From assembly GCA_029204225.1 (NCBI GenBank), contig CM055111.1, forward strand, positions 15,813,207 to 15,877,206: a stretch of DNA of 64,000 nt, in the 5' to 3' direction. This stretch comes from Diphasiastrum complanatum. Its lineage: Eukaryota > Streptophyta > Lycopodiopsida > Lycopodiales > Lycopodiaceae. Of this stretch, positions 1 to 64,000 are shown in pieces. A program made the position numbers and the translations under genes. Within the stretch, counting starts at the first letter, position 1. Each line of letters begins with the position of its first letter. The notes beneath the pieces were generated by a model. It saw only the letters and a program-made list of their open reading frames with translations. It searched no databases and had not been told where the DNA came from.

Positions 1-1100
1 TCAAGCAAGCACCAAGATCATGGTATTCAAGACTTAACTCTTTTCTTATCTCACTAGGATTTACCCTTAGTGACTATGATCCTTCCATGTATCTAAAGTT
101 TGTTGATAGCAATATTGTCATTCTTCTAATTTATGTTGATGACATTATTCTTTGTGGAAGTTGTATCAAGCTAGTTGATGAAACCAAGCTAGCACTTGGA
201 TGTGAGTTTAGAATGCAAGATCTAGGCTCAGAGATACATTACATCCTAGGCCTAGACATTGATTTTTATGAAAATCATGTCTTTATATGCCAATCTAGAT
301 ATGCTCACTCTATGTTGAAAAAATTCCATATGAAAAATTCTAAGAGCATAGATACTCCAATGGAGCAAATTGTAAAAGATCCTAATAAAGGTGATGAAAG
401 ATCCTTTGAGGACATCACGCTTTTTAGGAGTCTTGTAGGCTCCTTGATTTGGCTTACCATTACTAGGCCCGATCTTAGTTTTTGTGTGCACAAATTGAGT
501 CAATTTATGCAAGATCCTAAGATCCATCATTGGAAGATGGCCAAGAGGATTCTAAGATATGTATCTTCATCTTGTGATTATGGTCTACTCTATAAAAGTG
601 AAGATCTATCCATTATTGGCTACTCGGATTCAGACTTTGCAAGTGACAAGATGGATCGAAAGTCTATTAGTGCATACACTATCTTTCTTGGAGGCAATCT
701 AATATCTTGGCTTTCCAAAAAGCAAGATACTATATCTCTCTCTTCATGTGAGGCCGAGTAAAAAGCACTCACTACAACTACCAAAGAAGTGCTTTGGATC
801 AAGAGGTTATTAATGGAACTAAAGTGTATCAAGGAGGATGATCTACCAATGATCAAGTGTGATAATATCTCGGCCCAAGCTCTTGCCAATAATCCCATAT
901 TTCATGCAAGAAGCAAGCACATAGAAGTGGCACACCATTTTGTGAGAGAAAAGCTTATTGGAGGAGAAATCTATTTGGAGCATGTCAACTCGTCCTCTTG
1001 TATTGCCGATCTACTCACCAAGCCTTTGGGCAAAAGTGCTTTCATCAAGCATAGATCTAATCTTGGAGTTATATCAAGATCAATGCTCAAATCTTCATAG
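1..1100 (+). pseudogene. Copia internal region 0: reverse transcriptase C-terminus and RNase H, interrupted by a stop
   Basis: The reading frame enters from outside the window in the reverse transcriptase (RT) thumb region. The catalytic motif YVDD lies about 16 codons into the stretch beginning at 87, followed by the LGSEIHYILGLDI region and the RNase H part (SDSDFASDKMDRKS, later HARSKHIEVAHHFVRE and ADLLTKPL). A TAA at 759-761 replaces the TAC (Tyr) found in the copy at 8600, directly after SSCEAE. The same frame then continues to the natural stop at 1100. The stop and several silent changes are shared with the internal region at 9701-14471, not with the nearer ones. The frame is part of a copia pol polyprotein and is not functional as it stands. 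Confidence 0.93.
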
Positions 1101-1120
1101 ATAATTTTTTAGGAGGAGTG

Positions 1121-1855
1121 TGAAGAATTGAAAAAGATTATCTATGTTAGATATAGGGGTCTTATGTTTTTTACATCAAGCATCTAGGTGTAGGATGTTG
1201 ATAGGAATAAATTTGGCATAGATGGCAAATTATGCATTTCCACTTGTAATGCCACTATTGAGCCAAAATAGAGTAAGAGGCTAAACACTTGCCAATTAGA
1301 GTGTAGACAAGTGTAAAGTTTTTGTTTGATGAATTCCAAGAGGTCCAATAGGATTTAGAGGTGGAACCTTGTGAGGTCCAATAGGAAATTGAGGTGTGCT
1401 TGAATATAGTCCAGTAGAATTAAGAGGTGCATGGATCAATGATCCAATAGGATCAAGAGGTGACAAAATATGGTCCAATCATAGTTAAGCATAGTGGCAG
1501 CTCGTGGACCTACTAGTATCATTGTACTCCTCATTTTGAACCTAATTGATTTGGTGATTTCATGGATTTTGTGAGTTATTGGATTTCTAGCTTTCTCTCT
1601 CTACCCGAGAGCTCATGATGCATTTTCTCTCTCTACCCGAGGAGAGCAGCTTGTTTATACTTAGGTTATGTTTTGAATACTTCCCACATGTGTGAGTGAG
1701 AGTTGGAAGTGATTGAATGCATGTAGTAGTGTGTTTTTGCCATAGGATTCAAGATTGATCTTGAATCTCAATCTAGTCTTGATCTTGGTGCATCTACACA
1801 CCTTAGGAGATCACAAGTACATGTAGTGGACAATCCACACGTGTGAAATTCAACA
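1121..1855 (+). repeat. LTR_A of the tandem copia array
   Basis: The repeat is 735 bp, begins TGAAGAATTG and ends TTCAACA, with the primer-binding site next to it. It is preceded by the polypurine tract AGGAGGAGTG at 1111-1120. The U3 part carries degenerate GGTCCAATAGGAT-type repeats near 1340-1490. The variant GAATATAGTCC is shared with LTR_D, while LTR_B and LTR_C have GAAGATAGTCC. Confidence 0.95.
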
Positions 1856-2612
1856 TGGTATCAGAGCCTTCCTAAGGTAACCATGCATTTTGATCCATCT
1901 AAGTGAAGAAATTTTCATCAGTCTTGAGCTAGAAGTTGTCAAGGCCCATTTTCCTAGCTATCTTGTTCAATCTTGGATCAGAAGAGATCAAAAGGACATT
2001 GATTGGGTCTGACCTGGTACTGTATGGAATCAGGTGCTCATACACGTGTGAGAAACATCCAATTTCAGTTTGGAAGTTCTCTCTCATGTTTGATCCATTT
2101 ATCTTGCTTGATAGCTTGTTTTGAACCTATTTTTGTCTAGTTTCTGTTGCAATCAGTTTCATTCCATTTGGTTGAGCCAATCAAAAGTTATAAGCTTTTG
2201 AAGAGGGTTAGGTAGGGCACCTAGACCTGGGTGGACACATTTGATTTGGTCAAGAGATTGCTTGGTTGATCCAAAATCACAGTTGTATGCTTGCCAATCT
2301 CATCTATATGTGATCTAGGCACTGTTTTGAGATCTTAGCCATTTTGTTTCATGCAATATCATTGTATTTGAGTCAAATTTGGTTTCTTAGTGTATTTCAC
2401 ACTTGCTAAGAGTGTTAGATCTTAACTTTGCCTATACTCCATCATTTGATGTGAAAAAAATCTTGTTTTAGAGAGATTTGAGTAGCTAGTGAGAATCAAT
2501 TCACAAGTTGTTGTAAGATCTATCATAGGAGGAGATAGTACTCAATTATTGGATCCTATTGAAAGTGTGTAACAACATTTATTGTTCATCATTTGAGTTT
2601 TCTTCACTTCAA
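1856..2612 (+). other. Primer-binding site and untranslated leader, internal region 1
   Basis: TGGTATCAGAGC at 1856-1867 matches the 3' end of plant initiator Met-tRNA in the usual copia arrangement. The 757 bp leader that follows has no convincing coding sequence and has the same length in the three internal regions that include it. Short open frames in it are chance. Confidence 0.9.
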
Positions 2613-3440
2613 ATGTCTTCAATGGGTTCATCCTTGTTGGAACCAAGTGAAAGATTGACCAGTTCAAATTATTCAATTTGGAAAATGAGGATGGAGTCCA
2701 TCTTGATCCTTCAAGACGTGATGGAAATAGTTCTTGGCCTTGAAGAAGAACCACAAGTTCTTCAAGAGGTTCAAAAATACAAAAAGAGTGCTAGGATGGC
2801 TCTCCACTACATTAAGATGAATGTCTCTAATGAGATATTGAGGGAGATAGGTACTTGTACAACAGCCAAAGAAGCTTGGGATTGTCTCAAGACTATCTAT
2901 GAGGCTATGAATACCTCTAGGCTTCTCACTCTTAGGAATCAAATCTTTCAAAGTAGCCAAAAGAGTGACGAGAGTGCATCTAGTTATGTTTTGAGAGTAA
3001 AAGATATTCATAGAGAGCTTGCTTGCATTGGTGATTCCATCAATCAAAATGAGCTAGTTCAAGTCATTCTCTTTGGCTTGGTAAGTGAATTTGATAACCT
3101 TGTCCAATCCTATGCCATTAAGGAGGAGCTACCAAGTTTGGAGGCTCTCCAAAGTGTGCTAAAGTGCATCAAGGAGGATGATCTACCAATGATCAAGTGT
3201 GATAATATCTCGGCCCAAGCTCTTGCCAATAATCTCATATTTCATGCAAGAAGCGAGCACATAGAAGTGGCACACCATTTTGTGAGAGAAAAGCTTATTG
3301 GAGGAGAAATCTATTTGGAGCATGTCAACTCCTCCTCTTGTATTGCCGATCTACTCACCAAGCCTTTGAGCAAAAGTGCTTTCATCAAGCATAGATCTAA
3401 TCTTGGAGTTATATCAAGATCAATGCTCAAATCTTCATAG
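2613..3440 (+). pseudogene. Internal region 1: deletion derivative with in-frame gag/RNase H fusion
   Basis: An open frame of 275 codons counted from the likely gag start ATG at 2613; the frame is open upstream to 2559. Residues 1 to about 183 are the gag N-terminus (SNYSIWKMRMES, TAKEAWDCLKTIYEA). The sequence then jumps to the end of RNase H (KCIKEDDLPMIKCDN to ADLLTKPL). The join at 3159-3162 is a CTAA present at both parental positions (5499-5502 and 8664-8667 in the next unit), so 3165 bp are missing by that comparison. The zinc knuckle, protease, integrase and RT core are gone. The frame stays open across the join. The fusion could be translated, but no function is known. Both LTRs are intact, so the unit could in principle be transcribed and packaged in trans. 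Confidence 0.92.
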
Positions 3441-3460
3441 ATAATTTTTTAGGAGGAGTG

Positions 3461-4195
3461 TGAAGAATTGAAAAAGATTATCTATGTTAGATATAGGGGT
3501 CTTATGTTTTTTACATCAAGCATCTAGGTGTAGGATGTTGATAGGAATAAATTTGGCATAGATGGCAAATTATGCATTTCCACTTGTAATGCCACTATTG
3601 AGCCAAAATAGAGTAAGAGGCTAAACACTTGCCAATTAGAGTGTAGACAAGTGTAAAGTTTTTGTTTGATGAATTCCAAGAGGTCCAATAGGATTTAGAG
3701 GTGGAACCTTGTGAGGTCCAATAGGGAATTGAGGTGTGCTTGAAGATAGTCCAGTAGAATTAAGAGGTGCATGGATCAATGATCCAATAGGATCAAGAGG
3801 TGACAAAATATGGTCCAATCATAGTTAAGCATAGTGGTAGCTCGTGGACCTACTAGTATCATTGTACTCCTCATTTTGAATGCAATTGATTTGGTGATTT
3901 CCTGGATTTTGTGAGTTATTGGATTTCTAGCTTTCTCTCTCTACCCAAGAGCTCTTGATGCATTTTCTCTCTCTACCGGAGGAGAGCAGCTTGTTTTTAC
4001 TTAGATTATTTTTTTAATACTTCCCACACGTGTGAGTGAGAGTTGGAAGTGATTGAATGCATGTAGTAGTGTGTTTTTGCCATAGGATTCAAGATTGATC
4101 TTGAATCTCAATCTAGTCTTGATCTTGGTGCATCTACACACCTTAGGAGATCACAAGTACATGTAGTGGACAATCCACACGTGTGAAATTCAACA
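3461..4195 (+). repeat. LTR_B of the tandem copia array
   Basis: The repeat is 735 bp with the same ends as LTR_A. It serves both as 3' LTR of internal region 1 and 5' LTR of internal region 2. It has private changes, such as TTTTTTTAATAC where LTR_A, C and D read GTTTTGAATAC. Confidence 0.95.
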
Positions 4196-4952
4196 TGGTA
4201 TCAGAGCCTACCTAAGGTAACCATGCATTTTGATCCATCTAAGTGAAGAAATTTTCATCAGTCTTGAGCTAGAAGTTGTCAAGGCCCATTTTCCTAGCTA
4301 TCTTGTTCAATCTTGGATCAGAAGAGATCAAAAGGACATTGATTGGGTCTGACCTGGTACTGTATGGAATCAGGTGCTCAGACACGTGTGAGGAACATCC
4401 AATTTCAGTTTGGAAGTTCTCTCTCATGTTTGATCCATTTATCTTGCTTGATAGCTTGTTTTGAACCTATTTTTGTCTAGTTTCTGTTGCAATCAGTTTC
4501 ATTCCATTTGGTTGAGCCAATCAAAAGTTATAAGCTTTTGAAGAGGGTTAGGTAGGGCACCTAGACCTGGGTGGACACATTTGATTTGGTCAAGAGATTG
4601 CTTGGTTGATCCAAAATCACAGTTGTATGCTTGCCAATCTCATCTATATGTGATCTAGGCACTGTTTTGAGATCTTAGCCATTTTGTTTCATGCAATATC
4701 ATTGTATTTGAGTCAAATTTGGTTTCTTAGTGTACTTCACACTTGCTAAGAGTGTTAGATCCTAACTTTGCCTATACTCCATTATTTGATGTGAAATAGA
4801 TCTTGTTTTAGAGAGATTTGAGTAGCTAGTGAGAATCAATTCACAAGTTGTTGTAAGATCTTTCATAGGAGGAGATAGTACTCAATTATTGGATCCTATT
4901 GAAAGTGTGTAACAACATTTATTGTTCATCATTTGAGTTTTCTTCACTTCAA
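4196..4952 (+). other. Primer-binding site and untranslated leader, internal region 2
   Basis: TGGTATCAGAGC lies at 4196-4207, directly after LTR_B. The 757 bp leader is nearly identical to that at 1856-2612. Confidence 0.9.
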
Positions 4953-7103
4953 ATGTCTTCAATGGGTTCATCCTTGTTGGAACCAAGTGAAAGATTGACC
5001 AGTTCAAATTATTCAATTTGGAAAATGAGGATGGAGTCCATCTTGATCGTTCAAGACGTGATGGAAATAGTTATTGGCCTTGAAGAAGAACCACAAGTTC
5101 TTCAAGAGGTTCAAAAATACAAAAAGAGTGCTAGGATGGCTCTCCACTACATTAAGATGAATGTCTCTAATGAGATATTGAGGGAGATAGGTACTTGTAC
5201 AACAGCCAAAGAAGCTTGGGATTGTCTCAAGACTATCTATGAGGCTAAGAATACCTCTAGGATTCTCACTCTTAGGAATCAAATCTTTCAAAGTAGCCAA
5301 AAGAGTGACGAGAGTGCATCTAGTTATGTTTTGAGAGTAAAAGATATTCATAGAGAGCTTGCTTGCATTGGTGATTCCATCAATCAAAATGAGCTAGTTC
5401 AAGTCATTCTCAATGGCTTGAGAAGTGAATTTGATAACCTTGTCCAATCCTATGCCATTAAGGAGGAGCTACCAAGTTTGGAGGCTCTCCAAAGTGTGCT
5501 AATTTCAGAAGAATCAAGACAAGAGTACAAGCTCTTGAGGATGGACAAGCTTTCTCTCACTCATAATGATGGCAAAGCTCTCTTTGCCAAGGATAAGCAC
5601 AAAGCGAGGAGCAAGAACCAACATCAACAATCCTCAAGCAAGGACAAAGTCAAATCCAAAGACAAAGATGAGGAGGAAGATGATTCCTCTAATGCTTCAT
5701 CATCCAAGCTCAAGAAGAAGAAGATCAAGTGCCTTTATTGTGGCAAGAAAGGTCATTATGCCACCAATTGCTTCAAAAAGAAGAATCAACTCAAGCAAGC
5801 CAATATTACCAATGAGAAGGAAGACACTATTGCAAGTGATGGAGAGGGATCTCTTATGGTCTCTAGTTTCTCATCTACTCCTTTCAAGAAGGACGGCCTA
5901 TGGTATATTGATAGTGGAGCCTCTTCACGTATGTGTAGCTCCAAGGACTCTTTCTCTTCTATTGCACCTTATGATGGAGTTAAGAAATCAATATACACTG
6001 CAAATGATTTTGAATGTCCTATTGAAGGCATAGGGAACATTCCCTTGAAGCTTGCATCCTCTAAAGTTCCTTCTCTCTCTAGAGTTTTTTATGTACCTAA
6101 GCTTACCAAGAATCTTATTAGTGTTGGCCAATTGCTTGATAATGGCCTTGATGTAAAATTCAATGTTGATACTTGCACTATCAAGAAGAATGATGAGATA
6201 CTTGCATTAGGATCTAGATTTGGTGGCATCTATAAACTAGATCCAAATGAGTATGTGAATGCTTGTAATGTTGCTCTTGTGAACAAGCTCTCTATGGAGG
6301 AATTATGGCATAGGAGGTTGGGACATCCCCACTACAAATCCATGCTCTCTATGATCAAAGAATCCAAAGCTATTGGCTTGCCAAAGTCATTCTCCAAGAA
6401 GATCAAGCCTTGTGAGGCTTGTGCTATCGCTAAATCTCACAAAAAGCCATTTACAAGATCTTCTATCAAAAGCAAGCATCCTTTGGAGTTAATCCACTCG
6501 GATGTGCATTTCTCATCAACTACAAGCAAGGGAGGAGCCACTTGTTTTGTTACTTTCATTGATGATTACACAAGATTCATTTGGATATATCTTCTTGCAT
6601 CAAAATTTATGGTGTTTGATCATTTCCTTATTTTCAAAGCTTATGTAGAGAAGCAATTCTCGTTCAAGATTAAAGCTCTTAGAAGTGATGGAGGTGGTGA
6701 ATATATCTCCAATAAATTTCAAGATTTTTGTGAGCTTGAAGGCATTAAAAGAGAGTTTTCTTGTGCCTACTCTCCATCTCAAAATGGAGTGGCCGAGAGA
6801 AAGAATAGATCTCTATGTGAATGTGCAAAATCTATGAGAATCGAGGCATCTTTGCCCAAAGATTTTTGGGGAGAAGCCATTAATTGTGCAAATTGTCTTT
6901 GCAATAAGCTCCCACATATAGCTCTTGGAGGAAAGTCACCATATGAAATCTTATTTTTGAAGAAGCCTAAGGTTGATCACCTTAGAGTTTTTGGATGCTT
7001 ATGCTTTGTCCATATTCCCTTGGAAACAAGGAAGAAGGAAGATCCTAGTGCATGCAAAGGGATCATGGTTGGATACTCATCCACCAAGAAAGAAGGCCTA
7101 TAG
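4953..7103 (+). CDS. Copia gag-protease-integrase open frame (internal region 2)
   Basis: The frame is open from 4899, but MSSMGSS at 4953 is the likely start, giving about 716 codons. In order it holds a UBN2-type gag domain (residues about 15-190) and a lysine/serine-rich linker. A CCHC zinc knuckle follows (CLYCGKKGHYATNC, about 262-275), then an aspartic protease with DSGAS (about 329) and a GAG-pre-integrase HHCC region (WHRRLGHP to CEACAIAKSHKKPF). The integrase core shows the catalytic-type stretches HSDVHFSS, IDDYTRF, RSDGGGEY and ERKNRSL. Protease DSGASSRM here reads DSGASSHM in the copy at 10458; histidine is the common residue. The frame ends at 7103 in the integrase/RT linker because of a frame shift near 7086-7095; RT follows in the +1 frame. 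A single polyprotein frame is normal for copia, so this unit is probably inactive. Confidence 0.93.
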   Translation: MSSMGSSLLEPSERLTSSNYSIWKMRMESILIVQDVMEIVIGLEEEPQVLQEVQKYKKSARMALHYIKMNVSNEILREIGTCTTAKEAWDCLKTIYEAKNTSRILTLRNQIFQSSQKSDESASSYVLRVKDIHRELACIGDSINQNELVQVILNGLRSEFDNLVQSYAIKEELPSLEALQSVLISEESRQEYKLLRMDKLSLTHNDGKALFAKDKHKARSKNQHQQSSSKDKVKSKDKDEEEDDSSNASSSKLKKKKIKCLYCGKKGHYATNCFKKKNQLKQANITNEKEDTIASDGEGSLMVSSFSSTPFKKDGLWYIDSGASSRMCSSKDSFSSIAPYDGVKKSIYTANDFECPIEGIGNIPLKLASSKVPSLSRVFYVPKLTKNLISVGQLLDNGLDVKFNVDTCTIKKNDEILALGSRFGGIYKLDPNEYVNACNVALVNKLSMEELWHRRLGHPHYKSMLSMIKESKAIGLPKSFSKKIKPCEACAIAKSHKKPFTRSSIKSKHPLELIHSDVHFSSTTSKGGATCFVTFIDDYTRFIWIYLLASKFMVFDHFLIFKAYVEKQFSFKIKALRSDGGGEYISNKFQDFCELEGIKREFSCAYSPSQNGVAERKNRSLCECAKSMRIEASLPKDFWGEAINCANCLCNKLPHIALGGKSPYEILFLKKPKVDHLRVFGCLCFVHIPLETRKKEDPSACKGIMVGYSSTKKEGL

Positions 7104-8945
7104 AGTCTTTATACTCTCTACTTCTCAAGTTATTGAAAGTAGAGATGTTGTCTTTCATGAATATCAACACTCATCATTTGAAGAGGCCGAGATCAAGAAA
7201 TCTATGGATGCATCATCAATTATTCATTTTGAAGACAATCATGATGTGATGGGGTCGAGATTTGAAGAAGACTCTCCTCGGATTTTTTCACCAAGAAGAT
7301 CCATGAGAGATAGATCCGAGCCTAAGAGGCTCTCATATGTTGACAAAGGCAAACAAGTGGATCTTGATTCCACTGATTATGTTTTTCATGTCTCTCATGA
7401 AGAGCCAAAGAATGTACAAGAGGCACTCAATACCAAGGAGTGGTATGATGCCATGAAGCAAGAGTATGATGCATTGATCACCAACAATACTTGGGAGCTT
7501 GTGGATCCTCCATCCAACAAGCATGTGATTGGTTGCAAGTGGGTATTTCGGATCAAGTTCAATCATGATGGCACCATCAACAAGCATAAAGCAATACTAT
7601 GTGCTAAAGGATTTGCTCAAATCCATGGTCTTGATTATGAGGAGACCTTTGCACCTGTTGCAAAGATGGTGACAATAAGAATTCTTATTTCTCTTGCTTG
7701 TTTTTTCAAGTGGAAGGTGTTCCAATTAGATGTATCCAATGCTTTTCTAAATGGTTATCTTGAGGAGGAGATCTATATGGAACAACCTCAAGGATTCATC
7801 GAGGATGAGTCCAAAGTGTGCTTGCTCTTCAAAAGACTTTATGGACTCAAGCAAGCACCAAGATCATGGTATTCAAGACTTAACTCTTTTCTTATCTCAC
7901 TAGGATTTACTCTTAGTGACTATGATCCTTCCATGTATCTAAAGTTTGTTGATAGCAATATTGTCATTCTTCTAATTTATGTTGATGACATTATTCTTTG
8001 TGAAAGTTGTATCAAGCTAGTTGATGAAACCAAGCTAGCACTTGGATGTGAGTTTAGAATGCAAGATCTAGGCTCAGAGATACATTACATCCTAGGCCTA
8101 GACATTGATTTTTATGAAAATCATGTCTTTATATGCCAATCTAGATATGCTCACTCTATGTTGAAAAAATTCCATATGGAAAATTCTAAGAGCATAGATA
8201 CTCCAATGGAGCAAATTGTAAAAGATCCTAATAAAGGTGATGAAAGATCCTTTGAGGACATCACACTTTTTAGGAGTCTTGTAGGCTCCTTGATTTGGCT
8301 TACCATTACTAGGCCCGATCTTAGTTTTTGTGTGCACAAATTGAGTCAATTTATGCAAGATCCTAAGATCCATCATTGGAAGATGGCCAAGAGGATTCTA
8401 AGATATGTATCTTCATCTTGTGATTATGGTCTACTCTATAAAAGTGAAGATCTATCTATTATTGGCTACTGGATTCGGACTTTGCAAGTGACAAGATGGA
8501 TCGAAAGTCTATTAGTGCATACACTATCTTTCTTGGAGGCAATCTAATATCTTGGCTTTCCAAAAAGCAAGATACTATATCTCTCTCTTCATGTGAGGCC
8601 GAGTACAAAGCACTCACTACAACTACCAAAGAAGTGCTTTGGATCAAGAGGTTATTAATGGAACTAAAGTGCATCAAGGAGGATGATCTACCAATGATCA
8701 AGTGTGATAATATCTCGGCCCAAGCTCTTGCCAATAGTCCCATATTTCATGCAAGAAGCAAGCACATAGAAGTGGCACACCATTTTGTGAGAGAAAAGCT
8801 TATTGGAGGAGAAATCTATTTGGAGCATGTCAACTCATCCTCTTGTATTGCCGATCTACTCACCAAGCCTTTGAGCAAAAGTGCTTTCATCAAGCATAGA
8901 TCTAATCTTGGAGTTATATCAAGATCAATGCTCAAATCTTCATAG
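7093..8945 (+). pseudogene. Copia reverse transcriptase-RNase H (internal region 2), frameshifted
   Basis: Continues the polyprotein in the +1 frame from about 7093. It begins with the KAYRVFILS end of the linker, then RT: YDAMKQEYDAL, NNTWELVDPP, EETFAPVAKM, QLDVSNAFLNG, YGLKQAPRSWY and catalytic YVDD near 7980. A one-base deletion near 8470 (TACTGGATTC against TACTCGGATTC in the other copies) shifts the frame so the RT frame ends at 8547. RNase H continues in the original gag frame from about 8496 to 8945. This copy keeps the tyrosine codon after SSCEAE that is a stop in internal regions 0 and 3. With two frameshifts it cannot make a full polyprotein. Confidence 0.92.
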
Positions 8946-8965
8946 ATAATTTTTTAGGAGGAGTG

Positions 8966-9700
8966 TGAAGAATTGAAAAAGATTATCTATGTTAGATATA
9001 GGGGTCTTATGTTTTTTACATCAAGCATCTAGGTGTAGGATGTTGATAGGAATAAATTTGGCATAGATGGCAAATTATGCATTTCCACTTGTAATGCCAC
9101 TATTGAGCCAAAATAGAGTAAGAGGCTAAACACTTGCCAATTAGAGTGTAGACAAGTGTAAAGTTTTTGTTTGATGAATTCCAAGAGGTCCAATAGGATT
9201 TAGAGGTGGAACCTTGTGAGGTCCAATAGGGAATTGAGGTGTGCTTGAAGATAGTCCAGTAGAATTAAGAGGTGCATGGATCAATGATCCAATAGGATCA
9301 AGAGGTGACAAAATATGGTCCAATCATAGTTAAGCATAGTGGCAGCTCGTGGACCTACTAGTATCATTGTACTCCTCATTTTGAAGCTAATTGATTTGGT
9401 GATTTCATGGATTTTGTGAGTTATTGGATTTCTAGCTTTCTCTCTCTACCCGAGAGCTCATGATGCATTTTCTCTCTCTACCCGAGGAGAGCAGCTTGTT
9501 TTTACTTAGATTATGTTTTGAATACTTCCCACATGTGTGAGTGAGAGTTGGAAGTGATTGAATGCATGTAGTAGTGTGTTTTTGCCATAGGTTTCAAGAT
9601 TGATCTTGAATCTCAATCTAGTCTTGATCTTGGTGCATCTACACACCTTAGGAGATCACAAGTACATGTAGTGGACAATCTAGACGTGTGAAATTCAACA
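8966..9700 (+). repeat. LTR_C of the tandem copia array
   Basis: The repeat is 735 bp, preceded by AGGAGGAGTG. It is shared by internal regions 2 and 3 and is close to LTR_B in the diagnostic GAAGATAGTCC position. Confidence 0.95.
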
Positions 9701-10457
9701 TGGTATCAGAGCTTACCTAAGGTAACCATGCATTTTGATCCATCTAAGTGAAGAAATTTTCATCAGTCTTGAGCTAGAAGTTGTCAAGGCCCATTTTCCT
9801 AGCTATCTTGTTCAATCTTGGATCAGAAGAGATCAAAAGGACATTGATTGTGTCTGACCTGGTACTGTATGGAATCAGGTGCTCAGACACGTGTGAGGAA
9901 CATCCAATTTCAATTTGGAAGTTCTCTCTCATGTTTGATCCATTTATCTTGCTTGATAGCTTGTTTTGAACCTATTTTTGTCTAGTTTCTGTTGCAATCA
10001 GTTTCATTCCATTTGGTTGAGCCAATCAAAAGTTATAAGCTTTTGAAGAGGGTTAGGTAGGGCACCTAGACCTGGGTGGACACATTTGATTTGGTCAAGA
10101 GATTGCCTGGTTGATCCAAAATCACAGTTGTATGCTTGCCAATCTCATCTATATGTGATCTAGGCACTGTTTTGAGATCTTAGCCATTTTGTTTCATGCA
10201 ATATCATTGTATTTGAGTCAAATTTGGTTTCTTAGTGTATTTCACACTTGCTAAGAGTGTTAGATCCTAACTTTGCCTATACTCCATCATTTGATGTGAA
10301 ATAGATCTTGTTTTAGAGAGATTTGAGTAGCTAGTGAGAATCAATTCACAAGTTGTTGTAAGATCTTTCATAGGAGGAGATAGTACTCAATTATTGGATC
10401 CTATTGAAAGTGTGTAACAACATTTATTGTTCATCATTTGAGTTTTCTTCACTTCAA
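9701..10457 (+). other. Primer-binding site and untranslated leader, internal region 3
   Basis: TGGTATCAGAGC lies at 9701-9712, followed by the same 757 bp leader as in the other units, with a few substitutions. Confidence 0.9.
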
Positions 10458-12608
10458 ATGTCTTCAATGGGTTCATCCTTGTTGGAACCAAGTGAAAGAT
10501 TGACCAGTTCAAATTATTCAATTTGGAAAATGAGGATGGAGTCCATCTTGATCCTTCAAGACGTGATGGAAATAGTTCTTGGCCTTGAAGAAGAACCACA
10601 AGTTCTTCAAGAGGTTCAAAAATACAAAAAGAGTGCTAGGATGGCTCTCCACTACATTAAGATGAATGTCTCTAATGAGATATTGAGGGAGATAGGTACT
10701 TGTACAACAGCCAAAGAAGCTTGGGATTGTCTCAAGACTATCTATGAGGCTAAGAATACCTCTAGGCTTCTCACTCTTAGGAATCAAATCTTTCAAAGTA
10801 GCCAAAAGAGTGACGAGAGTGCATCTAGTTATGTTTTGAGAGTAAAAGATATTCATAGAGAGCTTGCTTGCATTGGTGATTCCATCAATCAAAATGAGCT
10901 AGTTCAAGTCATTCTCAATGGCTTGGGAAGTGAATTTGATAACCTTGTCCAATCCTATGCCATTAAGGAGGAGCTACCAAGTTTGGAGGCTCTCAAAAGT
11001 GTGCTAATTTCAAAAGAATTAAGACAAGAGTACAAGCTCTTGAGGATGGACAAGCTTTCTCTCACTCATAATGATGGCAAAGCTCTCTTTGCCAAGGATA
11101 AGCACAAAGGGAGGAGCAAGAACCAACATCAACAATCCTCAAGCAAGGACAAAGTCAAATCCAAAGACAAAGATGAGGAGGAAGATGATTCCTCTAATGC
11201 TTCATCATCCAAGCTCAAGAAGAAGAAGATCAAGTGCCTTTATTGTGGCAAGAAAGGTCATTATGCCACCAATTGCTTCAAAAAGAAGAATCAACTCAAG
11301 CAAGCCAATATTACCAATGAGAAGGAAGACACTATTGAAAGTGATGGAGAGGGATCTCTTATGGTCTCTAGTTTCTCATCTACTCCTTTCAAGAAGGACG
11401 GCCTATGGTATATTGATAGTGGAGCCTCTTCACATATGTGTAGCTCCAAGGACTCTTTCTCTTCTATTGCACCTTATGATGGAGTTAAGAAATCAATATA
11501 CACTGCAAATGATTTTGAATGTCCTATTGAAGGCATAGGAAACATTCCCTTGAAGCTTGCATCCTCTAAAGTTCCTTCTCTCTCTAGAGTTTTTTATGTA
11601 CCTAAGCTTACCAAGAATCTTATTAGTGTTGGCCAATTGCTTGATAATGGCCTTGATGTAAAATTCAATGTTGATACTTGCACTACCAAGAAGAATGATG
11701 AGATACTTGCATTAGGATCTAGATTTGGTGGCATCTATAAACTAGATCCAAATGAGTATGTGAATGCTTGTAATGTTGCTCTTGTGAACAAGCTCTCTAT
11801 GGAGGAATTATGGCATAGGAGGTTGGGACATCCCAACTACAAATCCATGCTCTCTATGATCAAAGAATCCAAAGCTATTGGCTTGCCAAAGTCATTTTCC
11901 AAGAAGATCAAGCCTTGTGAGGCTTGTGCTATCGCTAAATCTCACAAAAAGCCATTTACAAGATCTTCTATCAAAAGCAAGCATCCTTTGGAGTTAATCC
12001 ACTCGGATGTGCATTTCTCATCAACTACAAGCAAGGGAGGAGCCACTTGTTTTGTTACTTTCATTGATGATTACACAAGATTCACTTGGATATATCTTCT
12101 TGCTTCAAAATTTATGGTGTTTGATCATTTCCTTATTTTCAAAGCTTATGTAGAGAAGCAATTCTCGTTCAAGATTAAAGCTCTTAGAAGTGATGGAGGT
12201 GGTGAATATATCTCCAATAAATTTCAAGATTTTTGTGAGCTTGAAGGCATTAAAAGAGAGTTTTCTTGTGCCTACTCTCCATCTCAAAATGGAGTGGCCG
12301 AGAGAAAGAATAGATCTCTATGTGAATGTGCAAAATCTATGAGAATCGAGGCATCTTTGCCCAAAGATTTTTGGGGAGAAGCCATTAATTGTGCAAATTG
12401 TCTTTGCAATAAGCTCCCACATATAGCTCTTGGAGGAAAGTCACCATATGAAATCTTATTTTTAAAGAAGCCTAAGGTTGATCACCTTAGAGTTTTTGGA
12501 TGCTTATGCTTTGTCCATATTCCCTTGGAAACAAGGAAGAAGGAAGATCCTAGTGCATGCAAAGGGATCATGGTTGGATACTCATCCACCAAGAAAGAAG
12601 GCCTATAG
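10458..12608 (+). CDS. Copia gag-protease-integrase open frame (internal region 3)
   Basis: Same length and domain order as the frame at 4953. It has the gag N-terminus, the CCHC knuckle, protease DSGASSHM with the usual histidine, the HHCC pre-integrase region (LGHPNYKSML) and the integrase core with IDDYTRF and RSDGGGEY. It stops at 12608 at exactly the equivalent position, with the same AAGAAAGAAGG context and TAG, before the RT frame. The frame break is therefore common to both full-length units and older than their separation, unless it is a programmed +1 shift. Of the units, this one has the best-preserved protease and gag. Confidence 0.93.
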   Translation: MSSMGSSLLEPSERLTSSNYSIWKMRMESILILQDVMEIVLGLEEEPQVLQEVQKYKKSARMALHYIKMNVSNEILREIGTCTTAKEAWDCLKTIYEAKNTSRLLTLRNQIFQSSQKSDESASSYVLRVKDIHRELACIGDSINQNELVQVILNGLGSEFDNLVQSYAIKEELPSLEALKSVLISKELRQEYKLLRMDKLSLTHNDGKALFAKDKHKGRSKNQHQQSSSKDKVKSKDKDEEEDDSSNASSSKLKKKKIKCLYCGKKGHYATNCFKKKNQLKQANITNEKEDTIESDGEGSLMVSSFSSTPFKKDGLWYIDSGASSHMCSSKDSFSSIAPYDGVKKSIYTANDFECPIEGIGNIPLKLASSKVPSLSRVFYVPKLTKNLISVGQLLDNGLDVKFNVDTCTTKKNDEILALGSRFGGIYKLDPNEYVNACNVALVNKLSMEELWHRRLGHPNYKSMLSMIKESKAIGLPKSFSKKIKPCEACAIAKSHKKPFTRSSIKSKHPLELIHSDVHFSSTTSKGGATCFVTFIDDYTRFTWIYLLASKFMVFDHFLIFKAYVEKQFSFKIKALRSDGGGEYISNKFQDFCELEGIKREFSCAYSPSQNGVAERKNRSLCECAKSMRIEASLPKDFWGEAINCANCLCNKLPHIALGGKSPYEILFLKKPKVDHLRVFGCLCFVHIPLETRKKEDPSACKGIMVGYSSTKKEGL

Positions 12609-14451
12609 AGTCTTTATACTCTCTACTTCTCAAGTTATTGAAAGTAGAGATGTTGTCTTTCATGAAGATCAACACACATCATTTGAAGAGGCCGAGATCA
12701 AGAAATCTATGGATGCATCATCAATTATTGATTTTGAAGACAATCATGATGTGATGGGGTCGAGATTTGAAGAAGACTCTCCTCGGATTTTTTCACCAAG
12801 AAGATCCATGAGAGATAGATCCGAGCCTAAGAGGCTCTCATATGTTGACAAAGGCAAACAAGTGGATCTTGATTCCACTGATTATGTTTTTCATGTCTCT
12901 CATGAAGAGCCAAAGAATGTACAAGAGGCACTCAATACCAAGGAGTGGTATGATGCCATGAAGCAAGAGTATGATGCATTGATCACCAACAATACTTGGG
13001 AGCTTGTGGATCCTCCATCCAACAAGCATGTGATTGGTTGCAAGTGGGTATTTCGGATCAAGTTCAATCATGATGGCACCATCAACAAGCATAAAGCAAT
13101 ACTATGTGCTAAAGGATTTGCTCAAATCCATGGTCTTGATTATGAGGAGACCTTTTTTTTTGTTGCAAAGATGGTGACAATAAGAATTCTTATTTCTCTT
13201 GCTTGTTTTTTCAAGTGGAAGGTGTTCCAATTAGATGTATCCAATGCTTTTCTAAATGGTTATCTTGAGGAGGAGATCTATATGGAACAACCTCAAGGAT
13301 TCATCAAGGATGAGTCCAAAGTGTGCTTGCTCTTCAAAAGTCTTTATGGACTCAAGCAAGCACCAAGATCATGGTATTCAAGACTTAACTCTTTTCTTAT
13401 CTCACTAGGATTTACTCTTAGTGACTATGATCCTTCCATGTATCTAAAGTTTGTTGATAGCAATATTGTCATTCTTCTAATTTATGTTGATGACATTATT
13501 CTTTGTGGAAGTTGTATCAAGCTAGTTGATGAAACCAAGCTAGCACTTGGATGTGAGTTTAGAATGCAAGATCTAGGCTCAGAGATACATTACATCCTAG
13601 GCCTAGACATTGATTTTTATGAAAATCATGTCTTTATATGCCAATCTAGATATGCTCACTCTATGTTGAAAAAATTCCATATGAAAAATTCTAAGAGCAT
13701 AGATACTCCAATGGAGCAAATTGTAAAAGATCCTAATAAAGGTGATGAAAGATCCTTTGAGGACATCACGCTTTTTAGGAGTCTTGTAGGCTCCTTGATT
13801 TGGCTTACCATTACTAGGCCCGATCTTAGTTTTTGTGTGCACAAATTGAGTCAATTTATGCAAGATCCTAAGATCCATCATTGGAAGATGGCCAAGAGGA
13901 TTCTAAGATATGTATCTTCATCTTGTGATTATGGTCTACTCTATAAAAGTGAAGATCTATCCATTATTGGCTACTCGGATTCGGACTTTGCAAGTGACAA
14001 GATGGATCGAAAGTCTATTAGTGCATACACTATCTTTCTTGGAGGCAATCTAATATCTTGGCTTTCCAAAAGGCAAGATACTATATCTCTCTCTTCATGT
14101 GAGGCTGAGTAAAAAGCTCTCACTACAACTACCAAAGAAGTGCTTTGGATCAAGAGGTTATTAATGGAACTAAAGTGTATCAAGGAGGATGATCTACCAA
14201 TGATCAAGTGTGATAATATCTCGGCCCAAGCTGTTGCCAATAATCCCATATTTCATGCAAGAAGCAAGCACATAGAAGTGGCACACCATTTTGTGAGAGA
14301 AAAGCTTATTGGAGGAGAAATCTATTTGGAGCATGTCAACTCGTCCTCTTGTATTGCCGATCTACTCACCAATCCTTTGAGCAAAAGTGCTTTCATCAAG
14401 CATAGATCTAATCTTGGAGTTATATCAAGATCAATGCTCAAATCTTCATAG
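12598..14451 (+). pseudogene. Copia reverse transcriptase-RNase H (internal region 3), nonsense and core mutation
   Basis: RT-RNase H in the +1 frame relative to gag. The fingers motif read as EETFAPVAKM in the copy at 7640 is EETFFFVAKM here: GCACC is replaced by TTTTT with no length change, giving a run of nine T at 13153-13161. QLDVSNAFLNG, YGLKQAPRSWY and YVDD (near 13485) are kept. A TAA at 14110-14112 after SSCEAE truncates RNase H. Its frame resumes without a shift and ends at 14451 with ADLLTNPL (the others have ADLLTKPL). The nonsense codon is the same as at 759. This copy is inactive. Confidence 0.92.
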
Positions 14452-14471
14452 ATAATTTTTTAGGAGGAGTG

Positions 14472-15206
14472 TGAAGAATTGAAAAAGATTATCTATGTTA
14501 GATATAGGGGTCTTATGTTTTTTACATCAAGCATCTAGGTGTAGGATGTTGATAGGAATAAATTTGGCATAGATGGCAAATTATGCATTTCCACTTGTAA
14601 TGCCACTATTGAGCCAAAATAGAGTAAGAGGCTAAACACTTGCCAATTAGAGTGTAGACAAGTGTAAAGTTTTTGTTTGATGAATTCCAAGAGGTCCAAT
14701 AGGATTTAGAGGTGGAACCTTGTGAGGTCCAATAGGGAATTGAGGTGTGCTTGAATATAGTCCAATAGAATTAAGAGGTGCATGGATCAATGATCCAATA
14801 GGATCAAGAGGTGACAAAATATGGTCCAATCATAGTTAAGCATAGTGGCAGCTCGTGGACCTACTAGTATCATTGTACTCCTCATTTTGAAGCTAATTGA
14901 TTTGGTGATTTCATGGATTTTGTGAGTTATTGGATTTCTAGCTTTCTCTCTCTACCGGAGAGCTCATGATGCATTTTCTCTCTCTACCCGAGGAGAGCAG
15001 CTTGTTTTCACTTAGATTATGTTTTGAATACTTCCCACACGTGTGAGTGAGAGTTGGAAGTGATTGAATGCATGTAGTAGTGTGTTTTTGCCATAGGATT
15101 CAAGATTGATCTTGAATCTCAATCTAGTCTTGATCTTGGTGCATCTACACACCTTAGGAGATCACAAGTACATTTAGTGGACAGTCCACATGTGTGAAAT
15201 TCAACA
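14472..15206 (+). repeat. LTR_D, terminal LTR of the copia array
   Basis: The repeat is 735 bp and ends TTCAACA. The following bases, TTTGTATGTCGG, are not a primer-binding site, so this is the right end of the array. It shares GAATATAGTCC with LTR_A. The target-site duplication cannot be checked because the left end of the array is outside the window. Confidence 0.94.
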
Positions 15207-15467
15207 TTTGTATGTCGGAGTTTTCTTGTTCCCTTTGAATTTCGCATCTTGGTTGAAAAATAAAGTCGAATGCTCTATTAATTTTATGAACATAGATCAG
15301 TAGTAACTGACTACTCTCTAGAGGATTGTAGGAGTGTTTCCGCTAGTAGTGCCCAGCAAACGCGTATGAACTCCATCCGAATCTCGAAAGAGAGTCACAA
15401 ATGTTTCGTGAATTTTCTTCTCATGATTCTCATCATTCGTATCGGAGCACCGCTCGACTCCCAACAG
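15207..15467 (+). repeat. Probable 3' part of an unrelated copia LTR
   Basis: Not coding. It ends CGACTCCCAACA, followed one base later by a Met-tRNA primer-binding site, as expected for the R-U5 end of another LTR that the array inserted into or recombined with. No second copy is seen in the window. Confidence 0.55.
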
Positions 15468-15480
15468 TGGTATCAGAGCC
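15468..15480 (+). other. tRNA-Met primer-binding site of a second copia element
   Basis: TGGTATCAGAGCC lies after the LTR-like end CCCAACAG. About 470 bp of weakly coding, unrecognised leader-like sequence follow (15481-15950), and no copia gag is recognisable there. Confidence 0.7.
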
Positions 15481-15949
15481 ACCCTGTCATATTCTGTCAT
15501 AGCCGAGAAGCTACCAGATCTAGGAGGCCAAGCATTCAGACAATCAACCATCAACAAGAAAAAAGACTTCAAAAAACAATGATTGTTATATGGAAAAAAA
15601 CAATGGTGAAGAGGCTTGTTGAAGAACCTTATCAAGGTGTTCAAAATCTGCATGAGAATATGCCACAAGTAGACCATGGTAGCATAAGAGAAGATTTAAT
15701 CGGGAAGAGAGCTATAATATGATCAGCACAACATGATAAATTGGGTATGCGTTTGGTTTTGTTAGTTTATCCCTATGAGCCTATCATCTTCAAGGAGCTT
15801 GGGGATGGGAACTTAGGGGTGGTTATAGAATTTATTATTGGGCATACGAATTTTTCATCTAGCATTGGCAACTCAAATCTTGCAAATGTGAGTTTGATTA
15901 GTTGTCCAACAAACCAACTCACTTTTGAAGATGGCACTCCATTGAAAAT

Positions 15950-18696
15950 CATTGAAAGAAAATGCTCATGTTGATGACAATGATTGTATTCAATGTGAAG
16001 CTCAAGAGGAAAACAACAATGGTGATGATGGTGGACACCATATGGAGGATATCCTAAATCAACGTGTGGCTAGTAAAATGAAGTATAAAATGATAATAAG
16101 GAAGCCTCAAGACAAATTTCATGTTCGCCACTCCAATAAATGTGCACAAGAGGCTGTTCCAAACATGTGGCTACCATTGATTTTTGTGAGAAAAAATGTT
16201 GTCAAATGGCAGATCGAGAGAAGACTATGCAACTCAGAGTAGAACATTGGGGACAAATTCATAGTCAACGCGTGACACGTGCCTATGATAACTTGACTAT
16301 GGCTTGGCATGATGAAAAAAAAGGAAAGCAGCTGAAGTTAACTTTTGATGGAAAAGAAATTTGTTGCATTGCTTGGTACACTATACATGGCATTCCAAAT
16401 ACTACTTTTTATAGATACAAGCAACAATACATGGAAGGGACAACAAAAGCAATGCATGAAAATAAAGGCATCATCAGAAAAGCATGGGATCACGTCGATA
16501 TGGGAAAGGCAATTATACAAGATTTTATTGACAACAATGCAGTAAGGATGCCACATAAAAGCCGCACATCATTTTTTGATGGAGCACGAGAACCACAACT
16601 TGTTCTCCCGACAATGTATAAGCAAATCAATATTTTGCATGAGGTTAATATTACTTTGAATGAATTGGGATATAAGAGAATGTCAAAGTCTACATTTCAT
16701 AGACTATGGCATACAACATTCAAAACTGTTAGTCTTTCAAAGACAAGCACATTTTCAAAGTGTGATATTTGCACATCAATTAAATTGCAGCTAGAATGTA
16801 CTAGAAATTGAGTGGAGCGTGCAAAATATCTCATGAAAAGAAGAATGCACATGCTTCAACAAATGAGTTGTAGGAATGTTTATTATGGTTAGAGATTGTA
16901 CTCGGAACTACATCCAAATAAGTATTTGTGGATTATTCATGATAAGATGGATCAACAAAAGACATCCATACCATGATTGCAGCCTATACCAAAATCATTG
17001 GGCCATGCGATGCAATTACTGATATCATTGACAAAAATGATAACACATGGACATGGTCAAAATGGATATGGACACTTTTCAATGGGTCTTTGGCCAGGGG
17101 ATCCCAATTTTACAATGGGCTCTCTAGCAATGTGTTACGAAATTTGGAGAGAAAGGAAAAGCATGTTTATGGAGACTTGTTGCTTGCAGAGAAAACATCG
17201 TCATCAAGAAATCAGTTTACAACTTTAACTTCAAGAGTGGCATTGGATTACCATATGGAGGTAAAAAACGAAGATAATAAGTATACACAAGTGCAATGTG
17301 AAGCCATTGAGCATAGCAAAAATGTGGCTTCAACAACTTTTGGTCATCTGCCAGGTGAGAATGTTGGATGCAACCAAGTCATGGGCTCAACAATGCCTAC
17401 TCAGTTGCAAAGTGAATATGTTCAATGTGCACAAGATAATTCAACGGGATCTGCAAGTTTCAAATGCTTGCCTTCTATGTTGCTACTACAATTAGACAAT
17501 TGTGGATCTAAAAATAAGAATAGATATATGTTTGCATATCTTTCCTTGCTTGTCGCTAGAGGAGTCTTTGAGATGGTTCAATTAGGGTTTCTCATGGTGG
17601 GGCATACACATGAGGATATTGATGCATTGTTTAGTCGCTTCTCATAAAATCTTAGAAGAAAATGTGTATTCACATTTCCTCATCTAATGCGATGCTTCGA
17701 TGAGTGTACAAGTTCAAATCCTGCTCCATTCCTAGTTAAAGAGGTTCCAAACTTTAAAGATTATGTAGACGGTGGTTTGTGTGATAAGAACAAAAGATTG
17801 GTTGGACACCCCAAACCATTGCAATTTCATTTTTACATGCAAGATGGTGTACCATTGATGCAATACAAAATGCACCCTAAGGCAATTGAATGGCTACCAC
17901 AAGAAGATATTGAGCTTTGGGAGCGTGATTCTCAAAATAAGCCAAAGCTTTCTCAAGGACAACCAAAAATTGTTCTGGTCTTTGAATACATCAAAAATAA
18001 TAAGCAAATCTTAGAAGGTCTAAAAAGTTATGTCTCTTTTTGAAAAACAGGGGTGCATGAGGTCAAGAATCATATACAAAGTGGATTCAACCAGTCATTG
18101 AGTATTGGGAGAACATGATTAATTTTATAAAAACACCGACCATGCAAGAGCCTATTGTTTGTAAGGAGTTTTGGCCTAGAAGTTCAATTTTCATGGAAAA
18201 AGAAAATCATGTTCACGATGTTGATTGAGATATGATGGGATTGAAAGCGCGTGATGGGCATTATTGTGGTCCAGCTCTCAATAAACCAAGGGAAGCATTC
18301 AACCCTGAGATTGACGTAAAGAGGAATGACTTTATTCTTGTGAGGCCAAGTGACACAATATATCCAATATGGCTGTGAACTACCATGAGTGATATTGATA
18401 CAAATAGGACATCCACAAACTACATGAAAGTGAAGGTACAATATTGGGCTCCTATCTCACAAAGAAAAGGTGCATCCGATGCTGAGGTATGTATTGATTG
18501 TTGGAATAAGTACTGGCGCTGCAACAAAAGAGATCCTGAGCGATGAGAGAATTTGAACACAATTGTTTGGAGTTGGACAACGAAAGAAGTCTTAGGATGT
18601 AGAAATGTAGCTATCAAAATACCAAAAAGTGTGTGCTTAAAAGCAAAAGAAAACCTTAAAATGGCAGAGAACAATGACGATGACATTGTAATGTGA
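15950..18696 (+). pseudogene. DUF7869-type (transposase-like) gene, broken
   Basis: Several collinear fragments read as one old protein. The first, 16140-16811, has Cys/His-rich CTRGCSKHV and CEKKCC, then ICCIAWYTIHGIPNTTFYRY and near its end KCDICTSIK. At 16940-17140 the stretch around IIHDKMDQQKTS and MITHGHGQNGYGHFSMG spans a frame change. At 17460-17647 follows LLLQLDNCGSKNKNRYMFAY, then LGFLMVGHTHEDIDALFSRF and a TAA at 17645. 17687-18043 and 18235-18696 (GHYCGPALNKP, IYPIW, WNKYWRC) complete it. The LDNC and GHTHEDID motifs are what I associate with DUF7869 proteins, which look like RNase H-fold transposases; that family call is from memory. At least two frame changes and several in-frame stops disable it. 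No splice sites or terminal inverted repeats were identified. Confidence 0.65.
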
Positions 18697-18815
18697 TCAT
18701 TGTTTTGTATTTGAATTGAATAAAATAAAGAGAAAAAAAGACAATCAAACCAAACAAGAAAGAAAATGTTGAATTTGTTCCAAAATCAAGAAAGATTCCC
18801 AAAATTACTAAAACA

Positions 18816-19440
18816 GTGTTCACAGAAACCAGAAAAGTTAAAAAAGTAACATCTTCAAATCCAATTATAAGTAGCGAGATACCTAGAGATCTGTCGCCAC
18901 TTAGAACCCGTTCATATGATATAGTAGAAGACCTTGTCTCCAGAATGCCCAATATAACTTTTAAACAGTTATTAGACGATAATCAGTATTATAAGAAAGA
19001 AATTAAGCAATTTTTGCAAAGGAAAAAGAAAAGAGAAGCGAATTACCATTAGTCAACGTAGGATTAGTTAACTACGGTCATAAGGGTCAACCCGAGATTC
19101 AAGTTGTGATCAATGGCTGCATTTTAGATAGTGTGCCCATAGATTCCGGATTTAGCTTAAACATAATGACTAAAGAAACAACATACGAGTTAGGCATTCA
19201 CCATAGAATAACACCCACATTAAGACATTTAAGGTTAGCTGATGCAACTAGACGAGCACCGATAGGAGAATTGTCAATAGTTATAGTCTACATTGGAGAC
19301 CATAAGTTCCTAATGGATTTTATTATATTAAAAACTGCAAGAGAATCTTCGTATAAGTATTATTAGGATGACCATGGCTCTACCATGCTGATGTCATAAC
19401 CCACTGGAAGAAGAAGGAGATTACCTTCAGAGATCAGATG
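18816..19440 (+). pseudogene. Gypsy pre-protease linker and first aspartic-protease domain
   Basis: 18816-19050 encodes the linker seen before gypsy proteases (YDIVEDLVSRMPNITFKQLL). A frame change leads to the protease: VINGCILDSVPIDSGFSLNI carries the DSG active-site triad near 19143, followed by the flap-side stretch LRHLRLADATRRAPIGELS. A stop near 19363 precedes PWLYHADVITHWKKKEITF, the end typical of gypsy proteases. Retropepsins act as dimers, so one copy per polyprotein is expected. A second protease domain follows in the next 600 bp. It is inactive because of the stops. Confidence 0.75.
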
Positions 19441-20040
19441 GAGACACCGACGAGGAAATGTCACAAAAAAATTATGATATCCTGGGAAAAAGATAAGTAC
19501 GAAGGTGAGACACCTACATCATCCTCGAGCTATACCTCAGAGGATGAAGGGATTCAGTCCATAAGGACTGAGGAAGGAGAGAGGTTTGTCACACTAAGTA
19601 TACCTGCATATAGTAATAAAGTAGAATATGTAGATAGAGGAGATTGTAGAGTTCTAGAGATTAGTGCTATTATAGGAGACCATATTGTAGATAGAATACT
19701 AATAGACTCAGGATCCAGCATCAACTTAATAACAGAAACAATGGCTAAGGAATTAGGACTAGAAAAACATATAGAGACTATTATTTACCATGAAATCCAT
19801 TTAGCAAACACATCCAAATGCATACCAGTACGTGAGCTAAAAGGTATTAGTGTAGTTATAGAGACATAGATGTTTGTTATGAATTTCTTTGTTATAAACC
19901 TAGTAGATACACCATCGTATTGAATATTATTTGGAAGACCGTGGCTATATCAAGCAGATGCTATTATAAATTGGTCTACCAAACAAATATTTTTTTCAGG
20001 CATTCTCACAGCCAGTCCAATAGGGGGTCACATTTGGAGA
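19441..20040 (+). pseudogene. Second gypsy aspartic-protease domain
   Basis: The open stretch 19438-19869 has a charged linker (SSSYTSEDEG) and then a full retropepsin-like core: DRILIDSGSSINLITETMAKELG carries DSG near 19707. A TAG at 19867 and a TGA near 19921 interrupt it before FGRPWLYQADAIINW. It resembles the upstream domain (IDSG, TKE/TMAKE, PWLY.AD) but is clearly diverged, so this is not a recent duplication. The next part leads into the RT-proximal linker. Confidence 0.78.
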
Positions 20041-21700
20041 TGGGGAGAGGAGTTAGCCAGACCTACTGAATCTTGGATCAATTTCATAGAATGTTATGAG
20101 ATTGATGAGGATGAGGAAATACCAACAACATCCAAGTCAAGGGAAGTTCTGGGTGAAACTAGAGCAAGATTGACCGAAGAGATGATAGATAAAAAAGATT
20201 ATGTAGAAATAGAAATTAATAAAGATAAAATTTTGAATTTTTGTAGACACCAATCGGACCAGGAACGTGAAGAGTATATATTACTTTTTCAGAAATATCA
20301 AAACATATTTGCTTGGTCGATGGACGATTTAACAGGAATACTAGTTAAATGGGAGTTCATAGGATAGATCTTATTCAGGGAGTACCTGTTAGGCAACTCT
20401 AATATAGATTAAATCCCAAGTATTCCTTGTTAGTTAAAGACAAATTAGATAGATAACTTCGAGCGGGTATTATATATCTTGTTCTAAGCAGTGAGTGGGT
20501 GTCACCAATAGTTATAGTACCTAAGAAGAAGACGGGCAAGATTAGAGTTTGCCAAGATTTTAGAAAACTAAATGCTACTACAACAAAGGATTATCATCCT
20601 CTGCCTTATACAGATACTATTCTTGACCAAGTAGTTGGTCATGAACGTTAGAGCTTTTTAGACAAATTCTCAAGCTATAATCAAGTTTTTATCAAAGAGG
20701 AAGATAGATCCAAGACCACTGATTGGGGGACGTATGCGTATACGGAAATGCCCTTTGGTCTTTGTAATGCACTTGCCACATTCCAACGTATGATGACGAA
20801 TATTTTTCAAAATTATTTAAGGAAGTATTTAGAAATTTTCATGGACGACTTATGTGTCTATTCATCAACTAAAGACCACTTAGACACATTAGAAAAGACA
20901 TTGAGAAGATGTCAAGAGACATCTCTTAAATTGCATCCAGCCAAGTGTTATTTTGGGATGAAGGAAGGCATCTTGTTAGGACATAAAACTTCGAAGGACG
21001 GTATATAAGCTGACATCAAAAAAGTAAAAATGATTTTAGAATTGTTAGAACCAACTAATCTACGAGAGCTTAGAGGTTTTGTAGGACACGTAGGATATTA
21101 TCGTAGGATAATTAAGGATTGTGCCATAGTAGTAACTCCTTTAACAAGTTTATTAAAAAAGTCTGTTGAGTACCATTGGTCATAGGACCATCAGCAAGCT
21201 TTTGATAAATTGAAACAGTCATTAGCAGAAGCCACTAGAGTTAGACCTCCAAATTGGGTTAAAAAGTTCCATGTGTATGTAGATACATCATCATTTGCAA
21301 TAGGTGTAGTGCTTAGTTAGAAAGATGACCAAAATATAGATTACCCAATTTATTATAAGGGTAGACAACTCACTGCATCAGAAAAGAACTATTCTGCTAC
21401 ACAGCGTGAAGCACTGGGAATGATTTATTCAGTAAAGAAATCTAGACATTATGATACCTTTGTGTTTTTCATGTAGATCATTACACATTGAAACATTTAG
21501 TGAATAAACCTGATCTTTCGGGTAGGGTAGCTAGATGGGTATTGTTATTAGATGAGTTTAATTATGAAGTAGAATTAAGAAGAGGCAAGGATCATCAAAA
21601 TGCTGATTATATATCCTGTCTCCAAATGAAAAATCAGTTTGAACCCATTTCGGATGAATTTTTGGATGAGTAAATAATGCTTATCCAAATGGAAACATCA
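20041..21700 (+). pseudogene. Gypsy reverse transcriptase and RNase H
   Basis: The linker (CYEIDEDEEIPTTSKSRE, FAWSMDDLTGI) is followed by RT. Visible motifs are SPIVIVPKKKTGKIRVCQDF, LNATTTKDYHPLPYTD, MPFGLCNALATFQRMM and the catalytic FMDD near 20838 (YMDD-like). The connection region has LRELRGFVGHVGYYRR. RNase H follows with VYVDTSSFAIGVVLS and YSATQREALGMIYSVKK, then VARWVLLLDEF and DHQNADYISCL. In-frame stops near 20400, 20456, 20650, 21006, 21184 and 21319 make it inactive. Confidence 0.88.
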
Positions 21701-21880
21701 ATTTATATGGACATTATTAACTTTTTACAGGACCAGATTTATCTTGAACATTTTAATAAACAACAAAAAATTGTTTTCTTTTCAAAAGTAGGACCTTATA
21801 CGATTATAAACAGAATATAGTAGAGAGACTCGAATTCCTATAGTGGAGTTGCATGGAAAGTCCACTTAACTGAACTAATT

Positions 21881-22060
21881 CACCTACCAGAGATCCACAT
21901 GTATAACTGCATGCATGGATATTGCATGTACTGCATGTAAACTCATAAAACTGCCTAGACATGTGTAGATCACAGAAACTACTTTGCATGTTGCATGCAC
22001 TGATTGCATGTGGCTTGCATGCATACAGAAAGATATTGCATGCTATCTAAACAGTTGCAG
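21881..22060. other. TGCATG (RY-type) motif cluster
   Basis: Between about 21905 and 22045 TGCATG occurs roughly ten times on the plus strand, some overlapping as TGCATGCATG. TGCATG is palindromic with CATGCA, the RY core bound by plant B3 factors of the ABI3/FUS3/LEC2 type. It may be a simple-sequence by-product; no gene start is placed right next to it. Confidence 0.5.
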
Positions 22061-22415
22061 GTCATCAAAATTGAATCTACCTAACCCAAACTCGACCTAT
22101 TATAGAAGGTTATGTGCTCAATTCACATACCTCTCCCAAAGAATTTTTCTCGTACAAAATGATGAGCCACTTCGGTATGTTTTCTCCTCGCATGGAACAC
22201 TGGATTATTTGCAAGAGCCTGAGCAAAACTGTTATCATACTCCCCTATAGTATTGGTGTGATTCGGCACCCCCCCCCATACCACGCACTCTACCCAAGCT
22301 GGTAAAGCACGTTTTTCTCTCTCTAGGATTTTCTCTTTCTAGAAAGTCATTTTCTCTCTCTAGCTTTTATTGATCCCCAGGCTTCCTTTAATCATGCCTA
22401 GATCGTGTGAGGTGA

Positions 22416-22613
22416 TTGCACATCGATCTGAGCTCTATGGACTCCGCTAGAACCGATCAAAGATTTTCAGCCATAGGAACTTGGCGCCGGCTGGATTCTG
22501 GTCACAGTGGCGCCGGGAGCGGCACCGGCGCCGTTGCCGCCGGGAGCAGCAGGGGCGCTGCTGGCGCTGGGGACATAGCTGGCGCCGATGGCGCTGGAAG
22601 TAAAGCTTTGTAA
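22416..22613 (+). other. GC-rich Ala/Gly-coding patch, 66-codon open frame
   Basis: From about 22482 to 22604 the sequence is strongly GC-rich with repeated GGCGCC/GGCGC(T/C)GG units inside an AT-rich window. The open frame there would be Gly/Ala-rich after residue 30 and ends at 22613, 19 bp before the ATG at 22632. It could be a short upstream frame or 5' untranslated sequence of the next gene, or unrelated. Confidence 0.35.
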
Positions 22614-22631
22614 AGGTAGCTTTACAACAGT

Positions 22632-23789
22632 ATGGCCTTTGTGTTTTTCTTATCTGCTCTTATCCCTAACGAGGCAGAATCTTCTGGGTCGTCTATGATT
22701 CATTTGCCTGCCCCTACTACTCATGTGTCTTCAAAGGTTTCCATTATTGATGCGATTTTAGGAGATGCAGAGGAGGACAGGCAAGCACAGCAATATGATC
22801 CTGCCAAGGCTCGTTCTTTGCCTGTCTCTCCCTTATCTACCGCGAGCCAGATTGACCAGAGCAGAACCCTGATGGACCTCCATGTGTACCATATGGACGA
22901 TATTGCATTCTTGTCCATTAGCGACATCAGAGACGTAATGGATCTCAGAGAAGATGAGATATTATCTCTTTTGTCAAGGATGATTTATGAGTTTAGTGAT
23001 TTTATTGACTTTGATGATGATGAACTCATAGATGACTATGAGGACCAAGAAGAATGGGCAAGTGGCACAGATGCCCTTCAAAGGATGCTATCTGAGAGCA
23101 GGGCATACGAGGCTAATATGCCGAGTGAGGAGGAGTTTTTGGCTTTTCAGAAAAGGTATCCGCCACCTCCCATATATAGTATTCCAACTGACCAGCAATC
23201 GACCATTATTGCTGGTCTTTAGAAGCTGCTGGTGTGATCCAAGCTGATGAGGAGGATCTGGTAAGTACACCTCTCACAAAAATCATTTACTATTTAATGT
23301 GTAACTGATGATTGATTTGCTAGTTTGACTAACACTTGATTATGTGTTGTAGGAAACCGTTGAAGTTGATGCCTTTGCTAGCAGGCATGGAGGATTGAGA
23401 GAAAGACAAGGCGGGAGACAGAAGGATGCCTCATTGGCTCATTATTTGAAACATTTTGTAGATAACGAAATTTGTATTCTTCATGAAAGGTTTTTTGTGA
23501 ATGCGGGAATCTTAATCATGGCCATCAAGGCCCTATCTTATCTTGCCCAAGGCATAAATATCCAAAAAATACATAGAGAATTATTTTTGTCAAAAGAGAT
23601 GTTGCTCTTAAAGTGTTCAATTACGTGCCAAAAAATGTTCCAATTAGACCATCTGCTCTGGCAATTCTATCAGGATATATAGATCTGAGCAAAAGGCGAT
23701 CCACTCGATTTTCGGATCCGTATGATAGGAAAAAGTTCCTTCATGACCACATAGCAAAAATTGTCCTTAGAGACAATGAAAAAAAATGA
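22632..23789 (+). pseudogene. Unrecognised acidic protein gene with one intron, probably frameshifted
   Basis: Exon 1 starts at ATG 22632 and encodes about 196 residues: Ser/Pro-rich, then strongly acidic (FSDFIDFDDDELIDDYEDQ), then SEEEFLAFQKRYPPPP. A TAG at 23220 breaks the frame, but a neighbouring frame continues (EAAGVIQADEEDL) to a clear donor CTG|GTAAGTAC at 23261. The acceptor TGTTGTAG ends at 23352, and exon 2 follows in phase (ETVEVDAFASRHGGL). A second frame change near 23600 leads to VPKNVPIRPSALAILSGYI and FSDPYDRKKFLHDHI, with a stop at 23787-23789. Coding-like residues on both sides of each break suggest an old gene recently damaged. I do not recognise the family. It ends 81 bp from the end of a minus-strand gene. 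Confidence 0.5.
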
Positions 23790-23870
23790 TTGTACTCTTT
23801 TCCATTTAATGTATGTGAAATTTGAGAATTTTTTATTACACGCGTTTGATCTTTATTGAATGCCATCAAT

Positions 23871-25244
23871 TTAATTTTGGCTTATAAATTTACATGCTTT
23901 TTTGAATCTTTGATATTCAGTTGATCTTGTTGTGTATCGAACTTGAGCTCGTCTATAAAACCATTGGAATAGCTGAATGATGTAACTATTTTTTGAGGAT
24001 GTTCCACCATGTTGTGTATTTCGATGAAATGCTACTCTTGCCTGCCAATGCGATTTCTCCATTCCATGTGAGGACCATATACTCAAACTGCCATACTTTT
24101 TTGCAAAAAATGATGCATGATGCCTTACTATGTGCTGCAATATCAAGGATTTATGCATTGGTTAGAAAAATATGCACTGGTTAGAATCTATCAAGCAAGT
24201 AATACTAAAATTATAAAATTGTAAGACACTGTTCAAATGTATCTTACCATGTAGTGGGTGATGTGCTCTGAGCCCCAAGCCACAAAAACTACATCTACAA
24301 ACTCTATTGTTGTCTTCTCCAATAGGAGTGCATCTGCATATGAAATTGTGTCTTTTCTAAGCACTTCAACCATATTATCGAGCTTTTTCCAAACTTCAAC
24401 CTTCTTTACCCTTGTTGTTCCTTTATCTTCAAAGTCTTCTGTTGCAGAAATAACATCTTTCCAAACCGAGTATTGGATCTTAGAAGACTCCTTAGAATGA
24501 TTTAATAAAAATCAACGAGCTTTGACTCCTCCTATGCTAGGTTTACTAGGTACGTTTCTTCTTTTTCCCGAAAGCTTTTCATCTTTTTGTATTTTAACAT
24601 GGCCTTTATGATGGCCTACTTTTGACAACACTTCTTCTAATCAAGTGATTGCTTGTTTTGATACTGACTCTGGCTTAGTATTCCATGCAAACAAGATATG
24701 AAGATATATTAATTTCTCTATGATCCTCAACTCTCCATGAAGTGTTCAAATATGCACATTTTGTAAAGGAATTGGTAGTACTAGTTTCCAGTTGGGATCT
24801 TCAATATCTCTTGAAACTCTTGTGTTCCTTGAAATGTCATTTGCAGATCACATTACAAAATAGACAGCCCTTTTATGTACATCAACATAATCGAAGAACA
24901 GGTTCTGGAAAATCTGGTAACTGCTATCCCCATAAAGAACACAATGTACATGTATTTTACGCCTGCCAAAAGGACAGTGCCACGTAGACTAAGATCAAGA
25001 ATCACTACCTTTTTCGGAGGACCTTACTAGAGGAGGTTATATCCTTAAAAAAAAGAAAAGGTTTGTAAGTATTTCTTATGAATGCAGTATTATCTATTCG
25101 AATTCTAGCTATCATGCATTGATTATGAAAAGCATTTTCCTTACCTAGGCAATAGGACATGTGTCTAGCATGATCGGGTGGGTTTGAGAAAAAAAAATTA
25201 AAATTGAGGTTGGAAAGCATTGTAGTGGGGTGGAGAGTGAACAC
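23871..25244 (-). pseudogene. Unrecognised spliced gene (GMEKSHWQAR family), 5' part decayed
   Basis: Read on the minus strand. The last exon, 24134 to 23871, follows acceptor ATATTGCAG and encodes IVRHHASFFAKKYGSLSIWS, GMEKSHWQAR and LFQWFYRRAQVRY. The preceding exon, from about 24500 to 24248, ends HITHYM and has a good donor ATG|GTAAGA; the 113 bp intron is in phase 0. Further upstream, with stops and frame changes, are RIIEKLIYLHI at about 24730 and RIDNTAFIRNT at about 25100. A paralogous fragment lies at 41640-41990 on the same strand. I recall this kind of protein as an uncharacterised family in non-flowering plants and invertebrates, possibly transposon-derived; that is memory, not evidence here. 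The function is unknown. Confidence 0.55.
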
Positions 25245-26632
25245 ATGATTGCATCTAATTGGATCAATCCTACTCTAGCAATCATCTAGTTATTTGGATA
25301 GATTTTGGGAGTTGAAGATGTATCATCATCATCCGTCACAAGTTCTCACACACTAGTGTGTCTGCATTACTCATGAAGGCATCATTATTGAATGAACGTA
25401 TCCAAGTAGCATGATCAAAGATTTTAGCCAAAACATTGACTTTGTTGCCTTTTGTACATCCGATAAATAAGTGGAGTTGAATAGTTTTGACATGATGAGA
25501 AAGTATCATTTGAGTGCAGTCTTTGTCCAGATTGAGAGTGTTTAATCATTGTGTCACAAAATTCAGTTCAATCCAGTGTAGTGAGAAACATGGACTGTAT
25601 CAGTCAAAATGACGACAAAGTGGCAATCAACAAAAATGGGCATAACGGAGTTTCAAAAACGTAGACACACAGGGTTTCAAAAATGTGGTGAAATTACAAT
25701 TTACGGTATCAAAACCGCAGTGCAAAAAAAATCGGCAAGGCAGGTACCAGAGAGGCCAACCAGCCTAAGCAGTTTAACGGGAAAAAAATTATGACCTTGT
25801 AAAAGTGAAGATTAAGGTAATTGGGTTAAAAAGTTTTTTTTTAAGTGACCTCACCCAAGTGACATCACATTGGTTGATGTCACACGGCTTGCAAGTGGCT
25901 GATGTGATGGGCCCTACCATATTTTACACTTGTCGAAAAGAGGAGAAGTTTCAGAAAATTGACAAAATAGCAAAATGAAGGGTGGCCCTCCGCCGCCCTT
26001 TATAAAAAGGCCCAAGACAACAATGAATTTTAGAAGAGTGAAGTGCTGCTGAGGCTGAGAATTGCTGATTTGCTGCTATGCTGCTTGCTGCTATCATCCT
26101 GAATTTGGTGCTTATGTGAGAGAGAGAAGAATCATAATGGAAGAGTGAGGCTGTCTTGGTGAGAGGACGGTGCTACAAATATTTAAAAAAAACAAAACGA
26201 AAACAAAAAGATCGCAAGTAGGTGAAAACCAATCCTGAAAGCAATAAGCCCTTCTAGGGCCAAAAAAAAAAAGAGTAAGGCAGGGCCAAAAAGCAGATTT
26301 TCTATGCATACTGACTATTCAGGCCTTCACAAGGTCCAAACCTTAAGTGTTCTGACTGCCACTAAATTTGAGCCTTTAATGTTGACTTCCTTTGGAACTC
26401 CATTGACCTACCTCAACAAATAGTATTGCATTTGCAAGGCAAGGCCAAAACTCCACCATGGACAAGCCAAAAATATGTGCACGTATTTTTGTTGTGTTGG
26501 GGCACATTTCACCTTAGTTTCAAAAATTCGTAATGCATCCCAACCACCATGGACAAGCGGCAATTATGCAGACGTGTTTTGAATAGGTGACGTTTTCTGG
26601 GACGGGTTTTAGCGGGAATTACCATGTTGAAT
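25245..26632. other. Intergenic region, mostly unassigned
   Basis: No convincing coding sequence. It contains a promoter-like TATA stretch at 26001 and a GCTGCTG-rich stretch at 26045-26095. The short open frames here show no recognisable motif. Confidence 0.5.
26001..26008 (+). promoter_or_regulatory. Possible TATA box
   Basis: TATAAAAA in the context CGCCCTTTATAAAAAGGCCC, about 850 bp before the RING reading frame. The spacing is long, so the link to that gene is uncertain. It could equally belong to a degraded LTR. Confidence 0.35.
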
Positions 26633-27349
26633 TTTCGCGGGAACGACAATGCTGCAACGTATTACGTTCAAATATATCGATCTCCTAGCGGAAAGACCAA
26701 ATAAATATACTCTACTCAGAAGTATCTCATATCTGTGCTTCATGAGGAATCAGCTCCTGATCTATTGAAAGTTCTGCGCGCTAGTCATAAACATTCAATC
26801 GACTCACACTGTGTAAGACGTCATATTAGACAGACGGGATAGATAGAAGGGATGGATATGGAATGTTTATGTCGCATAACAGGGTATCGATTCCCAGTGA
26901 TACAGCCAGGTGAACTAATGTGCCCAATCTTGGATGATATGCAGATAGTTAATGTACCAGAAATGGATCTCGAAACAGAGTGTTCTATATGTCTGGACCC
27001 ACTCATTCCGCCGCCCACACCTGACCAAGTCGATCTAATGATAAAGTTGAGGTCAGTAGGTTCTAAATTCTGTAGCTCAATACATGCAATCGCAACTTCA
27101 TTGTCGTGAAGATGGTTTTGTTCTCCTTAGCGTTTCAGCTCTAGATTATTAGTATGGCAAATACTGAATGTGTTCTGTTTCAGGTGCGGGCACATGCTAC
27201 ATCTGACTTGTTTCTTGTGTTGGTTCGAAGCAACTCCCAGCGTTTGCAATTGTCCTATATGTCGGGGTACATTTTCAGATCAGTTGATATCTGACTTGAT
27301 AGAACGTGAAGCTGCATGCGGCCTACAGTTACTGAAATATTATCGATAA
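26633..27349 (+). CDS. Small RING-H2 finger protein, two exons
   Basis: Exon 26852-27051 runs into donor GAG|GTCAGT; intron 27052-27183 ends CTGTTTCAG; exon 27184-27349 ends in TAA. The splice lies inside the RING domain and joins it correctly: CSICLDPL gives the first Cys pair, then CGHMLHLTCFLCWF gives Cys-x-His-x2-His-x2-Cys-type ligands, and CNCPICRGTF the last pair. From the ATG at 26852 the product is about 121 residues. RING-H2 proteins are usually E3 ubiquitin ligases that recruit an E2; the substrate cannot be told. The same frame is coding-like upstream to about 26633 (NAATYYVQIYRSPSGK, LHEESAPDLLKVLRASHKHS) but is interrupted by TAA near 26702 and TAG near 26840. The gene may therefore be a truncated descendant of a longer one, and the start is uncertain. 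Confidence 0.68.
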
Positions 27350-27899
27350 GTCTCTTTCTACTAGTAAGGAAATGACAGCAAGATACAGACCGCTGCCTGA
27401 TTTTTATTTTCATGCTCGTAACATGGATCTTGATAATGGTGAAATGGGTTGGTCTATGTAACTATAGCAAGTTCCAAAATTTCAGGTATTCCGCATGCAA
27501 TGAAAACCTGTGAAACTGGTTATCACTTCTTTTTGGCTGAGAAAGCTGTGCAATGTTTTAAAAATAGTAACTAGCTCTTTCGTCAAATCGGAAGTGCAAG
27601 AGAGAAGTCCGCTCTAAATCATCATTCTAGCTACGCTGCAATACTAAGACAAGTACACTTGGAATTAGCTTTTGGTCAAGTTAAAATTATTCATAGAAAA
27701 TGCTTATGGTTTTGCCTTTCAGATTTTCAAGGCGTTGTGAATACAACCATTTTAACAAGAAGAATTAGTTTAATACATAAGGAGCTTATGACCACTTCAT
27801 ATATGACTAGAGATTGCCAATTGACTGATCAACTTAGAGTAAGCTTGTGTTTACGACATTTAAGTATATTCGATTGTATGTCTACACACAAGATAGCTT
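27350..27899. other. Unassigned sequence after the RING gene
   Basis: AT-rich. The 80-codon open frame at 27659-27901 has no recognisable motif and is probably chance. No repeat structure was seen. Confidence 0.4.
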
Positions 27900-28980
27900 G
27901 ATTTTGGTCCCTATGAATTGACATAGAATGTCTGAGCTCGTCGATCTCAATTTTAGGACATTAAGATTGCTCGAATTCGATGTCAATCAACCAAGATATA
28001 CTTTGTCATGGATTATATGAGGTTGTTCATAAAGTGATGAAATCTGAGGAATGTCAAATTTATGAGCTTCAAATAGCTCAAATTTCATGCCTATCACTCA
28101 AAATATCTCAAATATGATGCCTAACACGTGATTTGGTCTTTATAATTTAACAGAATTCATGAAGCAATCAAACTTGACCAATCTCAATATTAAGACACTC
28201 GGATTGTTCAAGTTGAATTTGTTATTGATGGAATTGGTCCATATTTGTTGAGAGCTCAAATTGATGTCTATCTATCGAGATAACTTGATTTGATGCCTAC
28301 AAGCAAAAAAGCTATATTTTGGTCCTCACCTCTAAAAAAGGCTCATTGAGCAATGAAAATTGACCAATATCATGTTTAGTACATTTAGATTGTTCGAGTT
28401 TCAACCCCTTATCGATAGAACCGATCCCTACCACACAAGATGTCCCAAATTTGATGCCACTTGAGATCACTCAATTTCGGCCTTTATCACTCGAGATGGT
28501 TTGTTGAGTAATGAAATCAAGGGAATCGTGAGTTAAGACAATTAGATAGCTCAAATTTCATACATATAACTAACATAGCTCAAATTTAATGCACAACATG
28601 TGATTTTGGTCCTTATCACTCGACATGGCTCATTGAGTGATCAAATTCAACCAATATCAAGTCTATCACATTTAGATTGCTTGAGTATAGTCTCTTATTG
28701 ATGGAATTGACCCCTTCCTATGAAATAGCTCAGATTCTATATGTATCACTTGACTCGAGGTAGCTAGATGTTAGATATTATCACTCAAAATTGCTCATTG
28801 AGTGATAAATTAGAGGAATCTTGAGTCTAGGGCATTCAAATGATTCAAATTGATGTTTATCACTTATGACAGCTCATGTTCGATGCATATGTTGCAATTT
28901 TGGTCCTTATCACTTGACATGGCCCATCAAGTGATTGAACTTGATCAAGAATTTATATCATTGAGATTTGATCCTGTTAG
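27900..28980. repeat. Degenerate dimeric tandem repeat
   Basis: The phrase TTTTGGTCCTTATCACTCGA followed by ATGGCTCATTGAGTGAT recurs in diverged form near 27905, 28134, 28319, 28475, 28604, 28772 and 28893. Two flanking sequences alternate. One has TTGACCAATATCAAG, ACATTTAGATTG and TTATTGATGGAATTGACC (27905, 28134, 28319, 28604, 28893). The other has GGAATC(T/G)TGAGT and AGCTCAAATTTCAT (about 28030, 28475, 28772). The full dimer is about 285-297 bp where both halves are kept. It is non-coding with frequent stops. Confidence 0.7.
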
Positions 28981-29687
28981 CCGAATATTTTTCGCCAAAC
29001 ATCAGGCTAATATGTGAATTTTTTTTCACAAAACCTGTAGAAATCTGTATATAAAACCGACAAAATTACATAGAATTGGCACAAAATATCGATAAGCACG
29101 GGGTCCTAGCCCAACCTCGAAGTGGCTAGAGAGAACTTTCGTAAGATAGGCCCTTATAAAGACAGCAGGCACCACTGAAAAATTTGACAAATATCAATTT
29201 TTGTAGACAACAAAAGAAAATGCCAGTTTATCTAGAAATAGGTCTCAGCCTGTCTAAATGTGGCTAGTAGAAGCTTTTAGGCCTTAGAAATTAAAAAATA
29301 TTGACAATGTCGAGCACCATTTTGAGGTACTGAAAATTTTTCCTACCAATGGAAAGACCTCTTTGTTTTTTAGGGACGGTCAATTTTGTTCCGGGATTGC
29401 TCTAGTCTAACACACAGAAAGAATCAGCAACTTGGAAATGTCTAAAATCAGTGTAGTAAGGTCTTGCCTGTTAGAGGACACTCAAAAGGGTCACTCTTGA
29501 ATTGAATGTGCATGCATAATCAACCAAATATGCAAGCCAATGCATTTAACAAATGATCAGTGCTCAGTTGAACAAACATGGATTCTTACTTTCACTTGCT
29601 GCAAAAACAATTTGAACAGATCCTTATAAGCTGAAAACTAATCTAACACACATCGATCCACCAAAACGCAAGAAACTAAAACAAGAA
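28981..29687. other. Unassigned non-coding sequence
   Basis: No gene, LTR pair or strong repeat recognised. It contains a TATATAAAA-type stretch near 29050. Confidence 0.4.
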
Positions 29688-29801
29688 ACAAGAATTAAAC
29701 AACATTTAAGAGTCCAAGAATCAAGAAATACACATTTCTTGATTCTTGGACTTTCAAGAACGTCAAGGAATGGGATGTCAATGAATCTACAAGAATTAAA
29801 C
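29688..29801. repeat. Hairpin flanked by 13 bp direct repeats
   Basis: ACAAGAATTAAAC occurs at 29688-29700 and 29789-29801. Between them GTCCAAGAATCAAGAAAT (29712-29729) and ATTTCTTGATTCTTGGAC (29734-29751) are perfect inverted repeats with a 4-base loop ACAC; one more A:T pair extends the stem to 19 bp (29711/29752). Confidence 0.85.
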
Positions 29802-31334
29802 CAAACCTACGATATAGCCTCTTTGCACAGAAGATCCTGGATCATTCTTTGGGGGCTTTGCTGAATAATTTCCTAAATTAGGTTCATACTAAATCAGGAC
29901 GACATGATTCATATCTTTGGAATGATGTTGCCAGTTCAAATTCAGGATTCCAGTTTTCTCAGGATCAGCATATAGAATAAAGACTATGAGAAGCCACGCA
30001 GGCTTTGATAGTCGTTCCTTGCTTACATAGCTAAGAGTTTAATCGTACTATGCTGCAAATATTAAGCACTCAGATGAGTGCTATTGTGTATTTTTTAGCG
30101 ACAATAAGCATCAAGAATGTTTCGTCCAAGCCCTCCCATAGGTCCTAATATTCCGTACACTACTACACCTTATATGCATATCACCATCCTTACAGGCCTG
30201 AAAATAATGTACCAACAACAGATTGTGTCCATCTTTGGTGCTGCTAGATTAGCCAAGATCCTAGCAACTCCAGAGCCCTGCATATTACCACTACTAGATT
30301 ATGGTAGGACTAGTGATGTCTGTATTCTGATCCTCTTCTAGAAATGTTAGAAACCCACACATGCATAGAGGTTTATGTGAATGATTATTGATTGAGGAGT
30401 GTTAGCTATATTGAGAGCTTGACATGTTAGAGAAGCAGTCAACTAGTATATGGCCTACACCTCAAACCCAAGGAGGTATTGCCCTGTAGTCAGAATAATT
30501 GGATGGGCTTCACTAGAACTGATGTCATTAGACACCACCATTGGAATTGTAAGGGCTGGGGATTTAGCCATTGAAGTTGATAATGAGGGATTTAGAGTCA
30601 AAACATCTGTGTACATCAAAATGAACGACCTATGTCTCTTGGTAGCAACACGCTCCATAGAACTTCAAAGTGCTACTAGGACGAGATCTGGGCTTGGATT
30701 GTTATGACTGGGTTAGGATTGCGAGAGCTACCTCTACCAGGTGATTTGTACCAGTTGAGTAGAAATGAAAGGGTTTATCATTATTTCTAATCCAGGGATT
30801 TCCATAGACATCTCCTATTGGAGATAGACTGTTCAGAGTTAGACATAATGCCGACTGTAGTTCCCTTGTAGTGTATGAGTTGAGTGAAGATTCTACGTGG
30901 AAAGAGTTAGGAGGATCCTTTACCCAATATACTGAATTGCATCTAGGGCTTCCCGATCCATTGCCAGAGTATGTGTTAGAGAACTTAAATGATACCTCAA
31001 GGATTCTAGAAGAGATCCTGGAGAATAATACGAGAAGGAGGTAGCTCTGGAACTTTGCAAGCGAGCAAGATATCATTAGTGCAGGTCATGAGTTTCAAGA
31101 AGACTGAGGAAGTGAGTATAACCCTTTATAGGCTATGTCTCTAGAGGCCTGGAAAGCCTCTATTAGCTATAGAGGTACGGCTTGGTCAATAAAACATGTC
31201 AGGGATCCCCTAGTTAGCTTTGTGTTTGAGACGTGTACGACCATTATCGTAATAGCATGACACTGAACACATAGTGGTGTTGTATCTTGTTATGTTGTTT
31301 TTCCCTTACCTTTGATCCCCTGAGTGGGAAATGT
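29802..31334. other. Unassigned, possibly coding-like remnants
   Basis: Two stretches look weakly coding on the plus strand: 30450-30707 (SLDTTIGIVRAGDLAIEVDN) and about 30832-31030 (YELSEDSTWKELGGSF, LPDPLPEYVLENLNDTS). They are in different frames with stops between. No family is recognised. They lie just upstream of the gypsy primer-site-like repeats, so they may be retroelement-derived. Confidence 0.35.
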
Positions 31335-31650
31335 CGTAACATTTTTGGTGCGTCTGCCGGGACTGGCTTGATAAGGGACTATTGTTTGGAAAGTAGTTAT
31401 CATACAAATGGAATGCCCTAAGAATTTGCTAAATTGAATGAGTACGTTGTTTCGACCGTCAGCTGCACACGTAACATTTTTGGTGCGTCTGCCGGGAATG
31501 GCTTGATAAGGGAATATTGTTTGAAGGGTTGTCATATTATCAATGGTCTACAAATTTCATGTGTTTGAGATCGCAAGTGTTGAGAATGATTTTGTTGTTT
31601 AGACCGTCAGACACACACGTAACATTTTTGGTGCGTCTGCCAGGAGCTAT
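31335..31650 (+). repeat. Tandem repeat of a gypsy PBS-like segment
   Basis: CGTAACATTTTTGGTGCGTC followed by TGCCGGGA occurs at 31335, 31470 and 31618 (the last with CCAGGA), with spacings of 135 and 148 bp. Each is followed by a partly conserved segment (TGGCTTGATAAGGGA, ATTGTTTG) and preceded by GACCGTCAG..ACAC in copies 2 and 3. A fourth, truncated unit is visible near 32057-32115. TTTGG.GC...TGCCGGGA resembles the start of plant gypsy internal regions. Confidence 0.75.
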
Positions 31651-32114
31651 TTGGAAGTGGTCATTGGTTGCCTGAAAGAAGGTTGTTGTCTCTCTAAGAA
31701 ATGAGATCATTATCTATTGTTGTGAGAAGTGATTTGGATTGTCTAGAAACACCATACTGCTTGAAGATAGACCATTTTGAGGAATTATCCATTGGGGAAG
31801 ATCTTTTCTTCATTGTATCGATGAACTGAGATAGATTGAAAGATGTGAATCAAATACTCGTATTAGCTCTAAAATAGGCTCCAAGACTAGAAAAAAACTT
31901 TGTGTTGCTAGGTGCTTATTGTCTTTCCACGAAACCAGTCGACAAGCCTAGGAGCCCCTGAGCATGTTGTGTTAAAGCTGGAGTGCAACACCTCACTTCC
32001 AAGTTAGGAAATGTCCTCTGAGGGCTCTATTACAGTTAGTAGAGAGAAGATAGATGGAAGTAACAATGCCAATGGTACACAAATTCATGTTTAAAAAATG
32101 ATTCTGTTGTTTAA

Positions 32115-33181
32115 AGTTGTATGTCATCTCTTAGGCCTCTCAGAAAGAAAGTGAGTAATAGCTGGGGGGGTAATTGCACCATGGCATCTACCTGTTGTGT
32201 TAATTCAGTTAATCTACGATGATATTGACGAACTATTTCACCTTCACCTTGTTGAAGTGAGCTGATTGTAAACAACAAACCATCGGGGGTGCGATGTGGA
32301 GCATACTCAAGTAGAAACCGTCTAAGAAATTCTTCAGTGGTCTCAATAGACCTCCTAGGCAAGCTATAATACCATCTGCTCGCTGATCCAAGCAAGATAA
32401 CTGCGAAAAACATCATTTCGTGGTGGGGATCGGTGATTCGATTAATGAGACATGCGGTCCAAAATGCATTAATGTGAAACTCAACATCTTCATATGGGGC
32501 TCCATGATACTCAAGATTCGCTCCTTTGAGCTTGGGTAACTCTCCTACGGTGACATGGATTACTAACGGCTCAGTCGGTCTTCCTGCCATGCTTATATGT
32601 TTTACCTCAGAGGCTGCTAATGGAGGGGCTTCTGGTGTAATATCTAAAAATATATACAACTATTTCTCGGGCAATTCCCCTTCTTCTCTCTCATCTCCTA
32701 GATCATTAATCTCATCTTCAGATAGGGTTTTAGTCTCTACTATCTCAAGGTGAGGCCAAGGCTTCCTAAGTCCTTTCATCTTAGGAGTCAGTAAAATACT
32801 CAAAGATGGTGGTCGTATTTCTTCATCCAAGTGCTTCCATGGTAGTGAACCTATGGTGACTGATCAAACGTAGTATTTTGTCTACCGGATAATACTCAAC
32901 TATTGTTGTTTACGCAACTCATGGTCTGATCTTAACTCGTCGATTTATGAAAAATGTCATATTGTACCATCTTGTGAAGTTTAGGTTTCATCCGAGATCT
33001 TAAGGTAGCCAGTATGGTATCTCAACAAGACGTGGTAACTTCTCTCATCTCATTAGTAAGATATAGGGTGGGTATCTCATAAATGAAATCAATCAACTCA
33101 ATAGGACAATTCCTTTTTGGTGTGTAGCAATGACACCGTAAATACAATATGGGGAGTACCTATTTTTTTGTGGTTCGTGGG
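32115..33181 (-). pseudogene. Gypsy gag N-terminal region, inverted
   Basis: On the minus strand from about 32740 down to 32115 lies a Retrotrans_gag-type domain. It starts with an acidic leader (KTLSEDEINDLGDEREEGEL), then LPKLKGANLEYHGAPYEDVE, SRWYYSLPRRSIETTEEFLR and QQGEGEIVRQYHRRLTELTQ, and ends FFLRGLRDDIQL where the frame stops. The natural continuation lies on the plus strand from 33182 (LPIVVCQSSPQTS). Inverting about 1.07 kb between 32115 and 33181 would bring the two halves together in frame, and a CAACT is present at both breakpoints. The acidic leader is separated from the domain by an in-frame stop near 32660. Confidence 0.8.
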
Positions 33182-33889
33182 CAACTGCCTATTGTAGTAT
33201 GTCAGAGTAGCCCTCAGACTTCAATGGAAGCCATAAGTAAAGCTCTTGTAGTGGAGGATGCACAGATTACCATCACACATGCATCAAACATATCTAGAGT
33301 TGTGAATAACATAAACCTTAGAACGGATGTGTATGAGCATAATACAGTTAGAGGAAATCAAGTCCGCAACAATCCCCAGCCATTACAAGAGCGAAGACCT
33401 CTAGCAGCAATGCCAGAACCACAGCCACCACCCAGACTTTTAGAATTGATGCCACCTAATACTAGAAGGCAAGTTTCTGGCCCAGAGAAGGGATATGAGA
33501 GTATTGGATCTAATTATGGTCAAGATGACATTAAAGAGATGCTCAAAGGATACATGGATGTCATGAATGAGAATATGTCAATATTATCTTCAAATGTGAA
33601 CTTCTTAAAGCGACAACAGAATTTGTTAGGTCAAAGGAAACCATTTGACCAACCCCTAGGTATACTATGTCGATTCTGCCAAGGAAACCACTTGAATAGA
33701 AACTGTCCTAGCATAGTTTGTGCTTTTTGCAAAAAGACAGGTCACCAAGAAGATAGATGTTGGGCTCACAGAGAAGCTTTAGTGGTGCCTAATCTAAGAC
33801 CAGGACCTGTGAATCATAGATCACAAGATGAAAGAGTAGTTGACACCCCCAGATTAGTCGGCTTTCTACATGGACCATCTATAATATGA
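33182..33889 (+). pseudogene. Gypsy gag C-terminus with two zinc knuckles
   Basis: An open frame runs from 33149; authentic gag resumes at about 33182 (LPIVVCQSSPQTSMEAISKA). It continues through a Pro/Arg-rich stretch and a coiled segment (DDIKEMLKGYMDVMNENMS) to two adjacent CCHC knuckles: CRFCQGNHLNRNC near 33670 and CAFCKKTGHQEDRC near 33720. The frame stops at 33889. Gag packages the RNA and forms the particle; two knuckles are unusual but not unique for plant gypsy elements. It is separated from its N-terminal domain by the inversion described for 32115-33181. Confidence 0.82.
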
Positions 33890-34858
33890 TCTCAAGACAA
33901 GGGCAAAGCTAAACTGGAGGATGAACGGCCTCTAGTGAATTTGATAGAGATCGAGACAATGAGGTCCATAAAGACAAAAGAAGAAGTACTAGCTGTGACC
34001 AGAAGTAAGACACCGTTGGATCCTCCCACTACGTCTTTGAAGAAGGTAGTTGAAAAAAAGACAATTGATGTGCCTATCTCGCACAAGACGATAGATCTCT
34101 CAATGATAGTAAGTACACCCATAGTCAACATCGACAAAACAGAGCCAGGAGAAGTGGAAAGATTGGAAGCTAGAAAGCCACCTAAGATAGTTCAAAAGAA
34201 GGAAAAGGTTGAAATTGTACCACACAGAAATAGAACCATAGTAAGATGGATTTGTGACATGGACCACAGCCCTAGGATTGGAAACCTAGATTTGAGTCGC
34301 ACTTTGAATGAATTGAGATTAGAGATAGACTTATGGCAGTTACTCCAACTTTCACCCACAGTCTGCCTGAAGGTGAAGCAGATGATGAGGCCGATAAATT
34401 TGGGAATGAGGAGGATAGAATTACCTGTGATAGGAAAAGTGGACAACAACATAATAGACCGATATTGTCCCAAAGTTGATGTAACTATGGATAGTTTAGT
34501 TATCCAAGGACCTATGGTAGATGCGGGATCGGCGATGAATATAGTAAGCCTAGAATTGGCAGACAGGCTTGGAATAGACCTGGAGCCCACTTCATTGACT
34601 GCCTTGAAGTTGGTCAACAACTTTGTCATCAAACCTGAAGGAGAAATGAGATCTGTCCCTATTACAGTTGCTGGAAAGACTGTGAATGTGGACTTCTATG
34701 TCATGAGAATGCTAGCAGGCTATAAGAGCTATTCTCTCATATTAGGGAGGCCTTGGTTACGATTAAGTGACTGCACAGTAGACATTCCTGCAGGACTATT
34801 GATTTTGGGTAGAGGGAAGAGCCGAATGGTAGTTGATGGACACCCCGAGACCCCTTAG
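33890..34858 (+). pseudogene. Gypsy linker and aspartic protease, DAG active site
   Basis: The frame 33935-34858 directly continues the gag-pol direction. It has a Lys/Pro-rich linker, then DLSRTLNELRLEIDLWQLLQ, then a retropepsin-like core with VDAGSAMNIVSLELADRLG near 34518. The triad is Asp-Ala-Gly where Asp-Ser/Thr-Gly is usual. LILGRPWLRLSDC near 34738 is the conserved end of plant gypsy proteases. No RT was found downstream: 34859-35570 has only weak coding signal and stops. This is a gag-protease remnant of a different gypsy lineage from the one at 18710. Confidence 0.78.
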
Positions 34859-35627
34859 TCATAAAGAGCCCCCATACCCTTTTTAGAATGGGAAGAAGTG
34901 TCTAATGATGATTCAAGAACTGATACAGAAGATGATGAACACAATCAAATTGTACCTCCTGACAAAGACATTGATATCAGACTAGCGGGACATTATGCCC
35001 ATCACTTGAGAGAGTGGTTACTACTGCCTTGGGGCCATCAAAATCAACCCAATAATATGTGTTTGACCAAGAGATGGTGTAACCCCAACGAAAAGATGGA
35101 AAAAGGCTTTGATACTTCCTATACCTAAAAATACGTGATAGACCTTCCAAAGAAAGAAAGACACTGTCTGAGAACTTCCAACACAAATTCCTTGTAGATG
35201 CAAATCCTATTTTGATAGATGGTGATATTTCAACCTCTATCCTTGAGACAAGTACCCCTAGAACTGATCTCTGCAAGAAAGCCTACAAGTAGAGGAGGAT
35301 ATCTCTGTCGTGGAGAAAAGAATCACTCACTGACACAATTGCATTGTTCTAGACACAGAATGATTGACATCACCTCATGCGTATCTAATGGTTGCGTCCA
35401 TGTTCCTTGCACTCTATATTACATTGAGTTGGGCATATCCTCTATGTTGTCTGAAAAGGAGCATAATAGTTTGAGATTGAAAAAAAAGAAGAAGATGAAA
35501 ATGTGGGTTGAGAAAAAATATGTATATTGTGAAGAGCCATGGAAAAGCTGTAAGAGAATGGTAAGGTGAAGGGTCCCCAACCACAGACCCTGTTATTTCT
35601 TTAAAAAATCAACTTACCTAACAGAGA
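34859..35627. other. Unassigned sequence between gypsy protease and Helitron
   Basis: Weakly coding on the plus strand up to about 35570 (HYAHHLREWLLLPWG, and a Lys-rich tail near 35490) with stops between. It may be further gypsy sequence. No RT motif was seen. Confidence 0.35.
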
Positions 35628-36595
35628 CTATTTCAAGATGTTGCATGTTGAGCTTTCATTCAATTCCGTATGAGGAATTCTAAATCTAGAGTGCGCGGAC
35701 CTACCACCTTTCATTAACAATGTGGCGATCTCTGACGATGCAACTGTCAGTGCTATCCAATCTTGTGCATGCACGTACGACAACATGATACTATACAGAA
35801 ACGTCTTACCCGTACCACCTGGACCATCTACAAAGAACACTCCACCCACGTACCACACTTTCAAAAACCATGCGCTGATCACATTCAATCTCTCGATGTC
35901 AGCCTTTACTTTTAAAAGAGTCTCATCGATAAATATCTCTTCGCAAAATAGTGGAGAAAATTTGACATCGCTATCAGAAAGTGTGAAGCCAAAATTTTTC
36001 AATGACTTTCCCAAAGCCTGCATGTGCTCTCCACATCTAGAAGAGCCCTATCTATCATAATCTGACTCACAGTATTGGTCTCGCAGGTTACTGGTTTTCC
36101 TAACGCCTCCACGTAATAAATTTTCTACTAAATGGAGATCTATACACTTCCAAAGACCTAATGGGTCAGAAGGGACCGAAGTTTTGACGGAGTCCCCCCA
36201 CAACACCGCCTCCAGCAGGCAATTACTCCATTCCATCACATACTTTATTAGAAGTCTATGCTTGCAAGCATCTCTGAATGACAAAAACAACTCACCATCA
36301 AGTAAGCAAGTCCTTAAAACTTGTTGCACCTTTGACATGAGAGCAAAAGAACTTGCAAATAAAATCGCGCTCCTTTGGACGGATTGTCAAAATACATACG
36401 TCCTTTGCTCAGAATGGATTCTTCTATGGGTGCACCTTCGCACTCTCTTGTTGTAAATGTAAAATCGCGACAAGTCTTGCAAGGTACAACAACTCTCGAG
36501 CCTCCAAATTGCCACTTCTATTCCACTCAAAAAAAGTTGTCAAAGTTGTACTCGAATGACCTTCTATGACCTCCTCTAAATTAGATCCCTCATTA
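35628..36595 (-). pseudogene. Helitron PIF1-like helicase fragment
   Basis: On the minus strand, the N-terminal side (36595-36350) has LTTFFEWNRSGNLEARELLY and GRMYFDNPSKGARFYLQVLL. Then 36338-36048 has FLSFRDACKHRLL and VPSDPLGLWK. Then 36023-35628 has FFVDGPGGTGKTFLYSIM, a Walker A motif, followed by ALTVASSEIATLL, GGRSAHSRFRIP and ESSTCNI. This order is that of the helicase half of plant Helitron Rep/Hel proteins, which act in rolling-circle transposition. It has stops and frame changes and lacks the Rep half and the C-terminal helicase motifs. A copia LTR interrupts it at 36596. A shorter copy lies inverted at 59301-59640. Confidence 0.88.
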
Positions 36596-37756
36596 TGTTG
36601 GATTATTCTCCTTCTTACTAATCAACTAATCGTTAATCCTCATCCATTGTTTATCTAGTTCTGTGGATTTTTCCATGTTTTTATACAGTGTGCAGAATTA
36701 CAATTGTTTTTACATAGTCTGCAAAAATACACGAAGTTTGACAATAGTGTCGCATTTTTCGCCTATCGAAAATTGTGAGTAAATATGCAGAGTCACATTT
36801 TTCGCTTTTCTCAAAGTTCCTCAAAGGTTCATGAACTGACTCTTGCAAAGTATGGAGCTACCCTAAATCAGCTTTAAGGACACTGTTGGGTTTTTCTCAA
36901 AATGCTGTCGCATTTTTGCGACACCTTCGCCTGTGGCAATTTTAGTTCATTTCTGCAGAGTGAAAGTTTTGGTTCATTTATGCAGACAAACTATTTACGC
37001 CCAATTTCCACTGCTTCTCAACAATCAATTTATAAGAAGGAACTGGATGGATGCCAGCGGATACCAGCCAACTGGCGATCGCATTTAACGACCTAATTGC
37101 TTAGTATATATAGTTGTTCATATTCATATAGTTTTCAAGTTTAGAAGTTCAGAAATCAATGAAGAACCATTTGAATAATTAGCTCTCTCTCTCTCTCTCT
37201 CTCTCTAACAAGCCTGCGAGCTTCAACACTCCTGAGCATTCTAGCTCACTTCTTAGAGTTGTTTTAGAGATTGCTATTACTTATTAGCATTGCGCTTAAT
37301 TCAGACTTTCATTTTAGTTGCTCAGAGATAGCATGGAGTACGCGGCTTTGATCCGCAACTTATTGTACTCATTTACTTCTATTTTGTTTTCATACTGAAT
37401 CAATACTATCTTTTATTGCGTTCAACTTCATCTTAGAATGTATGCATTTCTATAGTTTTTCACGACTAATTATTTGTCTAGTGATTTGCGGCACATTATT
37501 TGTCTGATAATTCAATGCGTTATTGTTTGGCTACGTAATCGCTATAGTATTGATGATTTCAAAGCTAGTTAAGATCAAACGTGATTTTTATCACCATTGT
37601 TTTGTTTGAAATTGATAGGTGTAGTCATGCATAGAAAAAGAGGAAAATAGTTTATTCCGCTGCGGATGAAATTTTTTTTTCTAGATGTTCAAATAATTTT
37701 CATTCCAGTTCGCTTTTTTCAAGTTCGACCTATCTTCTGCACACTTCTTTCTCACA
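36596..37756 (+). repeat. LTR of copia element A
   Basis: Starts TGTTGGATTATT directly after Helitron sequence and ends CTTTCTCACA, adjoining a primer-binding site. It contains a TATA-type stretch TATATATAG at about 37105 and a (CT)n run at 37182-37206 that the right-arm copy lacks. The matching LTR on the minus strand is 58224-59300. Confidence 0.75.
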
Positions 37757-37789
37757 TGGTATCAGAGCATACCCACATGGTATAAGAGC
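37757..37789 (+). other. Duplicated tRNA-Met primer-binding site
   Basis: TGGTATCAGAGC at 37757 is followed 21 bp later by TGGTATAAGAGC at 37778, each preceded by CACA. The right arm has the same pair in reverse order (58191-58223). Confidence 0.8.
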
Positions 37790-39725
37790 GGTATAATCAA
37801 TTCAAATTACTATCAAAGGTCTTCTATGTTCCTAAACTCTCTACAAATCTGTTATCAGTAAGTAGAATTACAGATTTAGGTCATAAGGTAGAATTCGAAT
37901 TTGATCAATGCAAAAGTATTGATAGGAGTAATAAGATCCTTGCACTTGGCAAGAGGCAGGGTTACTTACATAGATTGGCACACTGTTATTCTGAGTCTTG
38001 TCAAGTCTTGAAACCTCTGTTCTAGTCAATAAAGTATTATTATGGCATCATCACTTAGGACACTTGAATTATGCATCTGTTTTGAACATGTCCAAACAAT
38101 CCATGGTTCTTGATCTCGACTATCCTTCTGGTAAGGTCGATCTCCTTGTCTATCATAGTTGCATCTTTGGAAAGCAGACTAGGATTCCTTTTAGATCAAA
38201 CCATAGCATGTAGGAAAAGGTCTGTTAGATGTTGTTCATACATATATATGTGGACCTATGCAAACTCCTTCCTTGCTAGATGCAAAGTATTTCATTACTT
38301 TTATTGATGAATTCTCTAGAAGAACAGCTATTTATTTCATTAAACAAACATCAGAGGCTTTCATCAGATTCAGACAATTCAAAGACCGTGTTGAGAATAA
38401 AACTGGCAAACGAATCAAAGCATCGAGGTCAGATAACGGGGGAGAATACATCTCCACCGAATTTAAGGTATATTGCCTTAACAATGACATTGAACAACAA
38501 TACATTACCTCCTATTCGCCTTAGTCAAATGGTCTTGCCGAGAGAAAGAACAGAACCTTAGTTGAATCGCCAAAGTGCATGTTATCACATGCGACACTTC
38601 CAAAGTGCTTTTGGGCTGAAGCTGTTTCAACAACAACCTATATTCAGAACAGATGTCCTACTAAAGGTCTCTCAGAAAAAACACCATTCAAAGTCTAGAC
38701 AGGTACCAAATCTTCTTTATCAAACTTGCGAGTTTTTGGATATACTACTTTTGCGCAAATTCCTCATGATCTCAGGAAGAAGCTCCACGTCCAAAGTATC
38801 AAATGTGTTTTCATCAGCTACACTACTTCAGATAAAGCCTAAAACTTGTTCGATCCCATCGAGTCGAAGATATTCACTAGCTGGGATGCCATCTTCATCA
38901 AAGATCAGTTTCAAGGTCTCAAAGGAGAAGGCAGTCCCCATGTAGCCGACCTATCAAATTCTCCTGACACATTGAACTTTCCAGTTCCTCAGTCGACTAT
39001 TCCCATTGGGGTTCCAAGCTCATCTACTTTTGATGAACAACAAATCAACGGCGAATCAGAAGATGATGATGTTGCAGATCAGCATTCCGAATTCGACATG
39101 ACCGATTTGGGTGAAGCTCATTTCTGCCTGGGTATACAAATCCACAGAGACAAAAAACAGAAGTTGGTCTACATCACACAACAGAGGTACATGTACAACA
39201 TGTTAGTCAGATAAAATCTGATTAATTGCAGGTTAGCTCTCTCACCAATGAGACCAGGTCTCAGATTGTCAAAGGACCAATGTCCCCAAACAATTCATGA
39301 GAAGTAGCAGATGCATGAGTATCCTTACCATTCTATTATAGGATCTCTTATGTATGCCATGATCTATACCAGGCCAGACATAGCTTTTGTAGTTAGCTCT
39401 CTCAGTCAGTTTATGACCAATCCTGGTGTAACACATTGGAAGGCTCTTATCAGAGTCATGAGATATCTTTGAGCTACTATGGACTTTTGCATTTGTTATG
39501 GAGCAGTCGACAATGACAACTCAATTTACTTAGTGGTTACATAGATGCAAGTTGGGCAGGAGATGTAGACACTTGTAAATCCACTATCAAATTTACATTC
39601 TTCCTCAACAATGGTCTAATTTCCTGGAACAATCACAAGCAATCTTCAATAGCTCTATATTCCATTGAATCAGAGTATATCATAGCCTCTCAAGCTTTAA
39701 AGGAAGCAGTTTGGTTGCACTAGCA
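37790..39725 (+). pseudogene. Copia element A: integrase and partial RT/RNase H
   Basis: Order: protease/pre-integrase remnant (VFYVPKLSTNLL near 37825), GAG-pre-integrase (LLWHHHLGHLNYASVLN, 38030) and the integrase core, with ITFIDEFSRRTAIYF at 38290, SRSDNGGEYISTEF at 38430 and NGLAERKNRTLVE at 38530. The linker (FISYTTSDKA and a Ser-rich stretch) ends near 39090 and jumps straight to EFDMTDLGEAHFCLGIQIHR, which lies after the RT catalytic motif, so the RT fingers and palm with YVDD are deleted. The RT/RNase H remainder has many stops (YAMIYTRPDIAFVVSSLSQF). The gag region is missing. This is a non-autonomous, decayed element. Confidence 0.87.
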
Positions 39726-39800
39726 ACTAAGTGATTACGTAGCAAAACATAAAGCATTGAATTATCAGACAGATAATAAGAGATTAATAATGCAAAAATC
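39726..39800 (-). repeat. Copia A LTR fragment, reversed
   Basis: GTGATTACGTAGC.AAAC....GCATTGAATTATCAGAC matches the reverse complement of the LTR A stretch near 37495-37550. It marks the junction between elements A and B. Confidence 0.55.
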
Positions 39801-40859
39801 CATAGTAGATCGATGATATCTCATAACTCTAATAAGAGCTTTCCAATGTGTTATACCAGGGTTAGTCATAAATTGACTTAGGGAGCTGACTCCAAAGGCT
39901 ATGTTTGGTCTGGTACATATCATGACATACATAAGAGATCCTATTATCAAATGATAAGAATACTCACGTGCTCCTTCTTTTTGATTGTTCAGTGACATTG
40001 GTTTTTTGACAATTTGAGACCTGATTCCATTAGTGAGAGAGCTAACTTGAAATGTACCATATTATATTTGACTAACATATTGTAGATGTACCTTTGTTGA
40101 GTAATATAAATCAACCTTTGTTTTATGTCTCTTTGGATTTGAATACCAAGGTAGAAATGAGCTTCACCCAGATCGGTCTTGTCAAATTCAGAGGATAGCA
40201 TTGTCTTAGCTTTTATTAGATCGACATTGTTGTTGAAAAGCAATGCGTCGTCTACATACAAAGGGTTAATGTGACTATGAAGAGAATCACTATTCAACAT
40301 CTTGAGTGTGAAGAATTTCTTTCATAGATGTAACTTGGTAGTTACATCTCTCACATCATATAGTGAGTTCAGGATGTCCCAAACTTCTTTCAAAGTGTTG
40401 GCTTCAGCTATGTGGCCAATCTCAGTATCTGATATATTGAGGATAATTAGTGCGAAAGTGTTACCATCTCCATTTTGAGCCTTTTGTCTCGTCTTCAGGC
40501 TTTACTTCTGTACCTGTGACAACATCCCACAACTCATTGGCACTTACCAAGGTCTTCATTTTAAATTTTCACAAATGATAATTGGATCCATTTAGCCTGT
40601 CTACGATAAGACCACCGGCTTTACTTTGAGAATTCATCTGGAACTTTAGTGTGTCGATTGTATCGATGATGTTAAGAGGGAGATACCATGCTGCGCTACA
40701 ATTGGAAATCAATTATCTGATAGTAAAGCTGATGCTATGAACTGAAGAATATGATATCAATTTGATATCGCGAAAGATACCAATATTAGAGTTCTGATAT
40801 AATAGATCGCTCTAATATCATAAAGGTAATAGCTAATTAAAGAATTCACTCTGATACCA
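39801..40859 (-). pseudogene. Copia element B: gag N-terminus fused to RT, with PBS
   Basis: Minus strand, read from right to left. A Met-tRNA primer-binding site lies at 40859-40848, followed by decayed gag (SYRRQAKWIQLSF, IYQILRLAT). At about 40290 the gag frame joins RT directly: NPLYVDDALLFNNN gives the catalytic YVDD, followed by TDLGEAHFYLGIQIQR, LIYITQQRYIYNMLVKYN and, near 39930, MYVMICTRPNIAFGVSSLSQ. Zinc knuckle, protease, integrase and the RT fingers are missing. The same join exists in the right arm (57340-57400), so the deletion preceded the inverted duplication. The element is inactive. Confidence 0.85.
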
Positions 40860-41632
40860 TATTGGAAAGAGGTGATACGACGAAATAAATTAATCTGACA
40901 AAGTCAAAGTAGGTAAGCAACTTCATCGAACGCAGCGGAATAGGCCTTCTTTCCTATGTTTGACTATGCCTATCAATTTTGAAGAAAAAGAATTGATAGA
41001 ATCACGTTTAATCTTTAGCAACTAACTTTGATTGGTTAATATGATAAGAGAGTCACCATTCGACATCTTGAGTAAGATGAATCTCCTTCTGATAACCCTA
41101 TTATGCCAAAACAAAATGCCTAAACGCAAACTAACATCCAAGCATGGATCAAAAACATGCTGAAAAATGAAAAATTGGCATAGCACCCCAACAATGGAGC
41201 CAAAATAATAGCAGGTATTTCCTATCCACCTTCAAACCTAGACCCAAGCTCAATCAAGCATCAAGAGATGAAGAGGATTGTTGTCACTTGGAGGTTCGTT
41301 CCCATGGGAGCGATAACATAGTTCATAATCAAGCAAATGCTTGTGATCCACGTCTAACACTAACCATTAACACTATGCATTAGAGGAGTTCTTAATCCAA
41401 AAAGGACCCTTTGTAAAGATTCTTTTTATATTTTTTCTTAAATTTTCTTACACATGGACCAATCAAAACACTCAAATTTGAAATCTACGTAACGTAACTT
41501 TTTGAGTCCACCTTTTTATTCCACACAAAAAATGGCATAACTTTTTAGTGGTAAGTTCAAATTTAGCGGAGTTTGGTGCATTGGAAAGCGCTCAACAAGG
41601 GCGTTTTGATGATATGTTAGATGACATACTTA
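40860..41632 (-). repeat. Copia B LTR portion and gypsy LTR/PBS fragment
   Basis: The first about 180 bp are the copia B LTR end, related to LTR A (TTGATAG and CGTGATT blocks). From about 41100 the minus strand matches 56018-56560. It includes TTTTGGCTCCATTGTTGGGG near 41200, the form of a plant gypsy primer-binding site with leader, next to an LTR-like sequence up to 41632. Confidence 0.65.
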
Positions 41633-41639
41633 TGATAAA

Positions 41640-41990
41640 AATCTTCGAGCTTTAGATCCTCCAATGCTCAACTTGCATGGAATATTTCCTGTTTTACCTC
41701 ATAGCTTGTCATCTTTTTTTTATGTAAGCCTGCTTTGGACAACGCATCCTCTAATTTGGAAATAGCTTCCTTTTCAAAGGCCTCTGGCTCGGAATTCCAT
41801 GCAAAAAAAAGTGAAGATATATTATTTTTTCTATAATACGCACCTCCGCATGCAATGTACATATATGAACATTTCGTAGAGGAATCGGTTGTACATGTTT
41901 CCAATTAGGATCTTCTTGATCTCTTGATATTCATGTACTCCTTGTCATGTCAATTGATGTTTTCATACAGTACAAACAAGGGTGACTGTA
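41640..41990 (-). pseudogene. Fragment paralogous to the unrecognised gene at 23871-25244
   Basis: On the minus strand the fragment encodes DQEDPNWKHVQPIPLRNVHI, CTLHAEVRIIEKIIYLHFF, then FAWNSEPEAFEKEAISKLED and ALSKAGLHKKKM. The equivalent stretch at about 24810-24560 (minus) has the same order (RIIEKLIYLHI, LSKVG). The copy stops where the inverted-repeat arm begins (41632). It is frameshifted and lacks the C-terminal GMEKSH exon. The function is unknown. Confidence 0.7.
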
Positions 41991-43140
41991 CAAGAGGGTG
42001 GGTCCTTCCTTCACGTATGATAGGTTTTTAATTTGTTGATGTTGACCAGCTTATCAAATGGTTTCTCGTGTAATTCCGCTAACTAGGCTGTGTTGAAGAA
42101 CGTAAGGGTCATGCGTTCCAAAACGCTATTGGATTCCAGAACCTAGCTAGTTGGATTGTGTTCGAAGTTTACTAAATGTTAGTTGATAGGTTGTGGACCC
42201 GAGCAAACCCATAAAGTTTTTTTCTAGACAGATAAGAGGAATACCACATAATATATTTAGATGGACTTGGATATGATATTAGGGTTTTCTCACTCCTACC
42301 CTCAACCAAATTAAACCTCATTAGCCTCAACCAAACCTCATTAGCCTCACCAATTAATAAGAGTTACCAATGATGATTTAATAAGAGTTACCAATTAATA
42401 AGAGTTACCCACAAATCTCTCTTTCTTTTTCTCACACTCTTTATATCTCTATTACCAATGAGGAGTGTGAGGAGAAAAGGAGTTTTCAATTGAGGAGCAA
42501 AGGAGCTAGTGACCGATTTTCAAGAGGAGGAGCTAGCATCATTGTTGATTGAGAGAAGCATAGAGGGTGCTAGCTAAGGAGTAGAGTAGATGAGGTTATG
42601 CGGGTTCTCAAGACACACACACACATGCAAGGTGTGTCGACCCCTTGAGTATTGCGAAGAAAATTGAGAATGATATATCTCAAGGACCCCTTAAATCCGT
42701 GATCTTACTTTTGTGCTTATGAATATAAGATGAAAGCCTAAATCATCTTTACAGACATGCCCTATAATCTCAAATATGGAGATGTTGTATTGAACCCAAG
42801 AACCGAAACCCATGTTCTCTCGAAATAAGAGAGTACAAGGCATAACTCCACTTTCAGTATGGATGTACCTATGATGAGACTATGACCTTACTGAAACATC
42901 CTTTGAGGAAGCCTAAGTGACAATACAAATGCGAAACTTAGCTACACCCTTTGATACAAACCAAGTGTCTTATCCAAGAACCTTAATAAGAATCCAGGGG
43001 GGCAATATTAAAAGTGACTATGCTAATGAGGTCAAAATTCTTAGATACAATTATTATGGATAAAATAAAAAATGATGTGTGCATGCAGAGAATGGAAAAA
43101 AGCTTTTCAAGTGAATGAATTGAGTATGCTAAAAGCCTTA
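41991..43140. other. Unassigned region with short tandem repeats
   Basis: No gene recognised. At 42301-42416 the phrases AACCTCATTAGCCTCA (x2) and TTAATAAGAGTTACC (x3) repeat in tandem. (AC)n occurs at 42615-42625. Confidence 0.55.
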
Positions 43141-43150
43141 CACACATTAC

Positions 43151-43264
<114 letters not shown>

Positions 43265-43299
43265 AAAACCAAAAATGAGATTCAAAAACTAACTCTCCC

Positions 43300-43561
43300 T
43301 CTCTCTGTCCACACAAAATATCTCTCTAAGAAAACATTACCTTTCTATCTCTCTCGTAAAAAATATTTCACACAATCTTTCTTTTTTCTATAAAAGCATA
43401 AACATTACCTCTCTTCTCTGTCTCTTTCAATCTCTATCTCTTTTCTGAAAACATAAACTCATAACCAAAAATCAAAATCAATTCATTCACATTTCATTCT
43501 TCTTTTTATACACACATTAGCCCCCCCGACCCCCAACCCCCCCCCCCCCCCCCCCCCCCCC

Positions 43562-43610
<49 letters not shown>

Positions 43611-44230
43611 AATATTTTTTCTCAAAACAAAAAATTAAAACCAAAAATCAGAATCAATTCATTCATATCAATTTTTTTTTCACACAATCTTTCTTTTTGC
43701 TAATCATTCACGTTTCATACATTTTCTTATACACACACACACACACACACACACATTGCCTCTCCTTCTCTCTCTCTTTCAACCTCTATCTCTTTTCTCA
43801 AAGCAAAAAATCAAAACAAAAAAATAAAATCAATTGATTAACAATTCATTCATTCTCTTATACACACATCACCTTTCTTTCTCTCTCTCTCTTTCACTCT
43901 CAATCTCTTTTCTCAAAACAGAAAATTGAAACCAAAAAGTAGAATCAACTCATTCACCTTCAATTCATTTTTTCATTCTCTCTCTCTTTCATTCTCAATT
44001 TGTCTCTCACAAATTCAATCACTCACACACACACACTCTCTTTAAAAATCAAGTGTCAAAATGTTTTTTACACACACTCTCTCTCTTTCCATCTATCTAT
44101 CTATTTATCTCTCTCCCTATCTATCTATCTATCTATCTATTTATTTGTTTCTATCTATTTATCTATCTAAAACATGTAAAATCAACTAAATTAACAAATG
44201 AAAACCTCCAAAATGAATCTCCAACTCCCA
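43300..44230. repeat. Compound minisatellite with embedded microsatellites
   Basis: A unit containing CTCAAAACA.AAAAT, ACCAAAAATCA.AATCAATT, CATTCA and then CT-rich sequence recurs near 43450, 43618, 43794 and 43910. Embedded are a 27-base C run (43537-43563), (TC)n 43565-43602, (AC)n 43732-43755 and (CTAT)n 44092-44170. Confidence 0.85.
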
Positions 44231-44340
44231 AGCTCCAAGCTCCAAGCTCTCCAAGCTCCCCGCTCCCCATGTTGCAAGCTCCCCAATCTCCAAGCTCTCC
44301 AAGCTCCAAGTTCCTCAAGCTCCTCCACTTCCAAGCACTA
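44231..44340. repeat. AAGCTCC minisatellite
   Basis: CAAGCTCC/CCAAGCTCTC units repeat about a dozen times with small changes. Confidence 0.8.
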
Positions 44341-44379
44341 AGAGTTTTCTAGAAAGGTAAATGGAGGTCACGAGAAGCA

Positions 44380-44783
44380 ATACGAACATAGTGTCAGAAT
44401 CCAACATCCGTAGAATCTGTCGGATTTTGACATAATTTTTAGAACCCAAAATATCCAAGCATCGAGATTGCTGATCTAGATGTTGGAATCCAACACATTT
44501 AAAAAATTTTCAAATTTCGACATCCAACTAGGATACCAGCTCAAAGACCATTTGCCATATGGCACCCACATCAGGTGTCAGAATCTGTCACATATTTTAT
44601 GTGTCGGATTTCGACATCCAATTTAAAACTCTATTCCCGCCAGCTACCGGAGGCAGCCCGAGTTTTTTTCTACGAGGGTTCGAGAGAGGTGTCGGAAAGC
44701 GACATGTCGGATTTTGACATTTTATGGGATTTCCCGAAATCCGCCGCAACCACATGTCAAAATGAGTGCATTTTGTAGTAGTG
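44380..44783. mobile_element. CACTA (En/Spm-like) transposon terminus with subterminal repeats
   Basis: The minus strand from 44783 reads CACTACTACAAAATGCACTC, a CACTA-type terminal inverted repeat. Inside it lie 15 bp units of the form TGTCGGNNNNNGACA at 44419, 44602, 44690 and 44705 (the last two back to back), plus TGTTGGAATCCAACA at 44481. Such subterminal repeats are where CACTA transposases bind. The other terminus and a transposase were not found. Confidence 0.7.
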
Positions 44784-45400
44784 ATTACTGACAATTAGTC
44801 TGAAAGAAATAATCGATGCATGAAAGCATCTACTATGTCTATTTCTAAGAATTCTAGTATATTGTGGTCTAGTATATTGTTGATAGATTACAATTACCAT
44901 CTATATACAATTTACAATTGTGTGGATGTATGTACAAGAAAGTGGCGTGGAACCGTTGTGCCATCTAGAGTAGATCGTGGCGGTTGCTGCCATTGTCCAA
45001 GTAGTTGCACAATACAAGAACTGGACATGAGAAGGCTTCGACTATTTGGAGTTGAGTGCGTCATTTTCGATAGTCGATAAAGTCGAGACAGTCGTTTGTC
45101 GGTCATCGACGATAGTCAATGGAATCGGACTTCCTCGGTAGTTTGATGATAGTCGATAGAGTTGGTCTTTCTTCAACAAGTCGGCCTTCCTCGACATGTC
45201 GGTTTCCATTCTGATGTTTGTCTTCGATAATAGAGGAGAAATAAATCCAACGCTCTTGATGATCTTCTGGGAGATGAATGAGTTTGATCATTTTCCTGAT
45301 TATATTGTTGCTGCTGAGCTACAATATCTTCTTCTGATTCGTTGTTAATAATCTATTCGTCTGTTGTAGACGACCTTGGACCTTTTACAGGATCAGTTGA
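44784..45400. other. Unassigned; GTCGA-rich stretch
   Basis: 45065-45205 is rich in GTCG/TCGAC words (AGTCGATA, GTCGAGACAGTCG). There is a short possible coding stretch on the plus strand near 44935-45080. No family is recognised. Confidence 0.35.
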
Positions 45401-46335
45401 GTTGAGAATATAAATGTTTGATACTTCAGGAGTGTTCAACAATTCTACTATATGAGCTTTGCAATTTAAGAGATGTCTCTTGACATCTTCTCAATGTCTT
45501 CTCTAATGCGTCTAAGTGACCTTTAGTAGATGAATAGACACATAAGTCATCCATGAAATTTTTTAAAAAGCCTCTGTTAAATTTTTTGAAAAATGTTTGT
45601 CATCATACGTTGGAATGTGGTAGGTGCATTACAAAGACCAAAGAGCATTCGCGTATAAGCGCACGTCCCCCAATCATTGGTAAAAGTGCCCTTGGATCTA
45701 TCTTCCTCCTTAATAAAAACTTGATTATAACCTAAGAACCCTTCTAAAAAACTATAACGTTTATGACCAGCTACTTGGTCAAGAATAGTATTTGTATAAG
45801 GCAGAGGGTGATAATCCTTTGTTGTAGCAGCATTTAGTTTTCTAAAATCTTGGAAAACTCTAATCTTGCCTGTCTTCTTCTTAGGTAGTATAACTATTGG
45901 TGACACTCACTCATTACTTAGAACATGATATATAATACCTGCTCTAAGACATCTATCTAATTCGTCTTTAACTAACAAGGATTACTTTGAATTTAGTCTA
46001 TATTGACACTGCCTAACTGGTATTGTTCCCTAAATAAGATCTATTCTATGTTCTCCCCATTTAACTGGTGTTCTTGTTAAATCGTCCATCAACCAAGCAA
46101 ATACGTTTTGATATTTCTGAAGAAGTAATATATACTCTTTATGTTATTGGTCTGATTGTTGTTTATATAAATTCAAAATTTTACCTTTATTAATTTCTAT
46201 TTCAACATAATCTATCTTTTCTACCATTCCTTCGGTCAGGCTTGCTCTGGTTCCACTTAGAATTTCTCTTGACTTGGATGTTATCGGAATTTTCTCATCC
46301 TCGTCAATCTCATAAGCAGTCTTGATATCCTGCAC
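45401..46335 (-). pseudogene. Gypsy RT fragment, related to the element at 18710
   Basis: On the minus strand: YEIDEDEKIPITSKSREIL and YVEIEINKGKILNLYKQQSD are the linker, then SPIVILPKKKTGKIRVFQDF, LNAATTKDYHPLPYTNTILD, YNQVFIKEEDRSK and LFGLCNAPTTFQRMMTNIFQ. A decayed stretch after it includes CQRDIS/SLKL remnants. The order and wording closely follow 20085-20960. It has stops and a frame shift after QKI (about 45577) and is truncated before the catalytic motif is readable. It joins a copia RT at its 5' end (46336). Confidence 0.88.
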
Positions 46336-46640
46336 ATCTTGATTGTCTCCACCACTCAAGATGATATCATCCACATAGTGGTAACATCATTTCCAGAAAA
46401 CCTATAATAAAGTGAATGATCATACTCACTCATAACAAAGCCTTGAGAGAGTAAAAAAGTGTTAAGCTTAGCATACCAACTCCTTGGTGCTTGCTTATGG
46501 CCATACAAACTCTTTTGTAGTAGACACACATGATTTGGCTTTGTTAATGAGATGTAGCTCTCGAGTTGTTCCATGTACATTTCCTCCTCAAGATCACCAT
46601 TCAATATTGCTTTTGTAATGTCCATTTTTCATAGATCACA
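46336..46640 (-). pseudogene. Copia RT fragment joined to gypsy
   Basis: On the minus strand: MDITKAILNGDLEEEMYMEQ, SLYGHKQAPRSWYAKLNTFL, YDHSLYYRFSGNDV and then, one frame over, MDDIILSGGDNQDVQ (the catalytic motif). At about 46335-46312 the frame runs straight into the gypsy linker KTAYEIDEDEKIP. The DVSNAFLNG motif is replaced by DITKAILNG. Confidence 0.85.
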
Positions 46641-47166
46641 TCCATAAAGTGTAGAAAGTGAGATGATGACTCAAATGCTTACCATCTTTGCTCTTGTAAC
46701 TAGCAAATCAACACATAGAATAGTGAAATCTTGATCAACCTATGATCTATCCTCACTCTAGTGACTCTTGACACTTCCTAAGATTGAAATAAACTCAAAT
46801 GAAGTTCAGTAACCTCACAATCTAGATATCCAATCAAAATAAGGGTTTTGTCAAAATCACAAAAAAAATGATTATTTCAAAATCTACATGCAATTCCCAA
46901 TAACTTGATATGCAATCTTGTAGCCACCACTTAGGCTTTTTCTAATGCTCTAAAAGTCGGCCAAATCCAACATGTAATGTGTGAAATCATAATTCAACAA
47001 GTTCTATAACCTAAAATGAATTCTGATCTACAAAAGATCCAATCTACATTTGCAAGAAACTCGGTTTTTGGAGAAGTTAATTTAGCATGCTCTAGCATTG
47101 ATATCTGCACCAATCCTTGATAGAAGCTTGATCCTTTCAAAACTTGCAACACAAGCTCTGATACCA
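46641..47166 (-). other. Copia leader and primer-binding site (minus strand)
   Basis: GCTCTGATACCA at 47155-47166 is the reverse complement of the Met-tRNA site. The leader is similar, in opposite orientation, to that at 48465-48900 (blocks such as GTAGATTGGATCTTTTGTAG and GGATTTGGCC). Most of gag and pol between this leader and the RT fragment is missing. Confidence 0.75.
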
Positions 47167-48300
47167 TGTGAAGAATTTGGAACCTACCTGAACTCCGTGC
47201 ATCCCAACTAGCCCATAGTCTCTCCATGATCCTGTCTGCATGTGAGGGAAACATCCCATCCATATAACTGAGGACCTCATCATCACTCATGGATGAAAAA
47301 CTGGACGACCCACGACTGCCGCCAGATCCGTGGCTTGGAGATGTGTCACAAGACATTGAGGATACGATTGGGATAATATTTGCAAGCAATAAAATATATT
47401 TTTAGAAAATACAACCATGTAGAGTTAATGAGTGCAAGAAATAAATTCAAATAAATGACTTAAGTGTTTAGGGTCGAACAAAAAAAGTGACACTTTGCAT
47501 TCAACCATGGTTGAATATATTACTGCACACCACAATAATCACAAATTAACCACAATAATTACACTTTATAATAAATAAATTAAACATTTCTACATGGTTT
47601 AGGCCCAAATACAAATCAATTACATGACTAGTCAAAGTTCAAGATTACGTAAAAGCTAGCTGCATAAAAAGATGGCTGGCAAATGTACGAATAAAAATGA
47701 TAGATGTAAAAACATGTAGACAAGTGTCTGTAAACATGGAAAGGCTAGCTATAGAGCTAAAACACTGGGTAGATCTATCTAATTCCTCCTCATCATCTCC
47801 GTCATGTGGAGCTTGTTTTCCTGCACGCGAAGACACATGAATTAGTCTTCCAAAAAATTGTATGGGAGTGTGAGAGAATATCAAGTTTAAAGAGCATAAA
47901 ATGGATTTGATGTCGTACCTGAGGAGCAGCATCCCAGTTTGAAAGTGTGGGAAATGTAGAGGTCGAGTTTGAGTAGATTCAAATTTAAATGCTAGGTACA
48001 TTGAATCTAGACCCAAAAATAGTAGGGTTTACACTTTGGAGGGAAAGCCAAGTGGCCAAATAGGGTTTGGACTTGTTATAAAAGGATGTAACTTGTGGAG
48101 AAGAAGATCTTCTCTCTTCTCTATCTTGTTTCATGCTTATACATGGTTATCTTGGGTTCTACTATCCATTGGTGCACTATACTTGTGATATCTTGTGTTT
48201 CTATGTGTAGAATGATCTATATTTACTATTTTCAGGTTCATGCGTGTGAAATACAGTAGGGTACTATTTATGTATGGAAAATAGCTTCTATTTATTTTTT
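47167..48300. other. LTR end and possible host exon remnants (minus strand)
   Basis: 47167-47190 resembles the end of the LTR at 48430-48452 in reverse, after which similarity stops. On the minus strand 47389-47190 looks coding (MSDDEVLSYMDGMFPSHADR, then IMERLWASWDARSS) and meets a donor-like CAG|GTAGGT. At about 47955-47765 a donor-like CTCAG|GTACGA and an acceptor-like GTGCAG flank short coding-like segments. No family is recognised. An 18 bp palindrome lies at 47499. Confidence 0.35.
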
Positions 48301-48464
48301 GATTCATGTTTGATCAAGTTCTATTAGAGTTAGCATTCTATTTTTTGTGTAGATGCTGATTTTTCTACATTGGCAAGATTGATGGAGTAGCTTGTTTTGT
48401 AACCAAAGATCTTTAGTAGATTTGGATCTGAATTGGTCCCAAATCTTTCACATGGTATCAGAGC
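48301..48464 (+). repeat. Copia LTR 3' part and primer-binding site
   Basis: The LTR ends CCAAATCTTTCACA at 48452, and TGGTATCAGAGC follows at 48453-48464. A TATA box (TATAAAAG) at 48077 with a CTTCTCTC-rich stretch after it suggests the LTR begins well before 48077. The 5' limit was not found. Confidence 0.7.
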
Positions 48465-49467
48465 TTGTGTTTCAGGTTATGAAGGATAAAATTATATCTA
48501 TCAATGGTTTGGCTAGAGCATGCTAAATCGGATTCTACACCAAAATAGAGTTTCTTGCATTTGTAGATTGGATCTTTTGTAGATCAAAGCCCTATATAGG
48601 TTTATAAACTTGATCAATTTTGATTTTTGAATTCACACGTTGGATTTGGCCAATTTTTGGATCACTGGATTAGCCTAAGTGGTGGCTAATAGATTGCATG
48701 TCAATATTTTAAGCATTTGCATGTAGATTTGGGATATTCAATATTTTGTGATTTTGTCAAAACTCTAATTTTGATTGGATTTCTAGATAGTGAGGTTGTT
48801 AGACTTCATTTGAGTGTGTTTCAATCTTAGGAAGTGGCAATAGTCATTGGATTGATGATAGATCATAGGTTGATCAAGATGATTCTATGTTGATTTGCTT
48901 GGTATAAGTGCTAGAAGTGAATCGAGTAGTTTCAAATATTTGTGATTTGTCCGTGAAAACATTTGTTGTTGTTCAAAGGAGTGCTTTCTGCATTGAAACA
49001 GGTTGAAAGAGAAGATCAAGTCATTGCTACATGGCAACATCAAGTGGAATCACATTGGAAGTGCCAATTTCTTGTGCAATAGGTGGCCAAGTGCTATTTT
49101 GGATGGAAGGACACCTTTTGAGATGCTATTCAAGAGAAGGCCTAGTGTCAACTTTCTAAGAACTTTTGGATGCACGTGCTATGTCAACATTACTCTTGAT
49201 GATAGGACCAAGGAGGATCCATCTTCAAGGAAAGGTATTTTTGTTGGATATAGTGAGGTGAGTAGAGCCTACAAGGTTTACATTCCTTCTATTAACTGAG
49301 TGATTGTTGGTAGAGATGTCTTTTTTAATGAGGGGAACATTCCAAAAGTGTCTTCAAGTACTATTGATGATGATGTGGATGGATCTAACATTCTTGATGT
49401 TGATGTAGAGGATCCTACTTTAGATGGTGATGATGATGGACCTTAATCAAGTCAAAAGCCAAGGAGA
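48465..49467 (+). pseudogene. Copia element: leader plus integrase/linker fragment
   Basis: The leader runs to about 48980; gag and most of pol are deleted. From 49003 the frame holds the end of integrase (FLCNRWPSAILDGRTPFEML) and the linker (VNFLRTFGCTCYVNITLDDR, SSRKGIFVGYSEVSRAYKVY). A stop follows at 49297-49299, then VGRDVFFNEGNIPKVSSS and an acidic tail ending at 49444. At 49468 the sequence switches without a gap to SIN3-like gene sequence. The element is inactive. Confidence 0.83.
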
Positions 49468-51328
49468 ACAGGTTTTACATTCTTTTCAAACTTTATCAGG
49501 TAATCTTGCGGCTTATGCAATCTGTCAGAATATTGACATAGAGATTGTAGCAATATGTTGTGCTTCCGCTTTTTTCTGACGTCCCAAGTCTTGATTTTGA
49601 TATTTCGGTTTTATGTTCTTATGGCTCCTACCATTACAAATCAGGATAATTAAAATGAATGTGAAAAAATGTTGCAAGCTTACTTCATTTCAAGGGCTTG
49701 ATTTGGTTGTTACAAGAAGTTGAGTCCTGCTTCTTGATTAGAATACTGAACACGTGTTATCTTTGTTCTGAAATTTGAAGACATTTTGCTTTTTCAATTC
49801 CCAACGTGCAGACCTTATATGAACGAATTTTTTCTGGAAAACGAATTCTATGGCATCCGAGCAGAAGTGGAAAACATTTAAAGATGTATCCACTCCATAT
49901 CTTTATACGAAGTACATACTGGAACTTAGTACTTTTTTCATCATGCTACACCTTTTTAGAGGAAAGGTAATATTTGATTACGACTAGTCGTGAAGCATTG
50001 AATTAGCATTTATGGATTATTCTAGTCTGGTAAGAAGCGTTTTTTATTTCTCATTTGCAAAATTTATGAACGGCAACCAGATTCATGACGGCTCTATACA
50101 ATTTCCTTGGTGAAACTGATGTCAATACAAGTTTTGAGGATGAGTGTCAGTCAATAATTGGGACGCAGTCCTACATTTTGTTACTCTTGACAAGTTAATC
50201 TTCAAACTTGTGAAACATGTTCGAGAACTACTCATATCTGTTGTTTTTCTTATTTTTTTGGGATCTTTTGAAGAAAGTGTCTGCTTAGCAGTTCACTAAG
50301 TTTAACTGAGCTGACCATATTTGCGGAATTTAAAAAAAATATTTTGCAGCTTCAAACGATTGCTGCTGATGAAACGGCAAATAAACTTCTATTGCTACAC
50401 ACACGTGAGAAATCACGTGGAGCTTGTGGGATTATTGACATTGTTTACCATTCAAATGCATGTGTTCTCCTCCGTGATGAGAGCGTCTTTCGATTTGAGC
50501 ATGTACGTGATATCTATATTTTCTCTAATGACAATGTTTCTGCTTTCTGTCTATCTCATGTTACATGTGAGAACATGTGAATTTATGTGTCAACAGAAAA
50601 TATGCCCCGGTGAATTATCAGTTCAGCTAATGGAGGAGGGACCTGAGAAATTGGAGGTTCCGGCAACTACTATTGACGAGCCTTTGGAAAATTACTTGAA
50701 CGATTACTTGTTCTCAGTGCCAGAGAGGAAAGATCGTCATCATGTTTTTGCTGAAAGATAGCTTCAGAGTTTTGCTTGGTGTCTCATAAATTTTAAGACA
50801 TTGAATGAATCACCTTTGTTTGTTACTAATCAGCTCTTTACTTATCCGCAGAAATAAACGCAAATTCACAGATGACAAGGAATGTGAAGCTTTTAAGAAG
50901 GCAACAAGAAATGTTTACGTGGTGAATGGTTTGGAGTGCAAGACAGATTGTAGGACCTCCAGGGTTTACCTTTTTTTCTAAGACTGAATTCGTACGATCA
51001 CATTAGACACCCGTGTATATGCAGGTGAAAGATAGTGTGAGGCTTCTGGTGATAAACTCTTGTTTAAAAAAAAAAAAGGTACTCTGTTGTATTGAATGTT
51101 TTTGTTTTACTAAATAGAATGTCTCTACATTCTCTGCAGGTCTCATATGTCCTTGCTACTGAGGATCTTCTGTTCAAAAGGAAGTGGTCTAAGATGGTTA
51201 ATTCTCCTGAGGTCAATAATGGAACCCGTAGCATTTCCATGACTTGTGGTTCTAGAGGATCGATAACTAAACAAGATAGAGTTAAGCGGTTCCTTGTATG
51301 GTTGGAGGGTAAGTTGACCGAGACGTAA
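49468..51328 (+). pseudogene. SIN3-like corepressor C-terminal region, copy 1
   Basis: SIN3 proteins scaffold histone-deacetylase corepressor complexes in the nucleus. Only the C-terminal exons remain: 49468-49499 (FYILFKLYQ), 49812-49911, 50081-50218, 50350-50502, 50597-50757, 50852-50963 and 51140-51328. They encode, in order, [73 protein letters not shown] and VSYVLATEDLLFKRKWSKM, matching the order of plant SIN3-like proteins as I recall them. One-base losses near 49838 and 50180 break the frame, and the donor after 50757 is AT instead of GT. The first exon is cut by a copia fragment. All other junctions are GT-AG and in phase. A second copy lies at 61394-63662 with the same two frameshifts. 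Confidence 0.87.
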
Positions 51329-52683
51329 CAGAAGGCAATAAAAAATTTTATTCCTGCAAAAGTTCTTTCTTGTGACTGATTTTTGTTGCGTTAACCAAAG
51401 AAAGACACCTTAGTTTATGTATGTTCATGGTTGGCTATTATCAAAGCCCAAGCATTGTACGACTCAAAGTTAATGAGATAATTTTGCCAATGTTTAGGTC
51501 TTTAGATATTCAAAAGACTGTTAAGAAAATATTGATTCTTAACTTTCATTGGAGAGAATATGAGAGAGCAATACAAAATTAAGTGATGGGATAGGGGTAG
51601 CACCTATATCAATTTCTAGGATTTTTTTTTTTCGAAGAGGTTTGCATTATATTTCTTTGTCCTTGAGGGAGTCTCTCCAAAGGTGGGGATGTTAGAATAT
51701 GGAATTTGATTTTAGTGATTCTTTTGTTTCTGGACTATGAAACAATCTTTGTGCATTATGGTGACTTTTTTACTATAGTGTTTAACATAGCACACATTAA
51801 TAAACTATAGTCTAATAATATTTTTAAGTAGTATGCAATGTCCCAATACATCTCACATTCTCAAATATTTGGCATATAGCCTCTGTTACAATTCTAAAGG
51901 AAGCAGTTCTTGAGTTTGTTGAAATTCCTTGTTGTCCTTTGATCTTTGACCTTGTGGAAATGTATGGGGATCTATTCATGCATTGGGATAAGCAACCTGC
52001 TTGGTTCTTTGTATCATATATCAATACCAAGGTCATGGTATTGGAATGACACGAGATACTTGGAAGAAGGAGAAGACAACATAAGCTGTGCTGCAGCATT
52101 TTCAAAAGTCGAGGGTGGGAACAATGAAAAGTCGACAATTGTCATGCCAAATAATTGTTATTAGAAAAAAAAGAGTTGAGAGGTCTCATGCAGTATGATG
52201 TCGGTCTAACAATGAAATCGAATGCTTTTACTCTCCTTATGTGTCAAGCTGAATGAATCAAAGATTGGAATCAGTACAAATTATATTCCATAATGTTTTT
52301 CTTATGCACTATTACTTACTACGTGCTATGACACTGTGGATTATAGCAGTCATTTCATGTAGAGTGGGCATGGGTTATTCAACCAAGGAAGGGTTGACAC
52401 CTCTCATTACAATGAGAAAGCCTAGCTTCTTAGAAAGATTTTTTAAGATTTATAGCTCTCTAGGTGACATCGTAGACATTGCAATGGCAACAAATTTTTT
52501 GATTTTTTTTCTTCTCTCAATTGTACTCACATACAAGGCCCCGATTGCTTCCTCCCACTCCTCCTTATGTGCGTGCACGAGAAGAGAGAGAGAGAGAGGA
52601 GTAGGCTATGTCCCATTATCAACTGCTACGTCCCTTCATGTCTCCATCAATGTTTGCCCACATGATAAAGAGATTTTTTTTTG
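51329..52683. other. 3' flank of SIN3-like copy 1, then unassigned sequence
   Basis: Up to at least 51666 the sequence matches the flank of copy 2 to the window end. Beyond that there is no recognised gene. A (GA)n stretch lies at 52582-52600. Confidence 0.5.
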
Positions 52684-54494
52684 TTATTTATTGTTGAAAA
52701 GCAATGTGTCATCGACATGCATGGTGATGATAATTAAGGAATGTTGCACCGGATTTAAATAAATATTAGAATCGACAGTGCTTAGTTGAAAACCATGTTG
52801 GATGAGGAATGTCTTTATCCTTTGAAACCAAGCTCTTGCTGATTGTTTCATGCCGTAAAGTGCCTTATGGAGTTTACAGACACGATTCTTCATACCTTCG
52901 AGAACAGATCCCTTAGGTTGTAGCATGTACATGTCTTCTTCAATAACTCCAATCGGATAGGATGTCTATACATCGAGTTGATGTAGTTCGAGGCCGGCTG
53001 CAGCAGCATACAATACGAGAGTTTGGATCAGCGAAGGCTTGATCATCGGACTAAAAGTCTCGTTGTAGTCAATGTTCGAGATCTAAGAAAACCCTCACGC
53101 CACTAGTCAGGCCTTTCTTCAGTCAATACTCCTATTAGCATTGTATTTGATCTTAAAGATCCATTTGCAATCGATAAGATTGTTGCCAACAGGTAGTTCG
53201 ACCAATGACCATGTCTGGTTTTTTATTAGAGAGGAATACTCTCTATCCATCGCTTCTCTCCAAAGATTGGAGTCTGGTTGGCTAAGTGTCTCATTGACAA
53301 TAGTCAGTTTTTGAATTAAGAGACAAGAAGACTCACGAATATACCTTGTGGGCTGTGTGTGCACTCGATTCGAACCTCTTCGAGGTGGCATTGGTGGATG
53401 ATCCAATCCTTGGTTGTGTTGTCGATGAGTAACAACAACTTCTTCTTTGGATTCATTGTCGAATAGTTGATCGATTGTCAGCATGCTTGAACCAAAGGCT
53501 CGAATTGTCGTGTCGAAGGCAGGGGCTATCGAAGGTTTGCATGGAACTTTGCTCTTGTCTTTCAAGTCGACGAACTGATCCTCGATAAGGACATTGAATA
53601 AAATTTGTTGGGTATCGGGGTCGTACAACTTGTAAGTGTTTTCAATGGAAGTATAGCCAATTAGAATGGTTTTGAGACTCTGGAATTCAAAATTCTTGCT
53701 TGTGTCCTTTGGAATCTATGTGTATGCAATGCATCTGAACACTCGTAGGTTCTTCACTGAAGGCTTAGGTCCTGTCTGAACCTCAAAAGTTGTCTTGCTT
53801 GAGAGGGCCGAACATCTATTTTGGATGTAAGTTGTAGTGGAGACAACTTCAGCCCATAAATTCTTCGGTAATGATGTGTGAGCTAGCATGCATTTGGATG
53901 TCTCAACTAGGGTGTGATTCATTCTCTCGACTATCCCATTTGATAGAGGCAAATAGGGAGTAATGGACTAATCTTTGATGCCTTGGCTAAGGCAGTACTC
54001 CTTGAATTCAGTAGATATGTACTCTCCACCATTGTCGGACCTCAGGGCTATGATATTCTTACAAGTTTCTTTCTTTGCATGCTTCTTGAATGTTTTGAAG
54101 AGGTTGAAGGCCTCTGATTTCTTCTTGATAAAATATACAACTGTCTTTCTAGAAAATTCATCAATAAAAGTAATAAAATACTGCATCCTTCAATGAAGCA
54201 TTCTGCATTGGGCCACATATCTGTATGTACAATATCTAACAGTCCTCTAGCAACATGTTGATGGCTTGATCTAAAAGGTTCATGAATGCATTGTGATCCA
54301 CTTCTCAAGAAGCGGATTTGTAGCTGCTAGATTGAGGTGCTTTTGTATATGCACTTGCATTCTAATTCGATTTCGCATTGTTGTTCTTGGCTTGTAGAAT
54401 GCGACAATCTTGGATCTCATGGTTGGTTCATTTGCAGTATCTGTAGAACAGCTTCTTCTTTGTCGGCGGATTCGATTGTTCTTGATGTTGTTTT
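52684..54494 (-). pseudogene. Decayed copia element, minus strand (gag end, integrase, RT)
   Basis: Read right to left: gag end with a damaged zinc knuckle (FYRYC, stop, TNHEIQDC near 54400), pre-integrase remnant (PFRSSHQHVARGLLDIVHTD) and integrase, with MQYFITFIDEFSRKTVVYFI near 54180, LRSDNGGEYISTEFKEYC near 54040 and NGIVERMNHTLVETSKCML near 53930. The linker follows (NLRVFRCIAYT, RIQRFKTI-like), then NLWREAMDREYSSLIKNQTW and CKWIFKIKYNANRSID near 53150. RT continues near 52920 with MYMLQPKGSVLEGMKNRVCK, YGMKQSARAWFQRIKTFL and the catalytic-type HVDDTLLFNN at 52690. It breaks off right after this motif. It has many stops and no LTR was identified. The open blocks make it younger than the gypsy at 18710. 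Confidence 0.88.
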
Positions 54495-54712
54495 TGAGGG
54501 TTTGTGGATCCCTAGGAAACTCTAACCCTAGTTAATTAGTGAGAAGGATTTGACACCTTGCGTGTGTAAGTCCAACCCGATGATCACATAGTTATTTGAT
54601 TACTTAGAAGTTAATAGAAGGACTTTAGGCCTTTTTGCGACACTTTTAATGTCGCAAGGCCTAATAGTCAAGTTAGTGAATAAAAAGGGCTCCCCCAAAA
54701 ATTAGAATTTCA
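54495..54712 (+). repeat. Truncated gypsy LTR (left)
   Basis: Matches 55350-55568 closely (GATGATCACATAGTTATTTG, GGCCTTTTTGCG). It begins inside the copia gag sequence at the shared GAGGGTTT and ends before the TATA region. Confidence 0.82.
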
Positions 54713-55343
54713 AATAATATTTTACGAAGATGTGTTTTGCCGCATGAAATACCAGATTTAATCATGTTTTCACATGATGGCATGGGCGGAGGACACTTCT
54801 CTACAGATATTACTGTTCACAAACTTTTGCAATCAGGTTGTTGGTGGCCTGTGCTTCATACGGACACATAAAATTTTATTCAGACATGTGATATTTGTCA
54901 GCGAGCACGACGGCCTACTCGACAGAATTATGAACCCTTGCATCCGGTTTTATCGCAAGCACTGTTTGAAAAATGGGGACTGGATTATGTTGGTCCTATT
55001 CATCCTGCCACGGAAGGATCTTGGGCCCGATACATTATTGTAGCAACTGATTATATGACCAAGTGGGTTGAAGCCAAAGCCGTGATGCAAAATTTACGGC
55101 CAAGTTTCTATATGAAAATATCATAATCAGATTTGGTTGTCCAGTCGAGACAACCTCAAAGTGGATTGCCGGAGCCCACCGTTGTTTTCAGCCACACAAT
55201 TTGGATTTTAATACTGTACGCCTCGACTTTATAGAGAAGGTGCAGTACCATTTAATCAAGATTTGGCGTGAAGCAAATAAAAGTCCCCAGTAACTGCATA
55301 TTGCAGGTGTCGTGGGACCGCCACCAATTTTGGTGGGGGATAC
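54713..55343 (+). pseudogene. Gypsy integrase fragment between LTRs
   Basis: Plus strand: the HHCC zinc-binding region spans HDGMGGGHFSTDITVHKLLQ to CDICQRARRP with one stop between (near 54870). The start of the integrase core follows (LDYVGPIHPATEGSWARYII, VATDYMTKWVEAKA near 55050), and the frame is lost after about 55125. The last 200 bp lead to a purine-rich GGTGGGGGATA before the right LTR. No protease, RT or RNase H. It is an internal-deletion derivative. Confidence 0.85.
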
Positions 55344-55870
55344 TGTTGGAGGGTTTGCGGATCCCAAGGCAACCCTAACCCTAGTTAATAAGTGAGAGGG
55401 ATTTGGCACCTTGTGTGTGTAAGTCCAACCCGATGATCACATAGTTATTTGATTACTTAGAAGTTAATAGAAGGACTTTAGGCCTTTTTGCGGGACTTTT
55501 AATGTCGCAAGGCCTAATAGTCAAGTTAGTGAATAAAAAGGGCTCTCCCAAAAATTTGAATTTCAGATAGTAAGGGAGGTGGTCCGTGGAGATTGGCCAA
55601 TAGGGTTTGAGGCCAAAGCACTAAAATCCACTATATAAAGTGGTGGTTATGAGTTATTCTGTACACTTTCACTCTTCATTTCAAAACAAGCACTTTGAGC
55701 CTCTTATGGAATGGATATGGAATGTCCTTGCTCTTCTTCTTTCCTCCTCCATCTCTCATATTTTCTTTGGATTTGCTAATTGGTGGATTTGATGCTTGTT
55801 GGGGTTTATCATTATTATACTTTTGGGGAGAGAGAAAAAGAGAGAGAGAAGAGTAAGATCTATCATTGCT
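55344..55870 (+). repeat. Gypsy LTR (right), with TATA box
   Basis: Starts TGTTGGAGGG after a purine tract. It carries CCACTATATAAAGTGG at 55628-55643, a TATA box framed by an inverted CCACT/AGTGG. The 3' limit near 55870 is approximate. 55871-56017 is unassigned. Confidence 0.75.
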
Positions 55871-56017
55871 TGAGTAGTGTTAATTGATAGTGTGAATGGA
55901 TCATTAGGGGAGTTTTAAGCTCCAAAAAGCCTCCTTAAGAATTTGTGCAAGATGTCTTTTATATTATTAAAATATTATAACACTAATACTTTTGACTTGC
56001 CATAACTTTTTAATCAT

Positions 56018-56560
56018 AGTCAAAAGTATGTCATCTAACACATCATCGAAAAGCCCTTGTTGAGCGCTTTTCAATGCACAAAACTCGGCTAAATTTGGAC
56101 ATACCACTAAAAAGTTATGCCATTTTTAGTGTCAAATCAAATGTGGACTCAAAAAGTTACGTTACGTAGATTTCAAATTTGAGTGTTTTGATTGGTCCAT
56201 GTGTAAGAAAATTTAACAAAAAATATAAAAGGAATCTTTATAAAGGATGTTTTTTGGATTTAGAACTCCTCTAATGCATAGTGTTAATGGTTAGTGTTAG
56301 ATGTGGATCACAAGCATTTGCTTGATTATGAACTACGTTATCGCTCCCATGGGAACGAACCTCCAAGTGACAACAATCCTCTTCATTTCTTGATGCTTGA
56401 TTGAGCTTGGGTCTAGGTTTGAAGGTGGATAGGAAATACCTGCTATAATTTTGGCACCATTGTCGGGGTGCTATGCCAATTTTTCATTTTTCAGCATGTT
56501 TTCGATCCATGCTTGGATGTTAGCTTGCATTTAGGCATCTTGTTTTGGGATAATAGGGTT
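56018..56560 (+). repeat. Gypsy LTR fragment with PBS-like start
   Basis: LTR-like sequence ends near 56448, followed by TTTTGGCACCATTGTCGGGG, the usual form of a plant gypsy primer-binding site and leader. No coding gypsy sequence follows. Confidence 0.65.
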
Positions 56561-57703
56561 CTTAGAAGGAGATTCATCTTACTCAAGATGTTGAATTGTG
56601 ACTCTCTTAAGAATCATATTAACCAATCAAAGTTAGTTGCTAAAGATTGAACGTGATTTCTATTACTACTTTTTGTTCAAAATTGATAGGCATAGTCAAG
56701 CATAGGAAAGAAGGTCCATTCTGCCGCGTTCAATGAAGTTGTTTACCTACTTCGACTTTGTCAGATTATTTTATTTCGTCGTATCACCTCTTTCCAACAT
56801 GGTATCAGAGTGAATTCCTTAACTTGCTATTACTTTTATGATATCAGAGCTCTAATACTTGATATCTTTCGCGATATCAAATTGATATCATATTCTTCAG
56901 TTCATAGTATCAATTTTACTATCAGATAATTGATTTCCAATTGTAGCGCAGCATGGTATCTCCCTCTTAACATCATCGATACAATCGACACACTAAAGTT
57001 CCAGATGAATTCTCAAAGTAAAGCCGATGGTCTTATCGTAGACAAGCTAAATGGATCCAATTATCATTTGTGGAAATTTAAAATGAAGACCTTGGTAAGT
57101 GCCAATGAGTTGTGGGATGTTGTCACAGGTACAAAAGTAAAGCCTGAAGATGATACAAAAGGCTCAAAATGGAAATTGAATGATGGTAAAGCTTTCGCAC
57201 TAATTATCCTCAATATATCAGATACTCAGATTGGCCACATAGCTGAAGCCAAAACTTTGAAAGAAGTTTGGGACATCATGAACTCACTATATGATATGAG
57301 AGATGTAACTACCAAGTTACATCTATGAAAAAAATTCTTCACACTCAAGATGTTGAATAGTGATTCTCTTCATAGTCACATTAACCCTTTGTGTGTGGAC
57401 GACGCATTGCTTTTCAACAACAATGTCAATCTGATAAAAGCTAAGACAATGCTATCCTCCGAATTTGACAGGACCGATCTGGGTGAAGCTCATTTCTGCC
57501 TTGGTATTCAAATCCAAAGAGACATAAAACAAAGGTTGATTGATATTACTCAACAAAGGTACATCTACAATATGTTAGTCAAATATAATATGGTTCATTT
57601 CAAGTTAGCTCTCTCACTAATGGAACCAGGTCTCAAATTGTCAAAAAACCAATGTCACCGAACAATCGAAAAGAAGGAGCACGTGAGTATTCTTATCATT
57701 TGA
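56561..57703 (+). pseudogene. Copia element B: LTR end, PBS, gag N-terminus joined to RT
   Basis: The LTR ends TTTCCAACA at 56799, and TGGTATCAGAGT follows at 56800-56811. Gag (57008-57328) reads SKADGLIVDKLNGSNYHLWK, DVVTGTKVKPEDDTK and EAKTLKEVWDIMNSLYDMRD. After a stop at 57326 the stretch LKMLNSDSLHSHINP runs into RT CVDDALLFNNN (Cys for Tyr in the YVDD motif), then RTDLGEAHFCLGIQIQR and QQRYIYNMLVKYN to 57703. A gag-like duplicate CTCAAGATGTTGAATTGTGA lies upstream near 56584. The deletion join is the same as in the left arm. The element is inactive. Confidence 0.86.
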
Positions 57704-57715
57704 TAATAGGATCTC

Positions 57716-58223
57716 TTATGTACGTCCACATATATCTGTATGAACAACATCTAACAGACCTTTTCCTACATGCCTATGGTTTGATCTAAAAGGAATCCTA
57801 GTCTGCTTTCCAAAGATGCAACTATGATAGACAGGGAGATCGACCTTACCAGAAGGATAGTCGAGATCAAGAACCATGGATTGTTTGGACATGTTCAAAA
57901 TAGATGCATAATTCAAGTGTCCTAAGTGATGATGCCATAATAATACTTTATTGACTAGAACAGAGGTTTCAAGTCTTGACTAGACTCAGAATAACAGTGT
58001 GCCAATCTATATAAGTAACCTTGCCTCTTGCCAAGTGCAAGAATCTTATTACTCCTATCAATACGTTTGCATTGATCAAATTCGAATTCTACCTTATGAC
58101 CTAAATCTGTAATTCTACTTCCTCATAACAGATTTGTAGAGAGTTTAGGAACATATAAGACCTTTGATAGTAATTTGAATTGATTATACCGCTCTTATAC
58201 CATGTTGGTATGCTCTGATACCA
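57716..58223 (-). pseudogene. Copia element A remnant (pre-integrase) with duplicated PBS
   Basis: On the minus strand, LNYASILNMSKQSMVLDLDY and FGKQTRIPFRSNHRHVGKGL form the pre-integrase region. Upstream are VFYVPKL remnants and the two primer-site copies at 58223-58191. The integrase core, linker and RT present in the left arm are deleted. Confidence 0.83.
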
Positions 58224-59300
58224 TGTGAGAAAGAAGTGTGCAGAAGATAGGTCGAACTAAAAAAAAAGCGAACTCGAATGAAAATTATTCGAACATCTAG
58301 AAAAAAAACTTTTCATCCGCATGACTACACCTATCAATTTCAAACGAAACAATGGTTATAAAAATCATGTTTGAAATTATAGTAACTAGCTTTGAAACAA
58401 TCAGTACTATAGTGATTACGTAGCCAAACAATAATGCATTGAAATATCAGACAAATAATTTGCCGAGAATCACTAGAGAAATAATTAGTCATGAAAAACT
58501 ATAGAAATGCATACATTCTAAGACGAAGTTGAACGCAATAAAAGATAGTATTGATTCAGTATAAAAACAAAATAGAAGTAAATGAGTACAATAAGTTGCG
58601 AATCAAAGCCGCGTACTCCATGCTATCTCTGAGCAGCTAAAATGAAAGTCTGAATTAAGCGCAATGCTGATAAGCAATAGCAATATCTAAAACAACTCTA
58701 AGAAGTGAGCTAGAATGCTCAGGAGCTTCTTCATTGATTTTTGAACTTCTTAACTTGAAAACTGTATGAATATGAACAACTATATATACTAAGCAATTAG
58801 GTCGTTAAATGTGATCGCCAGTTGGCTGGGGTCCGCTGGCATCCATCCAGTTCCTTCTTATAAATTGATTGTTGAGAAGCAGTGGAAATTGGCCGTAAAT
58901 AGTTTGTCTGCATAAATGAACCAAATCTGTCACTCTGCAAAAATGAACTAAAATTGCCACAGGCGAAGGTGTTGCAAAAATGCGACAACATTTTGAGAAA
59001 AACCCAACAGTGTCCTTAAATCTGATATAGGGTAGCTCCATACTTTGCGAGAGTCAGTTCATGAACCTTTGAGACACTTTGAAAAAAGTGAAAAATGTGA
59101 CTCTGCATATTTACTCACAATTTTTGACAGGCGAAAAATGCGACATTGTTGTCAAACTACGTGTATTTTTGCAGACTACGTAAAAAGAATTGTAATTCTG
59201 CAGACTGTATAGAAACATGTGAAAATCCACAGAACTAGATAAACAATGGATGAGGATTAAAACCGATTAGTCGATTAGTAAGAAGGAGAATAATCCAACA
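58224..59300 (-). repeat. LTR of copia element A, right arm
   Basis: Reverse complement of 36596-37756 with indels; it lacks the (CT)n run. Both LTRs abut the same Helitron position (next to AATGAGGGATC), so the insertion preceded the duplication. Confidence 0.8.
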
Positions 59301-59640
59301 TAATGAGGGATCTGATTTAGAGGAGGTCATAGAAGGTCATTCGAGCACAACTTTGACAACTTTTTTTGAGTTGAATAGAAGTGGCGATTTGGAGGCCCGA
59401 GAGTTGTTGTACCTTGCAAGACTTGTCGCTATTTTACATTTACAACAAGAGAGTGCGAAGGTGGACCCGCTAGAAATATCCATTCTGAGCAATGGACGTA
59501 TGTATTTTGACAATCCGTCCAAAGGAGCGTGATTTTATTTGCAAGTTCTTTTGCTCTCATGTCAGAGGTGCAACAAGTTTTGAGGACTTGCTTATTTGAT
59601 GGTTAGTTGTTTTTGTCGTTCAGAGATGTTTTGTTTTTTG
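59301..59640 (+). pseudogene. Helitron helicase fragment, right arm
   Basis: On the plus strand, LTTFFELNRSGDLEARELLY, GRMYFDNPSKGA, then a stop, then FYLQVLLLSCQRCNKF, near-identical to the minus strand at 36580-36300. It dissolves into a T-rich stretch (TTTGTTTC repeats) by about 59640. It lacks the Walker A part. Confidence 0.82.
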
Positions 59641-61393
59641 TCGTTCAGATTTTTGTTCGTTTGTTTTGTTTCTTTCGTTTGTCTTCGTTCTTTTTGTTTC
59701 TTTTGTTTCTTTTCATTTTTGCGTGCCTTTGCGGTTTGCGGTCCTGGAGGTATGTTTGCAGTTCACGAATGATTCATGAATCGTTCGTGTTGCGAGTCAA
59801 GGAACGTTGACTATCGCGAATTGTTCTCGTTCGACCTTCGCTTCTTGTTCGTGTTGCGGCAAATTTGCAGGAGTTCACCATTTCTGACAAGATGATCCAA
59901 TGCATGAACGATCTGTTAAATAGTTCTTTGCCACCAAGCATGATCTGCAACAAACATATGAAACTCAAATTATGTTTAATAAATAGATAATCCATGTTAT
60001 CAATGTAAATCAATATAAATAGATCTAGCATTCCTTGCTTTTGTAATGTTTATGTCGCATTGAAAAGTCGTCCCACCTCATATTTCACTATAAGCATACA
60101 GTGATTTCAAAAGTTCTACCTCTCCCGCTTCAGTTTTCGCATTGAGCACACCTAGATTTTCAGTCTTAAAGCTCTAGTCCCGGATTTTGGAATGAGCATG
60201 AAGAGAAGTTATTACATCTCATGCTTAACTAACCATTGTCTGAAGTCAAGCATACTAGTTAAATGTCGGGCAAGGCTGAAAACTTGCAAAACGGCAACCA
60301 AAAGTCACCAGTTTTCATTCTCTCTACGTAACCTCTCTCTAAAGTGAAATTTCTTAAAGGGCCCATTTTGAGCCCATATTTCCCCTAATGTTAGTTTTTT
60401 TTTTAAGTTTTTCAATGTGAACAAGGTCCATATGCAAGGAACAATTTTAGGTAACAATAAATGGGATGGTTATTAAAATATGTGCATATCTGCGTATTTT
60501 GTTAGTAATCAAATTGTTGAAAGGCTAAAGTTCGGAGTACATGTGGTCCGCACGGATTCTCTGTTTGCATTTTGGCTAGAAGAATGGTGAAATCTAGCAA
60601 CCACTTGCTTTGTGCTAAATATATGAAAATGAGTTTTTCCTGTATTCTAGTTTTCTGTTGAGGTTTGGGCTTATAGGATCTATTTTTCTAGGAGTGCTCC
60701 CTATGAGGTCCAGCACTGTATACAATGCAACAGGCATGTCTGTTCTCGAGCCCTGACTTTGCATCTCATGTATCACATGTTCTTGGGACTGATTTTATCG
60801 CAGATCCAAATAACAAACTTGCTGACATAAATTATGATTTAGTATGCCACAAACACAGTTACATGATTTGGTGTTTCAAGCTTTAACCATCAGTGGTAGT
60901 CTGGTAGAGTTTTCTGAGACATTTTTAGTGGCAGAGGTTAAGGGAGTCTGGAGATGGAATTTGTCACTATGGAGTAAAGATAAGCAGGATTTTCTCTCTA
61001 TTTGCATGGTTGGGAAGTTTCTCTTATGCCTGATGATCAACATACCCATAATGCTGTTAGAAATAATTGCTGCTTGCAAAATAACGACACCCAATTTTCA
61101 CATGTAGCTGTGGCACGTCTTTTAACCAATAAGCTTTTACATGTCGTTGAAGACATTCTCTCCCTGGTTTTAAAGACACTCCACTTTGCATGCAATACCC
61201 CATTATTGTGTTTATAGCTTGAAAGGCTCTTGCTGAAATTTGTATGTTATTCCCTTCAAAATTTAAATCACAAAGACATGATGCGAAGTTTGGTATAAGA
61301 GTAATGTGTTTAGGGGACTAGAAAATTTTCAGCCAGTACTTATGTCATTTTTCTGAGAAAATGTCTGAGTAAATTTTACATTGTATTGTACAG
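59641..61393. other. Unassigned; probably upstream intron/flank of SIN3-like copy 2
   Basis: A T-rich low-complexity stretch occupies 59640-59720, and a 26 bp near-palindrome lies at 59764-59789. No SIN3 exon was recognised before 61394. The 61380-61393 stretch TTGTATTGTACAG is a good acceptor. Confidence 0.5.
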
Positions 61394-63662
61394 GGCTGTT
61401 AAATGGTGGTGCCCACAGCGATCATGATACAGACTGATGATGAAGTTGAAGAGAGCTTGCAAAAATCTACTGAAGACAGTGAGAATATTTCAGAGGCTGG
61501 TGAAGAAGTTTCAGGCAGTGCCTCAGGTGACAATGATGATGCTTCACATGAGGAGCATGAAGAGGAGGATGAAGAGGATGAGGAGCAGGAAGGAAAGGTG
61601 GAAAGGGAAGGTGAAGCAGAAGGGATGGCTGATGCTGAAGATGAAGGAGATGGCTTTTCAATGGCATCTCTTGATCGTTCTCTAGTTCTTTGTAAACCTT
61701 TGGCCGTCCATGCTACTTCCTTCGATATTGGGCCACCTTCGAAGAACAGAGTTATATTTTATGGGAATGACAGGTTTTACATTCTTTTTAAACTTTATCA
61801 GGTAATCTTGCAGCTTATGCAATCTGTCAGAATATTGACATAGAAATTGTAGCAATATGTTGTGCTTCCGCTTTTTTCTGACGTCCCAAGTCTTGATTTT
61901 GATATTTCGGTTTTGTGTTCTTATGGCTCCTACTATTACAAATCAGGATAACTAAAATGAATGTGAAAAAATGTTGCAAGCTTACTTCATTTCAAGGGCT
62001 TGATTTGGTTGTTACAAGAAGTTGAGTCCTGCTTCTTGATTCGAATACTGAACACGTGTTATCTTTGTACTCAAATTTGAAGACATTTTGCTTTTTCACT
62101 TCCCAACGTGCAGACCTTATATGAACGAATTTTTTCTGGAAAACGAATTCTATGGCAGCCGAGCAGAAGTGGAAAACATTTAAAGATGTATCCACTCCAT
62201 ATCTTTATACGAAGTACATACTGGAACTTAGTACTCTTTTCATCATGCTAGTACCTGTACATGTCTATGTTTTATTACAAGTACACCTTTTTAGAGGAAA
62301 GGTAATATTTGATTACGACTAGTCGTGAAGCATTGAATTAGCATTTATGGATTATTCTAGTCTGGTAAGAAGCGTTTTTTATTTCTCATTTGCAAAATCT
62401 ATGAACGGCAACCAGATTCATGACGGCTCTATAAAATTTCCTTGGTGAAACTGATGTCAATACAAGTTTTGAGGATGAGTGTCGGTCAATAATTGGGACG
62501 CACTCCTACATTTTGTTACTCTTGACAAGTTAATCTTCAAACTTGTGAAACATGTTCGAGAACTACTCATATCTGTTGTTTTTCTTATTTTTTTGGGATC
62601 TTTTGAAGAAAGTGTCTGCTTAGCAGTTTACTAAGTTTAACTGAGCTGACCATATTTGCTGAATTTAAAAAAAATATTTTGCAGCTTCAAACGATTGCTG
62701 CTGATGAAACGGCAAATAAACTTCTATTGCTATACACACGTGAGAAATCACGTGGAGCTTGTGGGATTATTGACATTGTTTACCATTCAAATGCATGTGT
62801 TCTCCTCCGTGATGAGAGCGTCTTTCGATTTGAGCATGTACGTGATATCTATATTTTCTCTAATGACAATGTTTCTGCTTTCTGTCTATCTCATGTTACA
62901 TGTGAGAACATGTGAATTTATGTGACAACAGAAAATATGCCCCGGTGAATTATCAGTTCAGCTAATGGAGGAGGGACCTGAGAAATTGGAGGTTCTGGCA
63001 ACTACTATTGACGAGCCTTTGCAAAATTACTTGAACGATTACTTGTTCTCAGTGCCTGAGAGGAAAGATCGTCATCATGTTTTTGCTGAAAGGTAGCTTC
63101 AGAGTTTTGCTTGGTGTCTCATAAATTTTAAGACATTGAATGAATCACCTTTGTTTGTTACTAATCAGCTCTTTACTTATCCGCAGAAATAAGCGCAAAT
63201 TCACAGATGACGAGGAATGTGAAGCTTTTATGAAGGCAACAAGAAATGTTTACGTGGTGAATGGTTTGGAGTGGAAGACAGATTGTAGGACCTCCAAGGT
63301 TTACCTTTTTTTCTAAGACTGAATTTGTACGATCACATTAGACACCCGCGTATATGCAGCTGAAAGATAGTGTGAGGCTTCTGGTGATAAACTCTTGTTT
63401 GAAAAAAAAAAGGTACTCTATTGTATTGAATGTTTTTGTTTTACTAAATAGAATGTCTCTACATTCTCTGCAGGTCTCATATGTCCTTGCTACTGAGGAT
63501 CTTCTGTACAAAAGGAAGTGGCCTAAGATGGTTAATTCTCCTGAGGTCAATAATGGAACCCGTAGCATTTCCATGACTTGTGGTTCTAGAGGATCGATAA
63601 CTAAACAAGATAGAGTTAAGCGGTTCCTTGTATGGTTGGAGGGTAAGTTGACCGAGACGTAA
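61394..63662 (+). pseudogene. SIN3-like corepressor C-terminal region, copy 2
   Basis: Exons: 61394-61801 (acidic stretch SGDNDDASHEEHEEEDEE, EGEAEGMADAEDEGDG, then RVIFYGNDRFYILFKLYQ), 62114-62213, 62416-62553, 62685-62837, 62932-63092, 63187-63298 and 63474-63662. The acidic linker plus FYGND..FY is the region before the conserved SIN3 C-terminal domain. Later exons give TANKLLLLYTREKSRG, LSVQLMEEGPEKLEV, VYVVNGLE and VSYVLATEDLLYKRKWPKM, ending VKRFLVWLEGKLTET. All introns are GT-AG with matching phase. Lesions: a frame change near 61435, one-base losses near 62142 and 62515 (shared with copy 1), and TAA at 62432 where copy 1 has TAC. Its donor after 63092 is intact GT. The paired amphipathic helices and HDAC-interaction region lie outside or are lost. 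Confidence 0.88.
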
Positions 63663-64000
63663 CAGAAGGCAATCAAAAATTTTATTCCTGCAAAAGTTCT
63701 TTCTTGTGACTGATTTTTGTTGCGTTAACCAAAGAAAGACACCTTAGTTTATGTACGTTCATGGTTGGCTATTATCAAAGCCCAAGCATTGTATGACTCA
63801 AAGTTAATGAGATAATTTTGCCAATGTTTAGGTCTTTAGATATTCAAAAGAATGTTGAGAAAATATTGATTCTGAACTTTTATTGGAGAGAATACGAGAG
63901 AGCAATACAAAATTAAGTGATGGGATAGGGGTAGTACCTATATCAATTTCTAGGATTTTTTTTTTTTGAAGAGGTTTGCATTATATTTCTTTGTCCTTGA
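63663..64000. other. 3' flank of SIN3-like copy 2
   Basis: Matches 51329-51666 with few changes; homology still continues at the window edge. Confidence 0.85.

Follow-up and report, generated by a model that had tools for sequence, protein, structure and literature searches.

A four-LTR copia array in Diphasiastrum complanatum, probably formed by recombination after a single insertion

Arrays in which LTR retrotransposon units share LTRs are widespread and polymorphic in plants, according to the available portion of Morales-Diaz et al. 2025 (PMC11899658), and at a rice locus treated there the choice between insertion of a ready-made array and later recombination is left undecided. In Triticeae, complex elements with a shared LTR have been ascribed to recombination or template switching (Sabot and Schulman 2007, PMC1950507). 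The accessible parts of two further reports (PMC7215508, PMC4528315) describe Cassandra arrays of up to 13 LTRs, as counted by PCR, and Wukong arrays of three to seven. The locus described here is a further case of these published shared-LTR arrays, and it offers rather direct evidence that recombination followed insertion. A literature search on tandem LTRs with segmental duplication and gene conversion, also with internal-LTR terms, found no such report, which does not imply absence from print.

We analyzed a stretch of 64,000 nucleotides (the window; C20:15813207-15877206, locus A) and searched an assembly of 1.74 Gb in 5176 contigs. As the initial annotation had proposed, LTRs and Ty1/copia internal regions alternate directly in the window: there are four direct LTR copies, host DNA is absent between units, and at the inner junctions the PBS and PPT directly adjoin the LTRs. 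Comparison of the window with itself gave a period of 5505 bp at ∼98.9% identity across 6.5 kb. By the borders first assigned (1121-1855, 3461-4195, 8966-9700, and 14472-15206), the LTRs measured 735 bp and, with the last LTR as the query, the first, second, and third copies were 98.5%, 97.8%, and 98.5% identical to the fourth. The count of four stands and the length does not, since the perfect 5-bp target-site duplications (TSDs) of the single copies D (TTTGT), E (CCATT), and F (ACAAG) fit only with an LTR of 737 bp that starts two bases earlier and begins with TG. Internal lengths of 1605, 4770, and 4771 bp were reproduced with the earlier borders. The 1605-bp internal region of unit 1 is a standard unit minus 3166 bp, with CTAA on each side of the loss, and the joint of this deletion was matched whole only in the window (1 of 40 scored places). 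A partial unit does lie at the left, but the array is not confined to positions 1 to 15206: window position 1 is the window's edge only, and the array begins 821 bp further left, at C20:15812386, inside an internal region truncated at position 2831, with both the 5′ LTR and the left TSD missing. The features are as follows.

1-1118, forward strand: unit 0, 3′ part of a copia internal region; starts at C20:15812386 at internal position 2831, without a 5′ LTR
1119-1855, forward strand: LTR1, 737 bp, first-unit type; clusters with the first LTRs of B and C
1856-3458, forward strand: unit 1 internal region, without 3166 bp (internal columns 1304-4469); CTAA microhomology
3459-4195, forward strand: LTR2, 737 bp, chimera; left part last-type (L266), right part first-type
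4196-8963, forward strand: unit 2 internal region, mosaic of two unit types; frameshift insertion and 1-base deletion
4899-7103 and 6973-8547, forward strand: unit 2 gag-to-integrase frame and RT frame, respectively
8964-9700, forward strand: LTR3, 737 bp; chimeric marker pattern identical to that of LTR2
9701-14469, forward strand: unit 3 internal region; frames 10404-12608 and 12478-14112; frameshift insertion and RNase H stop
14470-15206, forward strand: LTR4, 737 bp, last-unit type; clusters with C's last LTR (94/94)
15207-15211, no strand: TTTGT, right TSD copy; both copies present at locus D
15207-22132, no strand: right flank common to C and D; homology to C and D stops at 22132

The Pfam domains come in copia order (Retrotran_gag_2, Pol_BBD, gag_pre-integrs, rve, SH3_retrovirus, and RVT_2), with gag and protease/integrase preceding RT as in Ty1/copia. 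The TG...CA LTRs, the adjoining PBS and PPT, and the 5-bp TSD (taken from D, E, and F, not from the window's left end) agree with the same class. The PBS, TGGTATCAGAGC, is also present in a plant Cassandra search pattern given in the accessible part of PMC7215508. Comparison of the RT region with viral contigs gave three pattern matches and no confirmed relative, and searches of the window with ARAGORN (bacterial code) and Rfam found nothing.

The pol region is broken in all three window units that cover it (0, 2, and 3). Each of them has a 4-base frameshift insertion between integrase and RT, a region that unit 1 lacks; units 0 and 3 also have a stop in the RNase H region, which unit 2 does not, and unit 2 has a 1-base deletion near the RNase H start that is absent from units 0 and 3. 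Outside the window, the insertion was seen in the second unit of C and in J, a copy on another chromosome, and it was absent from the first units of B and C and from D, E, F, H, and I (K and M do not contain the region). The RNase H stop, among the compared copies outside the window, was present in the second unit of C and in H. Because the insertion also occurs in J and the stop in H, both lesions can recur or move. Between units 2 and 3 we counted 29 nonsynonymous and 11 synonymous changes (p 0.32), which is indistinguishable from no selection; purifying selection is not visible. Descent of all units from one dead template was rejected, since the first units of B and C carry neither the frameshift nor the stop, and the claim was changed to a mosaicism of two unit types.

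Five further loci on C20 have the window's flanks or junctions: B at 18.29 Mb, C at 19.52 Mb (inverted), D at 16.83 Mb, K at 19.20 Mb, and M at 16.92 Mb. Of 40 places scored for the joint between the last LTR and the right flank, 6 matched it in full, namely A, C, D, K, M, and one place on C4, with identities of 96-100% for the places on C20 and 88% for that on C4; K and M match the right flank as well, at least over the stretch compared. For the left truncation joint, full-length matches were obtained at 3 of 40 scored places (A, B, and C, all on C20). Locus D contains a single full-length element between A's left and right flanks, with TTTGT on both sides. Relative to D, locus A is missing 4.7 kb, consisting of 1.2 kb of flank, the 5′ LTR, and internal positions 1-2830; at the joint, which shows no evident homology, A carries two additional bases, and B and C have this joint too. 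The initial annotation had looked to a TSD at the left boundary matching the bases after the array: the right TTTGT is in place, but its left partner was lost in the 4.7-kb deletion common to A, B, and C. Locus C comprises, in order, a truncated unit, an LTR, an internal region without positions 53-1399, an LTR, and A's right flank. Locus B comprises a truncated unit, an LTR, and internal positions 1-1469, followed by a break, and K and M are truncated at internal position 3135, with one LTR and the right flank retained.

Over internal positions 2831-4771, for example, D and unit 2 differed by 1.29%, F and unit 2 by 1.29%, and D and F by 1.14%. In the element body D is no nearer the window units than the unlinked copy F, and the claim of a common insertion therefore rests on the flanks and joints. 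An origin of the array's 5′ half from another family member, suggested by an identity to D of only ∼96.5-97%, was dropped: in the distance table D is the outlier over the first 700 internal bases.

We used K80 distances for relative order and not for ages, no substitution rate having been tested. The LTRs are labeled A1-A4 for window LTR1-4, B1, C1, and C2 for those of B and C, and D5 and D3 for those of D. Left flanks of A, B, and C were 0.0071-0.0076 apart in all three pairings, and the right flanks of A and C 0.0068-0.0091; flanks of A and D were 0.0149-0.0251 apart, those of K or M versus A, C, or D 0.0234-0.0286, and those of K and M 0.0173. Position-matched LTRs gave 0.0054 (A1-B1), 0.0082 (A1-C1), and 0.0068 (A4-C2), and left versus right LTRs gave 0.0151 (A1-A4), 0.0165 (C1-C2), and 0.0235 (D5-D3). 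Since position-matched LTRs are about as distant as the flanks, whereas left and right LTRs are farther apart, at least two units predate the separation of A, B, and C. The LTR tree, in which no branch met both support thresholds, grouped A4 with C2 (94/94), A1 with B1, C1, and A3 (88/89), D5 with D3 (91/89), and A2 with E, H, and J (88/95). Between the outermost window LTRs, LTR1 and LTR4, there are differences at 11 of the 737 sites.

Two unit types can be told apart by nine markers, the 4-base insertion being counted once; the first type is that of the first units of B and C, and the last type that of C's second unit and the window's last unit. In unit 0, four internal markers are of the last type and the five LTR markers of the first. 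Unit 2 alternates: the insertion is of the last type, 4070-4412 of the first, L266 of the last, and the markers from L486 onward of the first. Both LTR2 and LTR3 are last-type at L266 and first-type at the four later markers (L486 onward), and they have L285 in common, which is absent from the other five of the seven array units compared. The chimeric LTR2 and LTR3 show the pattern predicted by unequal crossing-over between LTRs and support it, the left side of the chimera consisting of one marker, L266, whose last-type state is found in H too. LTR2 also has ten distinct sites relative to A1, A3, A4, B1, C1, and C2. Four are private to LTR2, and the remaining six agree with E, H, and J, save for one site in one J copy; K has two of the six as well, and F has two. 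The tract with these matches to another subfamily lies around LTR positions 380-552. Unit 1 has an excess of transversions, of which the tract in LTR2 is the only part accounted for.

Among the units other than unit 1, which was omitted because most of the region is missing there, 62 of 136 site pairs from 17 informative sites were in conflict. The observed conflict fraction was reached by 0, 0, and 1 per 300 recombination-free simulations under three rate models (1 of 900 in total), a tally that counts only runs with at least 50 site pairs, the number of such runs not being recorded. By raw count, 62 or more conflicts arose in 5, 16, and 57 of 300 simulations under the three models, in which divergence (1.8-2.0%) was above that observed and informative sites averaged 26-29 versus 17 here.

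We also asked how common shared-LTR junctions are, using an 1137-bp internal-LTR-internal query and scoring 40 of 3210 first-look candidates. Of the 40 places, 20 gave full-length matches: three in A, one in B, and the other 16 outside these loci. A further four, including one in C, matched a large part on both sides, and the remaining 16 matched on one side only; because only 40 candidates were scored, these counts are lower bounds. Two of the 16 full matches elsewhere belong to a locus on C4 that has three LTRs (1 to 4 differences in 737 sites) and two full internal regions, a third being interrupted by an inverted piece. The initial annotation's implication that such structures are rare was not supported, as shared-LTR junctions recur in this genome and, going by the available portion of PMC11899658, arrays are widespread in plants.

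Taken together, these data make it very probable that one insertion, copying of the locus, and recombination between misaligned LTRs after insertion gave rise to the array. A single copia insertion on C20 would have produced the TTTGT duplication, and the surrounding DNA would then have been duplicated within the chromosome, to six or more places. On the branch to A, B, and C, the element would have become a tandem array via misaligned homologous recombination between LTRs, and the 4.7-kb deletion would have removed the left end. The window copy would have gained further units after the three copies separated; the chimeric inner LTR would result from crossing-over of a last-type LTR with a first-type one, and a second exchange would have doubled it. 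Later reshaping would comprise the 3.2-kb deletion, inter-unit conversion, and the one tract of another subfamily. The insertion joint and TSD are common to paralogous loci that differ in unit number, and the truncation joint is common to three of them; the units are mosaic, the inner LTRs chimeric, and pol broken wherever it could be tested. From these observations we infer the order of events, D as the ancestral state, and crossover over another DNA-copying process, with the counter-point that D could be a contracted array.

A multimer could instead have been inserted, made by a switch of template between two RNAs or from a read-through or circular template, and have contracted by LTR-LTR recombination at D. 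Template-switching complexes with TSDs are known in grasses (PMC1950507), array insertion is considered possible in rice in the accessible part of PMC11899658, and the array has lost its left end and with it its own TSD pair; we nevertheless regard this course as improbable, for the TSD of the one element at D is perfect, the 11 sites noted above separate LTR1 from LTR4, A4 groups with C's last LTR and not with A1, and the mosaic units need later exchange regardless. A multimer insertion would be conceivable for the first doubling, since D may be a contraction. Thus, of the two origins named in the initial annotation, repeated unequal recombination is borne out by the single TSD-flanked element at D, the two-LTR array at C, and the mosaic units and inner LTRs, and insertion of concatemeric DNA found no positive evidence.

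Fusion of at least two independent neighboring insertions by LTR recombination, with removal of the intervening DNA, is the classical account of complex elements (PMC1950507), and the other-subfamily sites in LTR2 could be read in its favor. It is extremely improbable here: the right joint, shared by A, C, D, K, and M, represents one insertion, the marker sites place inner and outer units together with those of C, and no second insertion was found beside D. Very unlikely, too, is an assembly error behind the array, by which a single unit was written out repeatedly or copies belonging to other loci were put together. Units of 5.5 kb that are ∼1% apart are difficult to assemble, and unit 3 contains five consecutive changes to T, an oddity that may be a base error, but each unit has private variants, one a private deletion, and the fetched stretches contain no N. 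Moreover, paralogous loci vary in unit number and orientation, and the C4 array of the same family is separate.

Returning to the single-insertion account, a broader reading, which we put forward tentatively and hold to be rather doubtful, is that a 3.7-Mb stretch of C20 is turning a dead copia element into a young satellite-like repeat. Segmental duplication might then spread the locus while LTR-mediated exchange and conversion alter and mix the units; if true, the steps from single insertion to array would be readable inside one genome.

The array resembles the complexes of PMC1950507 in having at least two internal regions that share an LTR and in a chimeric inner LTR as the mark of recombination, seen here in LTR2 and LTR3 (with one marker only on the left side). 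The Triticeae cases, however, are three-LTR complexes whose recombinant class joins two independent insertions without matching TSDs, whereas here one insertion at one site, present at D as a single TSD-flanked copy, has multiplied. The flanking TSDs that identify template switching in that study are not seen at the array, its left end being deleted, and the near-identical outer LTRs are not found either (11 of 737 between LTR1 and LTR4), the original outer LTR being lost, which makes this an unclean test. With the TRIM arrays of Cassandra and Wukong, the window has in common shared LTRs, attributed in part to recombination in the accessible text of PMC7215508 and PMC4528315; TRIMs as treated there are small and non-coding, in contrast to this 5.5-kb copia element with a broken gag-pol. 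The array also resembles the plant tandem LTR-retrotransposon structures of PMC11899658, as set out in its available portion: units lie head to tail, LTRs and internal regions alternate with the inner LTRs shared, and tandem, single, and solo-LTR states occur at one site. By the sorting given there, in which clear cases have an LTR at both ends, the truncated internal region at the left would make this a "degenerated tandem." The present comparison differs from the described part of that work in that duplicated loci within one genome are compared and the left end is truncated, and in that marker mosaics reveal the exchange between units that is unresolved at its rice locus. The insertion is preserved in several states, namely a single TSD-flanked copy, truncated copies, and arrays of two and four LTRs; the kind of structure is unchanged, and the question of insertion as an array versus later recombination becomes testable at one locus.

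The homology of the window to locus C (the inverted, two-LTR array at 19.52 Mb on C20) and to locus D (the single element at 16.83 Mb) ended at the same base, window position 22132, and the two loci continued to match each other past the equivalent point. Position 22132 is an edge of the duplicated segment. Features located in this segment and elsewhere in the window were:

16140-18040, right-flank open frames matching DUF7869, within the duplicated segment
49468-51666 and 61770-64000, direct repeat of ~2.2 kb, 97.5-98% identity
36269-41635 and 56020-59628, further repeat in two inverted copies, 93-96% identity across the main blocks

The second copy of the direct repeat runs into the window end and is cut there; the two copies are possibly LTRs of a large element. 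Within the inverted-repeat copy at 56020-59628, a weak RVT_2 match was detected at 57329-57700.

Comparison of the array units showed that GCACC of unit 2 is replaced in the RT region of unit 3 by five consecutive T (window 13156-13160), with length unchanged; this run may be a base error, or local repair may have produced it. Copy J of the same copia family, on a different chromosome (L031, C15:32011001-32021000), carried a 4-base frameshift insertion identical to that of the window units without their other markers, and either recurrence or exchange may explain its presence in J.

Another array of this family was found on C4:

C4:36284001-36304000 (L034-L035), three LTRs and two full internal regions

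Its LTRs showed 1-4 differences of 737, and the array is interrupted by an inverted piece. This C4 array is younger than the window array.
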